Positions 1 through 40,623 of a DNA stretch of 40,623 bases are shown in pieces (position 1 is the first letter of the stretch; the number at the start of each line of letters is the position of its first letter). A program made the position numbers and the translations under genes. The DNA is from Alphaproteobacteria bacterium (GTDB lineage: Bacteria > Pseudomonadota > Alphaproteobacteria > Rhodobacterales > Rhodobacteraceae): the NCBI GenBank assembly GCA_030428915.1, contig JAUIDM010000002.1:1-40623 (forward strand), given 5' to 3'. The notes below the pieces were generated by a model. The model made no database searches and was not told the origin of the DNA. It saw nothing but the letters and a program-made list of their open reading frames with translations.

Positions 1-1344
1 GCGCGCATCGCGGCCATGACCAACCCCGACCGGCAGCAGATGGAGCTGAAGCTCACCGCCAAGCTCTTCCTGCAGACCGACAATGAAAAGCTGAGCGGGC
101 TTTTGGCCGGGGGTATCGACCTCTTCGTGGCGGCCGGCCTTCTGGCCTTCGAGCGCGGCGTGCCGACCATCGGCGAGATCTATCGCATCACAGCCTCGGG
201 GGGCGACAAGCAGAAGGAATACCTGAAGCGTTCACAGGAGGTGAAGAACAAGTCGGCCAAACTGATCTTCGAGCGTATGGCATCGACCAACAACGACACC
301 CTCACTTCCTACCTCTCCCTCCTGATGACATCGGGCCTCGACACTTGGGACAACCGCGCGATTGACGCGGCCACCGCGACCTCTGACTTCTCATTCCGGG
401 ATATCCGCCGCCGCCCACATGCGATCTATCTTGTGGTCGAATCCGAGATGATCCGCCCGCTTGCCCCGCTGATCCGCCTCTTCTTTTCGGACCTGATTGC
501 CTCGCTGCAGGCACAGGAACCCGGCGATGACGAGCCGTGGCCCGTGATGATCATGCTCGACGAGTTTGACCGGCTCGGGAAAATGCCGATCGTCGCCGAA
601 AGCATAAAGACGCTGCGTTCCTTCGGCGGCAATCTCGCCATCGTGACCCAGACTATCCCCGCGCTGGACGAGATCTATGGTGAAAACACCCGCCGGTCGC
701 TGCAAGGCGGTGCTGGCGTGAAGCTCTATCTCACCCCCTCCGAGCAGAAGACCATCGAGGAATTGAGCCAGGCTGTCGGCAAGACCACAAAGCGCGTGGT
801 AACCAGGTCCCGCGCTGTTGGACGCAATCCGTTCGAAGGACGCAGCGTCTCGGAGAGGACCGAGGACACTCCGCTCCTGACCGAAGATCAGGCCCGGCGC
901 ATGGATCTCGACGAGGTCATTCTAGTGATAGACGCGCAAATGCCGATCCGCGCTCGGCGGATCAAGTACTTCGAGGATCCGACGCTCAATGTGCTGCACG
1001 CCGGTCAATCGGGAAGCTTCCCATATCCCGACGAGGATGGGCTGAGGCGGGATCGGCAGATGTCGGAGACCCGCGAGACGTTGGAAAAGCTGAAGCAGGA
1101 GCTACAAGAGGTGCGGGCGGCAAATGTTGCATCGGAAGTCGGTTCGAACGCGCCGAACACACCGAAGACTGAACCTGTCAACTCAGCGAAAGCCCGAGGC
1201 CGCGCAGCTCGTGCTGCTGCGAGCAGCGGTGGCCAGGGTCAGCTGTCGCTTGATATCGAGGGATTGGGGATTATCAGCTCAGACCGGACAGCGTTGGCTT
1301 CGGCTGTTCTAACGACGAGGGCTATTATCGCGGAGCATGGGTGA
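1..1344 (+). CDS. virD4: Type IV coupling protein VirD4/TraG, 3' part (5' end outside window)
   Basis: Inner-membrane ATPase that hands the relaxase-DNA complex to the VirB channel. The frame is open to base 1, so the start and the Walker A region lie upstream. Counting from the first in-frame ATG (base 16), a Walker B segment VMIMLDEFDRLG sits near residues 177-188, followed by the family motif around IVTQTIPALDEIYGENTRR (209-227). The DARMP-like C-terminal block ends near PIRARRIKYFEDP. The last ~100 residues are low complexity (Ala/Arg/Gln) and end at a TGA just before a catabolic gene block. The gene runs toward the virB operon, convergently, with a 7 kb metabolic block in between. Relaxase is not in view. 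Family assignment is firm; whether the C-terminus is native or was altered when the neighbouring block arrived cannot be told. Confidence 0.9.
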   Translation, partial: ARIAAMTNPDRQQMELKLTAKLFLQTDNEKLSGLLAGGIDLFVAAGLLAFERGVPTIGEIYRITASGGDKQKEYLKRSQEVKNKSAKLIFERMASTNNDTLTSYLSLLMTSGLDTWDNRAIDAATATSDFSFRDIRRRPHAIYLVVESEMIRPLAPLIRLFFSDLIASLQAQEPGDDEPWPVMIMLDEFDRLGKMPIVAESIKTLRSFGGNLAIVTQTIPALDEIYGENTRRSLQGGAGVKLYLTPSEQKTIEELSQAVGKTTKRVVTRSRAVGRNPFEGRSVSERTEDTPLLTEDQARRMDLDEVILVIDAQMPIRARRIKYFEDPTLNVLHAGQSGSFPYPDEDGLRRDRQMSETRETLEKLKQELQEVRAANVASEVGSNAPNTPKTEPVNSAKARGRAARAAASSGGQGQLSLDIEGLGIISSDRTALASAVLTTRAIIAEHG

Positions 1345-1401
1345 GCGTGGGAGAACTCACTAAGCCCTTCTGCATCGGCGATTGGCCTTTTGCAGACGAA
1401 C

Positions 1402-1420
1402 TGAAAGGTGAAGTCTTTCA
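1402..1420. other. Small inverted repeat after virD4
   Basis: TGAAAG and CTTTCA form a perfect 6-bp stem with a 7-base loop in the 121-bp gap between the convergent virD4 and lacI-type genes. There is no T tract. It could be a weak bidirectional terminator; otherwise I see nothing in this gap. Confidence 0.25.
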
Positions 1421-1465
1421 CCCGATTGGTGCAGGGTAGGTGTTCGGAACGCCATGTGCATCCTA

Positions 1466-2569
1466 CTAAGCAGTTGATGTTCCGGGTGGAGGGGCAATCG
1501 AGCCGCGCGACAAGTAGCGCGGTCGCAACTTCAGGTTCCGCGCTCTGCCCTTGGCCCCCTTGATCCGTGCAATCAGCAGGGCCGTCGCCGCTTTGCCAAG
1601 ACGCCTGCGCGGTTGGGCGATTGCATCGATACCGCTACCCACGAAGGCCATCCAGTCCAGATCGTCAAAGCAGACAAGTGATAGATCATCCGGTACGCTC
1701 AATCCGCACGCCACGATAGCCGCCATGGCCCCAGATGACATCAGCCCATCTGCGCAGAACAGCGCGGTTGGCCGGTCGGGGGTCTCAAGAAGCGCGCGCA
1801 CCGATTGCTGCGCTGCCGATGCGGAATGCTCACCAACATGGACAATCAGCGCTGGGTCGATCTCAAGCTGCGCGTCACGATGCGCCGCAAGATAGCCTCC
1901 AAGACGCTGCCAGCTTGTCGAGACTTCGTTCAGATGGGTTCTGCCCCCCTGCCCTGCCGAGGCAAGGAATTTGGGCAGATCTTGAGAAGCAGTGCGGCCC
2001 AATTCCGCCACGACACCTATGCGGCAATGACCTGCCCGCAAAAGCCGGGCAACGCCATTGCGGGAGCATTCGATATTCTCGACCGAGACACTGTCGATCT
2101 GAAGACCCGTCACCTTGCGGTCGATTAGCACCATCGGTATTCCGGCTGCAGCCGCCTCTTTGAGGTGGGGGGAGTCCATAACATCGCAGGGAGAGACGAT
2201 GAGCCCGTCAACCTGGTTCTCCCGCAGCAGTTTCGTGGCGGCAATCTCACGCGCTACCGTTTCATCACTGTTTGTGATCAACATGCTCATGCCGCGCGCT
2301 TCCACCCCATCCGATATGCCCCGCAACACGGCAGCATAGAATGGGCTCGAGATATCGCCGGCAATTACCCCGATGGTGCGGGTCTGACCGGTGATCAGAC
2401 CGCGCGCCAGTTTGTTGGGCCGATAGCCAAGCTCGGAGGCAACAGCCTCAACCCGCTCTCTGGTTTTTGCACCTGCATAGCCGTAATTCCCGAGGACCCG
2501 GCTTGCTGTGGCGACGCTGACCCCGGCCTTGGCTGCAACCTCGACGATCGTTACTTTCGCTGCCTTCAT
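1466..2569 (-). CDS. LacI-family transcriptional regulator of the catabolic module
   Basis: A 367-residue LacI/GalR repressor. The N-terminal HTH (about residues 6-27, VTIVEVAAKAGVSVATASRV) and hinge (YRPNKLARGL) are intact. The periplasmic-binding-protein-like sensor domain follows, with the typical DISSPFYA and DGLIVSPCD segments and the late segment SLVCFDDLDWMAF. It is the last gene of a minus-strand unit after the SIS deglycase and the cyclodeaminase-like enzyme, 75 bases downstream of the latter. Local control of this unit and of the divergent kinase-TRAP operon is the natural inference, with the substrate or its phosphorylated form as inducer. It is not recognisable as a specific named repressor. 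Confidence 0.9.
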   Translation of the reverse strand: MKAAKVTIVEVAAKAGVSVATASRVLGNYGYAGAKTRERVEAVASELGYRPNKLARGLITGQTRTIGVIAGDISSPFYAAVLRGISDGVEARGMSMLITNSDETVAREIAATKLLRENQVDGLIVSPCDVMDSPHLKEAAAAGIPMVLIDRKVTGLQIDSVSVENIECSRNGVARLLRAGHCRIGVVAELGRTASQDLPKFLASAGQGGRTHLNEVSTSWQRLGGYLAAHRDAQLEIDPALIVHVGEHSASAAQQSVRALLETPDRPTALFCADGLMSSGAMAAIVACGLSVPDDLSLVCFDDLDWMAFVGSGIDAIAQPRRRLGKAATALLIARIKGAKGRARNLKLRPRYLSRGSIAPPPGTSTA

Positions 2570-2644
2570 GCGGTCCGATCCGTTTTGCTGCGCAGGCGTG
2601 GTAAACTACCCAGGTTCGCGCTCGCATCCCGCAACCCGTGCCGC

Positions 2645-3595
2645 CTATGGAAGACGTTCAGACAAGGCCACGGCGGCAAAAAGGTCAAGATGGCCGCCGC
2701 CGACATTTTTGAACACCGTGATTTCCGAGTCCGACTGACGCCCCGGATGCGCGCCCTGGCAGAGTTGATAGAGGTCTGCGCCGACGTCATCCCAGCCGAT
2801 AACCCCGGCTGCGACGGGGCGGGACAATTCACCCGAGCCCTTCATCCCGTCTCGGCAATCGACAAAGATCTGCCCGCGCGCCATCGCCTCGTCATCGGCC
2901 TCTCGCATATCCGGCCGATAGGCCCCGACCAAGTCGAGATGCGCCCCTGTTTTCAGGAGCGCCCCCTTGACCAGCGGCTCGCGGGTCATGGTGACACAGG
3001 AGATGATATCAGCCTCGGCCACGGCTGCATCCAGGTCGCGCGTGGCCGCGATATCGACGCCTTGCATATAGGCCCCCGCCTTGAGCGAACTGGCAAGCGC
3101 CTGAGCGCGGTCGGGCGTACGGTTCCAGATCAAGACACGCTTCAACGACGGGCGCGCGGCGTGATGGGCCGCGATGACATGCGGCGCAAGACCCCCTGCC
3201 CCAACGACCAACAGCGTCCCGCTATCAGTCCTCGCAAGCAGACGAGTGCCGAGCCCCGAATCCGCCGCTGTTTTGCGGAAGGTCATCGCCTCGCCATCGG
3301 CGGCAAGCATCGGTGCCCCGGTGGCAGGGTCGAAGAGCGCGACCAGCCCCTGTACCGAGGCCTGCGGCGGATCAAGCGCCAGATTGCCGGGAAAGACCCC
3401 AACCATCTTGACCGCGATGCCCTTGCCACCTTGCCAGCCCACAAGGGTCACGAATTGATTGTCGCCGCCCTCCGGCTCGGTGCTGACGATATGATCGGCG
3501 GCGGGATGCGCGCCCTGATGGGCCTGGTGCAGGGCCTCGATCAGATAGGGGTAATCCAGCAATCGGTGGACGGTTTCGGCATCTGCCAGTCTCAT
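2645..3595 (-). CDS. Ornithine cyclodeaminase/mu-crystallin family oxidoreductase
   Basis: A 316-residue NAD(P)-dependent enzyme of the ornithine cyclodeaminase/alanine dehydrogenase/ketimine reductase family. The Rossmann nucleotide site is LLVVGAGGLAPHVIAAH (about residues 148-164), followed by a basic-aromatic stretch (VLIWNRTPDRA). The family Lys is likely that in GIAVKMVGVFPGN, and the C-terminus ends in the family helix (NVGGGHLDLFAA, a variant of SVGxALEDLAAA). It lies 10 bases after the SIS deglycase stop. Context suggests it acts on the amino acid or imine freed from an Amadori compound (deamination, cyclisation or imine reduction). The family covers several reactions, so the exact substrate is open. 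Confidence 0.85.
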   Translation of the reverse strand: MRLADAETVHRLLDYPYLIEALHQAHQGAHPAADHIVSTEPEGGDNQFVTLVGWQGGKGIAVKMVGVFPGNLALDPPQASVQGLVALFDPATGAPMLAADGEAMTFRKTAADSGLGTRLLARTDSGTLLVVGAGGLAPHVIAAHHAARPSLKRVLIWNRTPDRAQALASSLKAGAYMQGVDIAATRDLDAAVAEADIISCVTMTREPLVKGALLKTGAHLDLVGAYRPDMREADDEAMARGQIFVDCRDGMKGSGELSRPVAAGVIGWDDVGADLYQLCQGAHPGRQSDSEITVFKNVGGGHLDLFAAVALSERLP

Positions 3596-3605
3596 CGCGG
3601 GTTCC

Positions 3606-4613
3606 TCAGTAGTCGTCGAGTTTCTTCATGTAGCGCCGTGCCGACATCATCTCGTGTTGGCGCAAGTCCGCAAGGCGGTAGGCGAAGGCCCACAGCGTAT
3701 CGAAGAACACCAGTGGCGCAAGCGCGCCGCGAAACTCGGGTTCGATTCCGGTGAAATCGAGCTCGGCAGCATCAACCACCAGGATATTCTCGAGGCGACC
3801 AAAGCGCAGCAAGAAGTTTTCGGCGCGCTCTTCCAGTGGGCGCGTATCGTCCAGCCCTTTCATCAGGATGTAGCAACGGCTTTCGTCCAGAACCTCGAAC
3901 GCACCGTGGAAAAACTCGTTGGCGTGGATCGGGTGGCTGTTGATCCACTGCATCTCCATCAACACGCAGATCGCATAGGAGTAAGCCGCGCCATAGCAGG
4001 CCCCGCTGGCCAAGGTATAGATCACATCTTGTTTCGCAAAATGTGGGGCGTATTTGTCGAAACGCGGTGCGAAAACACCCTGCGCACGGTCGATGACCGA
4101 TTGCAGCGCATCAAGACTGTCCATCAACGCGACCATATTTCCACCACCATCATAGCGAGCGGCAAGCCCCTGCACGATCTGGTAGATCCGGGCGTAATTG
4201 CTGTTCTTGGCATCGATCGGAATGCCGGTCGTGTAGGGCGCTTCGAACGCCACGACATGATCGCTGGCTTTGGCCAGCGGGCTCTCAGGGTCCACTGTTA
4301 GCGAGATTGTCAACGCCCCGGCCTCTCGAGCGAACTTCGCCGCCGCGACGGTTTCGCGCGTTGTGCCTGTCATCGAGCACAGGATGACCAGCGATTGCGT
4401 AGTTAGCCGCCTAGGCGCGCGATGAGTGAATTCGGCCGCGTTGTAGAGATCCGATGGCAGTTTGGCCGAAGCCTGATCCAGCATGAATTTAGCCGGATAC
4501 ATGATCGAGAGCGACCCGCCACAGGCCACGAAGAACACGTGCTGCGTGTCGCGTCCGTCAAGCGCCTGGAGCGCACGCACGACATCGGGATGAGGGGATT
4601 GGGGTTCAGACAT
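3606..4613 (-). CDS. SIS-domain sugar isomerase, FrlB-like fructosamine-6-phosphate deglycase
   Basis: A 335-residue double-SIS protein like the isomerase half of glucosamine-6-phosphate synthase. SIS-1 starts at VFFVACGGSLS and includes the phosphosugar-binding stretch ILCSMTGTTRETV. SIS-2 includes IYTLASGACYGAAYSYA and the signature segment IHANEFFHGAFEVLD, which matches the NEF(F)HGP-type active-site region of FrlB/GlmS relatives. The C-terminus (MSARRYMKKLDDY) also resembles FrlB, which ends RRYYGGLVEY. FrlB converts a fructosamine 6-phosphate to glucose 6-phosphate plus the free amine. The divergent neighbour is an FrlD-like kinase that would make its substrate, which strengthens the call. 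First gene of its minus-strand operon. The exact amine (lysine, glutamine, opine-type) is unknown. Confidence 0.85.
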   Translation of the reverse strand: MSEPQSPHPDVVRALQALDGRDTQHVFFVACGGSLSIMYPAKFMLDQASAKLPSDLYNAAEFTHRAPRRLTTQSLVILCSMTGTTRETVAAAKFAREAGALTISLTVDPESPLAKASDHVVAFEAPYTTGIPIDAKNSNYARIYQIVQGLAARYDGGGNMVALMDSLDALQSVIDRAQGVFAPRFDKYAPHFAKQDVIYTLASGACYGAAYSYAICVLMEMQWINSHPIHANEFFHGAFEVLDESRCYILMKGLDDTRPLEERAENFLLRFGRLENILVVDAAELDFTGIEPEFRGALAPLVFFDTLWAFAYRLADLRQHEMMSARRYMKKLDDY

Positions 4614-4632
4614 CTTGTGGGGCTCCGCATTA

Positions 4633-4695
4633 TTGACAACAGGAATTCGCGGGTGCTTGACAGCCGCATGTGATTTGTGTGAACCTTCTCACATG
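4633..4695. promoter_or_regulatory. Divergent promoter/operator region between the deglycase and kinase genes
   Basis: Two TTGACA hexamers on the plus strand (4633-4638 and 4657-4662) could be -35 boxes, though no good -10 is seen at 17 bp. A palindrome TGTGA-N6-TCACA lies at 4678-4693. A larger inverted repeat, CATGTGA (4667-4673) and TCACATG (4689-4695), overlaps the proposed kinase start codon. The half-sites match the layout of CRP/FNR-type operators; a LacI-family or CRP-like regulator could bind here. Seen directly: the repeats. Inferred: their role. Confidence 0.45.
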
Positions 4696-5625
4696 ATGTC
4701 TAGAAACGCAACCTCTCCGCAAATTGTTACCTTCGGGGACAACGATGTGGATTGCTACGAGGCGCACGGGGCGATGTATCCGGGCGGCAATGCGCTGAAT
4801 GTGGCGGTTTTTGCCCGACGCGCCGGCGCGGATGCGGCCTTTATCGGCGCCATGGCAGATGACCCCGCTGGCCGCCACATGAGCGTTGCCTTGGAAAGGG
4901 AAGGCGTCAATATCACACGCCTGCGCCGCGTTGCGGGGCGCACCGCATTCTGCGTCATTGGCAATACCGCCAGTGGTGAGCGAGAGTTCCTGCGCGCCGA
5001 TCTGGGCGTCTCCATCATCGCGCCCAATGCCGGTGATTTAGAAATGATCGCAAGGGCCGATGCCGTCCACACCGGTCGCTCTGCCCATGTCGAGGCGCAT
5101 TTGTCAGCATTCTCCAACCGCGCGCGATTGTCTTTCGATTTCGCGGACCAGACCGGGGTCGATTATGTAGATGCCATCGCGCCGATGTGTTTTCTGGCGA
5201 GCTTTTCGGGCGGTAGTATGACCGACGCAGAAGTCGCCACGTTGCAAGCGCGGGTGCGCAAGGCAGGGGCGATCTGGTGCCTTGTCACACGCGGCCAGAA
5301 CGGCGCCTACCTGACCGGACCTGATACGGATGTAGGTGTTCCCCCCGCGCCCGCCGAGATCGTCGATACGCTCGGTGCCGGGGACAGCTTCATCGCGCGG
5401 GTTCTCACCGGGCTTTTGCGTGGCGAAGACCCGCGCGCCTTGATGCAGGCCGCCGCCATCATGGCTGGCGAAACCTGCGGCCAGCGCGGTGGCTTCGGTC
5501 ACCCCGCACCCATCGACATTGACCAAAGCCACGCCATGCCGATCGGCTTGATCCATGCGCATGCCGCCGAACTGGCGGACCGGGCCAGAAAGCGCAGCGC
5601 CGAAACCGGCGTCCCGGCCAAGTAA
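4693..5625 (+). CDS. PfkB-family sugar kinase, FrlD-like fructosamine 6-kinase
   Basis: A 310-residue ribokinase/PfkB-family kinase. The N-terminal TFGDNDVDCYE and the PGGNALNVAVFARR motif (PfkB signature 1) closely parallel FrlD (IGDNCVDIY..SGGNAVNVAVY). The C-terminal signature IVDTLGAGDSFIARVLTGLL carries the catalytic Asp of GAGD. FrlD phosphorylates fructosyl-amines at C6 to give the substrate of FrlB, encoded divergently next door. I chose the ATG at 4693 because translation from there begins just before the conserved core; the frame is open back to 4615, but that stretch is the divergent regulatory region. An ATG at 4696 is equally possible. The ribosome-binding site is weak. First gene of a kinase-dctP-dctQ-dctM operon, with a 20-base gap to dctP. 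Confidence 0.85.
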   Translation: MMSRNATSPQIVTFGDNDVDCYEAHGAMYPGGNALNVAVFARRAGADAAFIGAMADDPAGRHMSVALEREGVNITRLRRVAGRTAFCVIGNTASGEREFLRADLGVSIIAPNAGDLEMIARADAVHTGRSAHVEAHLSAFSNRARLSFDFADQTGVDYVDAIAPMCFLASFSGGSMTDAEVATLQARVRKAGAIWCLVTRGQNGAYLTGPDTDVGVPPAPAEIVDTLGAGDSFIARVLTGLLRGEDPRALMQAAAIMAGETCGQRGGFGHPAPIDIDQSHAMPIGLIHAHAAELADRARKRSAETGVPAK

Positions 5626-5645
5626 CGCAACACGGAGGACGAGAC

Positions 5646-6650
5646 ATGACCACCCCATTCAATGCCCTGACCCGACGCCACGCTCTTGCCATGCTGGCCA
5701 GCACACCGCTCGCCCTTTCGGCAAGAACTGCCTTCGCTCAGGATGCGGCAAATTTCAGGATCGCTTCGGTCAACGCGCCAACCGCGCTGTCCAACACGCT
5801 CGCCGAAGAGGTCGGCAACCGGATCATGGAGCGCACCGAAGGGCGCGTCACGTTCCAGATGTTCCCGAGTGCCCAATTGGGCACGACGACCGACACCATC
5901 GAACAGGCAAGCCAGGGTCAGCCGACCATCGCCTATACCTCGGCCAGCAACCTGTCGCAGTTCGGTGTGCCCGAGCTTGCCGCGGTCGAGGGGCCGTTCA
6001 TCGTCGGCAATGCCGCGGAAGCCGAGCGCCTCGCCAATTCGGACCTGATGCAGGGCTATTATGATCAGCTTGCCGAAACCGCCGGTCTGCGCGTGCTGGC
6101 GTTGAACTGGTTCGACGGGGCGCGCCACATGATCGGCACCGAGCCCTATCCGCACCCCTCCGACCTGGAGGGCGTCCTGATGCGCGTGCCGCCGCTTGAA
6201 ACTTGGCTCAACACCTTCGAGCCAATGGGCGTGGTCGCCACCACGGTGGAAGCCGCCGAGGCCTATTCTGCCTTGGCCCAAGGTGTCGTGACGGCCGGGG
6301 AATCCCCTTTGACTGGCCTGCGTGCGAACCGGTGGTATGAAGTCGTCAAGGAAATCACCCTGACCGGACACTTCAACCTGTTCCTTGGCTGGGTCACGTC
6401 AGAGGCGGCCTTCCAGGCCTTGTCGGAGGGCGACCGCGCCATCATGCTGGAGGAGTTCCGCGGTGGTGGGCAGGAGCTGACAGCGCAATCCATCGCGTTG
6501 GAAGAGGAAATCCGCGCCGAGTTTGAAGCGGCGGGAGTTACGTTCCACGAGGCGGACCTCGACGCCTATCGTGAAGCCACTTCCAGCTTCTTCGATGATC
6601 TGCCGGAAGGTCTGTTCGACAGCATTCGTTCCGCCGCGACACAGGGCTGA
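5646..6650 (+). CDS. dctP: TRAP transporter solute-binding protein DctP
   Basis: A 334-residue periplasmic receptor of a TRAP transporter. It has an export signal with a twin arginine (LTRRHALAML) and a cleavage-like ARTAFAQD near residue 31. The DctP fold follows, with the segment GVLMRVPPLETW, whose Arg (about residue 180) is in the position that in this family usually salt-bridges a substrate carboxylate. A carboxylated ligand fits a fructosyl-amino acid but does not prove it. A good GGAGG lies just upstream of the ATG. It sits between the FrlD-like kinase and the membrane subunits. Confidence 0.9.
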   Translation: MTTPFNALTRRHALAMLASTPLALSARTAFAQDAANFRIASVNAPTALSNTLAEEVGNRIMERTEGRVTFQMFPSAQLGTTTDTIEQASQGQPTIAYTSASNLSQFGVPELAAVEGPFIVGNAAEAERLANSDLMQGYYDQLAETAGLRVLALNWFDGARHMIGTEPYPHPSDLEGVLMRVPPLETWLNTFEPMGVVATTVEAAEAYSALAQGVVTAGESPLTGLRANRWYEVVKEITLTGHFNLFLGWVTSEAAFQALSEGDRAIMLEEFRGGGQELTAQSIALEEEIRAEFEAAGVTFHEADLDAYREATSSFFDDLPEGLFDSIRSAATQG

Positions 6651-6659
6651 CCAATGGGT

Positions 6660-6680
6660 GCCGACACGATCTGTGTCGGC
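6660..6680 (+). promoter_or_regulatory. Stem-loop between dctP and dctQ
   Basis: GCCGACAC and GTGTCGGC form a perfect 8-bp stem with the loop GATCT, 9 bases after the dctP stop and with no T run. Such hairpins after a binding-protein gene commonly stabilise the upstream message so that the receptor is made in excess over the membrane subunits. That role is inferred here. Confidence 0.6.
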
Positions 6681-7185
6681 ATCTTCGAGCTGTGGGGAGG
6701 TATCCGGGATCGAACGTGTTTTTTTGCGACCTTTGCTGCGCCTGATCGGCGAATTGATCCCGACACTCCTTCTCGGGATAGTGCTTGTGGCGGTCGGTGC
6801 AAACGTCATTTCGCGAACAGTGCTTCGCGAAGGGTTCCAAGTCGCCAATGAACTGGCCGTGGTCTGTTTTGCGGGCGTGGTGTTCTTCGGGATCATCGGG
6901 GCCGCGTTGGGCAAGCAGATGTTCGGGGTTGATTTCTTCGTATCCAGATTGCCCCGGCGGCTTCAAGCCTGGGTGACAGCGCTGACCCATCTTCTTGTCA
7001 TCGCCATCGCACTGCAGGTTCTGAACGCAGCCATTGCACAGGTGTCGACCGCGCGGTTCACCACGTTTCTAGCACTGGGCTGGCCAAAATGGATCGTGTC
7101 GGCCGGTCTGGGTGTGGCAATGTCGGCCATCATCTTGGTCCAACTGCTCCATCTTGCCGAACTTTGGCGGGAGCGCCGCACATGA
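6673..7185 (+). CDS. dctQ: TRAP transporter small membrane subunit DctQ (start uncertain)
   Basis: About 160-170 residues with four hydrophobic segments (LIPTLLLGIVLVAVGANVI; ELAVVCFAGVVFFGIIGAAL; WVTALTHLLVIAIALQVL; WIVSAGLGVAMSAIILVQLL), as expected for the four-helix DctQ subunit. The start is unclear. The GTG at 6673 is the first conventional start after dctP but lies in the stem-loop. The only good ribosome-binding site, GGAGG at 6696-6700, is followed 8 bases later by an in-frame ATC (6709), with TTG at 6724 further on. A non-standard start is therefore possible. The stop overlaps the dctM start (ATGA). Confidence 0.8.
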   Translation: MSASSSCGEVSGIERVFLRPLLRLIGELIPTLLLGIVLVAVGANVISRTVLREGFQVANELAVVCFAGVVFFGIIGAALGKQMFGVDFFVSRLPRRLQAWVTALTHLLVIAIALQVLNAAIAQVSTARFTTFLALGWPKWIVSAGLGVAMSAIILVQLLHLAELWRERRT

Positions 7186-8459
7186 TTGCGTCAGGCATTG
7201 CCTTCCTTGCGCTGCTGGTGCTGCGTGTTCCCATCGCCTTCGTGATCCTGGGGGCCTCGGTGATCTATTTCGCCCTCAACCCGATGATGGCCAGCACCGT
7301 GGCGCAACGCATGGCTTCTTCACTGGAGAGTTTCCCGCTGCTCGCGGTGCCGTTTTTTATCGTTGCAGGCGCCGCTATGGCCCGTGGCGGCATCGCCCAA
7401 CGTCTCTACGATTTCGCCGATGGGCTTGTCGGACACTGGCATGGCGGGCTGGCGCAGGTGGCAGTGATGAACTCGCTTTTCCTGGGGGCGATGTCGGGTT
7501 CATCCAACGCGGACGCCGCCATTGACGCGCGCACCATCGCGCCGATCATGCGTCAGCGCGGCTATTCCAACGGCTTCGCCTCGGTGGTCAGCGCCGCCTC
7601 GGGGGCCATCGCGCCGATTATGCCGCCCTCGATCGGGCTGATCGTCTATGGGTTGCTGACCGACACCTCCATTGGACGCCTGTTTATCGGCGGCATTATC
7701 CCGGCATTCATCATCACCTGCGCGTTACTGCTGACGGTGCGCATCATGGCGAAACGGCGCGGTTACAAACCCGAGCGTGCGCAGAGATTGCCCGCGCGCC
7801 AGATCGCGGCGCGCGGGCAATCTGCCCTTTGGGCGCTGGCGATGCCGGTGCTGCTGATCGTCGGGTTGCGCGGTGGCTGGTTCACACCGACCGAGTTGGG
7901 GGCAATGGCCGCTCTTTATGCTTTCGTTATCGGCATCTTCGTCTATCGCGGCTTTCGACTGTCCGAAACCTATAACCTGCTGCGCGAATCCGCGCTGACA
8001 ACCGCGAATGTCCTGTTCATCGTGGCCTCGGCGGCCGTCTTCTCACTGGTTCTGGCGCTGGAGCAGGTGCCGCAATCTCTGTTGACCAGCCTGCTGTCTC
8101 TGTCCGACAACAAATATGTCATCCTGATGATCCTGACCGTGATGCTGCTGGTGCTTGGCACCATGCTTGAAGGCCTTGCGTTGATGGTGATCCTGGTCCC
8201 GATCCTCAATGAGGTGACGCGCACCCTCGGCATTGACCCGGTCCATTTCGGTATCGTCCTGGTATTCAACACAACCATCGGCTCGATCACGCCACCCGTT
8301 GGCACGGTCCTTTATACCGTCTGCTCGATCACCAAATGCTCGATTGAGGAGTTCAGTCGCGAATCCCTGCCCTTCCTGGCCAGCCTGATCGGCGTGCTGC
8401 TTCTCTTGACCTATGTGCCAGCGCTGGTGACGTTCCTGCCGAACCTGTTGTTCCGCTGA
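7182..8459 (+). CDS. dctM: TRAP transporter large membrane subunit DctM
   Basis: A 425-residue, strongly hydrophobic protein with about 12 membrane segments, the transport channel of the TRAP system. Family landmarks are LLAVPFFIVAGAAMARGGIAQRL near the N-terminus, GAMSGSSNADAA, AIAPIMPPSIGLIVYG, and the C-terminal repeat FGIVLVFNTTIGSITPPVGTVLY. It overlaps dctQ by four bases (ATGA), which fixes the start at 7182. Last gene of the kinase-TRAP operon. Confidence 0.92.
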   Translation: MIASGIAFLALLVLRVPIAFVILGASVIYFALNPMMASTVAQRMASSLESFPLLAVPFFIVAGAAMARGGIAQRLYDFADGLVGHWHGGLAQVAVMNSLFLGAMSGSSNADAAIDARTIAPIMRQRGYSNGFASVVSAASGAIAPIMPPSIGLIVYGLLTDTSIGRLFIGGIIPAFIITCALLLTVRIMAKRRGYKPERAQRLPARQIAARGQSALWALAMPVLLIVGLRGGWFTPTELGAMAALYAFVIGIFVYRGFRLSETYNLLRESALTTANVLFIVASAAVFSLVLALEQVPQSLLTSLLSLSDNKYVILMILTVMLLVLGTMLEGLALMVILVPILNEVTRTLGIDPVHFGIVLVFNTTIGSITPPVGTVLYTVCSITKCSIEEFSRESLPFLASLIGVLLLLTYVPALVTFLPNLLFR

Positions 8460-8918
8460 TCCTGGAAGCTATAAGTGCCCATGACAGTGGTTTTTAAATG
8501 GCGGCGCGTGCCATATTGACCGTGCGGCCACAATTCCACTCGTCATTCTCGGCGTCCGCGACCGGTCGGCGGAACCGTTCGCCTTTGCAGCTTTCGGCAC
8601 GGGCACGCAAATGGGTCGGTTATTCCATGCAAATGGTGCAATCCAACACCGGAGTTGAGACCTACCATCTGCACCTGCCTTCACCGCTTCCCCAAACTGG
8701 CACTGAACCGAAGAAATTGGTAGCCACAGTATAGGATTGGCAACGGTGAGCCGCCTCAGATACTGCATGAATGCTCACCCACCTGGTCTTGACTTCACGA
8801 AGTCATCGCCCCGACCAATAATCCAACGCGGTGAGACGAGGGGCGATCTTGAGTTGAACCTATTATGTTAAAGGAGTTCAGTAACTCATTGAAGATAAAA
8901 GTAAACTCGTCCAACCCA
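8460..8918. other. Intergenic region between dctM and virB6
   Basis: 459 bases with no convincing gene. Short reading frames exist on both strands (8469-8768 minus, 8498-8734 plus) but have shadow-like composition and no usable ribosome-binding site. Visible structure: a tight palindrome GACTTC-AC-GAAGTC (8791-8804); an inverted repeat ATCGCCCC (8805-8812) / GGGGCGAT (8840-8847); and GAGTT-CAGT-AACTC (8874-8887). The last lies on the virB6 3' side and could be a weak terminator. The stretch 8850-8905 is AT-richer than its surroundings. It may be the scar of the junction between catabolic block and secretion operon. Confidence 0.4.
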
Positions 8919-9944
8919 TCACGGGGCCAACCGTTTCGCCCTCTCCGCTATCCGCACCACTTGCGCGCTCGCGGTCGCCGCAGCGCTCCACACAACCACA
9001 GGCGCCTGCACCGCACCTCGTCCGATCGCTTCGCCTGTCGTGAGCGCACCGATCCGTGATCTGCCCTTGACGCCGTTCGTATTGAAGATCCCTCGCATGA
9101 TCCCCGTCGAACCAGCAACCACCGCTGGTGCCGCTGCCACCATCAGGTTCCCTGAAATCCCCCGGACGATCAGGGGCGTTGCCGCGACGAATCCCTTCGC
9201 CAGGAAAACCATCACAAAAAATGGGACGAGCGACCCGATATTGGTCGCCGAGTTCGGATCATCGAGTTGGGCCAGCAGTGAATTCGCCATGCCGACGACT
9301 GTTGAGAACATGGCGGCGATGACGATGGGGTAGAAGGCGTAGCTGATCGTTGTCGAAACCCATCTGTGGAAGAAATCCTTGGTCGCATCGAAGAGCGACA
9401 AAGCGATCATGATCGGGGCGAGGCCGAGCATGAGTGTCAGCATCATCTTGGCGAAGATGAGGACGATGCCGGTCATGAAGCCAAGAAGGCTAAGGAGCAC
9501 GAGGCCGATGCCGCCGAGGATCGCGCCAGTCATCCAGTTCAGATTGCTGCCGATCGCGTTCAGGTACTGACTGAACTCCGTGATCAGATCATCGAACTCA
9601 GCCGCAAAGTATGTGGCCCCTGCCCCGCCGCCGCCAACCGAGGAGATCAGGGCCCCGGCGACATAGTCGAGCCCGCCGATGACGGCATTGGCGACCGCGT
9701 TGAAGTTGGCCCAGTTGAAGGCGAACAACCCGATCAGGGTCAGCTTGATCAGGTACCAGAAGAAGCTGGCCCCATCCATGCTGCGGAACTGGAAGGCCAT
9801 GTTGATGCAGACGCCGATCAGCGAGAGCGTGACCATCAGCAGGACGATCGTGCCGGTATTGCTTGCCACCGCCCCGAACTGGGACTCGGCGGCATCGGCA
9901 AGGAAGCCATCGGCAGTTCCGACCATCCAGCTGACGATGCTCAT
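8919..9944 (-). CDS. virB6: Type IV secretion protein VirB6 (TrbL/VirB6 family)
   Basis: A 341-residue polytopic inner-membrane channel component. Hydrophobic segments include TGTIVLLMVTLSLIGVCINM, AILGGIGLVLLSLLGFMTGI and the central family block FAKMMLTLMLGLAPIMIALSLF followed by FFHRWVSTTISY, a typical VirB6 region with a conserved Trp. The C-terminal ~80 residues are a soluble Ala-rich tail. It is the last gene of the virB operon; its ATG overlaps the stop of the preceding small gene by one base (TAATG). Confidence 0.88.
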   Translation of the reverse strand: MSIVSWMVGTADGFLADAAESQFGAVASNTGTIVLLMVTLSLIGVCINMAFQFRSMDGASFFWYLIKLTLIGLFAFNWANFNAVANAVIGGLDYVAGALISSVGGGGAGATYFAAEFDDLITEFSQYLNAIGSNLNWMTGAILGGIGLVLLSLLGFMTGIVLIFAKMMLTLMLGLAPIMIALSLFDATKDFFHRWVSTTISYAFYPIVIAAMFSTVVGMANSLLAQLDDPNSATNIGSLVPFFVMVFLAKGFVAATPLIVRGISGNLMVAAAPAVVAGSTGIMRGIFNTNGVKGRSRIGALTTGEAIGRGAVQAPVVVWSAAATASAQVVRIAERAKRLAP

Positions 9945-10363
9945 TACCAGTTGCCTTGGGTTTCGCAGATGTCCTGGACGTCGCGGGCGATCTGGTTCTG
10001 TTCGTTGCGAATGGCCAGCCTCGCTTGAGTATGCTCGGCCTGCGTGCTTGTTGCGAACCGCTCCTCATACTCGGCGGAGGCTGCATCCCATGACGGGAAG
10101 CGGACATCACAGCCGCAGTCGCCAATTTCCTTGATCGCCTCCCAGGACCGCAGCTCATAGAGCCGCATCAACGTTAGCGCCTTATAGGACTCTCGCGGGT
10201 GGACTTCATCCATCCAGGTCGGTCGTGCGGGCCGGTCGTTGCAGATCCGGTACTGCTGGGGCGTGACGGTCACGGTGAGATCATTCGTGACCTGAGGCGA
10301 GGTCTGGGCCGCGAGCGGCGCGGCCAGCAGGGTGACAACTGCGGCGAGGATGGTATGGCGCAT
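9944..10363 (-). CDS. Small exported protein of the virB operon, unknown function
   Basis: 139 residues with a signal peptide (MRHTILAAVVTLLAAPLAAQ) and a mature part with four Cys (RICNDRP, GDCGCD, DICETQ) that could form disulfides in the periplasm. The start at 10363 is preceded by AAAGGAAA at good spacing; an upstream in-frame ATG (10384) overlaps the virB11 stop but contains that ribosome-binding site. Its place between virB11 and virB6 suggests an envelope accessory role, perhaps with VirB6. I do not recognise a named family. Confidence 0.75.
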   Translation of the reverse strand: MRHTILAAVVTLLAAPLAAQTSPQVTNDLTVTVTPQQYRICNDRPARPTWMDEVHPRESYKALTLMRLYELRSWEAIKEIGDCGCDVRFPSWDAASAEYEERFATSTQAEHTQARLAIRNEQNQIARDVQDICETQGNW

Positions 10364-10380
10364 GGGGATTTCCTTTCGGT

Positions 10381-11415
10381 TCATTCGGCCGCGACCGTGG
10401 GGCGCTCGGCACCCCCGGCTGGACCCGTGTTCTGGTCTGGATGTCTCGCCTGCCCCGGCAGGAAGAACTCGGTGATGCCGCGGGCGCCGTCATGACGGCC
10501 GGCCTGAATGATCACGTCGATGGAGCCCTCGATGTAGTCCACCATATCGGCATAGGTCATCGGCACATCGGTCTTGAGCGCGGCAATGGCGAGGCGACGG
10601 ACGGCGAGTTGCGGTGTTTCGGCATGCAGCGTGGTGAGCGAGCCGCCATGGCCGGTGTTGATCGCCTCAAGGAAGGTCATGGCCTCCCGACCACGGACCT
10701 CGCCCAGCACGATCCGATCAGGCCGCATCCGCAGGGTCGAGGCCAGAAGCACATCGGCGCTGCGGGCGTCGGTATCCCGGTCGGCGATCAGCGTTACGGC
10801 ATTCGGCTGTTCGGGGCGCAGTTCGGCTGCCTCCTCAATGGTGATGATCCGCTCCTCGGGTGGGATCAGCGAGAGGATCTTGCGCGCCGCGACCGTCTTG
10901 CCGGTCGAGTTGCCCCCCGAGACGATCATGTTGAGCTTGTTCTCGACGCAGAACCGCAGGGATGCATCGATGTCGCCGGAGGCCACCACATCGCGCAGGG
11001 CGGCATTCCGTTCGCGGCGCAGGCCTTCGAGGCTGCGCTCCTTGCCATAGAGAAACCTGAGCTTGATCGCCTCCAGCGGCAGGGAGGAGAAGAACCGTAG
11101 CGAGATCGAAAACCCACCCTCGACGGCGGGTGGCTGGATCACCTGCGCCCGGATCGGACGATCCCGATAGAGGATCGAGACCGAGACGATGGGCTTCTTG
11201 GTGCTGAGCGTGGTTGAGGCGGCCGAGGCGATCTGGTTGCCGAGGTCCTTGATCTCGGTCTGGGTAAGCGAGTTGCCGAGACCTCGCATGAAATGATCGC
11301 CCTGGAATTCGCCCCAGACCTTCCCGTCGGGGTTGATGCAGATCTCGATCGTGTCGTCGCGTTGCACGTGCGCGCCCAGCCGGTCGAGCGAGGCTTCGAG
11401 ATAGCTTGCGGCCAT
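10381..11415 (-). CDS. virB11: Secretion ATPase VirB11
   Basis: A 344-residue hexameric traffic ATPase that powers pilus assembly and transfer. Walker A is GGNSTGKT (about 167-174 from this start), a variant of GGTGSGKT with Asn-Ser. The Asp box region is IITIEEAAEL, Walker B and His boxes are LRMRPDRIVLGEVRGREA and TGHGGSLTTLHA. Start chosen at 11415 (MAASYLEASL), one base after the virB10 stop; the frame is open further upstream only inside virB10. The C-terminus has a Pro/Gly-rich tail. Confidence 0.93.
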   Translation of the reverse strand: MAASYLEASLDRLGAHVQRDDTIEICINPDGKVWGEFQGDHFMRGLGNSLTQTEIKDLGNQIASAASTTLSTKKPIVSVSILYRDRPIRAQVIQPPAVEGGFSISLRFFSSLPLEAIKLRFLYGKERSLEGLRRERNAALRDVVASGDIDASLRFCVENKLNMIVSGGNSTGKTVAARKILSLIPPEERIITIEEAAELRPEQPNAVTLIADRDTDARSADVLLASTLRMRPDRIVLGEVRGREAMTFLEAINTGHGGSLTTLHAETPQLAVRRLAIAALKTDVPMTYADMVDYIEGSIDVIIQAGRHDGARGITEFFLPGQARHPDQNTGPAGGAERPTVAAE

Positions 11416-11416
11416 G

Positions 11417-12739
11417 TCAGAAGATCTCCAGATCGCGGTCGACCATGACCGTGATCCGCGTGCCCTGATCGACATGGATCACGGGGCGGATCGCCAGATA
11501 GTCCTGCATGACGCTTTGGGTGCTGTCGCGCAGGTCCGTGCCGACGTCGCTCGCGATGTCGGCCGCGGCCTCATCATCGATCTGTCCAGCGGCCGCCGCG
11601 GGCAAGGCCCCGATCAGCGAGATCAGCGCGGCCGAACCGAAGCGCTGCGCAAAGCGGGTGTCGACAAAGCCGGTGGTGCCGGTGCGGCCGAGCTCGTCGC
11701 CACCAAAGGCGCTGATCTCGACTGTCTGGTTGTCGGGCAGGATGATGCGGTCCCAGGCCACCATGACTCGCGACTGCGCGAGCGCCACATCGGAGCGATA
11801 GCGCCCCACAAGACGTGCACCGCGCGGGATCAGGACCCGCGCGCCGTCGAAGGAATGCACATCTTCCGAGACGATGGCCCGGATTGCACCGGGCAGCGTG
11901 CTGTCCAGCGCCGTCTCGGTCACGGCCTGGATCATCGTGCCCTGCACGACGGTGTTGCCGGGGTTCAGGATCACTTCGGCCCGCGTCACTGCGGCAGGTC
12001 TGGCGCCCGCGCGCACGAAAGCTTCGTCCTCATTCAGGCGCGCGGCTTCGAGGCTGTTCTCCCGGTCGGTCCCTGCCCCCATCCCGGAAAACGCGATCAT
12101 GGGCGACGCGATGCGTTCGGCCCGGGCTTCGGCTTCCGCGATGCGGCGGCGCTCAAGTTCGGCGAGCCGCAACTCTTCCTCGTTCGGCCCGAGGTCGGTG
12201 GGGGCAGGCGGGGTCAGCCGCGCGACTTCGAGGTCCATGCGCAGCTGGTCGAGCTCGCGGTCGCGTTCGGTCAATTGCCGCTCGAGCGCGCGCTGCGCCT
12301 CGGTCGAGGCCTCCTGCAGCGCCGCGATCTGCGCCGTGAGATCGGCGATAGCCTGCTCCGCGCCGCTGTCCGATGCCTCGACAGGCCGCGCGCGCAGGTC
12401 TTCGAGTTCCGCCCGAAGCGTCGCGAGGCTTTCCATCAGCGCCAGTTCCGACGCAGAGGGGCCCGTTTCGGCGGGCGGCGGCGCAGACTCGACCACGGGC
12501 ATTGGGGCCAGGTCCCCAAAGCCCGATCCTGTGGTCTGGAACTCTTCCGGAGCTGCGGTCGGCAGTGGGGCTTCCGGCGATGGCTGTAGGGCGGCCCAGG
12601 CCAGCCCGCCCACGGCCACGATCCCGGCCACACCGAGGATTGCGGCCAGCGGGGAGGGCCGCGCGGCACCGCGCTTCTTGTCGCCTGTCGCTTCAAGGGC
12701 CGCGAGGCGGGCGGCGAGGTCTTCGGTGTCCTGGCTCAT
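11417..12739 (-). CDS. virB10: Type IV secretion core-complex protein VirB10
   Basis: A 440-residue bitopic protein spanning both membranes. A short cytoplasmic N-terminus is followed by one membrane helix (SPLAAILGVAGIVAVGGLAW), a Pro-rich stretch, a long Glu/Arg-rich coiled coil (about residues 100-210) and the C-terminal VirB10/TrbI beta domain. The domain is marked by VQGTMIQAVTETALDSTLPG, VLIPRGARLVGRYRS and the late FAQRFGSAALISLIGAL segment that forms the outer-membrane pore helix. Start fixed by the ATGA overlap with virB9. Confidence 0.93.
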   Translation of the reverse strand: MSQDTEDLAARLAALEATGDKKRGAARPSPLAAILGVAGIVAVGGLAWAALQPSPEAPLPTAAPEEFQTTGSGFGDLAPMPVVESAPPPAETGPSASELALMESLATLRAELEDLRARPVEASDSGAEQAIADLTAQIAALQEASTEAQRALERQLTERDRELDQLRMDLEVARLTPPAPTDLGPNEEELRLAELERRRIAEAEARAERIASPMIAFSGMGAGTDRENSLEAARLNEDEAFVRAGARPAAVTRAEVILNPGNTVVQGTMIQAVTETALDSTLPGAIRAIVSEDVHSFDGARVLIPRGARLVGRYRSDVALAQSRVMVAWDRIILPDNQTVEISAFGGDELGRTGTTGFVDTRFAQRFGSAALISLIGALPAAAAGQIDDEAAADIASDVGTDLRDSTQSVMQDYLAIRPVIHVDQGTRITVMVDRDLEIF

Positions 12740-13449
12740 GATGTGGGCCCACCCATATCCTGAACACAGACTTCGTCTTCGCCGAGGCGCAGGACCCATT
12801 GCCGGTTCACACCCGAGACGCGGATGACGCCGTCCTCGAGTGCCGTGCTGTTCACCGCCCGCTCGCCGCCATTGGCATAGCGGAAGATCGCGGGAACAGG
12901 CGCGTTCCGCGCAAAGCGGAAATACGTGAAGGTGCCGTCATCCCAGATAGCCGTCGGCGTGAACTCCTCGCTTGCGCTGACGGCGTAGTTGGCATTCGGC
13001 GCATCAGCCGCGACGGCCCGAGCCGGTTGAACGCGACTCTCGGGATAGCGGAACTGCACGACGTAATGCGGGGTCTCGCGCGCCTCGACCACGTGGAAAT
13101 AGTAGGAGCGGCGGTTCGTGTAGACCGTGATGTTGGTGGCGACACCCGAGGCCGCGGGCTTGATCGCGAAGGCCCGACCGCCGGGCACGCCGTCGAACTG
13201 GAAGCCAACCGTGTCACCCGCGATGATCGAACGGATCGTCTCGCCCTCGCCGAATTCGACTGTGGTCACCCGGGTCAGGGTGGTGACGACGCGGTAAACC
13301 TGCCCCTCGGTCCAGGTGGCGATCCGGACGCGGTTGTCATGGGGACCGGGGCGTGGCGTGGTCTCGGCAAAGGCTGCGGGCGCCATGAGCGCCAGCGCAC
13401 CGACGACGAGCAGGGCGTGAACGGGTGTGAGAACTGGAACAGAGGTCAT
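12736..13449 (-). CDS. virB9: Type IV secretion core-complex protein VirB9
   Basis: A 237-residue periplasmic/outer-membrane core protein. Signal peptide (residues 1-28, ending APAAFAET). N-terminal domain with VYRVVTTLTRVTTVEFGEGE, a family block, then TNITVYTNRRSYYFHV. The C-terminal VirB7-binding-type beta domain has NANYAVS, PTAIWDDGTFTYFRF and DGVIRVSGVNRQWVLRLG. Start overlaps the virB8 stop (ATGA). It would assemble with VirB10 and the lipoprotein encoded further upstream in the operon. Confidence 0.93.
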   Translation of the reverse strand: MTSVPVLTPVHALLVVGALALMAPAAFAETTPRPGPHDNRVRIATWTEGQVYRVVTTLTRVTTVEFGEGETIRSIIAGDTVGFQFDGVPGGRAFAIKPAASGVATNITVYTNRRSYYFHVVEARETPHYVVQFRYPESRVQPARAVAADAPNANYAVSASEEFTPTAIWDDGTFTYFRFARNAPVPAIFRYANGGERAVNSTALEDGVIRVSGVNRQWVLRLGEDEVCVQDMGGPTS

Positions 13450-14123
13450 TCGGAACGGTCCGATCGGATGGCATATTGGGTAACGGTGAAGCCGAAGGGG
13501 TTTTGCCAGACGTCGTCGATCGAGCGGGTCCGTTCGGGCTGAAAAGCGAACATCAATGTTGCGGTGAAGGAGCCGTCCTGCACCCCTTGCGGGCTGGTCA
13601 GGCGCTTTCTGAGACGTACCTGGGCGCGGTTGTCACCGATCAGCGTGATCGAGGCGATCTCGACAGCCATCTCTGCGGCGGGACCGTAGCGAGACGGCGG
13701 ATAGCTCTCCTGCCCCGAGGTCCACATGGTGCGCATGCTGGCCTCGGCAGCCCCTGTGGATTGCGCCAACACCCGGCGGACGCGCAGATCGTTGTCGAGC
13801 TGGTTGTAGGCCTCGCGGTCGAGGATGTAGCGGTAGATCTGCGCCTCGATGATGGCGGGCCGCTCGGCAAGCGAGACCGTTTCGACCGTGGCGTTCGGCA
13901 GAGCGAGACCGGTCGCGGGGTCATAGGGCACGACGACGGGCGGAGGCGTCTCTACCATCAGGGCGACAGCAGCGGCCGCAAGGCAGCCTAAAACGCCAAA
14001 GCCTGCCCCGCCAAGGCCGATCATCCGCCAGAGCTGCTCCCGGCGCAGCGCTCCGTGGATCAGTTCCTCTTCGACCAGTTCCCGCGCACTCATCCCTGCC
14101 GTCATGTCCGGTGCCTTGCTCAT
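13446..14123 (-). CDS. virB8: Type IV secretion assembly factor VirB8
   Basis: A 225-residue bitopic inner-membrane protein: cytoplasmic ~33 residues, one membrane helix (about 34-57), then the NTF2-like periplasmic domain. Family features include the Tyr-rich ATVETVSLAERPAIIEAQIYRYILDREAYN region (split by several residues), RYGPAAEMAVEIASITLIG and the terminal FQPERTRSIDDVWQNPFGFTV, close to the NPxGF motif of VirB8. Four-base overlap with both neighbours. Confidence 0.92.
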   Translation of the reverse strand: MSKAPDMTAGMSARELVEEELIHGALRREQLWRMIGLGGAGFGVLGCLAAAAVALMVETPPPVVVPYDPATGLALPNATVETVSLAERPAIIEAQIYRYILDREAYNQLDNDLRVRRVLAQSTGAAEASMRTMWTSGQESYPPSRYGPAAEMAVEIASITLIGDNRAQVRLRKRLTSPQGVQDGSFTATLMFAFQPERTRSIDDVWQNPFGFTVTQYAIRSDRSE

Positions 14124-14917
14124 GGCCGCAGGCTCGGCAGGGTGAAGTCCATGTAGCGGCGCTCTTCGGCGACGGTGGCCGCATCCACCACGCCGGCATT
14201 GCCCGCGCCGAGGGTCTGGATGGCTTCAAGCTCCCACATGCGGGTCATGGCGATGGCGAGTTCCGCCGTGACGCGGGTGTTGTGGTCCATCGACGCCTTC
14301 AGGTCGTCCATGTCGGGGATCATTGCGACGAGCTGTTCGACGCGTTCGAGCGACTGAGCGGCCTCTGCATGGCTGTTCTGGGCCGCCGCCGACATCACGG
14401 CGCCGGTCGTGGCGCGGGTCACAACACCTTCCGCGCCTGGATTGCCGCTGGTGGCGATCTCGCGGAGTGAATCCTCATCGAAGCCCGCACTGGCCAGCGC
14501 CTGTTCCATCTGCGTGCGCAGAGGCCCTGCATTGGGGCCGATCAGGCTCGACCAGTCGCCCGCCTGGATGCCGCGGATCAGGCCTGGGATGTCTTCGAAA
14601 TTAGCTTGCAACAGGTTGTCGAGATCGCCGCCCATGGCCAACCCAAGGATACTGCGCGGCCCGGTGAGCGAGGCATACATTTCGTTCAGCTGATCGAGCT
14701 GGCCTTGCAGCGTCTCCAGTTGTTCGAGCGCATTGTCCAGAAGATCGGTCTGGATCCCGAAATCCTGCAGCATCTGCTGAAGCTGGCGGATTTCCTGGGC
14801 GATGTTCTGCGTGTCGACCGTGGGCACGCCCTGTGCGGCGACGGGGCCCGCGAGGGCAAGGCCAAGCGCGAGGGTCGCGGCGGTAGTGGTAAGGGAAATG
14901 CGCAGTGGCCTTCTCAT
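14120..14917 (-). CDS. virB5: VirB5-like pilus-tip/minor pilin protein
   Basis: 265 residues with a signal peptide ending PVAAQG, a helical N-terminal part (IRQLQQMLQDFGIQ, LEQLETLQGQLDQLNEMYASLTG) and a further helical C-terminal part ending ERRYMDFTLPSLRP. This is the VirB5/TrbJ-type layout of long helices. The mature start (QGVPTVD) and the end (RRYMDFT..LR) closely match the upstream neighbour that carries an inserted lytic transglycosylase, so the two are likely paralogues. Four-base overlaps tie it to virB8 and to that neighbour. Confidence 0.82.
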   Translation of the reverse strand: MRRPLRISLTTTAATLALGLALAGPVAAQGVPTVDTQNIAQEIRQLQQMLQDFGIQTDLLDNALEQLETLQGQLDQLNEMYASLTGPRSILGLAMGGDLDNLLQANFEDIPGLIRGIQAGDWSSLIGPNAGPLRTQMEQALASAGFDEDSLREIATSGNPGAEGVVTRATTGAVMSAAAQNSHAEAAQSLERVEQLVAMIPDMDDLKASMDHNTRVTAELAIAMTRMWELEAIQTLGAGNAGVVDAATVAEERRYMDFTLPSLRP

Positions 14918-16080
14918 CGCAATGTCTCCTGGGTGAAATCCATATATTGCCGCTCGGCTGCCTGTGCGGCTGCCATGGCGAGTTGTTCCTCGCTCAGCGG
15001 CTGGGTGTGAGTGGCCTTGATCCGGGTGCGGATCGCGACCAGCCGGGCAAGCTCGGCGCGCGCGTAGGTGTTGAGCGCGATGGCCTCGTGCAGGTCTTCG
15101 GTCTCGCCGATGCGGGTGATGATGTCCTGCACACGCAGGGCGGCCGCGCGGACCGAGACCAGCGAATAATCCCCGTACACCCCCGCCCCATGGGCCGAGA
15201 GGCTGAAGCTCGCATTCGCCAGAAGGACCGGGTCGATGGTGCCGAGCGCATCGATGCCGCCGACGGCGGCGAGGTAGCTGTTGTACTGCTGTGGGATGAC
15301 CACGACGTAATGCTGCGTTTCGGCAAAGGGCGGCACGCCACCGTAGTTCTGCACGTTGCCGGGGCCCGCGTTATAGGCCGCAAGCGCATGGATGATGTTG
15401 CCATCGAACATGTTCAGCATCTGCGCGAGGTATCGCGCGCCGCCGGTGACCTGCAGCCAGGGGTCGTCATAATAGGCCGGGTAGATCCCTAGATCGCCCG
15501 CCGTGCCGGGCATGATCTGGGTGAGCCCAAACGCCCCCACGGGGGAGCGCGCGCCGATCTGGAAGCGGCTTTCCTGCCAGATCAGCGCCTGCAGCAGGCA
15601 GCGCCATTGCACAAGCGACAGGCCGGCACGGCTTACGCCCGGCAGACCGTGCGTGTCGCGCGCGGCGCGGATGATCAGCTCTTCGATCCCTTCCCGGGCA
15701 TCGCCGAACATCCGGGCTGCGGCCGGATTGTTGTCATCGGGCGCGTAAAGGCTGGCAGCTGCGCTTTCGACGTCACCAACCGCCCCCTGCCCCGCCTCGA
15801 GCCCGGCCACGGTTCCTGCGACATCGCCCGAGCCGAGGGACATTGCATCCATGAGCCCTTCGAGAGAGGCGAGTTGCTGTCGCTCGATCTCGGCCAGTTC
15901 CTCTTCGCGGGTCAGCCGGTCTTGCTGCAGTGCGAGATCCTGATCGGTTTGCTCGAGGATCGCTTGGCGCTCTGCGAAAAGGCGCAGATCGAAGGTCGGC
16001 ACGCCTTGGGCGACAGCTGGCCCCGCAGCGGGACCAGCCAGCGCAAGGCTGACCATCGAGAGGGGAAGCCAGCTCCGCAT
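14914..16080 (-). CDS. VirB5-like protein with embedded lytic transglycosylase domain
   Basis: A 388-residue exported protein. Signal peptide ends PAVAQG (about residue 26). Residues 27-80 form a Gln/Glu-rich helix pair as in VirB5. Residues ~155-265 are a soluble lytic transglycosylase domain: catalytic Glu170 in WQESRF, GARSPVGAFGLTQIMPGTA and AYNAGPGNV. Residues ~305-388 return to a VirB5-like C-terminus (HEAIALNTYARAELARL; final ERQYMDFTQETLR), alignable with the end of the downstream VirB5 (DHNTRVTAELAIAM; ERRYMDFTLPSLR). It would cut peptidoglycan at the secretion channel. A separate VirB1 is encoded at the operon's start, so the system has two such enzymes. Confidence 0.85.
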   Translation of the reverse strand: MRSWLPLSMVSLALAGPAAGPAVAQGVPTFDLRLFAERQAILEQTDQDLALQQDRLTREEELAEIERQQLASLEGLMDAMSLGSGDVAGTVAGLEAGQGAVGDVESAAASLYAPDDNNPAAARMFGDAREGIEELIIRAARDTHGLPGVSRAGLSLVQWRCLLQALIWQESRFQIGARSPVGAFGLTQIMPGTAGDLGIYPAYYDDPWLQVTGGARYLAQMLNMFDGNIIHALAAYNAGPGNVQNYGGVPPFAETQHYVVVIPQQYNSYLAAVGGIDALGTIDPVLLANASFSLSAHGAGVYGDYSLVSVRAAALRVQDIITRIGETEDLHEAIALNTYARAELARLVAIRTRIKATHTQPLSEEQLAMAAAQAAERQYMDFTQETLR

Positions 16081-16084
16081 GGGC

Positions 16085-16300
16085 TTAGCCGCCAGCCCCC
16101 AGCATCACGAAATCGCACGCCGTGTCGCGGCGCGTAACCTCCGCCCCCATGGTCGAGATCGTGGCTGTCGCGGTTGCACCTGGTGCGGGCGCGTCGCGGA
16201 AGTTGAAGCAGTTCGCCTGCGCAGGGTTATGCTGCGCGCAGGCTGTCAGGGTCAGGCCGAGCCCGAGCAGCACGACGCCGCGAATGAGGATACAGGTCAT
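16085..16300 (-). CDS. Small lipoprotein, VirB7-like by position and type
   Basis: 71 residues with an N-terminal hydrophobic segment and lipobox LTAC at residues 18-21 (LGLGLTLTACAQHNPAQ). The mature part of ~50 residues has two further Cys (ANCFNF, DTACDF). VirB7 proteins are short outer-membrane lipoproteins that stabilise VirB9, and no other VirB7 candidate exists here; sequence identity to VirB7 is not demonstrable by eye. Its ATG overlaps the virB4 stop (ATGA). Confidence 0.7.
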   Translation of the reverse strand: MTCILIRGVVLLGLGLTLTACAQHNPAQANCFNFRDAPAPGATATATISTMGAEVTRRDTACDFVMLGAGG

Positions 16301-18693
16301 GTCACTCTCCAGAAATCAGGGCGGTCGCGGTAATCGGGACCGACAAGGGCCTCGCCCTTCTCCATGCCGCCGAGGATGGTCACGAGGGGGCCAAGGGCGC
16401 TGAGATCGGCGTCGATCACCACCGAACCCCGGTCATCGCGCACGAGGGCCAGCCGGGAGGCGGAGCCGACGCCCAAGAGCACGTCGAGTTCCTTCTCGCT
16501 TAGGCCGAGCATTGCGTAATCCGCGGCCGAGGCGCGGATGTTGGGCAGAAGCACCTGGGTCGGCACCGCTTCCACGATGGTCTTGCCGGTCCGCGTGCGC
16601 TCGAGCTGGCTGGCATATTGGGTCATCATCACGACGACCGCGTTTTGCTTGCGCGCGGTCACCAGCCAGTTCGAAAGCCGCTCCGCGAAATACGCGTTGT
16701 CGAGCGCCTTCCATGCCTCGTCGATGACAATGATCGTGGGCTTGCGGTCCTCGATCACCCGCTCGACCCGGCGGAAAAGGTAGGACAGGACCGCCATGCG
16801 TTCCCGCTCGCTCTCGGAATCGAGGATGCCGGTCAGATCAAAGCCCGCGACATCAGCGTCGGTGCTGCCCCCGATTTGGAACGTATCGTCTGCGTTCGCC
16901 CCGAAGATCCAACCGTAGCGGCCATCGGCCGTCCATTCCTGCATCCGCTCAAACAGATCGCCATCGTCATCGGTCGAGACGAGGAGCGAGGCGAAATCCG
17001 ACCAGTTTCGCAGCCCTGCGTTCCCGGCGCTGGCGTTCTGGCGCACGACCTCCTGCAGGCGGTTGGTTTGCACCGGGGTCAGGGGTCGGTCGCGGCGTTC
17101 GAGGAGGGTCGCGAGCCAGTCGGCAAGCCAGGCTTGGCCGCGCGGGTCGATCTCGGTCTGCAGTGGGTTCAGGCCCGTGGGCCGTCCCGCCCGCACGGTC
17201 GAATAGCTACCACCAAGCGCGCGGACGGCCATTTCCATGCCAGCCCGATAGTCGAAGACGAAGAGTCGGGCACCTGCGCGCCGGGCCATGGTCATGAGGA
17301 AAGCCGCCAGCACGGATTTGCCCGAACCGGGGCGCCCCAAGATCAGCGTATGGCCACCTGTGGGCTCGCGGTCCGGCGCGCCCTGTTCGTGGAAGTTGAA
17401 GCGGAACCCGCTGCGCTCGGGCGTCGGAAAAAGCGTGATCGGCACGCCCCAGGGCACTTGCGCGGCCGTCTTGCCGAGCGGCGTGCGGTGAAAGGTGGCG
17501 AGATCGGCGAAGTTGTGGTTGGTGATCGCAGCCTTGCGGCTGCGCGCGCCAGTGTTCCCCGGATGCTGCGCCATGAAATGCGCCCGTGCGCCGAAGGCTT
17601 CCGAGATCAGATTGATCCCGGAAGTGGCAGAGATGTTGCGGATTTCGGCCGCGATATCGTCAAGCGCGGCCTGGCTCCGCGCATAGACCGCCACGGTCAT
17701 GTGGTGCTCGCCGAAGATCAGACGTTTCGATTCCAGATCGTCCTGGGCCAGTTCCAGCTCCTGCGCGAGGCTGACCGCCCCGTCATTGGCGGCTTGCATC
17801 AGCCGCAGCTGCCGCTTGATCCGTCCCGCCATGATGTTGGCGTTGATCGGCACGAAAGAATGGGTGACTACCATGTCGACGGGTAGGTTCAGCTCGTCGA
17901 GCATCAGGCTGTCGGTCTTGGCGGGGTAGTTCTTCACCGCAAAGATCGCCCCGAGCTTGTTGCCGACAGCACCATCGGACAGCGCAATTGTCTCGCCGCG
18001 GAAGGTGACCCGGGTATTGGCCACATCCTCGGCGATCACGCCGAGGCGCGATCGCGGGAAGAGCGGGTGCTCTTCGCCGGTGTTGAGCGAGCCGAGAAAG
18101 CCCAGAAGCTCGCCGCTGCCGGCGGCAAGCAGGCGAGGCTTCAGCTCGTCGAAAGACGACAGCAGAAACCCCACGACTTCGTCGAGTTTGCGCAGACGAC
18201 GGGTCGTGTCCGCTGCATGTCGCGCACGCGACGCCCCCAGACCGAAGGGCAGACGGCTGCCTGTCTCGGGGCGCTTCAGCACGGTCAGGGTCAGGGTCTT
18301 GTCGCGAAGGCCTGCCCGACCCAGATGCGCGTGCCATCGTTTGTCGACGGCGGCGGCAAAGCCCTCGCCAGGGATGGGCGGCAGGGTCACGTCGACCGCT
18401 TTCGAGACCTTGTGCAGGTAGAAGGAAAATTCCGTCCCCACCTGTGCGACGATGCCTGCGAGAAGCCCGCCGATCCGGTCGAGATGCGCATCCTCGCTTG
18501 TGGTGCTGTTCACCCCTTCCAGCCGGATGCATTGCATCAGCTCGTTGCCGCGCGTCCGGATCGTCCGGTCGGTGACAAGGCTCACATAGGGCAGCATCGA
18601 CGAGAGCCGCTTCTCGCCCTTGACCCATGCGGGCAGCGCGGTAAGCGGATCGAGACCCTCAGCCACGTCATCGGCCAGTCCATCACGGGGCAT
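16297..18693 (-). CDS. virB4: Secretion ATPase VirB4
   Basis: A 798-residue VirB4/TrbE ATPase. The N-terminal CagE/TrbE/VirB domain includes the repeated family text FGEHHMTVAVYA and HTHSFVPINA-type segment (VVTHSFVPINANIM). The C-terminal RecA-like domain has Walker A GRPGSGKS at about 453-460 and Walker B TIIVIDEAWKAL, then MMTQYASQLERTRTGKTIVE. It energises pilus biogenesis with VirB11. It overlaps virB3 by 11 bases and the lipoprotein gene by 4. Confidence 0.95.
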   Translation of the reverse strand: MPRDGLADDVAEGLDPLTALPAWVKGEKRLSSMLPYVSLVTDRTIRTRGNELMQCIRLEGVNSTTSEDAHLDRIGGLLAGIVAQVGTEFSFYLHKVSKAVDVTLPPIPGEGFAAAVDKRWHAHLGRAGLRDKTLTLTVLKRPETGSRLPFGLGASRARHAADTTRRLRKLDEVVGFLLSSFDELKPRLLAAGSGELLGFLGSLNTGEEHPLFPRSRLGVIAEDVANTRVTFRGETIALSDGAVGNKLGAIFAVKNYPAKTDSLMLDELNLPVDMVVTHSFVPINANIMAGRIKRQLRLMQAANDGAVSLAQELELAQDDLESKRLIFGEHHMTVAVYARSQAALDDIAAEIRNISATSGINLISEAFGARAHFMAQHPGNTGARSRKAAITNHNFADLATFHRTPLGKTAAQVPWGVPITLFPTPERSGFRFNFHEQGAPDREPTGGHTLILGRPGSGKSVLAAFLMTMARRAGARLFVFDYRAGMEMAVRALGGSYSTVRAGRPTGLNPLQTEIDPRGQAWLADWLATLLERRDRPLTPVQTNRLQEVVRQNASAGNAGLRNWSDFASLLVSTDDDGDLFERMQEWTADGRYGWIFGANADDTFQIGGSTDADVAGFDLTGILDSESERERMAVLSYLFRRVERVIEDRKPTIIVIDEAWKALDNAYFAERLSNWLVTARKQNAVVVMMTQYASQLERTRTGKTIVEAVPTQVLLPNIRASAADYAMLGLSEKELDVLLGVGSASRLALVRDDRGSVVIDADLSALGPLVTILGGMEKGEALVGPDYRDRPDFWRVT

Positions 18694-18961
18694 AGCTGTC
18701 GCCCCCGTGGAGCTTGCGGTTCGTGGTCGGCGGGGTTTCCTGCAATGTGATCACCAGGACATCGAGAAAGTTCGGATCCCAGTCCGCGGCTTTCCAAAGC
18801 GCCGGCCAGGCCAATCCTGCGGCCAAGGCAACCACCCAGCTCTGCACCCAGAGAAACAGAAGCGTCGAGCCGAAGAGCCAGACCATGGCGTACATGATCG
18901 GCAAGCCCATCAGCTTGGGCGGCCTGAGAAGGCCGATGAACACGCGGGACTGGTCGGACAT
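18683..18961 (-). CDS. virB3: Type IV secretion protein VirB3
   Basis: A 92-residue membrane protein. N-terminal block RVFIGLLRPPKLMGLPIMY is the VirB3 signature region (RPxxxxG), followed by two closely spaced hydrophobic segments (AMVWLFGSTLLFLWVQSW; VVALAAGLAWPALW). VirB3 partners VirB4 at the inner membrane, and the gene lies directly upstream of virB4, as is usual. Confidence 0.88.
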   Translation of the reverse strand: MSDQSRVFIGLLRPPKLMGLPIMYAMVWLFGSTLLFLWVQSWVVALAAGLAWPALWKAADWDPNFLDVLVITLQETPPTTNRKLHGGDSYAP

Positions 18962-18970
18962 GGGTGCTTC

Positions 18971-19261
18971 TCAGGTCGTCCAGATTGCGGCGACGATGGT
19001 GGGGGCTGCGGCAATGCCTGCGATCGCGACCACGACCCAGAGCGCCTGGCGGAAATCGAGGATGCCGAAGAGCCAGGAGAGGAACACGCCGATCAGCGCG
19101 AGCGTGCCGATCACGATGCCCAACGGGCCGGTGATCGCATCGACGATGCCTTGGAGAAGCGTCTGCACGGGCGAGAGGTCGATGCTTTGGGCAAGCGCCG
19201 GTCCCGCCAGCACGATGAGGGCCATCGCGCCGAGCGCGACAATAGAAGATTTGGACGTCAC
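18971..19261 (-). CDS. virB2: Major pilin VirB2
   Basis: 96 residues with a cleavable signal (ends GPALAQ, about residue 25) and a ~70-residue mature pilin with two hydrophobic helices (GPLGIVIGTLALIGVFLSWLF and ALWVVVAIAGIAAAPTIVAAI) joined by a short polar loop. This is the VirB2/TrbC architecture. ATGA overlap with the virB1 stop. Confidence 0.9.
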   Translation of the reverse strand: MTSKSSIVALGAMALIVLAGPALAQSIDLSPVQTLLQGIVDAITGPLGIVIGTLALIGVFLSWLFGILDFRQALWVVVAIAGIAAAPTIVAAIWTT

Positions 19262-20028
19262 GAAAGGTCTCCTCTCAGCCGCTGGAACACGGCTGTCACA
19301 CGGGCCACATGGCCTTGGGTTTCTCGAAAGGGGGGAATGCCGCCATGGCGGGTGACCGCATGGGGACCGGCATTGTAGGCCGCGAGCGCCAGCGCGGGAT
19401 CGCCGAACTGCTCAAGCATCATCAGAAGGTAACGGGCCGAGCCGTCGAGGTTCTGGGCGATATCATGGGGGTCGACACCGAGCTCGTGGGCGGTGTCGGG
19501 CATGAGCTGGCCGAGCCCGATGGCCCCGACCGGGCTCAGCGCAAGCGGGTTATAGGCGCTCTCGACCTCGATATTGGCGCGGTAGAACAGCGCCCAATCG
19601 GTGACCGACAGGCCCGCCTGACGCAGAGCGTCATGGCTGCCGTAGCGCAGCGCGGTTGTTTCGATGGCGTGGAGGATTTCGGGTGAGGCGCGGACCGCGC
19701 GCGGGGCGACCGCTGCTGCAGCCGTCACATCGCTCAGGGGATCATCATCCCCGCGGGACTGCGGCGCTGCAAAAAGAAAGAGGCGATCTGGAAGGGGCCC
19801 ATTCCGGGCATCGTCGTCGCCGGTGAACGAGCGCAGGCTGCTCGTGGTCTCGGCCATGTCGATCAGTCGGCCATCGGGGCTGACCTGGAAGATGAAACCG
19901 TCGGCAAGGGCCGGGGGTGCTGAACAAACACCTGTACCCAATGCAACAACGAGCGCAAATGCGCGGTCAGTTGTCCTTGACCAGAACCGGGCCGGTTCGT
20001 GGCTCGGGCGTGCGCCCGGGTGCTGCAT
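19258..20028 (-). CDS. virB1: Lytic transglycosylase VirB1
   Basis: An exported SLT-family muramidase that opens the cell wall for the secretion channel. The domain carries the catalytic Glu in NIEVESAYNP, then ALSPVGAIGLGQLMPDTA and AAYNAGPHAV. From the ATG at 20028 the protein has 256 residues and a long basic n-region before the hydrophobic signal core (FALVVALGTGVCSAPPALA). That start lies 62 bases inside the upstream small gene. No ATG or GTG exists closer to the signal core, only a TTG (19941) inside it, so the start is uncertain. The frame is open further upstream to 20307, but that part is the shadow of the other gene. Confidence 0.85.
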   Translation of the reverse strand: MQHPGARPSHEPARFWSRTTDRAFALVVALGTGVCSAPPALADGFIFQVSPDGRLIDMAETTSSLRSFTGDDDARNGPLPDRLFLFAAPQSRGDDDPLSDVTAAAAVAPRAVRASPEILHAIETTALRYGSHDALRQAGLSVTDWALFYRANIEVESAYNPLALSPVGAIGLGQLMPDTAHELGVDPHDIAQNLDGSARYLLMMLEQFGDPALALAAYNAGPHAVTRHGGIPPFRETQGHVARVTAVFQRLRGDLS

Positions 20029-20326
20029 GGCGCTCGCGGGCGCCTTCGATGAGCGGGATGCTGGCAGTCGTGCAGCCCATGTCGGCAAGGAAGCTGACAA
20101 GTCCGACAATCGTCTTGAACTCGCGAACCTTGAGATAGCTACGGCTCGTGACGAGCATCTTGTCGTCACGCCCGTCTTCAGCAACGGCACGGATGACCCA
20201 TGTGCCGTACCAACTGTTATGGCGCTTTTCGGCGCCTTCCTTGCAGACCACCTCGATAAGGTAGTGTTCGGCCAGCAGGCCGCGCAATCCGTCTTCTGTA
20301 ACCACATTCGGTGCTTCTTCTATCAT
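19967..20326 (-). CDS. Conserved-looking small cytoplasmic protein, first gene of the virB operon
   Basis: 119 residues, starting MIEEAPNVVTEDG at the ATG preceded by AAGGGAAGG. It lacks a signal peptide or membrane segment. The body (YLIEVVCKEGAEKRHNSWYGTWVIRAV, TSRSYLKVREFKTIVGLVSFLADMG) reads as a compact alpha/beta protein with a charged Pro-rich tail. It is preceded by the best promoter of the region and followed by overlapping virB1, so it is probably the operon's leader gene and may regulate it. Function unknown. Confidence 0.7.
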   Translation of the reverse strand: MIEEAPNVVTEDGLRGLLAEHYLIEVVCKEGAEKRHNSWYGTWVIRAVAEDGRDDKMLVTSRSYLKVREFKTIVGLVSFLADMGCTTASIPLIEGARERHAAPGRTPEPRTGPVLVKDN

Positions 20327-20392
20327 GGCCTTCCCTTGGGTCCTTTCCTGCCTGAGGTGCAGTACCGGTCCCACGGGTTCGAAACACCGTGG

Positions 20393-20421
20393 GCGATACA
20401 AGACAACATGAACGATGGCAA
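20393..20421 (-). promoter_or_regulatory. Promoter of the virB operon (copy 1 of a repeated element)
   Basis: On the minus strand, -35 TTGCCA (20421-20416), 17-bp spacer, -10 TATCGC (20398-20393). The whole ~30-bp block, including a TGTTGTCTTG stretch in the spacer, recurs upstream of the genes at 25019 and, more weakly, 25914. A start point near 20386 would give a ~60-base leader before the first gene. Sigma70-like by spacing; a regulator site is equally possible. Confidence 0.6.
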
Positions 20422-20436
20422 GACAATTAAAACGAC

Positions 20437-20466
20437 TTGACGCAGATTGCCTTGCTCCGATAACGG
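20437..20466 (+). promoter_or_regulatory. Possible divergent promoter for the gene at 20521
   Basis: TTGACG at 20437-20442 and GATAAC at 20459-20464, 16 bp apart, on the plus strand. It would drive the small exported-protein gene away from the virB operon. Match is moderate. Confidence 0.4.
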
Positions 20467-20498
20467 TGATAGCTGACAAAGCCGTGATCTTAAAGGCG

Positions 20499-20513
20499 GC
20501 AAAGGAGTTTTGC
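20499..20513. promoter_or_regulatory. Palindrome GCAAAGGAGTTTTGC around a ribosome-binding site
   Basis: The arms GGCAAA and TTTGCC (20498-20503 and 20509-20514) pair perfectly, with the Shine-Dalgarno-like GGAG in the 5-base loop, just before the ATG at 20521. A near copy (13 of 15 bases) lies at 25843-25857 before the winged-helix gene. It could be an operator, or an RNA hairpin presenting the ribosome-binding site. Confidence 0.45.
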
Positions 20514-20520
20514 CCTGCAC

Positions 20521-20796
20521 ATGTCCTGTGCGTGCAACATTCCCCTGGCGCTGCTGATCACCGTCCTTGTGGTGAGTGGTCCGGCCCATGCCTGCATTCC
20601 GCCCGAACGGCCGTTCCTGCCCGCATCGCGAGAAGACATGCGCGCCTATGCGGACCTGATCCGGGGGGATTTCGAGGCCTACATCGCCGACGCGCAGAAC
20701 TACTTCCGTTGCATCGACGAGGAACGCGCGCGGGCCTTTATCGAAGCCAGGGAAGTGAGCGAGGAATACGGGCGGTTCGTCGAGGCTGTCGAGTAG
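20521..20796 (+). CDS. Small exported protein, unknown function
   Basis: 91 residues: hydrophobic signal (IPLALLITVLVVSGPAHA) with a Cys directly after the likely cleavage site, then a short acidic helical domain (SREDMRAYADLIRGDFEAYI, YFRCIDEERARAFIEA). AAAGGAG lies upstream, slightly far (13 bases). It is divergent from the virB operon and shares the 200-bp regulatory gap with it, so it is probably part of the conjugation backbone. No family name is certain. Confidence 0.7.
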   Translation: MSCACNIPLALLITVLVVSGPAHACIPPERPFLPASREDMRAYADLIRGDFEAYIADAQNYFRCIDEERARAFIEAREVSEEYGRFVEAVE

Positions 20797-20976
20797 CCCC
20801 TTCCCGCCGGCACTGGGCACCCCTCATCCTGTGCCGATGATACGGCGATGATTTTGCTAGAGGATGTTCGGTCTGTAACCCGTCCAAGGCACGCCACGCA
20901 TCAGTTGCTTATGCGGCGACCATGCGGTTCAATCAGGGTTCGTCTCCGGCCAATTTACAGAAAGGATTTACACCCC

Positions 20977-21978
20977 GTGTCTTTGCGTTTCTGGCAACGT
21001 ATCCGTCTTGCGCCCGGGGTGACGCTGAACCTCTCGAAATCGACAGCATCTCTGTCGTTCGGACCGCGCGGTGCCAAATACACTGTCAGCCCCCGGGGAA
21101 ACCGGGCCACACTCGGGCTGCCGGGCACGGGCCTCTTCTACACCATTCAGGACCGCAAGGGCGCGCGTGCAGCCACCCCAACACGGGACAAGCTGTCCCT
21201 CGGGTTTTTCCGAAGGCTCGTGACCCCACCCGAGGAAAAGGCGCTCATAGACGGGCTGCGTGCGCTCAACGACGGTGATGAGAATGCGGCGCTGTCCCAG
21301 CTGGAAGCCGCAAGCGATCTGCCCGACTCCGCCTGGATGGCCGGCATGATCCGCTTGAAGCAGGAGGCATTTGCGCGGGCGCGCGGGCATCTGGAAAGCG
21401 CGCTTGCGGCGGGCGACAGGCTAGGCGCGCAGTTCGCGAAATATGACCTCTCGCCCCAAATCACCCTGCCGATCGCCAAGGGCATCTTTGCTCACATCTC
21501 CCCCACCGAGCGCGGCACACGGCTTGCGCTGGTGGAACTGTGCGAGGCGAGCGGAGACGCCGAAGGCGCGGCGCAGCATCTCGAGCAGCTGATGGTCATC
21601 GCACCGGAGGATCCCGTGGTGCTCTTGTCCTTCGTCCAGATCGCGCTCGACGTACCCCAAGATCACAACCTGCTCGACCGGGTGATCGCCCTGACCGTGG
21701 CCACCCAGAATGAGACACCGATCGACACGGGCATTCTGCTCTACCGTGCTCGGGCGCTCGCGGCCCGCGGCCTGCTCGACGCCGCCATCGACGTGCTCAC
21801 CCGCGCGGGCCGCCGTCGCAAGGACCGCCCCGATCGTCTTCTCCACCAGATCCGTCATGACCGCGCGGAGCTTTACGAACGCGTGGGTCGCAAGGCCCAG
21901 GCACGCCGTGAGTTCGAGAAGCTCTTCGTGGAGGCACCGGAGTTTGAAGGCTTGGCAGAGAGACTGGGGTTAACGTGA
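20977..21978 (+). CDS. DUF4236 domain protein with C-terminal TPR-like repeats
   Basis: 333 residues from a GTG at 20977 with AAAGGA ten bases upstream; the frame is open to 20848, but the DUF4236 domain begins exactly at this GTG. Residues 1-55 (SLRFWQRIRLAPGVTLNLSKS, then SFGPRGAKYTVSPRG, LGLPGTGLFYTI) match the DUF4236 pattern of short beta strands with GxPGTGL. Residues ~90-333 are helical repeats of the TPR/Sel1 kind (ALSQLEAASDL, ARGHLESALAAGDRLG, AAQHLEQLMVIAPEDP, ALAARGLLDAAIDVLTRAGR). No signal peptide. Probably a scaffold protein; role unknown. Confidence 0.75.
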   Translation: MSLRFWQRIRLAPGVTLNLSKSTASLSFGPRGAKYTVSPRGNRATLGLPGTGLFYTIQDRKGARAATPTRDKLSLGFFRRLVTPPEEKALIDGLRALNDGDENAALSQLEAASDLPDSAWMAGMIRLKQEAFARARGHLESALAAGDRLGAQFAKYDLSPQITLPIAKGIFAHISPTERGTRLALVELCEASGDAEGAAQHLEQLMVIAPEDPVVLLSFVQIALDVPQDHNLLDRVIALTVATQNETPIDTGILLYRARALAARGLLDAAIDVLTRAGRRRKDRPDRLLHQIRHDRAELYERVGRKAQARREFEKLFVEAPEFEGLAERLGLT

Positions 21979-22345
21979 ATCGTTCGACGGGTCGGGCGGG
22001 AAGTTGCCGTTCGCTGCGCATTGGATGAATGACCCAGGTTCGTAGTGGAGCGGACGTTCGGTGCCCCGCCGTTGGTCAGCCATCGCCCCCTCGGCTCTCG
22101 TCATCCGCTGATTATGAATAATGACCCTCGTAAGGTAAGATGGGCGCTTTTCGGTTCTCGAGATAAAAGTTAACCCTTTCCGTAGGTTGGATCGATCCTG
22201 AAATGGATCTGCCAACATTTCTCGGGTATGTGGGCCGATCGCTCTACGCACTCGGCCATGTCAATGGTGACTTTCGTTAGTGTATGGGTTTGACTATTCT
22301 CAAAGTGGCGAAATTCGGCGCTGACTAATTACGGTAGGTATTTAA
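21979..22345. other. AT-richer intergenic region before the MBL gene
   Basis: About 367 bases without a convincing gene; the minus-strand frame at 21970-22251 has no recognisable protein. The second half (about 22120-22345) is clearly richer in A+T than the rest of the window, which suggests that the following gene arrived by transfer. TTGACT at 22289-22294 may be a -35 box. AGG seven bases before the GTG at 22346 serves as ribosome-binding site. Confidence 0.4.
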
Positions 22346-23854
22346 GTGGCGAGAAGTATCACTGACGAGGAAATCGGCTTGATAAAGGCCTTACTTGCTA
22401 GAGGCGAGCGCAATGTAGACATACAATTCCATTTTAACCGGCCAGATAGGCCAGTCAACTCTGGGCGCATTAGTCAAATTAGTAACGGAACTTACGGGCC
22501 AAACGTCCCTGCTGCATCACAAGTTGAGCTCGCGAACTTCCTTGCGATTTTTCAGGTTGCTGGGGTTAGCGTGGCCAAGGATGCGTGGCGGGTTGCGTAT
22601 CGCTTCCACCCCGTGGGACAAGGCATGCTCCACTCTGGCGAATTGCGTCAGGGAAGCCGCCAGCCTTTCACTTGGGTATATGATTGCGGCAGCGTCACCG
22701 CGGCAGCACAGGTCGAGAGCGAGCTCAATGACTTATGCACCGCGCGCAACGCTGCGCCTGGATCAAAACCCAGTCTCGATTTTGTCGCTCTGTCTCATTT
22801 CGACGCCGACCATATTTCCGGCCTCGTGTACCTGCTTGGGCTTTTCGAGGTGAAGATGATCCTCCTGCCCTTCCTGCAGCTCTGGCAGCGGTTCTGGATC
22901 GCGGCATCATCTGATGATCTCGACGCAGACTTTCTGCGGTTTCTAGTCGATCCCGCCGGCTACCTCCGTGACGTAGACGGAGGTGGGGAGGCGAGGATCG
23001 TTTTCGTGCCACCGAGCGCGGACGGCCCCCCGCCCCCGCCCGCGCCCGACGCCGGTCCGCCCGTCGGTCCGCGTGGGGAGGTCGACGACCGGCCGATGAA
23101 ATTACGACTGGAGACTGAACGCGTCCTAGACGTGGTCGGCGGCGAGATCCCCGGCGTGACAGGGCAGCGCCTGTCGGCGGCGGAATTCCTGAAAATGGGA
23201 TCGGTGCTCGACATCGACGGATTATGGGAGTTCGTCCCGTATAACGATGCACACCAAGCCAAGCGTTGCCCGGCAGGTTTCCCGGCGACCGTCGAGCCGC
23301 TGATCAAGACCTTGCTAGACGCCAACCATCCGGCCGATCGGAAAAAGGCCCAGGATGCACTTAAAGCCCATTATGACACGACCTTCGGCAACAGCGCCTA
23401 TCGCCGCAATATCATCTCACTGTTCCTGTACGGCGGTCCGGTGTCGACACCTGCCGAGGCCTATTTCAAGACCGGCGAGACACAACTTGGCAATATGGCC
23501 TGTCACCACAAGCCAGATAGGCCGCGCCTATCCGCGACCCATTTCTCGATGCTGTTCACAGGAGATGGTTCGCTGAACTCAAAGCCGCGCCGGACTGGGT
23601 TCGAGAATTTCTTCACGCCCTATGGCCGCCTCAGCAAGGCCTCGGTTTTCCAAGTGATGCATCATGGCGCGTCCGGGAACTCGTCGCCCGAGGCCGCAGC
23701 CCTTGTGATGCCGCGCGCGAGCATCTTTTGTTCCGACCCCAGCAAGGGCCAAAAGCATCCCGATGCTGACGTGTTGCGGCAGTTCTGGCCCTATAACTGC
23801 ATCCAAGTCGATGATGCGATCGGCTGGCTGATGCTTGGGGTGTTCGTGTTCTAG
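22346..23854 (+). CDS. HTH protein fused to a ComEC-like metallo-beta-lactamase domain
   Basis: 502 residues. Residues 1-62 form a helical DNA-binding-like domain (ITDEEIGLIKALLARGERN, VNSGRISQISNGTYGPNVP). Residues ~85-165 and ~395-500 form a split metallo-beta-lactamase fold of the ComEC/Rec2 kind: FHPVGQGM, VYDCGS, ALSHFDADHISGL (HxDxDH at 151-156), later MLFTGDGSLN and QVMHHGASGNSS. Between them is an insert with a Pro-rich linker (~232-250). There is no signal peptide or membrane segment, unlike full ComEC. ComEC-type MBL domains are nucleases, so a soluble nuclease with its own DNA-binding domain is plausible. It starts at GTG after AGG. No partner gene is obvious. Confidence 0.8.
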   Translation: MARSITDEEIGLIKALLARGERNVDIQFHFNRPDRPVNSGRISQISNGTYGPNVPAASQVELANFLAIFQVAGVSVAKDAWRVAYRFHPVGQGMLHSGELRQGSRQPFTWVYDCGSVTAAAQVESELNDLCTARNAAPGSKPSLDFVALSHFDADHISGLVYLLGLFEVKMILLPFLQLWQRFWIAASSDDLDADFLRFLVDPAGYLRDVDGGGEARIVFVPPSADGPPPPPAPDAGPPVGPRGEVDDRPMKLRLETERVLDVVGGEIPGVTGQRLSAAEFLKMGSVLDIDGLWEFVPYNDAHQAKRCPAGFPATVEPLIKTLLDANHPADRKKAQDALKAHYDTTFGNSAYRRNIISLFLYGGPVSTPAEAYFKTGETQLGNMACHHKPDRPRLSATHFSMLFTGDGSLNSKPRRTGFENFFTPYGRLSKASVFQVMHHGASGNSSPEAAALVMPRASIFCSDPSKGQKHPDADVLRQFWPYNCIQVDDAIGWLMLGVFVF

Positions 23855-24113
23855 GTCGTTAAGGTCGTTCCCGACTGCTGTATGGGCGACAACGGTTCGA
23901 AACAGATAACCGGTCGTCCAACGGCGATGCCCGTATAGTCGCTCTTTGGCGCAAAGAAGTGCCATCGAGCCCCGATCGGGCCTTGGCGTATGACTCCGGC
24001 CTGTCAGTCCATGCCGCACGATGTCGTTGATGACCGGTTCAGGGAAGCTGCGCTGCAGCGAAGGGCTTTTCTGAGAACGGCCGCTCAGGGCCGGGCACGT
24101 CAGTTGTGGCGCT
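23855..24113. other. Intergenic region between the MBL and rhomboid genes
   Basis: 259 bases between convergent genes. A long minus-strand frame (23579-24367) crosses it but overlaps both real genes and looks like a shadow. A 10-bp palindrome CCCGATCGGG lies in the middle. No terminator with a T run is visible. Confidence 0.35.
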
Positions 24114-24767
24114 TCACTCCAGATCGACGTCGCCCAAGCGCGGTGCATGGACATGCGTTCGGACCAAGAACGCAGCGGCAGCGCCGGCGATGGCACCGAA
24201 GAGGTGCGCCTCCCACGACACGCCGGGTTGGCCCGGAAGAACGCCCCAGAGAATGGAGCCATAGAGAACACCGACCACCAATGCCGCGCCCAGCGTGATC
24301 GGCGAGCGATCCACGAGGCCACGCACGACGAGGAAGCCGAACCAGCCGAAGACCAGCCCTGACGCACCGATATGAGTGGCCGAGCTGCCGAACAGCCAGA
24401 CGAGAGCGCCGCCGAGCCCGATCACCACGGCGTTCACCGGCAGCAAGGCCCGCGTGGTTGTTGCCACCAGCAGTCCACCCATCACCAGCAGCGGTGGCGT
24501 ATTGGCCATCAGGTGCCCGAAGCTTCCATGCAGGAGGGGCATTGCGATGATACCATCCAACCCACCGAGGTACCGTGGGATCAGCCCGAACGCCGGGTTC
24601 AGGCCGTAGCCGGTGATCCAGTTGACGACCTGGATCGCCCAGAGCACGGCGATAAACGCGACAAGCGCCGCGGCGCGCCGCAGGAAGGCGCGCATTTGAT
24701 CCCGGTTCATCATGGGGGCGACAGTAGACGTCTCCGCAAGGCCTTCAACGGCTTTCGCTCGCTTCAT
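24114..24767 (-). CDS. Rhomboid-family intramembrane serine protease
   Basis: 217 residues with six hydrophobic segments. Catalytic Ser is in [11 protein letters not shown] (about residue 136) and catalytic His in [11 protein letters not shown] (about 188). The oxyanion-region motif [10 protein letters not shown] gives the HxxxN pair (85, 89), so the active site is complete. The first 18-19 residues are polar; the true start may be one of the two Met codons at 24713/24710 rather than 24767. Neither has a strong ribosome-binding site. Monocistronic, substrate unknown. Confidence 0.88.
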
Positions 24768-24785
24768 AGGATGCGGCTATGGGAC

Positions 24786-24809
24786 CGAGGTTCAGGGCGG
24801 AGAACCTCG
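24786..24809. promoter_or_regulatory. Inverted repeat upstream of rhomboid gene (first of two)
   Basis: CGAGGTTC (24786-24793) and GAACCTCG (24802-24809), perfect 8-bp arms around an 8-base loop, in the gap between the divergent rhomboid and exported-protein genes. Could be an operator or part of a structured RNA. Confidence 0.4.
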
Positions 24810-24851
24810 CCACGGCTCAAACCAAGAGCGCGGCTGCCTACCGATGGCTAT

Positions 24852-24873
24852 GATGAGGCATCAGAGCCTCATC
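24852..24873. promoter_or_regulatory. Inverted repeat upstream of rhomboid gene (second of two)
   Basis: GATGAGGC (24852-24859) and GCCTCATC (24866-24873), perfect 8-bp arms around the loop ATCAGA, 42 bases after the first repeat. No T run follows on either strand, so it is not a typical terminator. Confidence 0.4.
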
Positions 24874-24962
24874 TCCAAGAATGGTGAACGCCTTTCCACC
24901 CCTTGTCGCTCTCTTTCGAAGCACGACCGAGGCGAACGCCGTTTCTTGGCGATCAAATCTGC

Positions 24963-24991
24963 TTGCTATCGTAAGTGTTGTTTTGTATCGC
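24963..24991 (+). promoter_or_regulatory. Promoter of the gene at 25019 (copy 2 of the repeated element)
   Basis: -35 TTGCTA (24963-24968), 17-bp spacer, -10 TATCGC (24986-24991). The block is nearly the same as the one before the virB operon, including TGTTGTTTTG in the spacer. The start codon is 28 bases downstream of the -10. Confidence 0.6.
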
Positions 24992-25018
24992 CACACTATT
25001 ATAGATGGAGTCGGCGTC

Positions 25019-25675
25019 ATGAAACACAAAGTCCGGACCGCGGCAGCCGCCGCGGCCATCACTGTATCGAGCCTCGTCGGTTCGGTCGAGCCGGCGCAAT
25101 CCTACCAGGTCGACTGTGCCATTCTGCTCTGTCTGGCAGGCGGCTGGCCGGCATCGGCGCCCTGTGCCCATGCGCGTGCGGTCTTCATCCGCAGGATCAC
25201 ACCTTGGCCGATCGAGCCACCCTTGCAGATCTGGCGTTGCCCGATGGGAGCGTCGTTCAACGCCCCCGCCCCGCTCTCGCCGATGGAACGGCTTTACGAC
25301 ATTGCCTTCCGGGCGGCGCCTCAGGTCAGCGTACCGCAAGCTCCTCTGCCCCTGGTCCAAGTCCAATCAGACGAGCAGGCCGACATCGACATTTCGGGCG
25401 ACGCCTTCGACTTCGTCCGCAGCATCCGTGTCTTTCACATCCAGTTCAGCCAACGCGAAAACAGTGACGGCGACTGCAACACCTACGACGCCACGCGCCT
25501 CGGTTCCTACGGTGTGCAGGGTGACTATCGATGGACACGGTCGAGTGTCGCCCAGGTCCCGCCCGCATCACAACTGCCAGACACCGGGCACTGTAACTGG
25601 GTCAGCTACCGCTCGGTCTTCGTGGACTGGCGAGATCATGAGGGGAACTACGGCTTCGAAGAGGTCCGCTACTGA
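25019..25675 (+). CDS. Exported protein of the conjugation backbone, unknown function
   Basis: 218 residues from the ATG at 25019, with GGAG upstream. Signal peptide (residues 1-29, Ala-rich, ending EPAQS). The mature part begins YQVDCAILLCLAGGWPASAPCAHA, a Cys-rich segment, followed by IRRITPWPIEPPLQIWRC, and then a Ser/Asp-rich beta-like C-terminal half with Trp/Tyr (DYRWTRSSVAQ, WVSYRSVFVDWRDHEGNYGFEEVRY). I recall similar proteins in alphaproteobacterial conjugative elements but know no function. It shares its promoter element with the virB operon, so it is likely co-expressed with conjugation genes. Confidence 0.75.
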   Translation: MKHKVRTAAAAAAITVSSLVGSVEPAQSYQVDCAILLCLAGGWPASAPCAHARAVFIRRITPWPIEPPLQIWRCPMGASFNAPAPLSPMERLYDIAFRAAPQVSVPQAPLPLVQVQSDEQADIDISGDAFDFVRSIRVFHIQFSQRENSDGDCNTYDATRLGSYGVQGDYRWTRSSVAQVPPASQLPDTGHCNWVSYRSVFVDWRDHEGNYGFEEVRY

Positions 25676-25686
25676 ACTTGCCCGGG

Positions 25687-25736
25687 CCTGCCGGAGGCAG
25701 GTCCGCACCTGATCATCTTGCACCTGTGACGGTGCA
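25687..25736 (+). terminator. Tandem hairpins after the exported-protein gene
   Basis: CCTGCC-GGA-GGCAGG at 25687-25701 and TGCACC-TGTGAC-GGTGCA at 25719-25736 begin 12 bases after the stop codon. They lack a T run, so they may act as a Rho-dependent or stabilising 3' end rather than a classical terminator. Confidence 0.4.
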
Positions 25737-25838
25737 CCGAACCCAAAAAGGGAAACGACGCCAGACCGAAAAGCCTGACGCCGCGCTAGAAGAACCCGTG
25801 AACAAGGAGCTTCTAACGCACTGTCAGAACCGCCGCAA

Positions 25839-25882
25839 CCAGCAAAGTTGTTTTGCTGGCAAGAATGTTGTTTGCTCTCGGC
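25839..25882 (+). promoter_or_regulatory. Palindromic operator candidates and promoter-like element before the winged-helix gene
   Basis: CCAGCAAA (25839-25846) and TTTGCTGG (25852-25859) form a perfect 8-bp inverted repeat; a second box GCAAG..TTTGC follows at 25859-25875. They overlap a weaker third copy of the repeated promoter element: TTGCTG at 25853-25858, the conserved TGTTGTTT, and TCTCGG at the -10 position. The core GCAAAGTTGTTTTGC also recurs at 20499. The gene downstream encodes a winged-helix protein, so autoregulation is plausible. Confidence 0.5.
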
Positions 25883-25913
25883 ATGGGGTCGTCTCTTACA
25901 GGAGACACCGACC

Positions 25914-26756
25914 ATGGAACCCACGACCGGCCTGATCCTGAGACGGATCACCCAGACAGAGCTGTCCGTTTCCGCTCACAAGCTGGCGACCGTCATCCTC
26001 GACGCCATTGCGTGGAAGGAGGGATACAACGGGCTGCCGCGCGGGACGGCCGCCTTTACCCTCGCCGACCTCGCGTCGAAGATGGGCATCTCGCGCCAGT
26101 ACCTGACCGAGCTGCTGGCTGAACTCGAGGCGTCCGAACTGGAGCTGAAGCGAGAGAAGCCCAACGGTAAGTTCGCCCCTTGGCTCTTCCGCTTCACAGC
26201 CTTCGATACCGAGGACGGAGATCAGGATGTTGCGTCAGGCACAGGCGACACATCACTATCTAGAGAAAGAAATAACAAAACTATCTTCTCGGGACAGATC
26301 ACCATTTCTGAAACATCGAACGTCTTTCAGACTTGTTGGGCGGAGTTGATCAAAGCTGCGAAGAGGGCCCTGCCCTGCTGGAACGTCGACACGCAGGTGA
26401 TCTGGGACCGCTTCTTGGCTTTCAACCGAGCGCGCGGGAACGACAGGGTTCCCGCCGGCTACCTTCTCGGGTTCATGCGCCGATGGCGCACCTCACCCGA
26501 TTCGGTAAGCCGACCGGCGGAAGCGCCATCTCCGCAGCAGGCGGCTGACCCACGGGAGCGGGAGTTGCACGCTCAGATCAAGGCCGCACCCAGCGGTAAC
26601 CGGCAGTTTCACGCGTCAGACCTGTGTCGGCTCATCGGGCAGGCTGCCTACGACGCGCGGGTCGTCGATGTCATCCGGCAGTTCGGCTGTCCAAGGTTTA
26701 CGGCCACCCTTGCGGTGCATGGTCAGGCCGTGATGGCTGGAGAAATTCAGCGATGA
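25914..26756 (+). CDS. Winged helix-turn-helix protein, possible plasmid regulator or replication protein
   Basis: 280 residues from an ATG with AGGAG at good spacing. Residues ~15-95 form a winged-helix domain (SAHKLATVILDAIAWKEGYNG, FTLADLASKMGISRQYLTELLAELEASEL, then a wing ending APWLFRF). A polar linker follows, and the C-terminal part has helical segments (VIWDRFLAFNRARGND, GYLLGFMRRWRT, SDLCRLIGQAAYDARVVDVIRQFG). The layout recalls replication-type or primary-regulator proteins of alphaproteobacterial elements, but I cannot name a family. Palindromes directly upstream suggest it binds its own promoter. Confidence 0.7.
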   Translation: MEPTTGLILRRITQTELSVSAHKLATVILDAIAWKEGYNGLPRGTAAFTLADLASKMGISRQYLTELLAELEASELELKREKPNGKFAPWLFRFTAFDTEDGDQDVASGTGDTSLSRERNNKTIFSGQITISETSNVFQTCWAELIKAAKRALPCWNVDTQVIWDRFLAFNRARGNDRVPAGYLLGFMRRWRTSPDSVSRPAEAPSPQQAADPRERELHAQIKAAPSGNRQFHASDLCRLIGQAAYDARVVDVIRQFGCPRFTATLAVHGQAVMAGEIQR

Positions 26757-26776
26757 ACGAAAATACACTGGATGGG

Positions 26777-26814
26777 TTGACATGGATCAAGGCGCATATG
26801 CGCTACGACGCATA
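26777..26814 (+). promoter_or_regulatory. arsR promoter/operator region
   Basis: TTGACA at 26777-26782 may be a -35. A perfect palindrome GCGCATATGCGC lies at 26792-26803, and an overlapping inverted repeat TATGCG-N6-CGCATA at 26797-26814, 12 bases before the ATG. ArsR-family dimers bind AT-centred inverted repeats of this size in this position. Confidence 0.55.
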
Positions 26815-26825
26815 ATCATTTAACC

Positions 26826-27113
26826 ATGCAGGATGTACTGACCGCCATTTGCGACCCGACCCGCCGCGCAGCACTCGCCCTTCTCTGGGATGGGGGAGAG
26901 CACTGTGTTTGCGAATTGATGGCGAGGCTCGACGCGAGCCAGAGCCGGATGTCGCGGCACATGAAGGTGCTGCGTGAGGCCGGCCTCGTGCTGGACAGAC
27001 GCGACGCGCAATGGGTGCGCTACCGCCGGAACCCCGACCTCGCGCCGGAATTCGCGGCCGTGATCGACGCTGTGCTGACCGCCGAATTCAATCTTGAAAG
27101 GAAGGTCGCATGA
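26826..27113 (+). CDS. arsR: ArsR-family metal(loid) sensor repressor
   Basis: 95 residues, winged-helix ArsR/SmtB repressor. The alpha-3 helix carries Cys27 and Cys29 in EHCVCELM, the CVC metal-binding box of arsenite-responsive ArsR proteins. The recognition helix region is SQSRMSRHMKVLREAGLV. The third Cys seen in some ArsR proteins is absent. It overlaps the permease gene (ATGA), so it heads a six-gene unit up to the CDF transporter. Arsenite/antimonite sensing is the likeliest role given the arsenite oxidase locus nearby. Confidence 0.9.
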   Translation: MQDVLTAICDPTRRAALALLWDGGEHCVCELMARLDASQSRMSRHMKVLREAGLVLDRRDAQWVRYRRNPDLAPEFAAVIDAVLTAEFNLERKVA

Positions 27114-28168
27114 CCGTCGAGACACATGACCCGGCCCCGCATCGCGGCGCGCCCGACTGGCTCTGGTATGTCGGCGTCCCCGCCGTCGGCGCGGTCCTCT
27201 ACCTGCTCTATGGTCAGCTGATACCGATTTCGGAATGGGTGACAGCGCTGTTTCCGGTGGCGCGCGACAGCCACACAGGCGAGGCCATCGCGTTTTTCGT
27301 CTACGACGTGCCGAAGGTACTGCTGCTGCTCACAGGCATCGTCTTCGTCACCGGCGTGCTGCGCAGCTGGTTCAGCCCGGAAAAGACCCGCGCGATCCTG
27401 GCGGGCAAGAACCAGATCTGGGGCTATCCGCTGGCCTCGCTTCTGGGCGTGATGACGCCGTTCTGTTCGTGCTCATCGGTGCCGCTCTTCATCGGCTTTG
27501 TCTCGGCAGGCATCCCGCTGGGGGTGACGTTTTCCTTCCTGATCGCGGGGCCGATGGTCGGTCCGGTGGGCCTCGGGCTGCTCTATGGCCTCGTCGGCTG
27601 GCAGATCGCCACGATCTACCTCGTCTTCGGATTCACCATCGCCACGGTCGCAGGGTTCGTCCTCGGGCGCATGGGGCTGGAGCGCTACCTGCAGGACTGG
27701 GTGCGCGAGCTGAACGCGGGCCCCGTGAGCGATCTGCCCGAGGAACGGCTGACGCTGGTGGACCGGCTGAAGATCGGTGTCGAACAGGTGCGTGAGATCG
27801 TTGGCAAGGTCTGGATCTGGGTCCTCGTCGGCATCGGCATCGGCGCCGCGATCCATGGCTACTTACCCGAAGAGATGATGCTGCGGATCATGGGCGGCGA
27901 GGCCTGGTGGTCGGTTCCCGCGGCCGTCGTCGTGGGCGTGCCGATGTACACCAATGCGGCTGGCGTCATTCCCATCGTCGAGGCGCTGCTGGGCAAGGGC
28001 GCGGCGCTTGGCACGACGCTGGCCTTCATGATGTCGGTCATTGCGCTGAGCTTGCCCGAAATGATCATCCTGAAGCAGGTGCTGAAACTTCGCCTGATCG
28101 CGATCTTCCTCGCGGTCGTTTCGGCGGGGATCCTCGCCACCGGCTTTCTCTTCAACTTCCTGCTGTGA
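27110..28168 (+). CDS. ArsP-type permease (DUF318/UPF0718 family)
   Basis: A 352-residue membrane protein with about eight to ten helices. The family motif TPFCSCSSVPLF (Cys119, Cys121) in a membrane segment is the Cys pair characteristic of ArsP/SO_0444-type efflux permeases. ArsP exports trivalent organoarsenicals; relatives export Cu/Zn or other soft metals. A second conserved region, VPMYTNAAGVIPIVEAL, is the repeat half. A cytoplasmic loop (~200-235) is charged. Direct coupling to a CVC-type ArsR supports an arsenic-linked substrate. Confidence 0.87.
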   Translation: MTVETHDPAPHRGAPDWLWYVGVPAVGAVLYLLYGQLIPISEWVTALFPVARDSHTGEAIAFFVYDVPKVLLLLTGIVFVTGVLRSWFSPEKTRAILAGKNQIWGYPLASLLGVMTPFCSCSSVPLFIGFVSAGIPLGVTFSFLIAGPMVGPVGLGLLYGLVGWQIATIYLVFGFTIATVAGFVLGRMGLERYLQDWVRELNAGPVSDLPEERLTLVDRLKIGVEQVREIVGKVWIWVLVGIGIGAAIHGYLPEEMMLRIMGGEAWWSVPAAVVVGVPMYTNAAGVIPIVEALLGKGAALGTTLAFMMSVIALSLPEMIILKQVLKLRLIAIFLAVVSAGILATGFLFNFLL

Positions 28169-28210
28169 GCGACCCTCCGGGTTGAAGCAATTCTTTGAAA
28201 GGACACGCAC

Positions 28211-28447
28211 ATGAAAACCGTCAAGGTCTACGGCCCCGGCTGCAAGCGCTGCGAGACGACCGAAGCCATGGTCAAGGAGGCCGCCGCAAAGCTCGGCGTC
28301 GCGGTCGAGGTCGAAAAGGTCACGGACGCGAAATCCATCGCCATGGCGGGCGTCATGTCCACGCCGGGCATCTCCGTCGATGGCAAACTGGTCCATGCCG
28401 GTGGCCTGCCGGATGCCGGGAAGCTTGATGGCTGGCTCCGCGCATGA
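28211..28447 (+). CDS. Small thioredoxin-fold protein (TM0996/MTH895 type)
   Basis: 78 residues: strand, redox motif GPGCKRC (Cys11, Cys14), helix, then the cis-Pro segment STPGISVDGKLVHAGGLP. This is the size and layout of the minimal thioredoxin/glutaredoxin-like proteins often encoded beside ArsR-permease pairs. It may pass a thiol-bound metal or reduce the permease Cys pair. AAAGGA precedes the ATG. ATGA overlap with the next gene. Confidence 0.88.
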   Translation: MKTVKVYGPGCKRCETTEAMVKEAAAKLGVAVEVEKVTDAKSIAMAGVMSTPGISVDGKLVHAGGLPDAGKLDGWLRA

Positions 28448-29358
28448 TCCGCGCTTTGGTCGCCGCCGTTGCCGTCCTCGCTTCTTCGACCTTCGCCTTG
28501 GCGGATGCCCTCGAGATCCAGCCGGTCACAGATGATGTCTGGGCGATCGTCGGCCCGCTGGAACAGCGTAGCCCGGAAAATCTCGCCAACAACGCCACCT
28601 TCGGACTGGTTGTGACGCCCGAGGGGGCGGTCCTGATCGACCCGGGCGGGTCCTGGCAGGGTGCCGAGATGCTGCACGCCGTCATCCGCACCGTCACCGA
28701 TCAGCCGGTGGTCCATGTCATCAATACGGGCGGACAGGATCACCGCTGGCTCGGCAACGGCTACTGGCAGGCGCAGGGTGCCACGGTGATCGCCTCGGAA
28801 GCGGCGGTCGAGGATCATCGCGCCCGCGCCGACGACCACATGATCGCACTGTCGCAGTTTCTGGGCGAAGGGCTGGACGGGACCGAACCGGCTTATGCCG
28901 ATGTGACCTTTGAGACCGATTATACGCTCGAGTTTGGAGGCCTCACCTTCGAGATCATGCATCGCGGCGCCGCCCATACGCCGGGCGAAAGTTTCATCTG
29001 GCTCGACGAGCGCGACGTGATGTTCACTGGCGATATCGTCTATGTGGATCGTATCCTTGGCAATGGCCCGGCCCGCGACACTGACAGCTGGATCGCTGTG
29101 TTCGAGGTCATGGCGGCATTTGATCCCGCCCACATTGTGCCAGGACATGGCCACGCGACCGATCTGGCCACGGCCACGCGCGACACCTACGACTACCTTG
29201 TGAACTTGCGCACGCAGATCGGCGCGCTGATCGAGGCTGGCGGGGACATCATGGACGCGCCGCAGATCGACCAGTCGGCCTGGGCCTACCTGGACCAGTT
29301 CGAGGCGCTGGCGGGCCGCAATGCGCAGGCGACCTATGAAGAAATGGAGTGGGAGTAA
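28444..29358 (+). CDS. Exported MBL-fold hydrolase with altered metal motif
   Basis: 304 residues with a signal peptide (MIRALVAAVAVLASSTFALA). It has a metallo-beta-lactamase fold: VLIDPGGS, then NTGGQDHRWLGN at 94-105, where the usual HxHxDH has Thr and Gly in place of the first two His while Asp99 and His100 remain. Other ligands look intact: His178 in AAHTPGES, FTGDIVYVDR and VPGHGHATD. It resembles SoxH/quinoprotein-relay-type periplasmic hydrolases. The loss of zinc-1 ligands suggests a one-metal site or non-hydrolytic role. It is embedded between a thioredoxin-like and an OsmC-like gene, so sulfur or thiol-arsenic chemistry is possible. Confidence 0.82.
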   Translation: MIRALVAAVAVLASSTFALADALEIQPVTDDVWAIVGPLEQRSPENLANNATFGLVVTPEGAVLIDPGGSWQGAEMLHAVIRTVTDQPVVHVINTGGQDHRWLGNGYWQAQGATVIASEAAVEDHRARADDHMIALSQFLGEGLDGTEPAYADVTFETDYTLEFGGLTFEIMHRGAAHTPGESFIWLDERDVMFTGDIVYVDRILGNGPARDTDSWIAVFEVMAAFDPAHIVPGHGHATDLATATRDTYDYLVNLRTQIGALIEAGGDIMDAPQIDQSAWAYLDQFEALAGRNAQATYEEMEWE

Positions 29359-29762
29359 TGTTGGAGTATCGCGTCACCGCCCGCCGCATCGACAGCCATG
29401 GCTCGGAGGCCGAGGCGAAGGCCGCGCGTCTGGTGCTCGACACCGACATGGCTGGGCGTGACGACGCCTTCAATCCGGCCGAGATGCTGCTGGCCAGCCT
29501 TGCGGCCTGCCTCCTGAAGGGGGCCGAGCGGGTGACGCCAATGCTCAAGTTCGATCTGCGCGGCATCGAGGTCAGCCTGCATGGCGTGCGGCAGGACAGC
29601 CCGCCGAAGATGGTCCGTATCGACTACGAGATCGTGGTCGATACCGACGAAACCGACCAGCGGCTGGACCTCCTGCACCGAAACCTGCGCAAATACGGCA
29701 CCATCTCGAACACGCTGGCTGAGGCCACCGAACTTGTCGGGACGATCCGGCGGAAAGTCTGA
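29358..29762 (+). CDS. OsmC-family protein lacking the second active-site Cys
   Basis: 134 residues; start at 29358 by TAATG overlap with the MBL stop. OsmC/Ohr fold with the first Cys in the central helix (LLASLAACLLKGAERV). The place where OsmC/Ohr proteins have the second Cys (KYC.IS-type) reads RKYGTISNTL, so the peroxidase pair is incomplete. Many OsmC-like proteins outside the Ohr clade have altered pairs and unknown substrates. Likely thiol-related. Confidence 0.82.
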   Translation: MLEYRVTARRIDSHGSEAEAKAARLVLDTDMAGRDDAFNPAEMLLASLAACLLKGAERVTPMLKFDLRGIEVSLHGVRQDSPPKMVRIDYEIVVDTDETDQRLDLLHRNLRKYGTISNTLAEATELVGTIRRKV

Positions 29763-29765
29763 TCC

Positions 29766-30665
29766 GTGCCCCAGACCCATGCCCACGATCACGCGCCGTC
29801 TGTTGATCTTGGCCCGGCCTTTCGTTGGGCCGTCGGGCTCAACACCGCCTATGTGATCGTTGAGGCCATCGCGGGGTTCCTGACCGGGTCGCTGGCGCTG
29901 CTGGCGGATGCGGCGCATAACCTGACCGACGTGGCGGGGCTGCTGATCGCATGGGCGGCGGCGGTTCTGGCGAAACGTGCGGCGACGCGAGCCCACAGCT
30001 GGGGGTTGGGCCGCGCCACGATCATGGCGGCGATGCTGAATGCGCTCGCCATCCTGATTGGCGTCGTCTGGGTGATCTGGGAGGCGTCGCAGCGGTTCCA
30101 GTCGCCGGTCGAGGTGCCGGGGCTGACCATCCTGATCGTGGCGCTGGTGGGGGTCGGCGTGAACACCGGCTCTGCGCTCCTGTTCATGCGCGCGCAGAAG
30201 GACGACCTGAACGCCAAGGGGGCGTTTCTGCACATGGCGGCCGACGCCGCCGTCTCGGGCGCGGTGGTGCTGGCGGCGGCGGGCATTCTGCTGACCGGCT
30301 GGACATGGCTCGATCCGGCCGTCGCCATCGCTGTCAGCCTGCTGATCGCCGTGACGGCTGCGGGACTGTTCCGCGAGGCGCTGCACCTCAGCCTCGATGG
30401 CGTCCCCGACCGGGTGGACCTGGGCGAGGTGGCCGCGTGGCTTGCCCGGCAGGAGGGCATTCGCGATGTGCATGACCTGCATATCTGGCCGCTCTCGACC
30501 ACGCGCACGGCGCTCGCGGTGCATGTGGTCAGCAAGGCGCAGGACACCGATGCGATGCTGCACGACCTTGCCGAGGGGTTGGAGCACGGGTTCGGGATCG
30601 CGCACAGCACGATTCAGGTCGAGCGCGAGCCCTGCGGCGCCAGCTGCCTTCGGGCCCACGCGTAA
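29766..30665 (+). CDS. Cation diffusion facilitator, zinc-type efflux transporter
   Basis: A 299-residue CDF transporter with six membrane segments and a cytoplasmic C-terminal domain (EVAAWLARQEGIRDVHDLHIWPL). The transport site is His51-x3-Asp55 (HNLTD) in helix 2 and His156-x3-Asp160 (HMAAD) in helix 5: an HD-HD site, the pattern linked to Zn(II)/Cd(II) selectivity. A His-rich N-terminus (THAHDHA) and the C-terminal CGASCLRAHA add metal-binding residues. GTG start three bases after the OsmC stop. Last gene of the arsR unit. Confidence 0.9.
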   Translation: MPQTHAHDHAPSVDLGPAFRWAVGLNTAYVIVEAIAGFLTGSLALLADAAHNLTDVAGLLIAWAAAVLAKRAATRAHSWGLGRATIMAAMLNALAILIGVVWVIWEASQRFQSPVEVPGLTILIVALVGVGVNTGSALLFMRAQKDDLNAKGAFLHMAADAAVSGAVVLAAAGILLTGWTWLDPAVAIAVSLLIAVTAAGLFREALHLSLDGVPDRVDLGEVAAWLARQEGIRDVHDLHIWPLSTTRTALAVHVVSKAQDTDAMLHDLAEGLEHGFGIAHSTIQVEREPCGASCLRAHA

Positions 30666-30714
30666 CGCAGGGCATCCATTCCGGGCGCAGCACCAGGTCC
30701 GTCCAGAAGAATCA

Positions 30715-30742
30715 TTTACAAAACTAGGATTGTGGTTATTTT
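30715..30742 (+). promoter_or_regulatory. Possible promoter of the second arsR gene
   Basis: TTTACA (30715-30720) and TATTTT (30737-30742), 16 bp apart. The -10 ends six bases before the ATG at 30749, so the transcript may be leaderless or nearly so. The nonamer AATCATTTA (30710-30718) also occurs just before the first arsR start (26814-26822). Moderate support. Confidence 0.35.
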
Positions 30743-30748
30743 GACGTC

Positions 30749-31066
30749 ATGACCACGACCAGTCCCAATGCCCGCGCCCTTGCCGCACTTGGCCATGATG
30801 CCCGCCTGTCGATCTTTCGCCTGCTGGTGAAGGCCGGGGACGACGGGCTGCGCGTCAGCGATATCGGCGAGCACCTGGGGCTCGCCCCGTCGACCTTGGC
30901 GCATCACCTCTCGACGCTGGTCGATGCGGGGCTGGTGCTGCAGGACAAGCAGGGCCGCGAGGTGTTCAACCGGGTCGATTTTCCCGCGATGCACCGTGTT
31001 GTCGGATTCCTGACCTCCGAATGCTGCGCCGGTGTTGCGGTCCGCGCGTCGGAGGATGCGGCGTGA
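30749..31066 (+). CDS. ArsR-family repressor with C-terminal Cys pair
   Basis: 105 residues; winged-helix domain with recognition helix LAPSTLAHHLSTLVDAGLV. The alpha-3 CVC box of the first ArsR is absent. Instead a vicinal Cys pair occurs near the C-terminus (TSECCAG, Cys92-Cys93), which suggests a different sensing site from that of the upstream regulator. It precedes a CSC-motif permease and an MFS transporter by 55 bases and probably controls them. Confidence 0.88.
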   Translation: MTTTSPNARALAALGHDARLSIFRLLVKAGDDGLRVSDIGEHLGLAPSTLAHHLSTLVDAGLVLQDKQGREVFNRVDFPAMHRVVGFLTSECCAGVAVRASEDAA

Positions 31067-31121
31067 GATGCGCGTGCTCTTTTTCTTGCTCTGAAACAAC
31101 TGCAATTCCGGAGATTTGGTT

Positions 31122-32174
31122 ATGACTGACACAACCCTCCCGACACCCGGCCTCCGGTCCACGCTGCGCCATCTGTGGCAGGACCAGCGGGTCTGGCTCG
31201 CTTCGGCGCTGATCCTCGCGGCGCTGGCGGTGTTCGACGCGCCCCAGGCCGCGGACAGCGCCCTGTTCGCAGGCAATGCCCTGCTGGGCACGGCGCCCTT
31301 CCTGATCCTGTCGATCGCGATCGCCGCTTGGGCAAACGCCACCGGCGCCGACAACCTGATCGCCAAGGCCTTCACCGGCGCGCCGATCCTGATGATCGGG
31401 CTGGGCGCGCTGGCGGGGGGCATCTCGCCTTTCTGCTCTTGCGGGGTGATCCCGCTGATTGCGGCGCTGCTGGCGATGGGCGTGCCGCTGTCCGCCGTCA
31501 TGGCCTTCTGGCTCGCCTCGCCGATCATGGACCCGTCGATGTTCGTGCTGACGGCGGGCGTGCTGGACCTCGAGTTCGCTGTGGCCAAGACCATTGCCGC
31601 CATCGGTCTTGGCGTATTCGGCGGGACGGTGGTGCACCTGATGATGAAGGGCGGTGCCTTCGCCGATCCGCTGCGCGAGGGCATCGGTAACGGCGGCTGC
31701 GGCGGCGCGAAGATCCGCGCGCCGAAGCCGGTGGTGTGGCGCTTCTGGACCGATGCGGACCGCCGGGCGAAGTTCGGCAAGACGGCGCTGACCACGACGC
31801 TGTTCCTCGCCAAATGGCTGACGCTGGCATTCATCCTCGAGAGTCTCATGCTGGCGTGGATCCCGGCGGAAACCGTCACCGCCGCGCTCGGAGGCGAGGG
31901 GCTGCTGCCGATTGTGACCGCGACGCTGGTGGGAGTGCCCGCCTATCTGAACGGCTACGCGGCCCTGCCGCTGGTCGGCGGTCTGATCGAGCAGGGCATG
32001 GCGCCAGGGGCGGGCATGGCATTCCTTGTGGCGGGGGGCGTCACCTCAATCCCGGCGGCGATGGCGGTCTGGGCGCTGGCGCGGCCGCAGGTCTTTGCGC
32101 TCTACATCGGGCTGTCGCTGACCGGTGCCTTTGCATCGGGGCTGCTGTTCCAGCTCTGGACGCAGATGGCATGA
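31122..32174 (+). CDS. Second CSC-motif permease (DUF318/ArsP-like family)
   Basis: 350 residues, about eight membrane helices. Motif ISPFCSCGVIPL (Cys105, Cys107) and its inverted partner region VGVPAYLNGYAALPL match the permease superfamily of ArsP, but the sequence differs clearly from the permease at 27110. A Gly/Cys loop (NGGCGGAK) sits in the middle. I chose the ATG at 31122, which has CCGGAG upstream, over the TTG at 31116. Probably soft-metal or organoarsenical efflux. Confidence 0.85.
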   Translation: MTDTTLPTPGLRSTLRHLWQDQRVWLASALILAALAVFDAPQAADSALFAGNALLGTAPFLILSIAIAAWANATGADNLIAKAFTGAPILMIGLGALAGGISPFCSCGVIPLIAALLAMGVPLSAVMAFWLASPIMDPSMFVLTAGVLDLEFAVAKTIAAIGLGVFGGTVVHLMMKGGAFADPLREGIGNGGCGGAKIRAPKPVVWRFWTDADRRAKFGKTALTTTLFLAKWLTLAFILESLMLAWIPAETVTAALGGEGLLPIVTATLVGVPAYLNGYAALPLVGGLIEQGMAPGAGMAFLVAGGVTSIPAAMAVWALARPQVFALYIGLSLTGAFASGLLFQLWTQMA

Positions 32175-32229
32175 ACACCAGCGGCGGGGCGAATTGCCTC
32201 GCCGCCTTCTTCCAGATCGAAGCCCCATC

Positions 32230-33390
32230 ATGATCCCAAGACTATCCCCGGCGCGACGCGGGCTGATCGTCGCCGCGCTCGGCTCGTCCCTCACCGTGAG
32301 CTGGGCCTCCAGCTACTACATCCCCGCCGTTCTGGCCGTGCCCATGGCCGAAGACCTCGGCCTGTCGCCGGTCTGGGTGTTCGGCGCGTTTTCCATGGCG
32401 ATGGTGGTTTCGGCAATGGTCGGACCCTGGGCCGGGGCGCGGATCGACGGTTTTGGCGGCCGGGGCGTGCTGATGCTGTCCAACCTCGTCTTCGCAGCAG
32501 GACTTGGGCTGCTCGCCGTGGCGCCCTCACCGCTTGTCCTGTTCGCGGGCTGGGCGGTCATCGGGCTCGGCATGGGGATCGGGCTTTACGAGGCGGGGTT
32601 CGCCACGCTGGCGGGGATCTACGGGAAGGAGGCGCGGGGGCCGATCACTGGGATCACCCTGATCGCCGGGTTCGCGAGCACTGTCGGCTGGCCCCTCTCC
32701 GGATTGATGCTGGCGACGTGGGGCTGGCGGGAAGCCTGTATCGGATGGGCGCTGATCCATCTGGCCGTGGCCTTGCCGCTGAATGCGTGGCTGCCAAAGG
32801 GCACCAGGGTGGTAACCACACCGGAGACGCCGGTCGAGGACGGTCCGCCGCCATCCCGACTTGCGCTCTGGCTGCTGGCCTTCGTCTTCGCCGCGACCTG
32901 GTTCAACTCGACCGCCATGGCCGCGCACCTGCCCGGGCTGCTCCAGGCCGCAGGGGCAAGCACGGCGGTCGCCATCGGGGCGGGCGCGCTCATCGGTCCG
33001 GCGCAGGTCGCGGCACGGGTGCTGGAGTTTGGCCTGCTGCGCCGGTTCCATCCGCTTGTCTCGACACGCGTGGCGGCTGCGGCGCATCCCATGGCCGCCG
33101 TGGCGTTGGTGAGTTTCGGGGGACCGGCTGCCTATGCCTTCGCCCTCCTGCACGGGGCGGGGAACGGCATCCTCACCATCGCCAAGGGCACGCTGCCGCT
33201 GGCGCTTTTCGGCGCCGCGGGATACGGGCGGCGGATCGGCTGGCTCAATGCACCCGCCCGCATCCTGCAGGCTGCAGCACCCCTGATCTTCGGCGCCGCC
33301 CTGACGGCCTGGGGCATCTCGGCGATTTGGCTGACAGCGGGGATCGGGGTCGCCTCGTTCATCGCCTTGCTTATCCTCAGGCGAAGCTAA
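32230..33390 (+). CDS. MFS transporter, possible arsenic efflux pump
   Basis: A 386-residue major facilitator with 12 predicted helices. N-terminal half has SYYIPAVLAVPMAEDLGLSP, the motif-A-like GPWAGARIDGFGGRGVL and GLGMGIGLYEAGFATLAGIYG. Start at 32230 chosen because upstream in-frame residues are the translated tail of the permease gene. Being third in an arsR-permease-MFS set, it may be an ArsK-like As(III)/Sb(III) exporter; ArsJ is less likely because no GAPDH gene is present. No clear ribosome-binding site. Confidence 0.8.
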   Translation: MIPRLSPARRGLIVAALGSSLTVSWASSYYIPAVLAVPMAEDLGLSPVWVFGAFSMAMVVSAMVGPWAGARIDGFGGRGVLMLSNLVFAAGLGLLAVAPSPLVLFAGWAVIGLGMGIGLYEAGFATLAGIYGKEARGPITGITLIAGFASTVGWPLSGLMLATWGWREACIGWALIHLAVALPLNAWLPKGTRVVTTPETPVEDGPPPSRLALWLLAFVFAATWFNSTAMAAHLPGLLQAAGASTAVAIGAGALIGPAQVAARVLEFGLLRRFHPLVSTRVAAAAHPMAAVALVSFGGPAAYAFALLHGAGNGILTIAKGTLPLALFGAAGYGRRIGWLNAPARILQAAAPLIFGAALTAWGISAIWLTAGIGVASFIALLILRRS

Positions 33391-33402
33391 GGCGCGCTGT
33401 TT

Positions 33403-33978
33403 CTAGGCAGAGGACCATGTCTGCAGGATTTCTTCAGCCCTACGCCTGGGCCTCTTAGTCCGTGGACCAGTGTGGCGACCAAGAACAACAAAGGCGGCCA
33501 GATGCTTGTCGGCAGACAAGTGAAAGGCGTCCCGAAGTGCTCTGGAACGCATTCTCTTGCCGCTCAACGGCTTGGCATGCAGGTCGAGTGACAAAGCGGC
33601 CAGCAGCAGGTTCTGCAACCCCGCCCCGACGCTGATCCATTGCTCCTCTACGGGGACGACGGGGTGGTCTGGCGTCAGACTCGCCAGAATCGCGATAAGA
33701 CACGGCCCCGCCATCGCGCGATCCCGCGCAGATTGTAGTGTCGCAGCATCGGCGGCAGGATCAGCCTCAAGTGCCGCATTCGCAAAAATCTCGCCCAAGG
33801 CCGCCCGCTGATGGGCGGGGACATGAACGAGTTGCAAAGGGTATAGACCACCATGATCGGGCGCTGCGGCCGCAGCACTCGCCAAGACTGCAAGTTCTTC
33901 AGGCGAAAGGTCCGGTCCGGTCAGATGCCGTGGCCCGACGGATCGGCGGGACAGGATTTGCCCCAGTATATCCGTCAT
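33403..33978 (-). CDS. Nitroreductase-family protein of the aio operon
   Basis: 191 residues: RRSVGPRHLTGPDLSPEELAVLASAAAAAPDHGGLYP is the FMN-binding N-terminus typical of small YdjA-type nitroreductases (given in two overlapping parts: RRSVGPRHL; AAAAPDHGG), with VEEQWISVGAGLQNLLLAA as the central helix. The start at 33978 overlaps the moeA stop (ATGA). Nitroreductase-like genes are found beside arsenite oxidase genes in other bacteria, but their role is unclear. Last gene of the locus, convergent with the MFS gene. Confidence 0.85.
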   Translation of the reverse strand: MTDILGQILSRRSVGPRHLTGPDLSPEELAVLASAAAAAPDHGGLYPLQLVHVPAHQRAALGEIFANAALEADPAADAATLQSARDRAMAGPCLIAILASLTPDHPVVPVEEQWISVGAGLQNLLLAALSLDLHAKPLSGKRMRSRALRDAFHLSADKHLAAFVVLGRHTGPRTKRPRRRAEEILQTWSSA

Positions 33979-35231
33979 TCGCACAATGGCTCGACAGTCA
34001 GCGACTGGCCCGGTCTGACCACCTCGATTTCCGGAGGGATGACGGCGATCCCCATGGCCAGTGCAATGGGCGACATCGAGGCTGAGGCACCCTGTCCAAG
34101 CCGAACTAAGACCGGGCGCCCGAAGGCGTCGCGGGAATCCCACCTGACGGGCACATATTCCCGCCGTCCCGTCGCCCGAACATAGTTGAAGCCTGCGACG
34201 GCGGGTAGCCAGGTGTCCGGTTCTTCCGTCAGCCCTGCAGCCCGGCGCAAGGCGGGCTTGGCGATCTGGGAAAAGGTGATGGCGGCAGCGTAAGGGTTGC
34301 CGGGCAGTCCGAAATACAGCGCCTGACCAAGCCGACCGACGGTCAGCGGCTTGCCGGGGCGGATCGCGACCTTGAGCACGTCAAGCTCGGCGGCCTCGAG
34401 ACGTAACGCGTCAAGGATGTGATCTTCTTCACCCGCCGATACGCCGCCCGAGGAAATTACCACGTCATTGGTCTGTGCGGCATGGCGGATGGCAACACGG
34501 ATGCTTGCGGGGTCGTCCGGAAGGATGCCGAGATCGGTCAGCTCGACCCACGGGAGACGAGACAGCTTCGCCCGCAGAAGCACACGGTTGGAATTATAGA
34601 TTTGCCCCGGCCCAAGGGCGCTACCCGGCTCGGACAACTCGTCGCCGGTGGACAGGATGGCGACGCGCAGGAGGGGCCGCACGGTGACGGACGCGACACC
34701 ACAACCCGCCAGCAGCGCCAGCCTGGGCGGGGTCAGCGCCAGCCCGGCGGCCAAGGCCTGGGCACCATCGGCCACATCCTCACCGCAGCGACGGATGTTC
34801 TGGCCGGAGCGGGGCGCGTTCGTCAGAGAAATCTTGTCTCCGTCGCGTGAGACCTGTTCCTGCATAACGACGGCATCAGCCCCGAATGGCACCGGCGCGC
34901 CGGTGAAGATGCGGGCCGCGGTGCCGGACGCAAGGGTGAGGGCGCGCGCGTCGCCTGCCGCGATGCGGACAGACACGGGCAGGTGCCATGGGCCTTCGCC
35001 GGTCAGATCTGACAGGCGCAAAGCATAGCCATCCATGGCGGAATTGTCGAAGGGTGGCAGCGCGTGAGCCGCCATGATCGGAGTGGCCGTCACGCGACCG
35101 ACCGCTTGATCAAGCGGCAGCATCTCTTGCCCGGTAACTGGGCAGGCCGCAGCGATGGCACGTAGGCGTGCAGCGTCGACGGAAAGCGTTGGCCCGGATT
35201 TGCCTGCTGAACAGACCGCAAGACTCGACAT
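33975..35231 (-). CDS. moeA: Molybdopterin molybdotransferase MoeA
   Basis: 418 residues. MoeA inserts molybdenum into adenylated molybdopterin. Hallmarks: PPFDNSAMDGYALR, VRIAAGD, ARIFTGAPVPFGADAVVMQEQ, AILSTGDEL, GQIYNSNRVLLRA, VVISSGGVSAGEEDH and ALYFGLPGNPYAAAITF. Start at 35231, preceded by GGAGGGGG; an in-frame TTG at 35249 lies inside this site. It directly follows the arsenite oxidase genes, whose product needs this cofactor, but a strong terminator separates it from aioA. Confidence 0.95.
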   Translation of the reverse strand: MSSLAVCSAGKSGPTLSVDAARLRAIAAACPVTGQEMLPLDQAVGRVTATPIMAAHALPPFDNSAMDGYALRLSDLTGEGPWHLPVSVRIAAGDARALTLASGTAARIFTGAPVPFGADAVVMQEQVSRDGDKISLTNAPRSGQNIRRCGEDVADGAQALAAGLALTPPRLALLAGCGVASVTVRPLLRVAILSTGDELSEPGSALGPGQIYNSNRVLLRAKLSRLPWVELTDLGILPDDPASIRVAIRHAAQTNDVVISSGGVSAGEEDHILDALRLEAAELDVLKVAIRPGKPLTVGRLGQALYFGLPGNPYAAAITFSQIAKPALRRAAGLTEEPDTWLPAVAGFNYVRATGRREYVPVRWDSRDAFGRPVLVRLGQGASASMSPIALAMGIAVIPPEIEVVRPGQSLTVEPLCE

Positions 35232-35252
35232 GGCTTTTCCCCCTCCCAAAGG

Positions 35253-35284
35253 AAAAAAGCCCGCCCCGAGTGTCTGGGGCGGGC
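35253..35284 (-). terminator. Rho-independent terminator between aioA and moeA
   Basis: On the minus strand, GCCCGCCCC (35284-35276), loop AGACACTC, GGGGCGGGC (35267-35259), then six T (35258-35253): a perfect 9-bp GC-rich stem with a T tract. It ends 21 bases before the moeA start, so moeA-nitroreductase would be reached by read-through or a separate promoter. Confidence 0.92.
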
Positions 35285-35297
35285 CGCTGTAGTCAGA

Positions 35298-37763
35298 TCA
35301 GAGCATGATCTCGTGGGACTTGAACGAGATGCCCCGGGTCTGGGCAGTCGCATCCGAGATCTTGCGGATGTCGCCCCAGCAGTGCTTGTAATCCGGCAGC
35401 ACCAACTCGTTCACGCCCGGGTTCACCACATTGCCCTGGCTGCCCGCAGGCGAGCCGAATACCATCGCTACGGTGTTCCGCTTCAGCGTCGGCATCGGAT
35501 AGGCCATGCCCTGCGTCACGCCGTTGTCGTTGATGATCTCGAGCAGATCTCCCGGGTTCAGGCCCAGATCGACCATGTCATCGGGATGCATCTCGACGAA
35601 CGGATGCGGATAGCGGTCCTGAACGAAGTCGTTGTCCTGGTCGAGGAACTGGTTCTGCCAGAAGATGTTGGCACGAACGTTGTTGATCCAGAACCGGTGC
35701 GCGGCCTGTTCGCGGGCCTTGCCCGGGGCCTGCCAGCCTCGCCAGCCCGCCGCACAGAACAGCGCCTTGCCGTCCTCGCGACCATGCCGGGTGAACACGC
35801 CATCGGTGTAAAGGCGCGTTGTACCGACAAGCTGGCCGTTCTCGTAACCAACGACCGGTTCCTGCACACCGTTGTTACCCGCAGCGCGCAGATGCTCGTA
35901 GGTCACTGCCGTATGAGCGGCGCCGTAGCCATCCATGAAGGCGTCTTCCTCGGTTTCCCAATCGTAGCCCTGGAACTGGTCGGCATAGGCATCTTCACCC
36001 ATCTCGCGCAGAACGCGTTCCATGTGCTGGGCGATCCGTGCTGCAATCAGCGCATCGGGCAGGGAGTTGCCGAACGGGTCCATGTACTTCTCGGACAACC
36101 GCAAGCGCCGTTCGCCGTTCATCGAGGTGAGGTTCATCTCGTTGGCTTCGCAGGCGGGCAAAATGACATGGGCATTCTGGCCGATCTGGCTGTGAATGAT
36201 GTCGACGTCCACAACGAAGAGGCCACCGGCGTTGATCGCCGAGACGATGGCATCGACCACCTGCTCGCGTGTGCCGCCAGCGGCCATGTCGATCGCATCC
36301 TTGACCATGTCCGAGCGCCGCTTGTGGACCCGCTTGAACTCGGACGCGTTGAGCGTGGTCTTGTAGTGATCGCAGGCCCAGATGTGATGCACGCCGCCAA
36401 GCCCTCGGATCAGGAACTGGTCCACATATTCTGAGGGTCGGCCGACATGCGCCTCGGACGGACGGAAGTAGCCTTCTTGGTGGCCGCCCAGACGGCAGAC
36501 CCCACCGCCGATCCGGCCCACATTTCCTGTCGCCAGCGCGATATTCACAAGCGCGCCGATGGTGCGGTAGTTGTCGTTGCCCCAGATGATGCCTTTTTCG
36601 TAGCAGGTCACACATTTGCGGCGGCTGCCATCATCATGGGGCTGGGCAATCCACTCGGCAGCCTTCTGAATATCAGCCGCTGATACGCCGCAGATTTCCG
36701 CCGCCTCTTCCAGAGTGGTGCGGCAGGTCTGCATTGCGTATTCGAGGCTGCCGAGGCCCGCCGGGTGGGCGGAATCCTGTGCCACCGCTTCGCCGCCTTG
36801 AAAGGTCGATGCAGCGATGAAGTCGGCATCGACCCAGCCCTGATCCACGATGTGCGTCAGCAGCGCATTGAACAGGACCATGTCCGTGCCTTCAGCAATC
36901 GCGAGATGAAGCACGTTTTCCGGCCCGGCATATTGTTCGGACGAGGCGATGGTCAGCGTGCGGCGCGGATCGACCACGATCATCTTCGCGCCACCCTGAA
37001 GGCCCGGGACCATGTGGTTCAGGTAGAGATTGGTCTGGGTCTCCATCGAGTTCGCGCCGACCATGAAGATCGTGTCGGTCAGCGTGTAGTCCTCGTAGGC
37101 GTAATTCAACTCATCCACGCCCATGTCACGTGAGGAATGGACCTCGGAATTATAGGCTGGGCGGTTGTGGATCCGGCAGTTCTTGATCTTCATGCTCTCG
37201 AAGTAGAGCTTTCCGGTGCCCCAGGTGTTTTCATAGCCTCCGGCGGAACCGCCGTGGTCGAACATCGACACGACGATGTCGTCCTCGGACCCCTCCACGG
37301 CTACTTTCGCCGTCACCCGTGCCACGAGGTCAAGTGCATCGTCCCAAGACGTCGGTTGCCAGACACCGTTGCGCCAGACCAACGGATCAGAGAGACGTTG
37401 CTGCTGTGTGCCGGTCACCCGAGATGGCCGGTTTTCGGCCATGCGTGCTCCGCGGATTGACCCCAGGCCCGAGTTGACGACGCAATTCGCATCAGGCTTG
37501 ACCACCAGATGCACGTCGCGGCCGTTCTGGCGGACTACGTTATACATCGAGGGGGCATACCATGCCTCCGTCTCCATGAACTGCTGTTCGCTGAGGTCGA
37601 CTCCGAACTTGTTCTGGTTCGGGGCCGTGCCGCCCTGACGGTTCATCGGCCAAGTGTAGGCCTTGTAGCCACAACCCACGATGCAGTAGTGGCAGGTCAC
37701 GTTGAATTCGTCAGCATCTGCGGGAATGATCGGCAGCCGGTCGATCTGTCTCTTGTATGCCAT
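35298..37763 (-). CDS. aioA: Arsenite oxidase large (molybdopterin) subunit AioA
   Basis: 821 residues, the usual length. AioA oxidises arsenite to arsenate at a bis-MGD molybdenum centre in the periplasm. The N-terminal VTCHYCIVGCGYKAY holds Cys24, Cys27 and Cys31 for the [3Fe-4S] cluster; at the fourth-ligand region the sequence is CVVNSGLGSIRG, with Ser as is typical of AioA. Further signatures are VSMFDHGGSAGGYENTW, MVGANSMETQTNLYLNHMV and a C-terminal domain with FGSPAGSQGNVV. There is no signal peptide; in this family the large subunit is exported with its Tat-signalled partner AioB, encoded 13 bases upstream. Confidence 0.97.
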   Translation of the reverse strand: MAYKRQIDRLPIIPADADEFNVTCHYCIVGCGYKAYTWPMNRQGGTAPNQNKFGVDLSEQQFMETEAWYAPSMYNVVRQNGRDVHLVVKPDANCVVNSGLGSIRGARMAENRPSRVTGTQQQRLSDPLVWRNGVWQPTSWDDALDLVARVTAKVAVEGSEDDIVVSMFDHGGSAGGYENTWGTGKLYFESMKIKNCRIHNRPAYNSEVHSSRDMGVDELNYAYEDYTLTDTIFMVGANSMETQTNLYLNHMVPGLQGGAKMIVVDPRRTLTIASSEQYAGPENVLHLAIAEGTDMVLFNALLTHIVDQGWVDADFIAASTFQGGEAVAQDSAHPAGLGSLEYAMQTCRTTLEEAAEICGVSAADIQKAAEWIAQPHDDGSRRKCVTCYEKGIIWGNDNYRTIGALVNIALATGNVGRIGGGVCRLGGHQEGYFRPSEAHVGRPSEYVDQFLIRGLGGVHHIWACDHYKTTLNASEFKRVHKRRSDMVKDAIDMAAGGTREQVVDAIVSAINAGGLFVVDVDIIHSQIGQNAHVILPACEANEMNLTSMNGERRLRLSEKYMDPFGNSLPDALIAARIAQHMERVLREMGEDAYADQFQGYDWETEEDAFMDGYGAAHTAVTYEHLRAAGNNGVQEPVVGYENGQLVGTTRLYTDGVFTRHGREDGKALFCAAGWRGWQAPGKAREQAAHRFWINNVRANIFWQNQFLDQDNDFVQDRYPHPFVEMHPDDMVDLGLNPGDLLEIINDNGVTQGMAYPMPTLKRNTVAMVFGSPAGSQGNVVNPGVNELVLPDYKHCWGDIRKISDATAQTRGISFKSHEIML

Positions 37764-37776
37764 TGCTCTTTCTCCC

Positions 37777-38298
37777 TTATGCCAGAACGTTCGACAGGCG
37801 ACCGTAAATCAGCTCGTCCACACCTTCGGCATGGATGTCGCCCTGATCGTCGACCCGCAGCAGGAATTGCGCGAGATTGCTTGTCGCATGGCCCCAGATC
37901 TGCTGGCCTCCGGCCTCGCAATCGAAGCGGGAATGATGGCCGGGGCAATTGAGCGTCATGTCCTCGGCGGAATAGCTCATCAGCCAGCCCTTGTGTGGGC
38001 AGAGCACTGAAAACGCCACGATATCGCCATCCGGGCCGACGCCGCCCTCGACCGCCTGGCCGAGCTTGAGCAGCACACCCGGGCTGTCCGCGTCGGGATA
38101 GGCAATGTCCATCGGTTCGTTCACCACCAGATCGGCAATGTTGGCAAGGCGGTTTGCCGGGTAATCGACGCGGGCCAGTGCCTGCGCCTTGGCCTGTTCC
38201 GGTGTCATCACAGTGGCTGCAACGGCGCCTGCCGTCGCCATCACGCCGCCTCTCAAAAACTGTCGACGTCCTGCGTCGACCAACTTGTTGCACTTCAT
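37777..38298 (-). CDS. aioB: Arsenite oxidase small Rieske subunit AioB
   Basis: 173 residues. Tat signal with RRQFLRGGV and a hydrophobic region ending EQAKAQA. The Rieske [2Fe-2S] domain has Cys100/His102 (LCPHKGW) and Cys118/His121 (NCPGHHS). The extra Cys pair that forms a disulfide in some AioB/Rieske proteins is absent (CPHKGW rather than CxHxGC), the variant known from alphaproteobacterial AioB. GGGAGGA lies nine bases before the ATG. It carries electrons from AioA to a c-type cytochrome. Confidence 0.95.
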   Translation of the reverse strand: MKCNKLVDAGRRQFLRGGVMATAGAVAATVMTPEQAKAQALARVDYPANRLANIADLVVNEPMDIAYPDADSPGVLLKLGQAVEGGVGPDGDIVAFSVLCPHKGWLMSYSAEDMTLNCPGHHSRFDCEAGGQQIWGHATSNLAQFLLRVDDQGDIHAEGVDELIYGRLSNVLA

Positions 38299-38466
38299 TG
38301 GCTAGATTCCTCCCTGGCTCATCAAGTGTCGGATGATTGCCATGAGCCTAACGCTTGCTTTCAGGGCGTGCGATGGCACAGAGAGGCATGCCGCGCTGCG
38401 GCTATCCCATGATTTTAAATTGGAAAATTCGATGTTCGGAAATCCGAACACATGCAACGGGATTTA
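38299..38466 (-). promoter_or_regulatory. aioBA promoter region with candidate AioR operator
   Basis: Intergenic region between aioR and aioB. A perfect inverted repeat TGTTCGGA-AA-TCCGAACA lies at 38433-38450, 135 bases before the aioB ATG: GTTCG-N6-CGAAC, a form I recall being proposed for AioR sites in Rhizobiales. A convincing sigma54 -24/-12 element is not seen; the best minus-strand fit (TGG and GC at the right spacing, about 38395-38410) matches only part of the consensus. AT-rich sequence flanks the repeat. Confidence 0.6.
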
Positions 38467-39714
38467 TCAGGATCCTGACAGCCCAAGTTTCTGCATTTTC
38501 TCCCAAAGTGTTGTGCGGGCAATCCGCAAGAGCTTTGCCGCCTCGCCGATCTGGCCATCGGTCCGGTCGAGGGCAGCAATGATCTGTGCCTTCTCCGCGG
38601 CTTCACGGGCCTGGGCCAAGGACATCATGTCGTCCGGTCCTGCAAGACGTTCGGGGAAGAGATCTGAAGGCTGCAAGAGCGGCCCTGTCGCCATGGCCAG
38701 CCCGCGCAGCAATCTTGCTCGAAGATCCCGGCCGCCACCCGGCCAGTCATGTGTGCGCACGGCCTCTTCGCAAAGCGCGCCGATGCCGACCAACCCCGGT
38801 GCATGGCGAGGAGCCAGCTTACGAAAAAGCTGCTGAAGCAGCCAGACGGCATCTTCGGGTCGTGTGCCGAGCGGCGGTATTGGGATTTCGATCCGTGCTA
38901 ACCTGTAGAAAAGTTCAGAATTGAAAGCACCTTGCCCAATCAGCGCCTCGAGATCGTTTCCACAGGCTGCGATGAGTCTGCCGTCGAAGTCTTTATCCAG
39001 CCGCTCCAACAGGTGCGCCTGGACCTGTGCGGTCATCTTGCTGATAGAGTTGATGAACAAGGTTCCTTCACCCACGGTATCAACTCCACCGCCGGGGCGG
39101 AACAAGGCCGCCTCCGCGTCGGCTTCGCGCGCGAGATTGACCAAAACGAATGGGGCAGCGGACCGGTCTGACAGGTCATGGATACGTCGCGCCACAAGGT
39201 CCTTGCCAGTTCCCGGCCCGCCCCGGATCAGCACGGGATCGCTTGCCTTTGCAGCCTTGACGATCAGCGCTTCAACCCGGCGCGCCGCGACTGAGACCCC
39301 CATCAAGGGCGGAAAGTCATCATCCTGAAACGGCTTCTCGCGGTTTCCGACGAGCAGGCTGAGGCGATCGAGGAAGACAGACATTTCGAACGGTTTGGTC
39401 ACGTAGTCCGCGGCACCCGATTTGATCAGCCGGACCGCCTGACCGATCCCACCTTGCCCGGTGATGAACAGGAAAGGCGGGGGTGTCCCGGTGCGCAGAA
39501 GCGTTGAAAACAGCTCTTCCCCCGACCCGTCCGGCAGGCCGATATCACAGATTACTGCGTCGATTGGCTTCTTGGGGGTGCGGATTGCGCCGAGCGCCCG
39601 CACCATCTGCTTCAGCCAGAGAACCTTCGCCCCTTCCAGTTCCAACCGCTGCAGCAGCGACCCGCCCATGATCTCGTCGTCCTCGACAAGAACGATGTAT
39701 CTATCCTTTAGCAT
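38467..39714 (-). CDS. aioR: Response regulator AioR, NtrC-like with degenerate AAA+ domain
   Basis: 415 residues. Receiver domain with acidic pocket EDD (11-13), phospho-acceptor Asp57 (ICDIGLPDGSG), Thr85 and Lys107. AAA+ domain: Walker A GGPGTGKD (165-172) is near normal, but the sigma54-contacting GAFTGA loop is missing. After LF (204-205) only about 11 residues precede GTLF, roughly 12 fewer than in NtrC, and Walker B reads GTLFINSI instead of GTLFLDEI. C-terminal Fis-type HTH (IIAALDRTDGQIGEAAKLLRIARTTLWEK) is intact. By position it is the partner of AioS and regulator of aioBA. Activation of sigma54 polymerase by ATP hydrolysis looks unlikely. Overlaps aioS by 14 bases. Confidence 0.88.
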   Translation of the reverse strand: MLKDRYIVLVEDDEIMGGSLLQRLELEGAKVLWLKQMVRALGAIRTPKKPIDAVICDIGLPDGSGEELFSTLLRTGTPPPFLFITGQGGIGQAVRLIKSGAADYVTKPFEMSVFLDRLSLLVGNREKPFQDDDFPPLMGVSVAARRVEALIVKAAKASDPVLIRGGPGTGKDLVARRIHDLSDRSAAPFVLVNLAREADAEAALFRPGGGVDTVGEGTLFINSISKMTAQVQAHLLERLDKDFDGRLIAACGNDLEALIGQGAFNSELFYRLARIEIPIPPLGTRPEDAVWLLQQLFRKLAPRHAPGLVGIGALCEEAVRTHDWPGGGRDLRARLLRGLAMATGPLLQPSDLFPERLAGPDDMMSLAQAREAAEKAQIIAALDRTDGQIGEAAKLLRIARTTLWEKMQKLGLSGS

Positions 39715-40623
39715 CGCGCGCCTCCCATGACGCAGGCAGGGTGACAGTCACGCGCGTTACGCCATTTTCTTGCGCATGGCAGACAGCGCCACCCATTGTT
39801 TTCGCGAGGTCGCGGACCAGCCGCAGCCCGACGCCGCCACCGGGCAAGAGCGGACCATCCCCGAGCAAGCGATCCAACGCGGCCTGCGGCATGGACGCGC
39901 CCGTGTTCGTGATCTGAAGGCTGAGGTTGCCGTCCGTTGTACGGGCCATCAGGCCAACGCAGCCGTTTTGGCCTGCCGCCGAGCAGGCGTTCAGCAGCAG
40001 GTTGAGCGCAATCTGCCGCACAGGCCCGGCGGTCAGGCTGCACCCTGTGACTGCTGCCGGATCGACAGACCACCCCAGATCCAATGCCAGTCGCGAGACC
40101 TCGGATTGGATCAACAGCTTGATGTCCTCGAAGTCATCGGATGTCAGCGCGCGGGTCTCGGGGTCCATGCGGTTCTGGTCAAGGGTTGCTCGGGTCACAT
40201 CACGCAAATGGCGCAGGCCCCTGTCGAGCAGATCTGCCGACTGACGCACCACCTCGGGACGATCAGGATAGCTGCGTATCGTATCTGTCGCGTTCAGTAG
40301 CCCGCCGAGTGGGTTGTTGATCTCATGCGCCAGTGACGAGGACAGACGGCCAAGGGCAACGAACCGTTCCCGTTCCGCCAACCGCCGCTCGGCTTCGGCC
40401 TTGGCGGCTACGGCGCCGACCATCGAGTTGTAGGTACGTGCCAGCCGTGCCAGTTCGCCATCGCCGCGCGGGATGTCCGCGGCCGGGATAGGATGCGGCT
40501 CTCCCTTCGTCTCGGTCATCTGGCGTGCCAGCGTCGTGACCGGCTTCAGCATCCTTCGTATCGCCAAAAACCCCGCCATCGACAGAAAGCCGATGGCAAC
40601 CGCATTGCCCATGATCAAATAGA
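39701..40623 (-). CDS. aioS: Sensor histidine kinase AioS, C-terminal part (5' end outside window)
   Basis: The frame stays open to the window edge; about 305 residues are seen. A membrane helix (VAIGFLSMAGFLAI) leads into a HAMP linker, a coiled coil (KAEAERRLAERERF) and the dimerisation domain with the phospho-accepting His in SSLAHEINNPLGG. The ATPase domain has an N box NLLLNACSAA and G box PGGGVGLRLVRDLAKTMGG. The sensor region, and the arsenite-binding protein AioX usually encoded next to aioS, would be beyond the edge. Identified by its position beside aioR and aioBA. Confidence 0.88.
   Translation of the reverse strand, partial: YLIMGNAVAIGFLSMAGFLAIRRMLKPVTTLARQMTETKGEPHPIPAADIPRGDGELARLARTYNSMVGAVAAKAEAERRLAERERFVALGRLSSSLAHEINNPLGGLLNATDTIRSYPDRPEVVRQSADLLDRGLRHLRDVTRATLDQNRMDPETRALTSDDFEDIKLLIQSEVSRLALDLGWSVDPAAVTGCSLTAGPVRQIALNLLLNACSAAGQNGCVGLMARTTDGNLSLQITNTGASMPQAALDRLLGDGPLLPGGGVGLRLVRDLAKTMGGAVCHAQENGVTRVTVTLPASWEARDAKG

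Follow-up and report, generated by a model that had tools for sequence, protein, structure and literature searches.

A divergent gene cluster in a Rhodobacteraceae bacterium predicted to couple TRAP-type import to fructosyl-amino acid catabolism

We analysed a 40,623-nucleotide stretch of alphaproteobacterial DNA (Rhodobacteraceae; GCA_030428915.1, contig JAUIDM010000002.1), referred to as the window herein, and found a seven-gene cluster that is likely to be a catabolic module for fructosyl-amino acids served by a tripartite DctPQM (TRAP) transporter, with lysine as the most probable amino acid released. As the gene set recurs in several genera, the cluster is not a chance assembly. Its enzymes are of known kind; the new elements are the type of importer and a coupling to lysine and pipecolate metabolism, all functions being predicted.

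Gene content and setting of the cluster

A preliminary description of this DNA had placed a FrlB-like deglycase and a FrlD-like kinase as divergent neighbours beside a DctPQM transporter, and both points were confirmed. The genes for the LacI-family regulator, the OCD-family enzyme and the SIS protein lie on the minus strand, those for the PfkB kinase and DctPQM run divergently on the plus strand, and all seven (1466–8459) are intact, with Pfam matches above the gathering cut-offs (Table 1; SIS, 64 bits), including those of the three adjacent transporter subunits. The kinase gene probably starts at ATG 4693 rather than at TTG 4615.

Table 1. Coordinates of the cluster features in the window
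Feature	Position	Strand	Basis
LacI-family regulator	1466–2569	-	Pfam LacI and Peripla_BP_3
OCD/mu-crystallin-family enzyme, predicted D1-piperideine-2-carboxylate (ketimine) reductase	2645–3595	-	PF02423 (OCD_Mu_crystall), 165 bits
SIS-family deglycase, FrlB-like (predicted)	3606–4613	-	49.7% identity to B. subtilis FrlB (PDB 3eua), 306 bits
Candidate LacI operator, imperfect palindrome TGTGAACCTTCTCAC	4678–4692	.	Directly 5' of kinase start
PfkB kinase, FrlD-like	4693–5625	+	PF00294, 111 bits; GAGD motif; NF007321; tree
DctP, TRAP substrate-binding protein	5646–6650	+	PF03480, 168 bits; Arg180
DctQ small membrane subunit, start codon uncertain	about 6658–7185	+	PF04290, 73 bits
DctM large membrane subunit	7182–8459	+	PF06808, 390 bits

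The closest solved relative of the SIS protein is the fructose-amino-acid-6-phosphate deglycase 3eua, presumably B. subtilis FrlB. A tree built from 42 SIS proteins places the window protein within a 31-member group that also holds B. subtilis FrlB, a relative from Priestia and SIS proteins encoded on agrobacterial plasmids, while the GlmS-like SIS proteins of the window's own genome lie far outside it; E. coli FrlB, 26.9% identical to the window protein, sits on a long, unsure branch. The phylogeny proposed earlier as a check thus favoured the FrlB assignment. Residue columns E220 and H236 were considered as an FrlB marker and rejected, since GlmS-like proteins carry both. For the kinase, which bears its GAGD motif at residue 228, the corresponding tree gave a partial answer: the protein is placed close to the FrlD type and at a distance from ribokinases, with weak deep support. 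The best NCBIfam model of the SIS protein, fructoselysine-6-P deglycase NF008481, scored 108 bits against a cut-off of 430; this model is tuned to E. coli, whose FrlB scores 812 bits, and the Priestia relative also falls under the cut-off. The best model of the kinase, fructoselysine 6-kinase NF007321, gave 131 bits, below its cut-off of 247. Since a B. subtilis FrlD fragment likewise misses that cut-off (122 bits), the failure of the SIS and PfkB proteins to reach the curated values is uninformative. The SIS protein is probably of FrlB type, predicted to convert a fructosyl-amino acid 6-phosphate to glucose-6-phosphate and an amino acid.

The LacI-family regulator is 37.7% identical over 361 aa to SocR of A. 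tumefaciens F2 (blastp). A palindrome reading GTGAGAACGTTCACAC in Sulfitobacter occurs in near-identical form just 5' of the window's kinase ATG, and GAGAACGTTCACAC is kept at the corresponding position of the Nioella locus and of two loci from Sulfitobacter. The exact operator-like site is found once in the whole window. By this consensus match, the palindrome may be a LacI operator.

Conjugation genes flank the cluster, with TraG/VirD4 at 16–1341 and VirB6, VirB11, VirB10 and VirB4 from 8922 on, and bases 1–14621, a segment spanning the cluster as well as conjugation genes, match a contig of Nioella ostreopsis collinearly (94.6% identity). The earlier description of the cluster as plasmid-borne is backed by its flanks and by homologues on plasmids, though a replication gene was not identified, and it is probably correct. 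The same contig carries an ArsP-family permease gene (27110–28165) and a gene for an 821-aa Rieske/molybdopterin oxidoreductase that resembles the arsenite oxidase large subunit (35301–37763).

Linkage of the TRAP transporter to the deglycase and importer exchange in relatives

Arg180 of DctP, from which a carboxylated ligand had been predicted, is present and invariant across 11 aligned DctPs. In a separate alignment, one misframed DctP outgroup row (G513) was disregarded. As an equivalent arginine is found in 96.8% of TRAP binding proteins (PMC5812351), this residue indicates an acid and is too common to point to an Amadori compound. AlphaFold models built from shallow alignments were unusable (mean pLDDT of 35 for DctP and 45 for the OCD-family protein).

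The distribution of this DctP is more telling. Among 72,556 plasmid records, its nine best matches, each with at least 62% identity (about 63–86%), all lie on records bearing this SIS gene (9/9), and below them identity falls to 36–38%. Of 395 genomes from the order, only four encode a close DctP, and the SIS gene is present in these four and in no other (hypergeometric p about 1e-9, kinship ignored). The cluster is rare, being present in 3/394 good genomes of the order sample and in few elsewhere, which fits horizontal spread. The next-nearest DctPs (35–39% identity; loci L065, L066 and L067) belong to another recurring, uncharacterised cluster that encodes a SIS protein, a ROK kinase, a DIT1/PvcA isonitrile-synthase-like protein and an AraC regulator, one copy of which adds asparaginase and FrlC-like genes.

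The neighbourhood survey suggested in the preliminary description found the SIS-PfkB-dctPQM set on plasmids and in genomes of several genera. The window's arrangement recurs on Sulfitobacter plasmids, in Nioella and in other genomes, and a Paracoccus plasmid has the same gene order with an amino-acid ABC importer added. TRAP alone serves the clusters of the window, Nioella, two Sulfitobacter plasmids (one typed conjugative), an uncultured Rhodobacteraceae and genome G060; an amino-acid ABC importer alone serves those of Shinella, S. meliloti pSymA, Tropicimonas, Rhizobium, A. tumefaciens F2 and contig C510 of the window's own genome; and both accompany the clusters of Paracoccus, R. oryzihabitans, A. 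pusense, A. tumefaciens CFBP6626 and Microvirga. Genomes G904 and G922 pair SIS-PfkB with a Soc-type importer. On the SIS tree, the presence of TRAP requires at least four changes and a single clade of all TRAP bearers is rejected (p-AU 8e-6), which indicates that the importer has been exchanged while the enzymes stay. The second cluster of the window's genome (L023, on C510) has a SIS protein 71% identical to the window's, an amino-acid ABC importer and a GntR regulator. In Agrobacterium pusense pAtCFBP5875 (L040), a TRAP-PfkB-SIS segment is duplicated and inverted.

Taken with this DctP type's exclusive co-occurrence with the SIS gene across genera, the shared divergent layout and the substitution of ABC or Soc importers in relatives make it very unlikely that DctPQM takes up some unrelated organic acid and adjoins the Frl-like genes by an accident of island assembly, even though the ligands listed in the TRAP review are acids, sialic, hexuronic and aldonic acids among them, and include no Amadori compound (PMC5812351). 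Our search of open-licence full texts likewise found no paper pairing TRAP with fructoselysine or describing TRAP uptake of Amadori compounds, in agreement with the earlier remark that no such system is described. TRAP uptake of an Amadori compound by DctPQM is the likely reading of these gene neighbourhoods.

The nature of the substrate is addressed by the relatives' soc genes. The ABC version of the cluster in A. tumefaciens F2 directly adjoins a soc operon, with neighbours annotated as a deoxyfructosyl-amino-acid transporter, a deoxyfructose oxidoreductase and a fructosyl-amino-acid oxidase. These soc-type genes are 82–96% identical to the pAtC58 genes adjoining repABC, a site to which soc, for catabolism of deoxyfructosyl-glutamine (santhopine), has been assigned (PMC4231840). 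The SIS-PfkB pair is accompanied in G904 and G922 by SocA- and SocB-like genes (73–74%) and a SocD-like oxidase gene (64%); OCD was not detected in these two clusters. SocABCD proteins were not found in the window, whose SocR-like regulator is the sole soc-type match. The analogy with opine catabolism drawn in the preliminary description is borne out to the extent that SIS-PfkB relatives lie beside, or together with, the soc system of agrobacterial plasmids (PMC4231840). Given the soc adjacency, the SocAB/SocD partners and the SocR-like LacI protein, a fructosyl-amino acid is the best-supported substrate class.

SIS folds serve many reactions, and the E and H columns that we checked are shared with GlmS-like proteins, so the enzyme might instead act on another phosphosugar amine (an aldosamine, an amino-sugar acid or a mannityl opine). 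We consider this unlikely in view of the 50% identity to B. subtilis FrlB, the adjoining FrlD-like kinase, the relatives' SocAB/SocD partners and the FrlC-like epimerase genes found near ABC versions of the cluster. An Amadori substrate, as first proposed, is thus well supported by the FrlB grouping, the recurring gene set, the soc adjacency and the swapping of importers. On Allorhizobium pAtS4c and Priestia pBEH4 (L029, L045), FrlB-like SIS and PfkB genes have hydantoinase/5-oxoprolinase genes as neighbours, perhaps for fructosyl-(pyro)glutamate.

The OCD-family enzyme and the released amino acid

In the window protein and its aligned relatives, a tyrosine stands where the nopaline Ti Ocd has its catalytic aspartate (Asp228 in P. 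putida OCD; PMC3840593), and the carboxylate-binding lysine and arginine are kept. A lysine or ornithine cyclodeaminase role was rejected because of this replacement. The best NCBIfam model is the pyrroline/piperideine-2-carboxylate reductase NF004793 (298 bits, cut-off 322; 320 bits for the Microvirga copy). The earlier suggestion that this enzyme could process the released amino acid can therefore be sharpened: it is probably a ketimine (piperideine-2-carboxylate) reductase rather than a cyclodeaminase, which would suit a route from lysine to pipecolate.

Genes near the relatives point the same way. L-pipecolate-oxidase-like (AmaA-like) genes lie near four relatives (391–466 bits, below the model cut-off of 600), and the L-piperidine-6-carboxylate dehydrogenase model is passed near two (799 and 804 bits, cut-off 730). 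Besides the pipecolate-oxidase-like gene and the piperideine-6-carboxylate dehydrogenase, the plasmid of Sulfitobacter indolifex encodes an aminotransferase and HglS, a 2-oxoadipate dioxygenase/decarboxylase (703 bits, cut-off 550). HglS acts after the D-lysine/pipecolate route. As described in P. putida, the route from D-lysine to pipecolate includes the reductase, the oxidase and the dehydrogenase (PMC6667623). The window contig itself has no lysine genes, and elsewhere in its genome we found a distant AmaA-like gene and a truncated dehydrogenase match. The pipecolate genes of the relatives could also be an independent catabolic island. On balance, the proposal that lysine is released and that the OCD-family enzyme makes pipecolate has a nearly even chance of being correct.

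The substrates might instead be alpha-glycated amino acids in general, still imported by TRAP, with the OCD-family enzyme reducing another imine such as D1-pyrroline-2-carboxylate. We regard this as a substantial possibility, though one short of even: the closest characterised deglycase is B. subtilis FrlB, which, with its pathway, favours alpha-glycated amino acids generally and not lysine (PMC12632257), NF004793 is a bifunctional model for pyrroline- and piperideine-2-carboxylate, and a search of the window's genome for HglS gave no match. What speaks for lysine is the clustering of pipecolate oxidase-like, piperideine-6-carboxylate dehydrogenase and HglS genes with several relatives; proximity of the oxidase-like gene alone would arise by chance with a probability of about 8e-7 under a simple one-genome model.

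Predicted pathway and relation to known systems

Amadori compounds form whenever sugars and amino acids come into contact, as in food and decaying plant material, and described bacterial uptake of them is by ABC importers and permeases. In the pathway that we propose, DctP would take the Amadori compound in the periplasm, with Arg180 holding the carboxylate of the amino acid, and DctQM would import it on an ion gradient. Phosphorylation of the fructosyl group by the PfkB kinase, at C6, would yield the 6-phosphate that the SIS deglycase would split into glucose-6-phosphate and an amino acid. Lysine, the product considered most likely, would be deaminated elsewhere to D1-piperideine-2-carboxylate, which the OCD-family enzyme would reduce to pipecolate for oxidation by AmaA/AmaB-type enzymes. 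Both divergent operons would be under LacI repression, with the palindrome in front of the kinase gene as the probable operator.

The cluster resembles B. subtilis frlBONMD-frlP in its same-group deglycase, PfkB kinase and cytoplasmic two-step logic. That system differs in having the ABC importer FrlONM with FrlP/MsmX (PMC12632257) instead of TRAP, a repressor, FrlR, that is GntR-like by our search instead of LacI, and, as described, no OCD. E. coli frlABCD(R) shares the deglycase and kinase families, but the deglycase is 27% identical and the FrlD-type kinase 31%, uptake is by the FrlA permease rather than TRAP, and the FrlC epimerase has no counterpart in the window. Agrobacterium pAt soc (socR, socABCD) is likewise a plasmid-borne Amadori system with a LacI regulator, and its importer type accompanies the SIS-PfkB pair in two genomes; its importer is of ABC type, and oxidoreductase/oxidase enzymes take the place of a kinase and SIS deglycase. 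Besides the TRAP clusters, the nearest known version is the SIS-GntR-OCD-amino-acid ABC-LacI-PfkB cluster of rhizobial plasmids and C510, whose SIS (55–71% identity), OCD and PfkB proteins are homologous to the window's; it has a polar amino-acid ABC importer in place of DctPQM and often an FrlC-like epimerase and an FAD enzyme, and open-licence papers yielded no functional description of it. The P. putida D-lysine/pipecolate pathway (amaC, dpkA, amaA/B, HglS), three gene types of which flank a Sulfitobacter copy, is the predicted route for released lysine; it lacks sugar-conjugate uptake.

We put forward only tentatively, as rather more doubtful than probable, the full proposal that this is the first TRAP-type Amadori importer, within a mobile fructosyl-lysine module that drains lysine through piperideine-2-carboxylate and pipecolate. 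The lysine-pipecolate prediction yields one well-defined candidate ligand, and the homologous enzymes found with TRAP, ABC or Soc importers amount to a natural transporter-swap experiment. If true, a TRAP route would widen the ligand range of this transporter family and extend such pathways to seawater- and copepod-derived bacteria, and the drainage of lysine would connect the use of Amadori compounds with the pipecolate branch of lysine catabolism.

Follow-up and report, generated by a model that had tools for sequence, protein, structure and literature searches.

Loss of the sigma54-facing loops of AioR and a predicted sigma70-type promoter for arsenite oxidase in a mainly Rhodobacterales clade

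Introduction

How is arsenite oxidase controlled when its regulator, AioR, has lost the loops that face sigma54 in the NtrC family? The question is raised by the gene at 38467-39714 of the window, by which we mean the whole stretch of 40,623 nucleotides analysed here, from a Rhodobacteraceae genome (G000). In the known AioXSR systems of Rhizobium NT-26, Agrobacterium and Sinorhizobium M14, the promoter is of the -24/-12 type, and its need for RpoN has been demonstrated or inferred (PMC6011840, PMC3834237, PMC7533571). An earlier survey found two palindromes together with a -24/-12 element at every aioXSR locus it examined (PMC3834237). The original prediction for the gene in the window was that it encodes an AioR without the GAFTGA loop and without the Walker B acids, which no longer works through sigma54 and instead acts like the NtrC and HupR proteins of Rhodobacter at a sigma70 promoter.

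Results

The gene is aioR by context and by tree. In the window a sensor kinase gene lies directly before it and aioB and aioA follow (Table 1). Relatives have the full order aioX-aioS-aioR-aioB-aioA, for example on a complete Paracoccus seriniphilus plasmid, and this order together with the neighbouring aioS and aioB identifies the gene by context. In our tree, with two regulators as outgroup (L053 and L056), its product groups with the AioR proteins of NT-26 and pSinA (SH-aLRT 100). It is an orthologue of the AioR of NT-26, Agrobacterium 5A/GW4 and Sinorhizobium M14, with which it shares gene order, similarity of the receiver and HTH domains, about 40% identity and the same palindrome.

Table 1. 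Features of the aio locus in the window, with the evidence for each
Feature	Position	Strand	Evidence
aioA: arsenite oxidase large subunit, target	35298..37763	minus	TIGR02693
aioB: arsenite oxidase small subunit, target	37777..38298	minus	TIGR02694
Predicted sigma70-type -10 of aioB, TAGGCT	38345..38350	minus	EM motif in 60/60 loci, fixed operator distance
GCCGCANTGCGGC-like inverted repeat (TTGCCGC/GCCGCANTGCGGC)	38389..38404	minus	EM motif, function unassigned
A/T-rich tract between operator and promoter	38402..38431		57-78% AT at +11 to +40 in loop-less loci
Predicted AioR operator, palindrome GTGTTCGGATTTCCGAACAT (minus strand)	38432..38451		Conserved in both AioR types
aioR: response regulator, 415 aa	38467..39714	minus	Pfam Response_reg, Sigma54_activ_2, HTH_8; clade-wide alignment; tree
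Fis-type HTH, recognition helix RTTLWEKM	38485..38607	minus	Pfam PF02954; conserved between both AioR types
Site of deleted L2 / pre-sensor-I insert	38980..39012	minus	Alignment; segment length
Degenerate Walker B, GTLFINSI, DE -> NS	39043..39066	minus	D and E in 0/65
Site of deleted L1/GAFTGA loop	39067..39105	minus	Alignment with NT-26 AioR; segment length
Walker A, GGPGTGKD	39199..39222	minus	Lys in 65/65 of clade
Receiver domain (residues 7-117) with intact phosphorylation-site residues	39364..39696	minus	Pfam PF00072; D, D, D, T, K invariant in 65/65
aioS: sensor histidine kinase, cut by window end	39701..40621	minus	HAMP, HisKA, HATPase_c; gene order in relatives

Aligned with the AioR proteins of NT-26 and pSinA, the window AioR has a shortened LFGHEKGAFTGA-bearing segment with no GAFTGA, and its Walker B motif has changed from GILFLDEI to GTLFINSI with Walker A kept. 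The AioR losses are present in all 65 relatives of one fully supported, mainly Rhodobacterales clade, here called the loop-less clade; the AioR proteins of NT-26 and other Hyphomicrobiales retain the loops and the DE pair. The L1 segment has 9-17 residues in the loop-less clade and 25 in GAFTGA-type AioR. A second loss, absent from the original prediction, is that of the L2/pre-sensor-I insert (11-13 residues versus 24), which is the second sigma54-facing loop in the NtrC family (PMC7175178). Neither Walker B acid is found in any of the 65 clade members, the Walker A lysine and the Asp, Thr and Lys residues of the receiver are found in every one, and the sensor II arginine is kept in 64. The predicted absence of the GAFTGA loop, replacement of the Walker B acids and integrity of the receiver and the conserved Fis-type HTH thus hold for the window protein and throughout its clade.

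A sequencing or assembly error, which would have undone the prediction, can be ruled out as the cause of these losses. The loop-less state recurs in a second assembly (G223), whose protein is 100% identical, in proteins with 90% and 77% identity and on the complete Paracoccus seriniphilus plasmid, so that independent assemblies and complete plasmids agree.

The domains of the loop-less proteins differ in conservation. Mean pairwise identity is lowest in the AAA+ domain (0.49, versus 0.69 in both the receiver and the HTH), whereas in GAFTGA-type AioR the AAA+ domain (0.63) is more conserved than the receiver (0.56). This pattern is what would be expected if the motor function had been released and signal input and DNA binding had been kept under selection. 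Individual domains are modelled with confidence by AlphaFold in the full-length protein (pLDDT 89.6). This confidence does not extend to the domain arrangement (pTM 0.57), and we therefore make no claim based on the assembly of the model.

In the tree, which has 88 rows, the main loop-less clade (SH-aLRT 100) sits on a long branch (0.85) and is nested among GAFTGA-type AioR. This nesting means that the loop was lost separately from the loss in NtrC. Common descent of the loss with Rhodobacter capsulatus NtrC and HupR is not met in this tree, in which these two proteins themselves were not placed. Two unrelated AioR proteins outside the main clade (L120 and L130) have lost GAFTGA separately.

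The putative operator is common to both types of AioR. The palindrome ATGTTCGGAAATCCGAACAT is found upstream of aioB with either type and corresponds to palindromes described before upstream of aioBA (PMC3834237); its role as operator is inferred from conservation, without binding data. The window site matches it at 19 of 20 positions, and nowhere else in the genome is there a match with one mismatch or fewer. At 19 of the 23 GAFTGA-type loci the palindrome occurs twice, in most cases with the copies spaced by about 33 bp, and 61 of the 66 loop-less loci have a single one. The AioR systems of NT-26, Agrobacterium and M14 keep GAFTGA, L2 and DE in the protein, with two operators and a -24/-12 promoter at the target, all of which are gone or reduced in the window.

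A clear division is seen in the -24/-12 element. Every GAFTGA-type locus (23/23) matches TGGCACG-N4-TTGCW at 10 or more of 12 positions, 50-67 bp before aioB, and the match in NT-26 is the published RpoN promoter (PMC6011840). Only 3 of the 66 loop-less loci reach at least 9/12, and none of these reaches 10 or more at the expected position. Upstream of aioB in the window the best match is 7/12, at the ribosome-binding site (p=0.33). The lack of a clear -24/-12 promoter before aioB had been part of the original prediction; it is borne out, and no loop-less locus has one there. Counted in tree rows, the element is present in 22/22 GAFTGA-type and 0/63 loop-less cases, and the split has the same direction in 3/3 independent pairs, although three are too few for a formal test. 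Since the main loop-less clade represents one origin, the association of promoter and regulator rests on few independent events (3). One Rhodobacteraceae genome with a GAFTGA-type AioR (G008) has kept the -24/-12 element, two palindromes and rpoN. As the old promoter is kept with the old AioR, the promoter difference follows the regulator and not the family. The separate losses in L120 and L130 are accompanied by no good -24/-12 before aioB; in L120 a degraded one (TGGACTCGGCCTAGCT) overlaps TAnnnT at +85.

An unguided EM motif search returned a different element, gcTAnncT, in 60/60 loop-less loci, with a score of 122 compared to 18-25 for shuffled sequences. Its TA lies 89-93 bp from the operator centre in these 60 loci, and TAnnnT is found at +89 to +93 in 63/63 loop-less loci. 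Five loci left out of motif finding (L037, L091, L102, L103 and L116) agree, with the element at +89 to +92. Comparable 5-nt windows elsewhere in the spacer contain it in 5 of 630 cases (0.8%), and none of the 23 GAFTGA-type loci has it at +89 to +93. The distance from the operator centre is 90.8 +/- 0.9 bp over the 63 loci. The distance from the element to the aioB start codon is far more variable (s.d. 5.3 bp). Identity across the spacer that separates operator and element is 0.60, little above the 0.55 of shuffled sequence. A count of independent pairs for TAnnnT against GAFTGA gives no support, because L120 and L130 have no such -10 at the spacing of the main clade.

We read TAnnnT as a sigma70-type -10, a reading in which the start site and the sigma factor are inferred. 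The consensus is short, and other factors of the sigma70 family could read it. Upstream of TAnnnT no -35 consensus is visible in the loop-less loci, as expected for an activator-dependent promoter. If transcription began some 12 bp downstream of the initial T of the -10, the aioB start in the window would be near 38338 and the operator centre near -103.

This predicted geometry bears on whether AioR may be a repressor of the sigma70 promoter that is relieved by arsenite. Loop-less family members can repress, and Caulobacter NtrC does so at some sigma70 promoters (PMC10274813), but an operator centred at about -103 relative to the predicted start has no overlap with the core promoter, and a core with a -10 and no -35 consensus suits a promoter that requires an activator. 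We consider repression quite unlikely.

The constant spacing is also difficult to reconcile with AioR being a decayed, non-functional remnant, with aioBA constitutive or under another regulator and transcribed from a sigma70 promoter. Decay would agree with the fast divergence of the AAA+ domain, with frameshifts in some clade members (Jhaorihella thermophila, G110, and G201) and with an IS element between operator and aioB in one strain. However, it would not hold the operator-to--10 spacing to about 1 bp in 63/63 loci whose spacers have diverged, and the receiver residues and P-loop lysine are intact in 65/65 proteins, the HTH is conserved and the operator is present in nearly every locus. 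Decay of AioR is therefore very unlikely.

Some individual loci deserve mention in their own right. The aioR gene is split between frames in Jhaorihella thermophila (L040/L043) and in G201 (L037), and the aioB operator and the -10 remain. On the plasmid of Pseudosulfitobacter pseudonitzschiae H46 (L047:9469-10556) an IS3-family element lies between aioR with the operator on one side and aioB on the other. It parts the operator from aioBA, whose expression may be uncoupled.

Two further features were found between operator and promoter. The region at +11 to +40 from the operator is 57-78% AT in loop-less loci compared to 32-51% in GAFTGA-type loci, and could be a region of contact for the alpha-CTD, although such contact is inferred only. 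In 33-34 of 60 loop-less loci the TTGCCGC/GCCGCANTGCGGC inverted repeat stands at precisely +37 relative to the centre of the operator. It is absent in other sub-branches and is perhaps the site of a second regulator. We considered TTGCCGC at +37 as a -35 and rejected it: there is no -10-like element 16-18 bp on, the TAnnnT being some 50 bp beyond. By eye, a possible RegA/PrrA-type site (GCGGC...GTCGC) can also be seen.

No sigma54 gene was detected in 16 of 41 distinct loop-less genomes when searching for the sigma54 DNA-binding domain above the cut-off, and the same 16 have no match to the sigma54 core-binding domain either. Sigma54 is present in 14/14 GAFTGA-type genomes (Fisher p 0.005, not corrected for relatedness). 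The 16 include seven genomes that are at least 97% complete, one that is a single contig, and the named isolate Roseovarius sp. 217. The aio loci checked in these genomes have the same layout, and it is unlikely that AioR depends on sigma54 in hosts without a detectable one. The window genome itself carries rpoN, so sigma54 loss cannot be assumed for this organism and is ruled out as the cause there, even though many relatives show no rpoN. The argument for the window organism rests instead on its clade membership, its own protein and its own promoter.

As rpoN is present in the window genome and in roughly 60% of the genomes with a loop-less AioR, there is room for the suggestion that AioR still uses sigma54, by other contacts and at a -24/-12 element that escaped detection, and weak GG-N10-GC matches do occur in a few loci, such as L064 and L121. 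Against this, the proteins lack L1, L2 and an intact Walker B, no locus of the clade has a good -24/-12 at the expected position, and the same AioR and promoter layout occurs in the 16 genomes without detected sigma54. We find continued use of sigma54 hardly credible.

The hosts of the loop-less clade are marine and freshwater bacteria. Outside the Rhodobacterales, Roseibium aquae (L063), Stappia sp. (L067) and Aurantimonas marina (L129) are Hyphomicrobiales that have rpoN, a loop-less AioR and the sigma70-type promoter; related Roseibium and Labrenzia have GAFTGA-type AioR. The module thus appears to have moved horizontally, and a transfer of loop-less AioR and promoter as a whole into Hyphomicrobiales is likely. 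A contig labelled Verrucomicrobiaceae (L137) has a Rhodobacterales-type aio locus and is probably misbinned.

Discussion

A sigma54-dependent enhancer-binding protein would be expected to have GAFTGA, the Walker B Asp-Glu pair and a -24/-12 element at its target. The window AioR meets none of these three defining features, and for this reason we do not file it as a sigma54-dependent activator. It does have the features of a loop-less sigma70 activator, namely a lost GAFTGA, an intact receiver and HTH and a retained P-loop. With both loops, the Walker B acids and the -24/-12 gone, with a predicted sigma70-type -10 at 91 +/- 1 bp from the operator, and with many hosts lacking a detectable rpoN, the proposal that AioR no longer works through sigma54 is supported. 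We regard it as highly probable that AioR is here an arsenite-responsive activator that has moved from sigma54 to a sigma70-type promoter, its sigma70 dependence and activating role being inferred from sequence. As part of the same explanation and with the same confidence, the switch would have happened once, at the base of the mainly Rhodobacterales clade, with regulator and promoter changing together.

In the mechanism that we propose, arsenite would be sensed by AioX and AioR phosphorylated by AioS, an inference from the order of the genes, the intact receiver domain and what is known of AioXSR. AioR would then bind one palindrome, TGTTCGGA-TT-TCCGAACA, upstream of aioB, and activate or recruit a sigma70-family polymerase at the TAnnnT -10 without a recognisable -35. 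Binding is inferred from the conserved site, and so is the contact with polymerase. Given an operator centred at about -103 from the predicted start and on a fixed helix face, this contact would probably be made with the alpha subunit over the A/T-rich tract. The AAA+ domain probably still binds nucleotide, given its invariant P-loop lysine, and helps oligomerisation; having lost Walker B, L1 and L2, it is presumed not to hydrolyse ATP and to be unable to remodel sigma54. Activation of sigma70 polymerase by phosphorylated AioR without ATP hydrolysis is thus our best explanation in the absence of transcription data. The start site, the sigma factor, activation as opposed to repression, and the roles of ATP and phosphorylation are all predictions drawn from sequence comparison.

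The mode of action of loop-less NtrC-type proteins is already known, with Rhodobacter capsulatus NtrC and HupR as precedents. R. capsulatus NtrC, as cited in PMC10274813, lacks the GAFTGA loop and is reported to activate sigma70 polymerase with a need for ATP binding but not hydrolysis. Its stimulus, targets and clade differ from those of AioR. HupR of R. capsulatus has no functional GAFTGA and is listed as sigma70-dependent (PMC3162934). Like AioR it is a receiver-type member of the NtrC family, compared here without a sequence alignment. It controls hydrogenase and differs from AioR in its binding site and in the phosphorylation state that is active. By analogy we place these two proteins closest to AioR in mode of action, though not in the same lineage. 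The predicted likeness to them agrees with the TAnnnT at fixed spacing, which is read as a -10 from sequence alone and has no -35, but it is not exact: the NtrC of the window genome (L008) has lost GAFTGA and keeps the Walker B DE, while in the AioR clade neither acid is left. Caulobacter NtrC, which also lacks the GAFTGA loop, has a smaller and different deletion; it acts at sigma70 promoters and requires both Walker A and Walker B (PMC10274813). VpsR of Vibrio cholerae, a GAFTGA-deficient family member (PMC3162934), is among the nearest solved folds to the AlphaFold model of AioR but, unlike AioR, binds c-di-GMP and lies outside any arsenite-sensing operon.

Within the window genome, most of the other NtrC-family proteins, namely L003, L004, L005, L008, L011 and L013 (NtrC, NtrX and a PgtA-like protein among them), are also without GAFTGA, and the motif is full or nearly so only in L001 and L002. 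Rhodobacterales may be leaving sigma54 more generally. On plasmid pORIO3 of Cereibacter azotoformans a loop-less AioR-type regulator stands before an arx-type operon (4Fe-4S/molybdopterin/NrfD; L057:6001-7440). This locus, which was outside the motif-finding set, has two palindromes 33 bp apart and a -10 at +90 from the nearer one, and it seems that the same switch controls the alternative arsenite oxidase (arx) in this species.

In the literature that we searched we found no paper covering both AioR and GAFTGA. The loop-less AioR clade, without L1, L2 and the two Walker B acids, appears to be undescribed there, and so, above all, does the parallel replacement of the promoter next to an operator that stayed conserved. 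We think it probable, with somewhat less confidence than for the sigma factor switch itself, that activator and promoter changed sigma factor as a unit. The operator and the input domains would have been kept, a sigma70 -10 would have taken the place of the sigma54 promoter at a constant helical distance, and the AAA+ motor would have become a non-hydrolysing scaffold. This would have let arsenite oxidation persist in, and spread to, lineages without sigma54, and would include the transfer of the module into Hyphomicrobiales hosts.

Reviews treat AioR as a sigma54 activator, and a large and widespread group of arsenite oxidisers departs from this rule. The regulatory models from Agrobacterium, NT-26 and Herminiimonas should consequently not be carried over to this group. 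With both states found around the same operator in many species, AioR also offers a clean natural case for studying the passage of a transcription factor from sigma54 to sigma70, and the role left to an AAA+ motor once ATP hydrolysis has ended.
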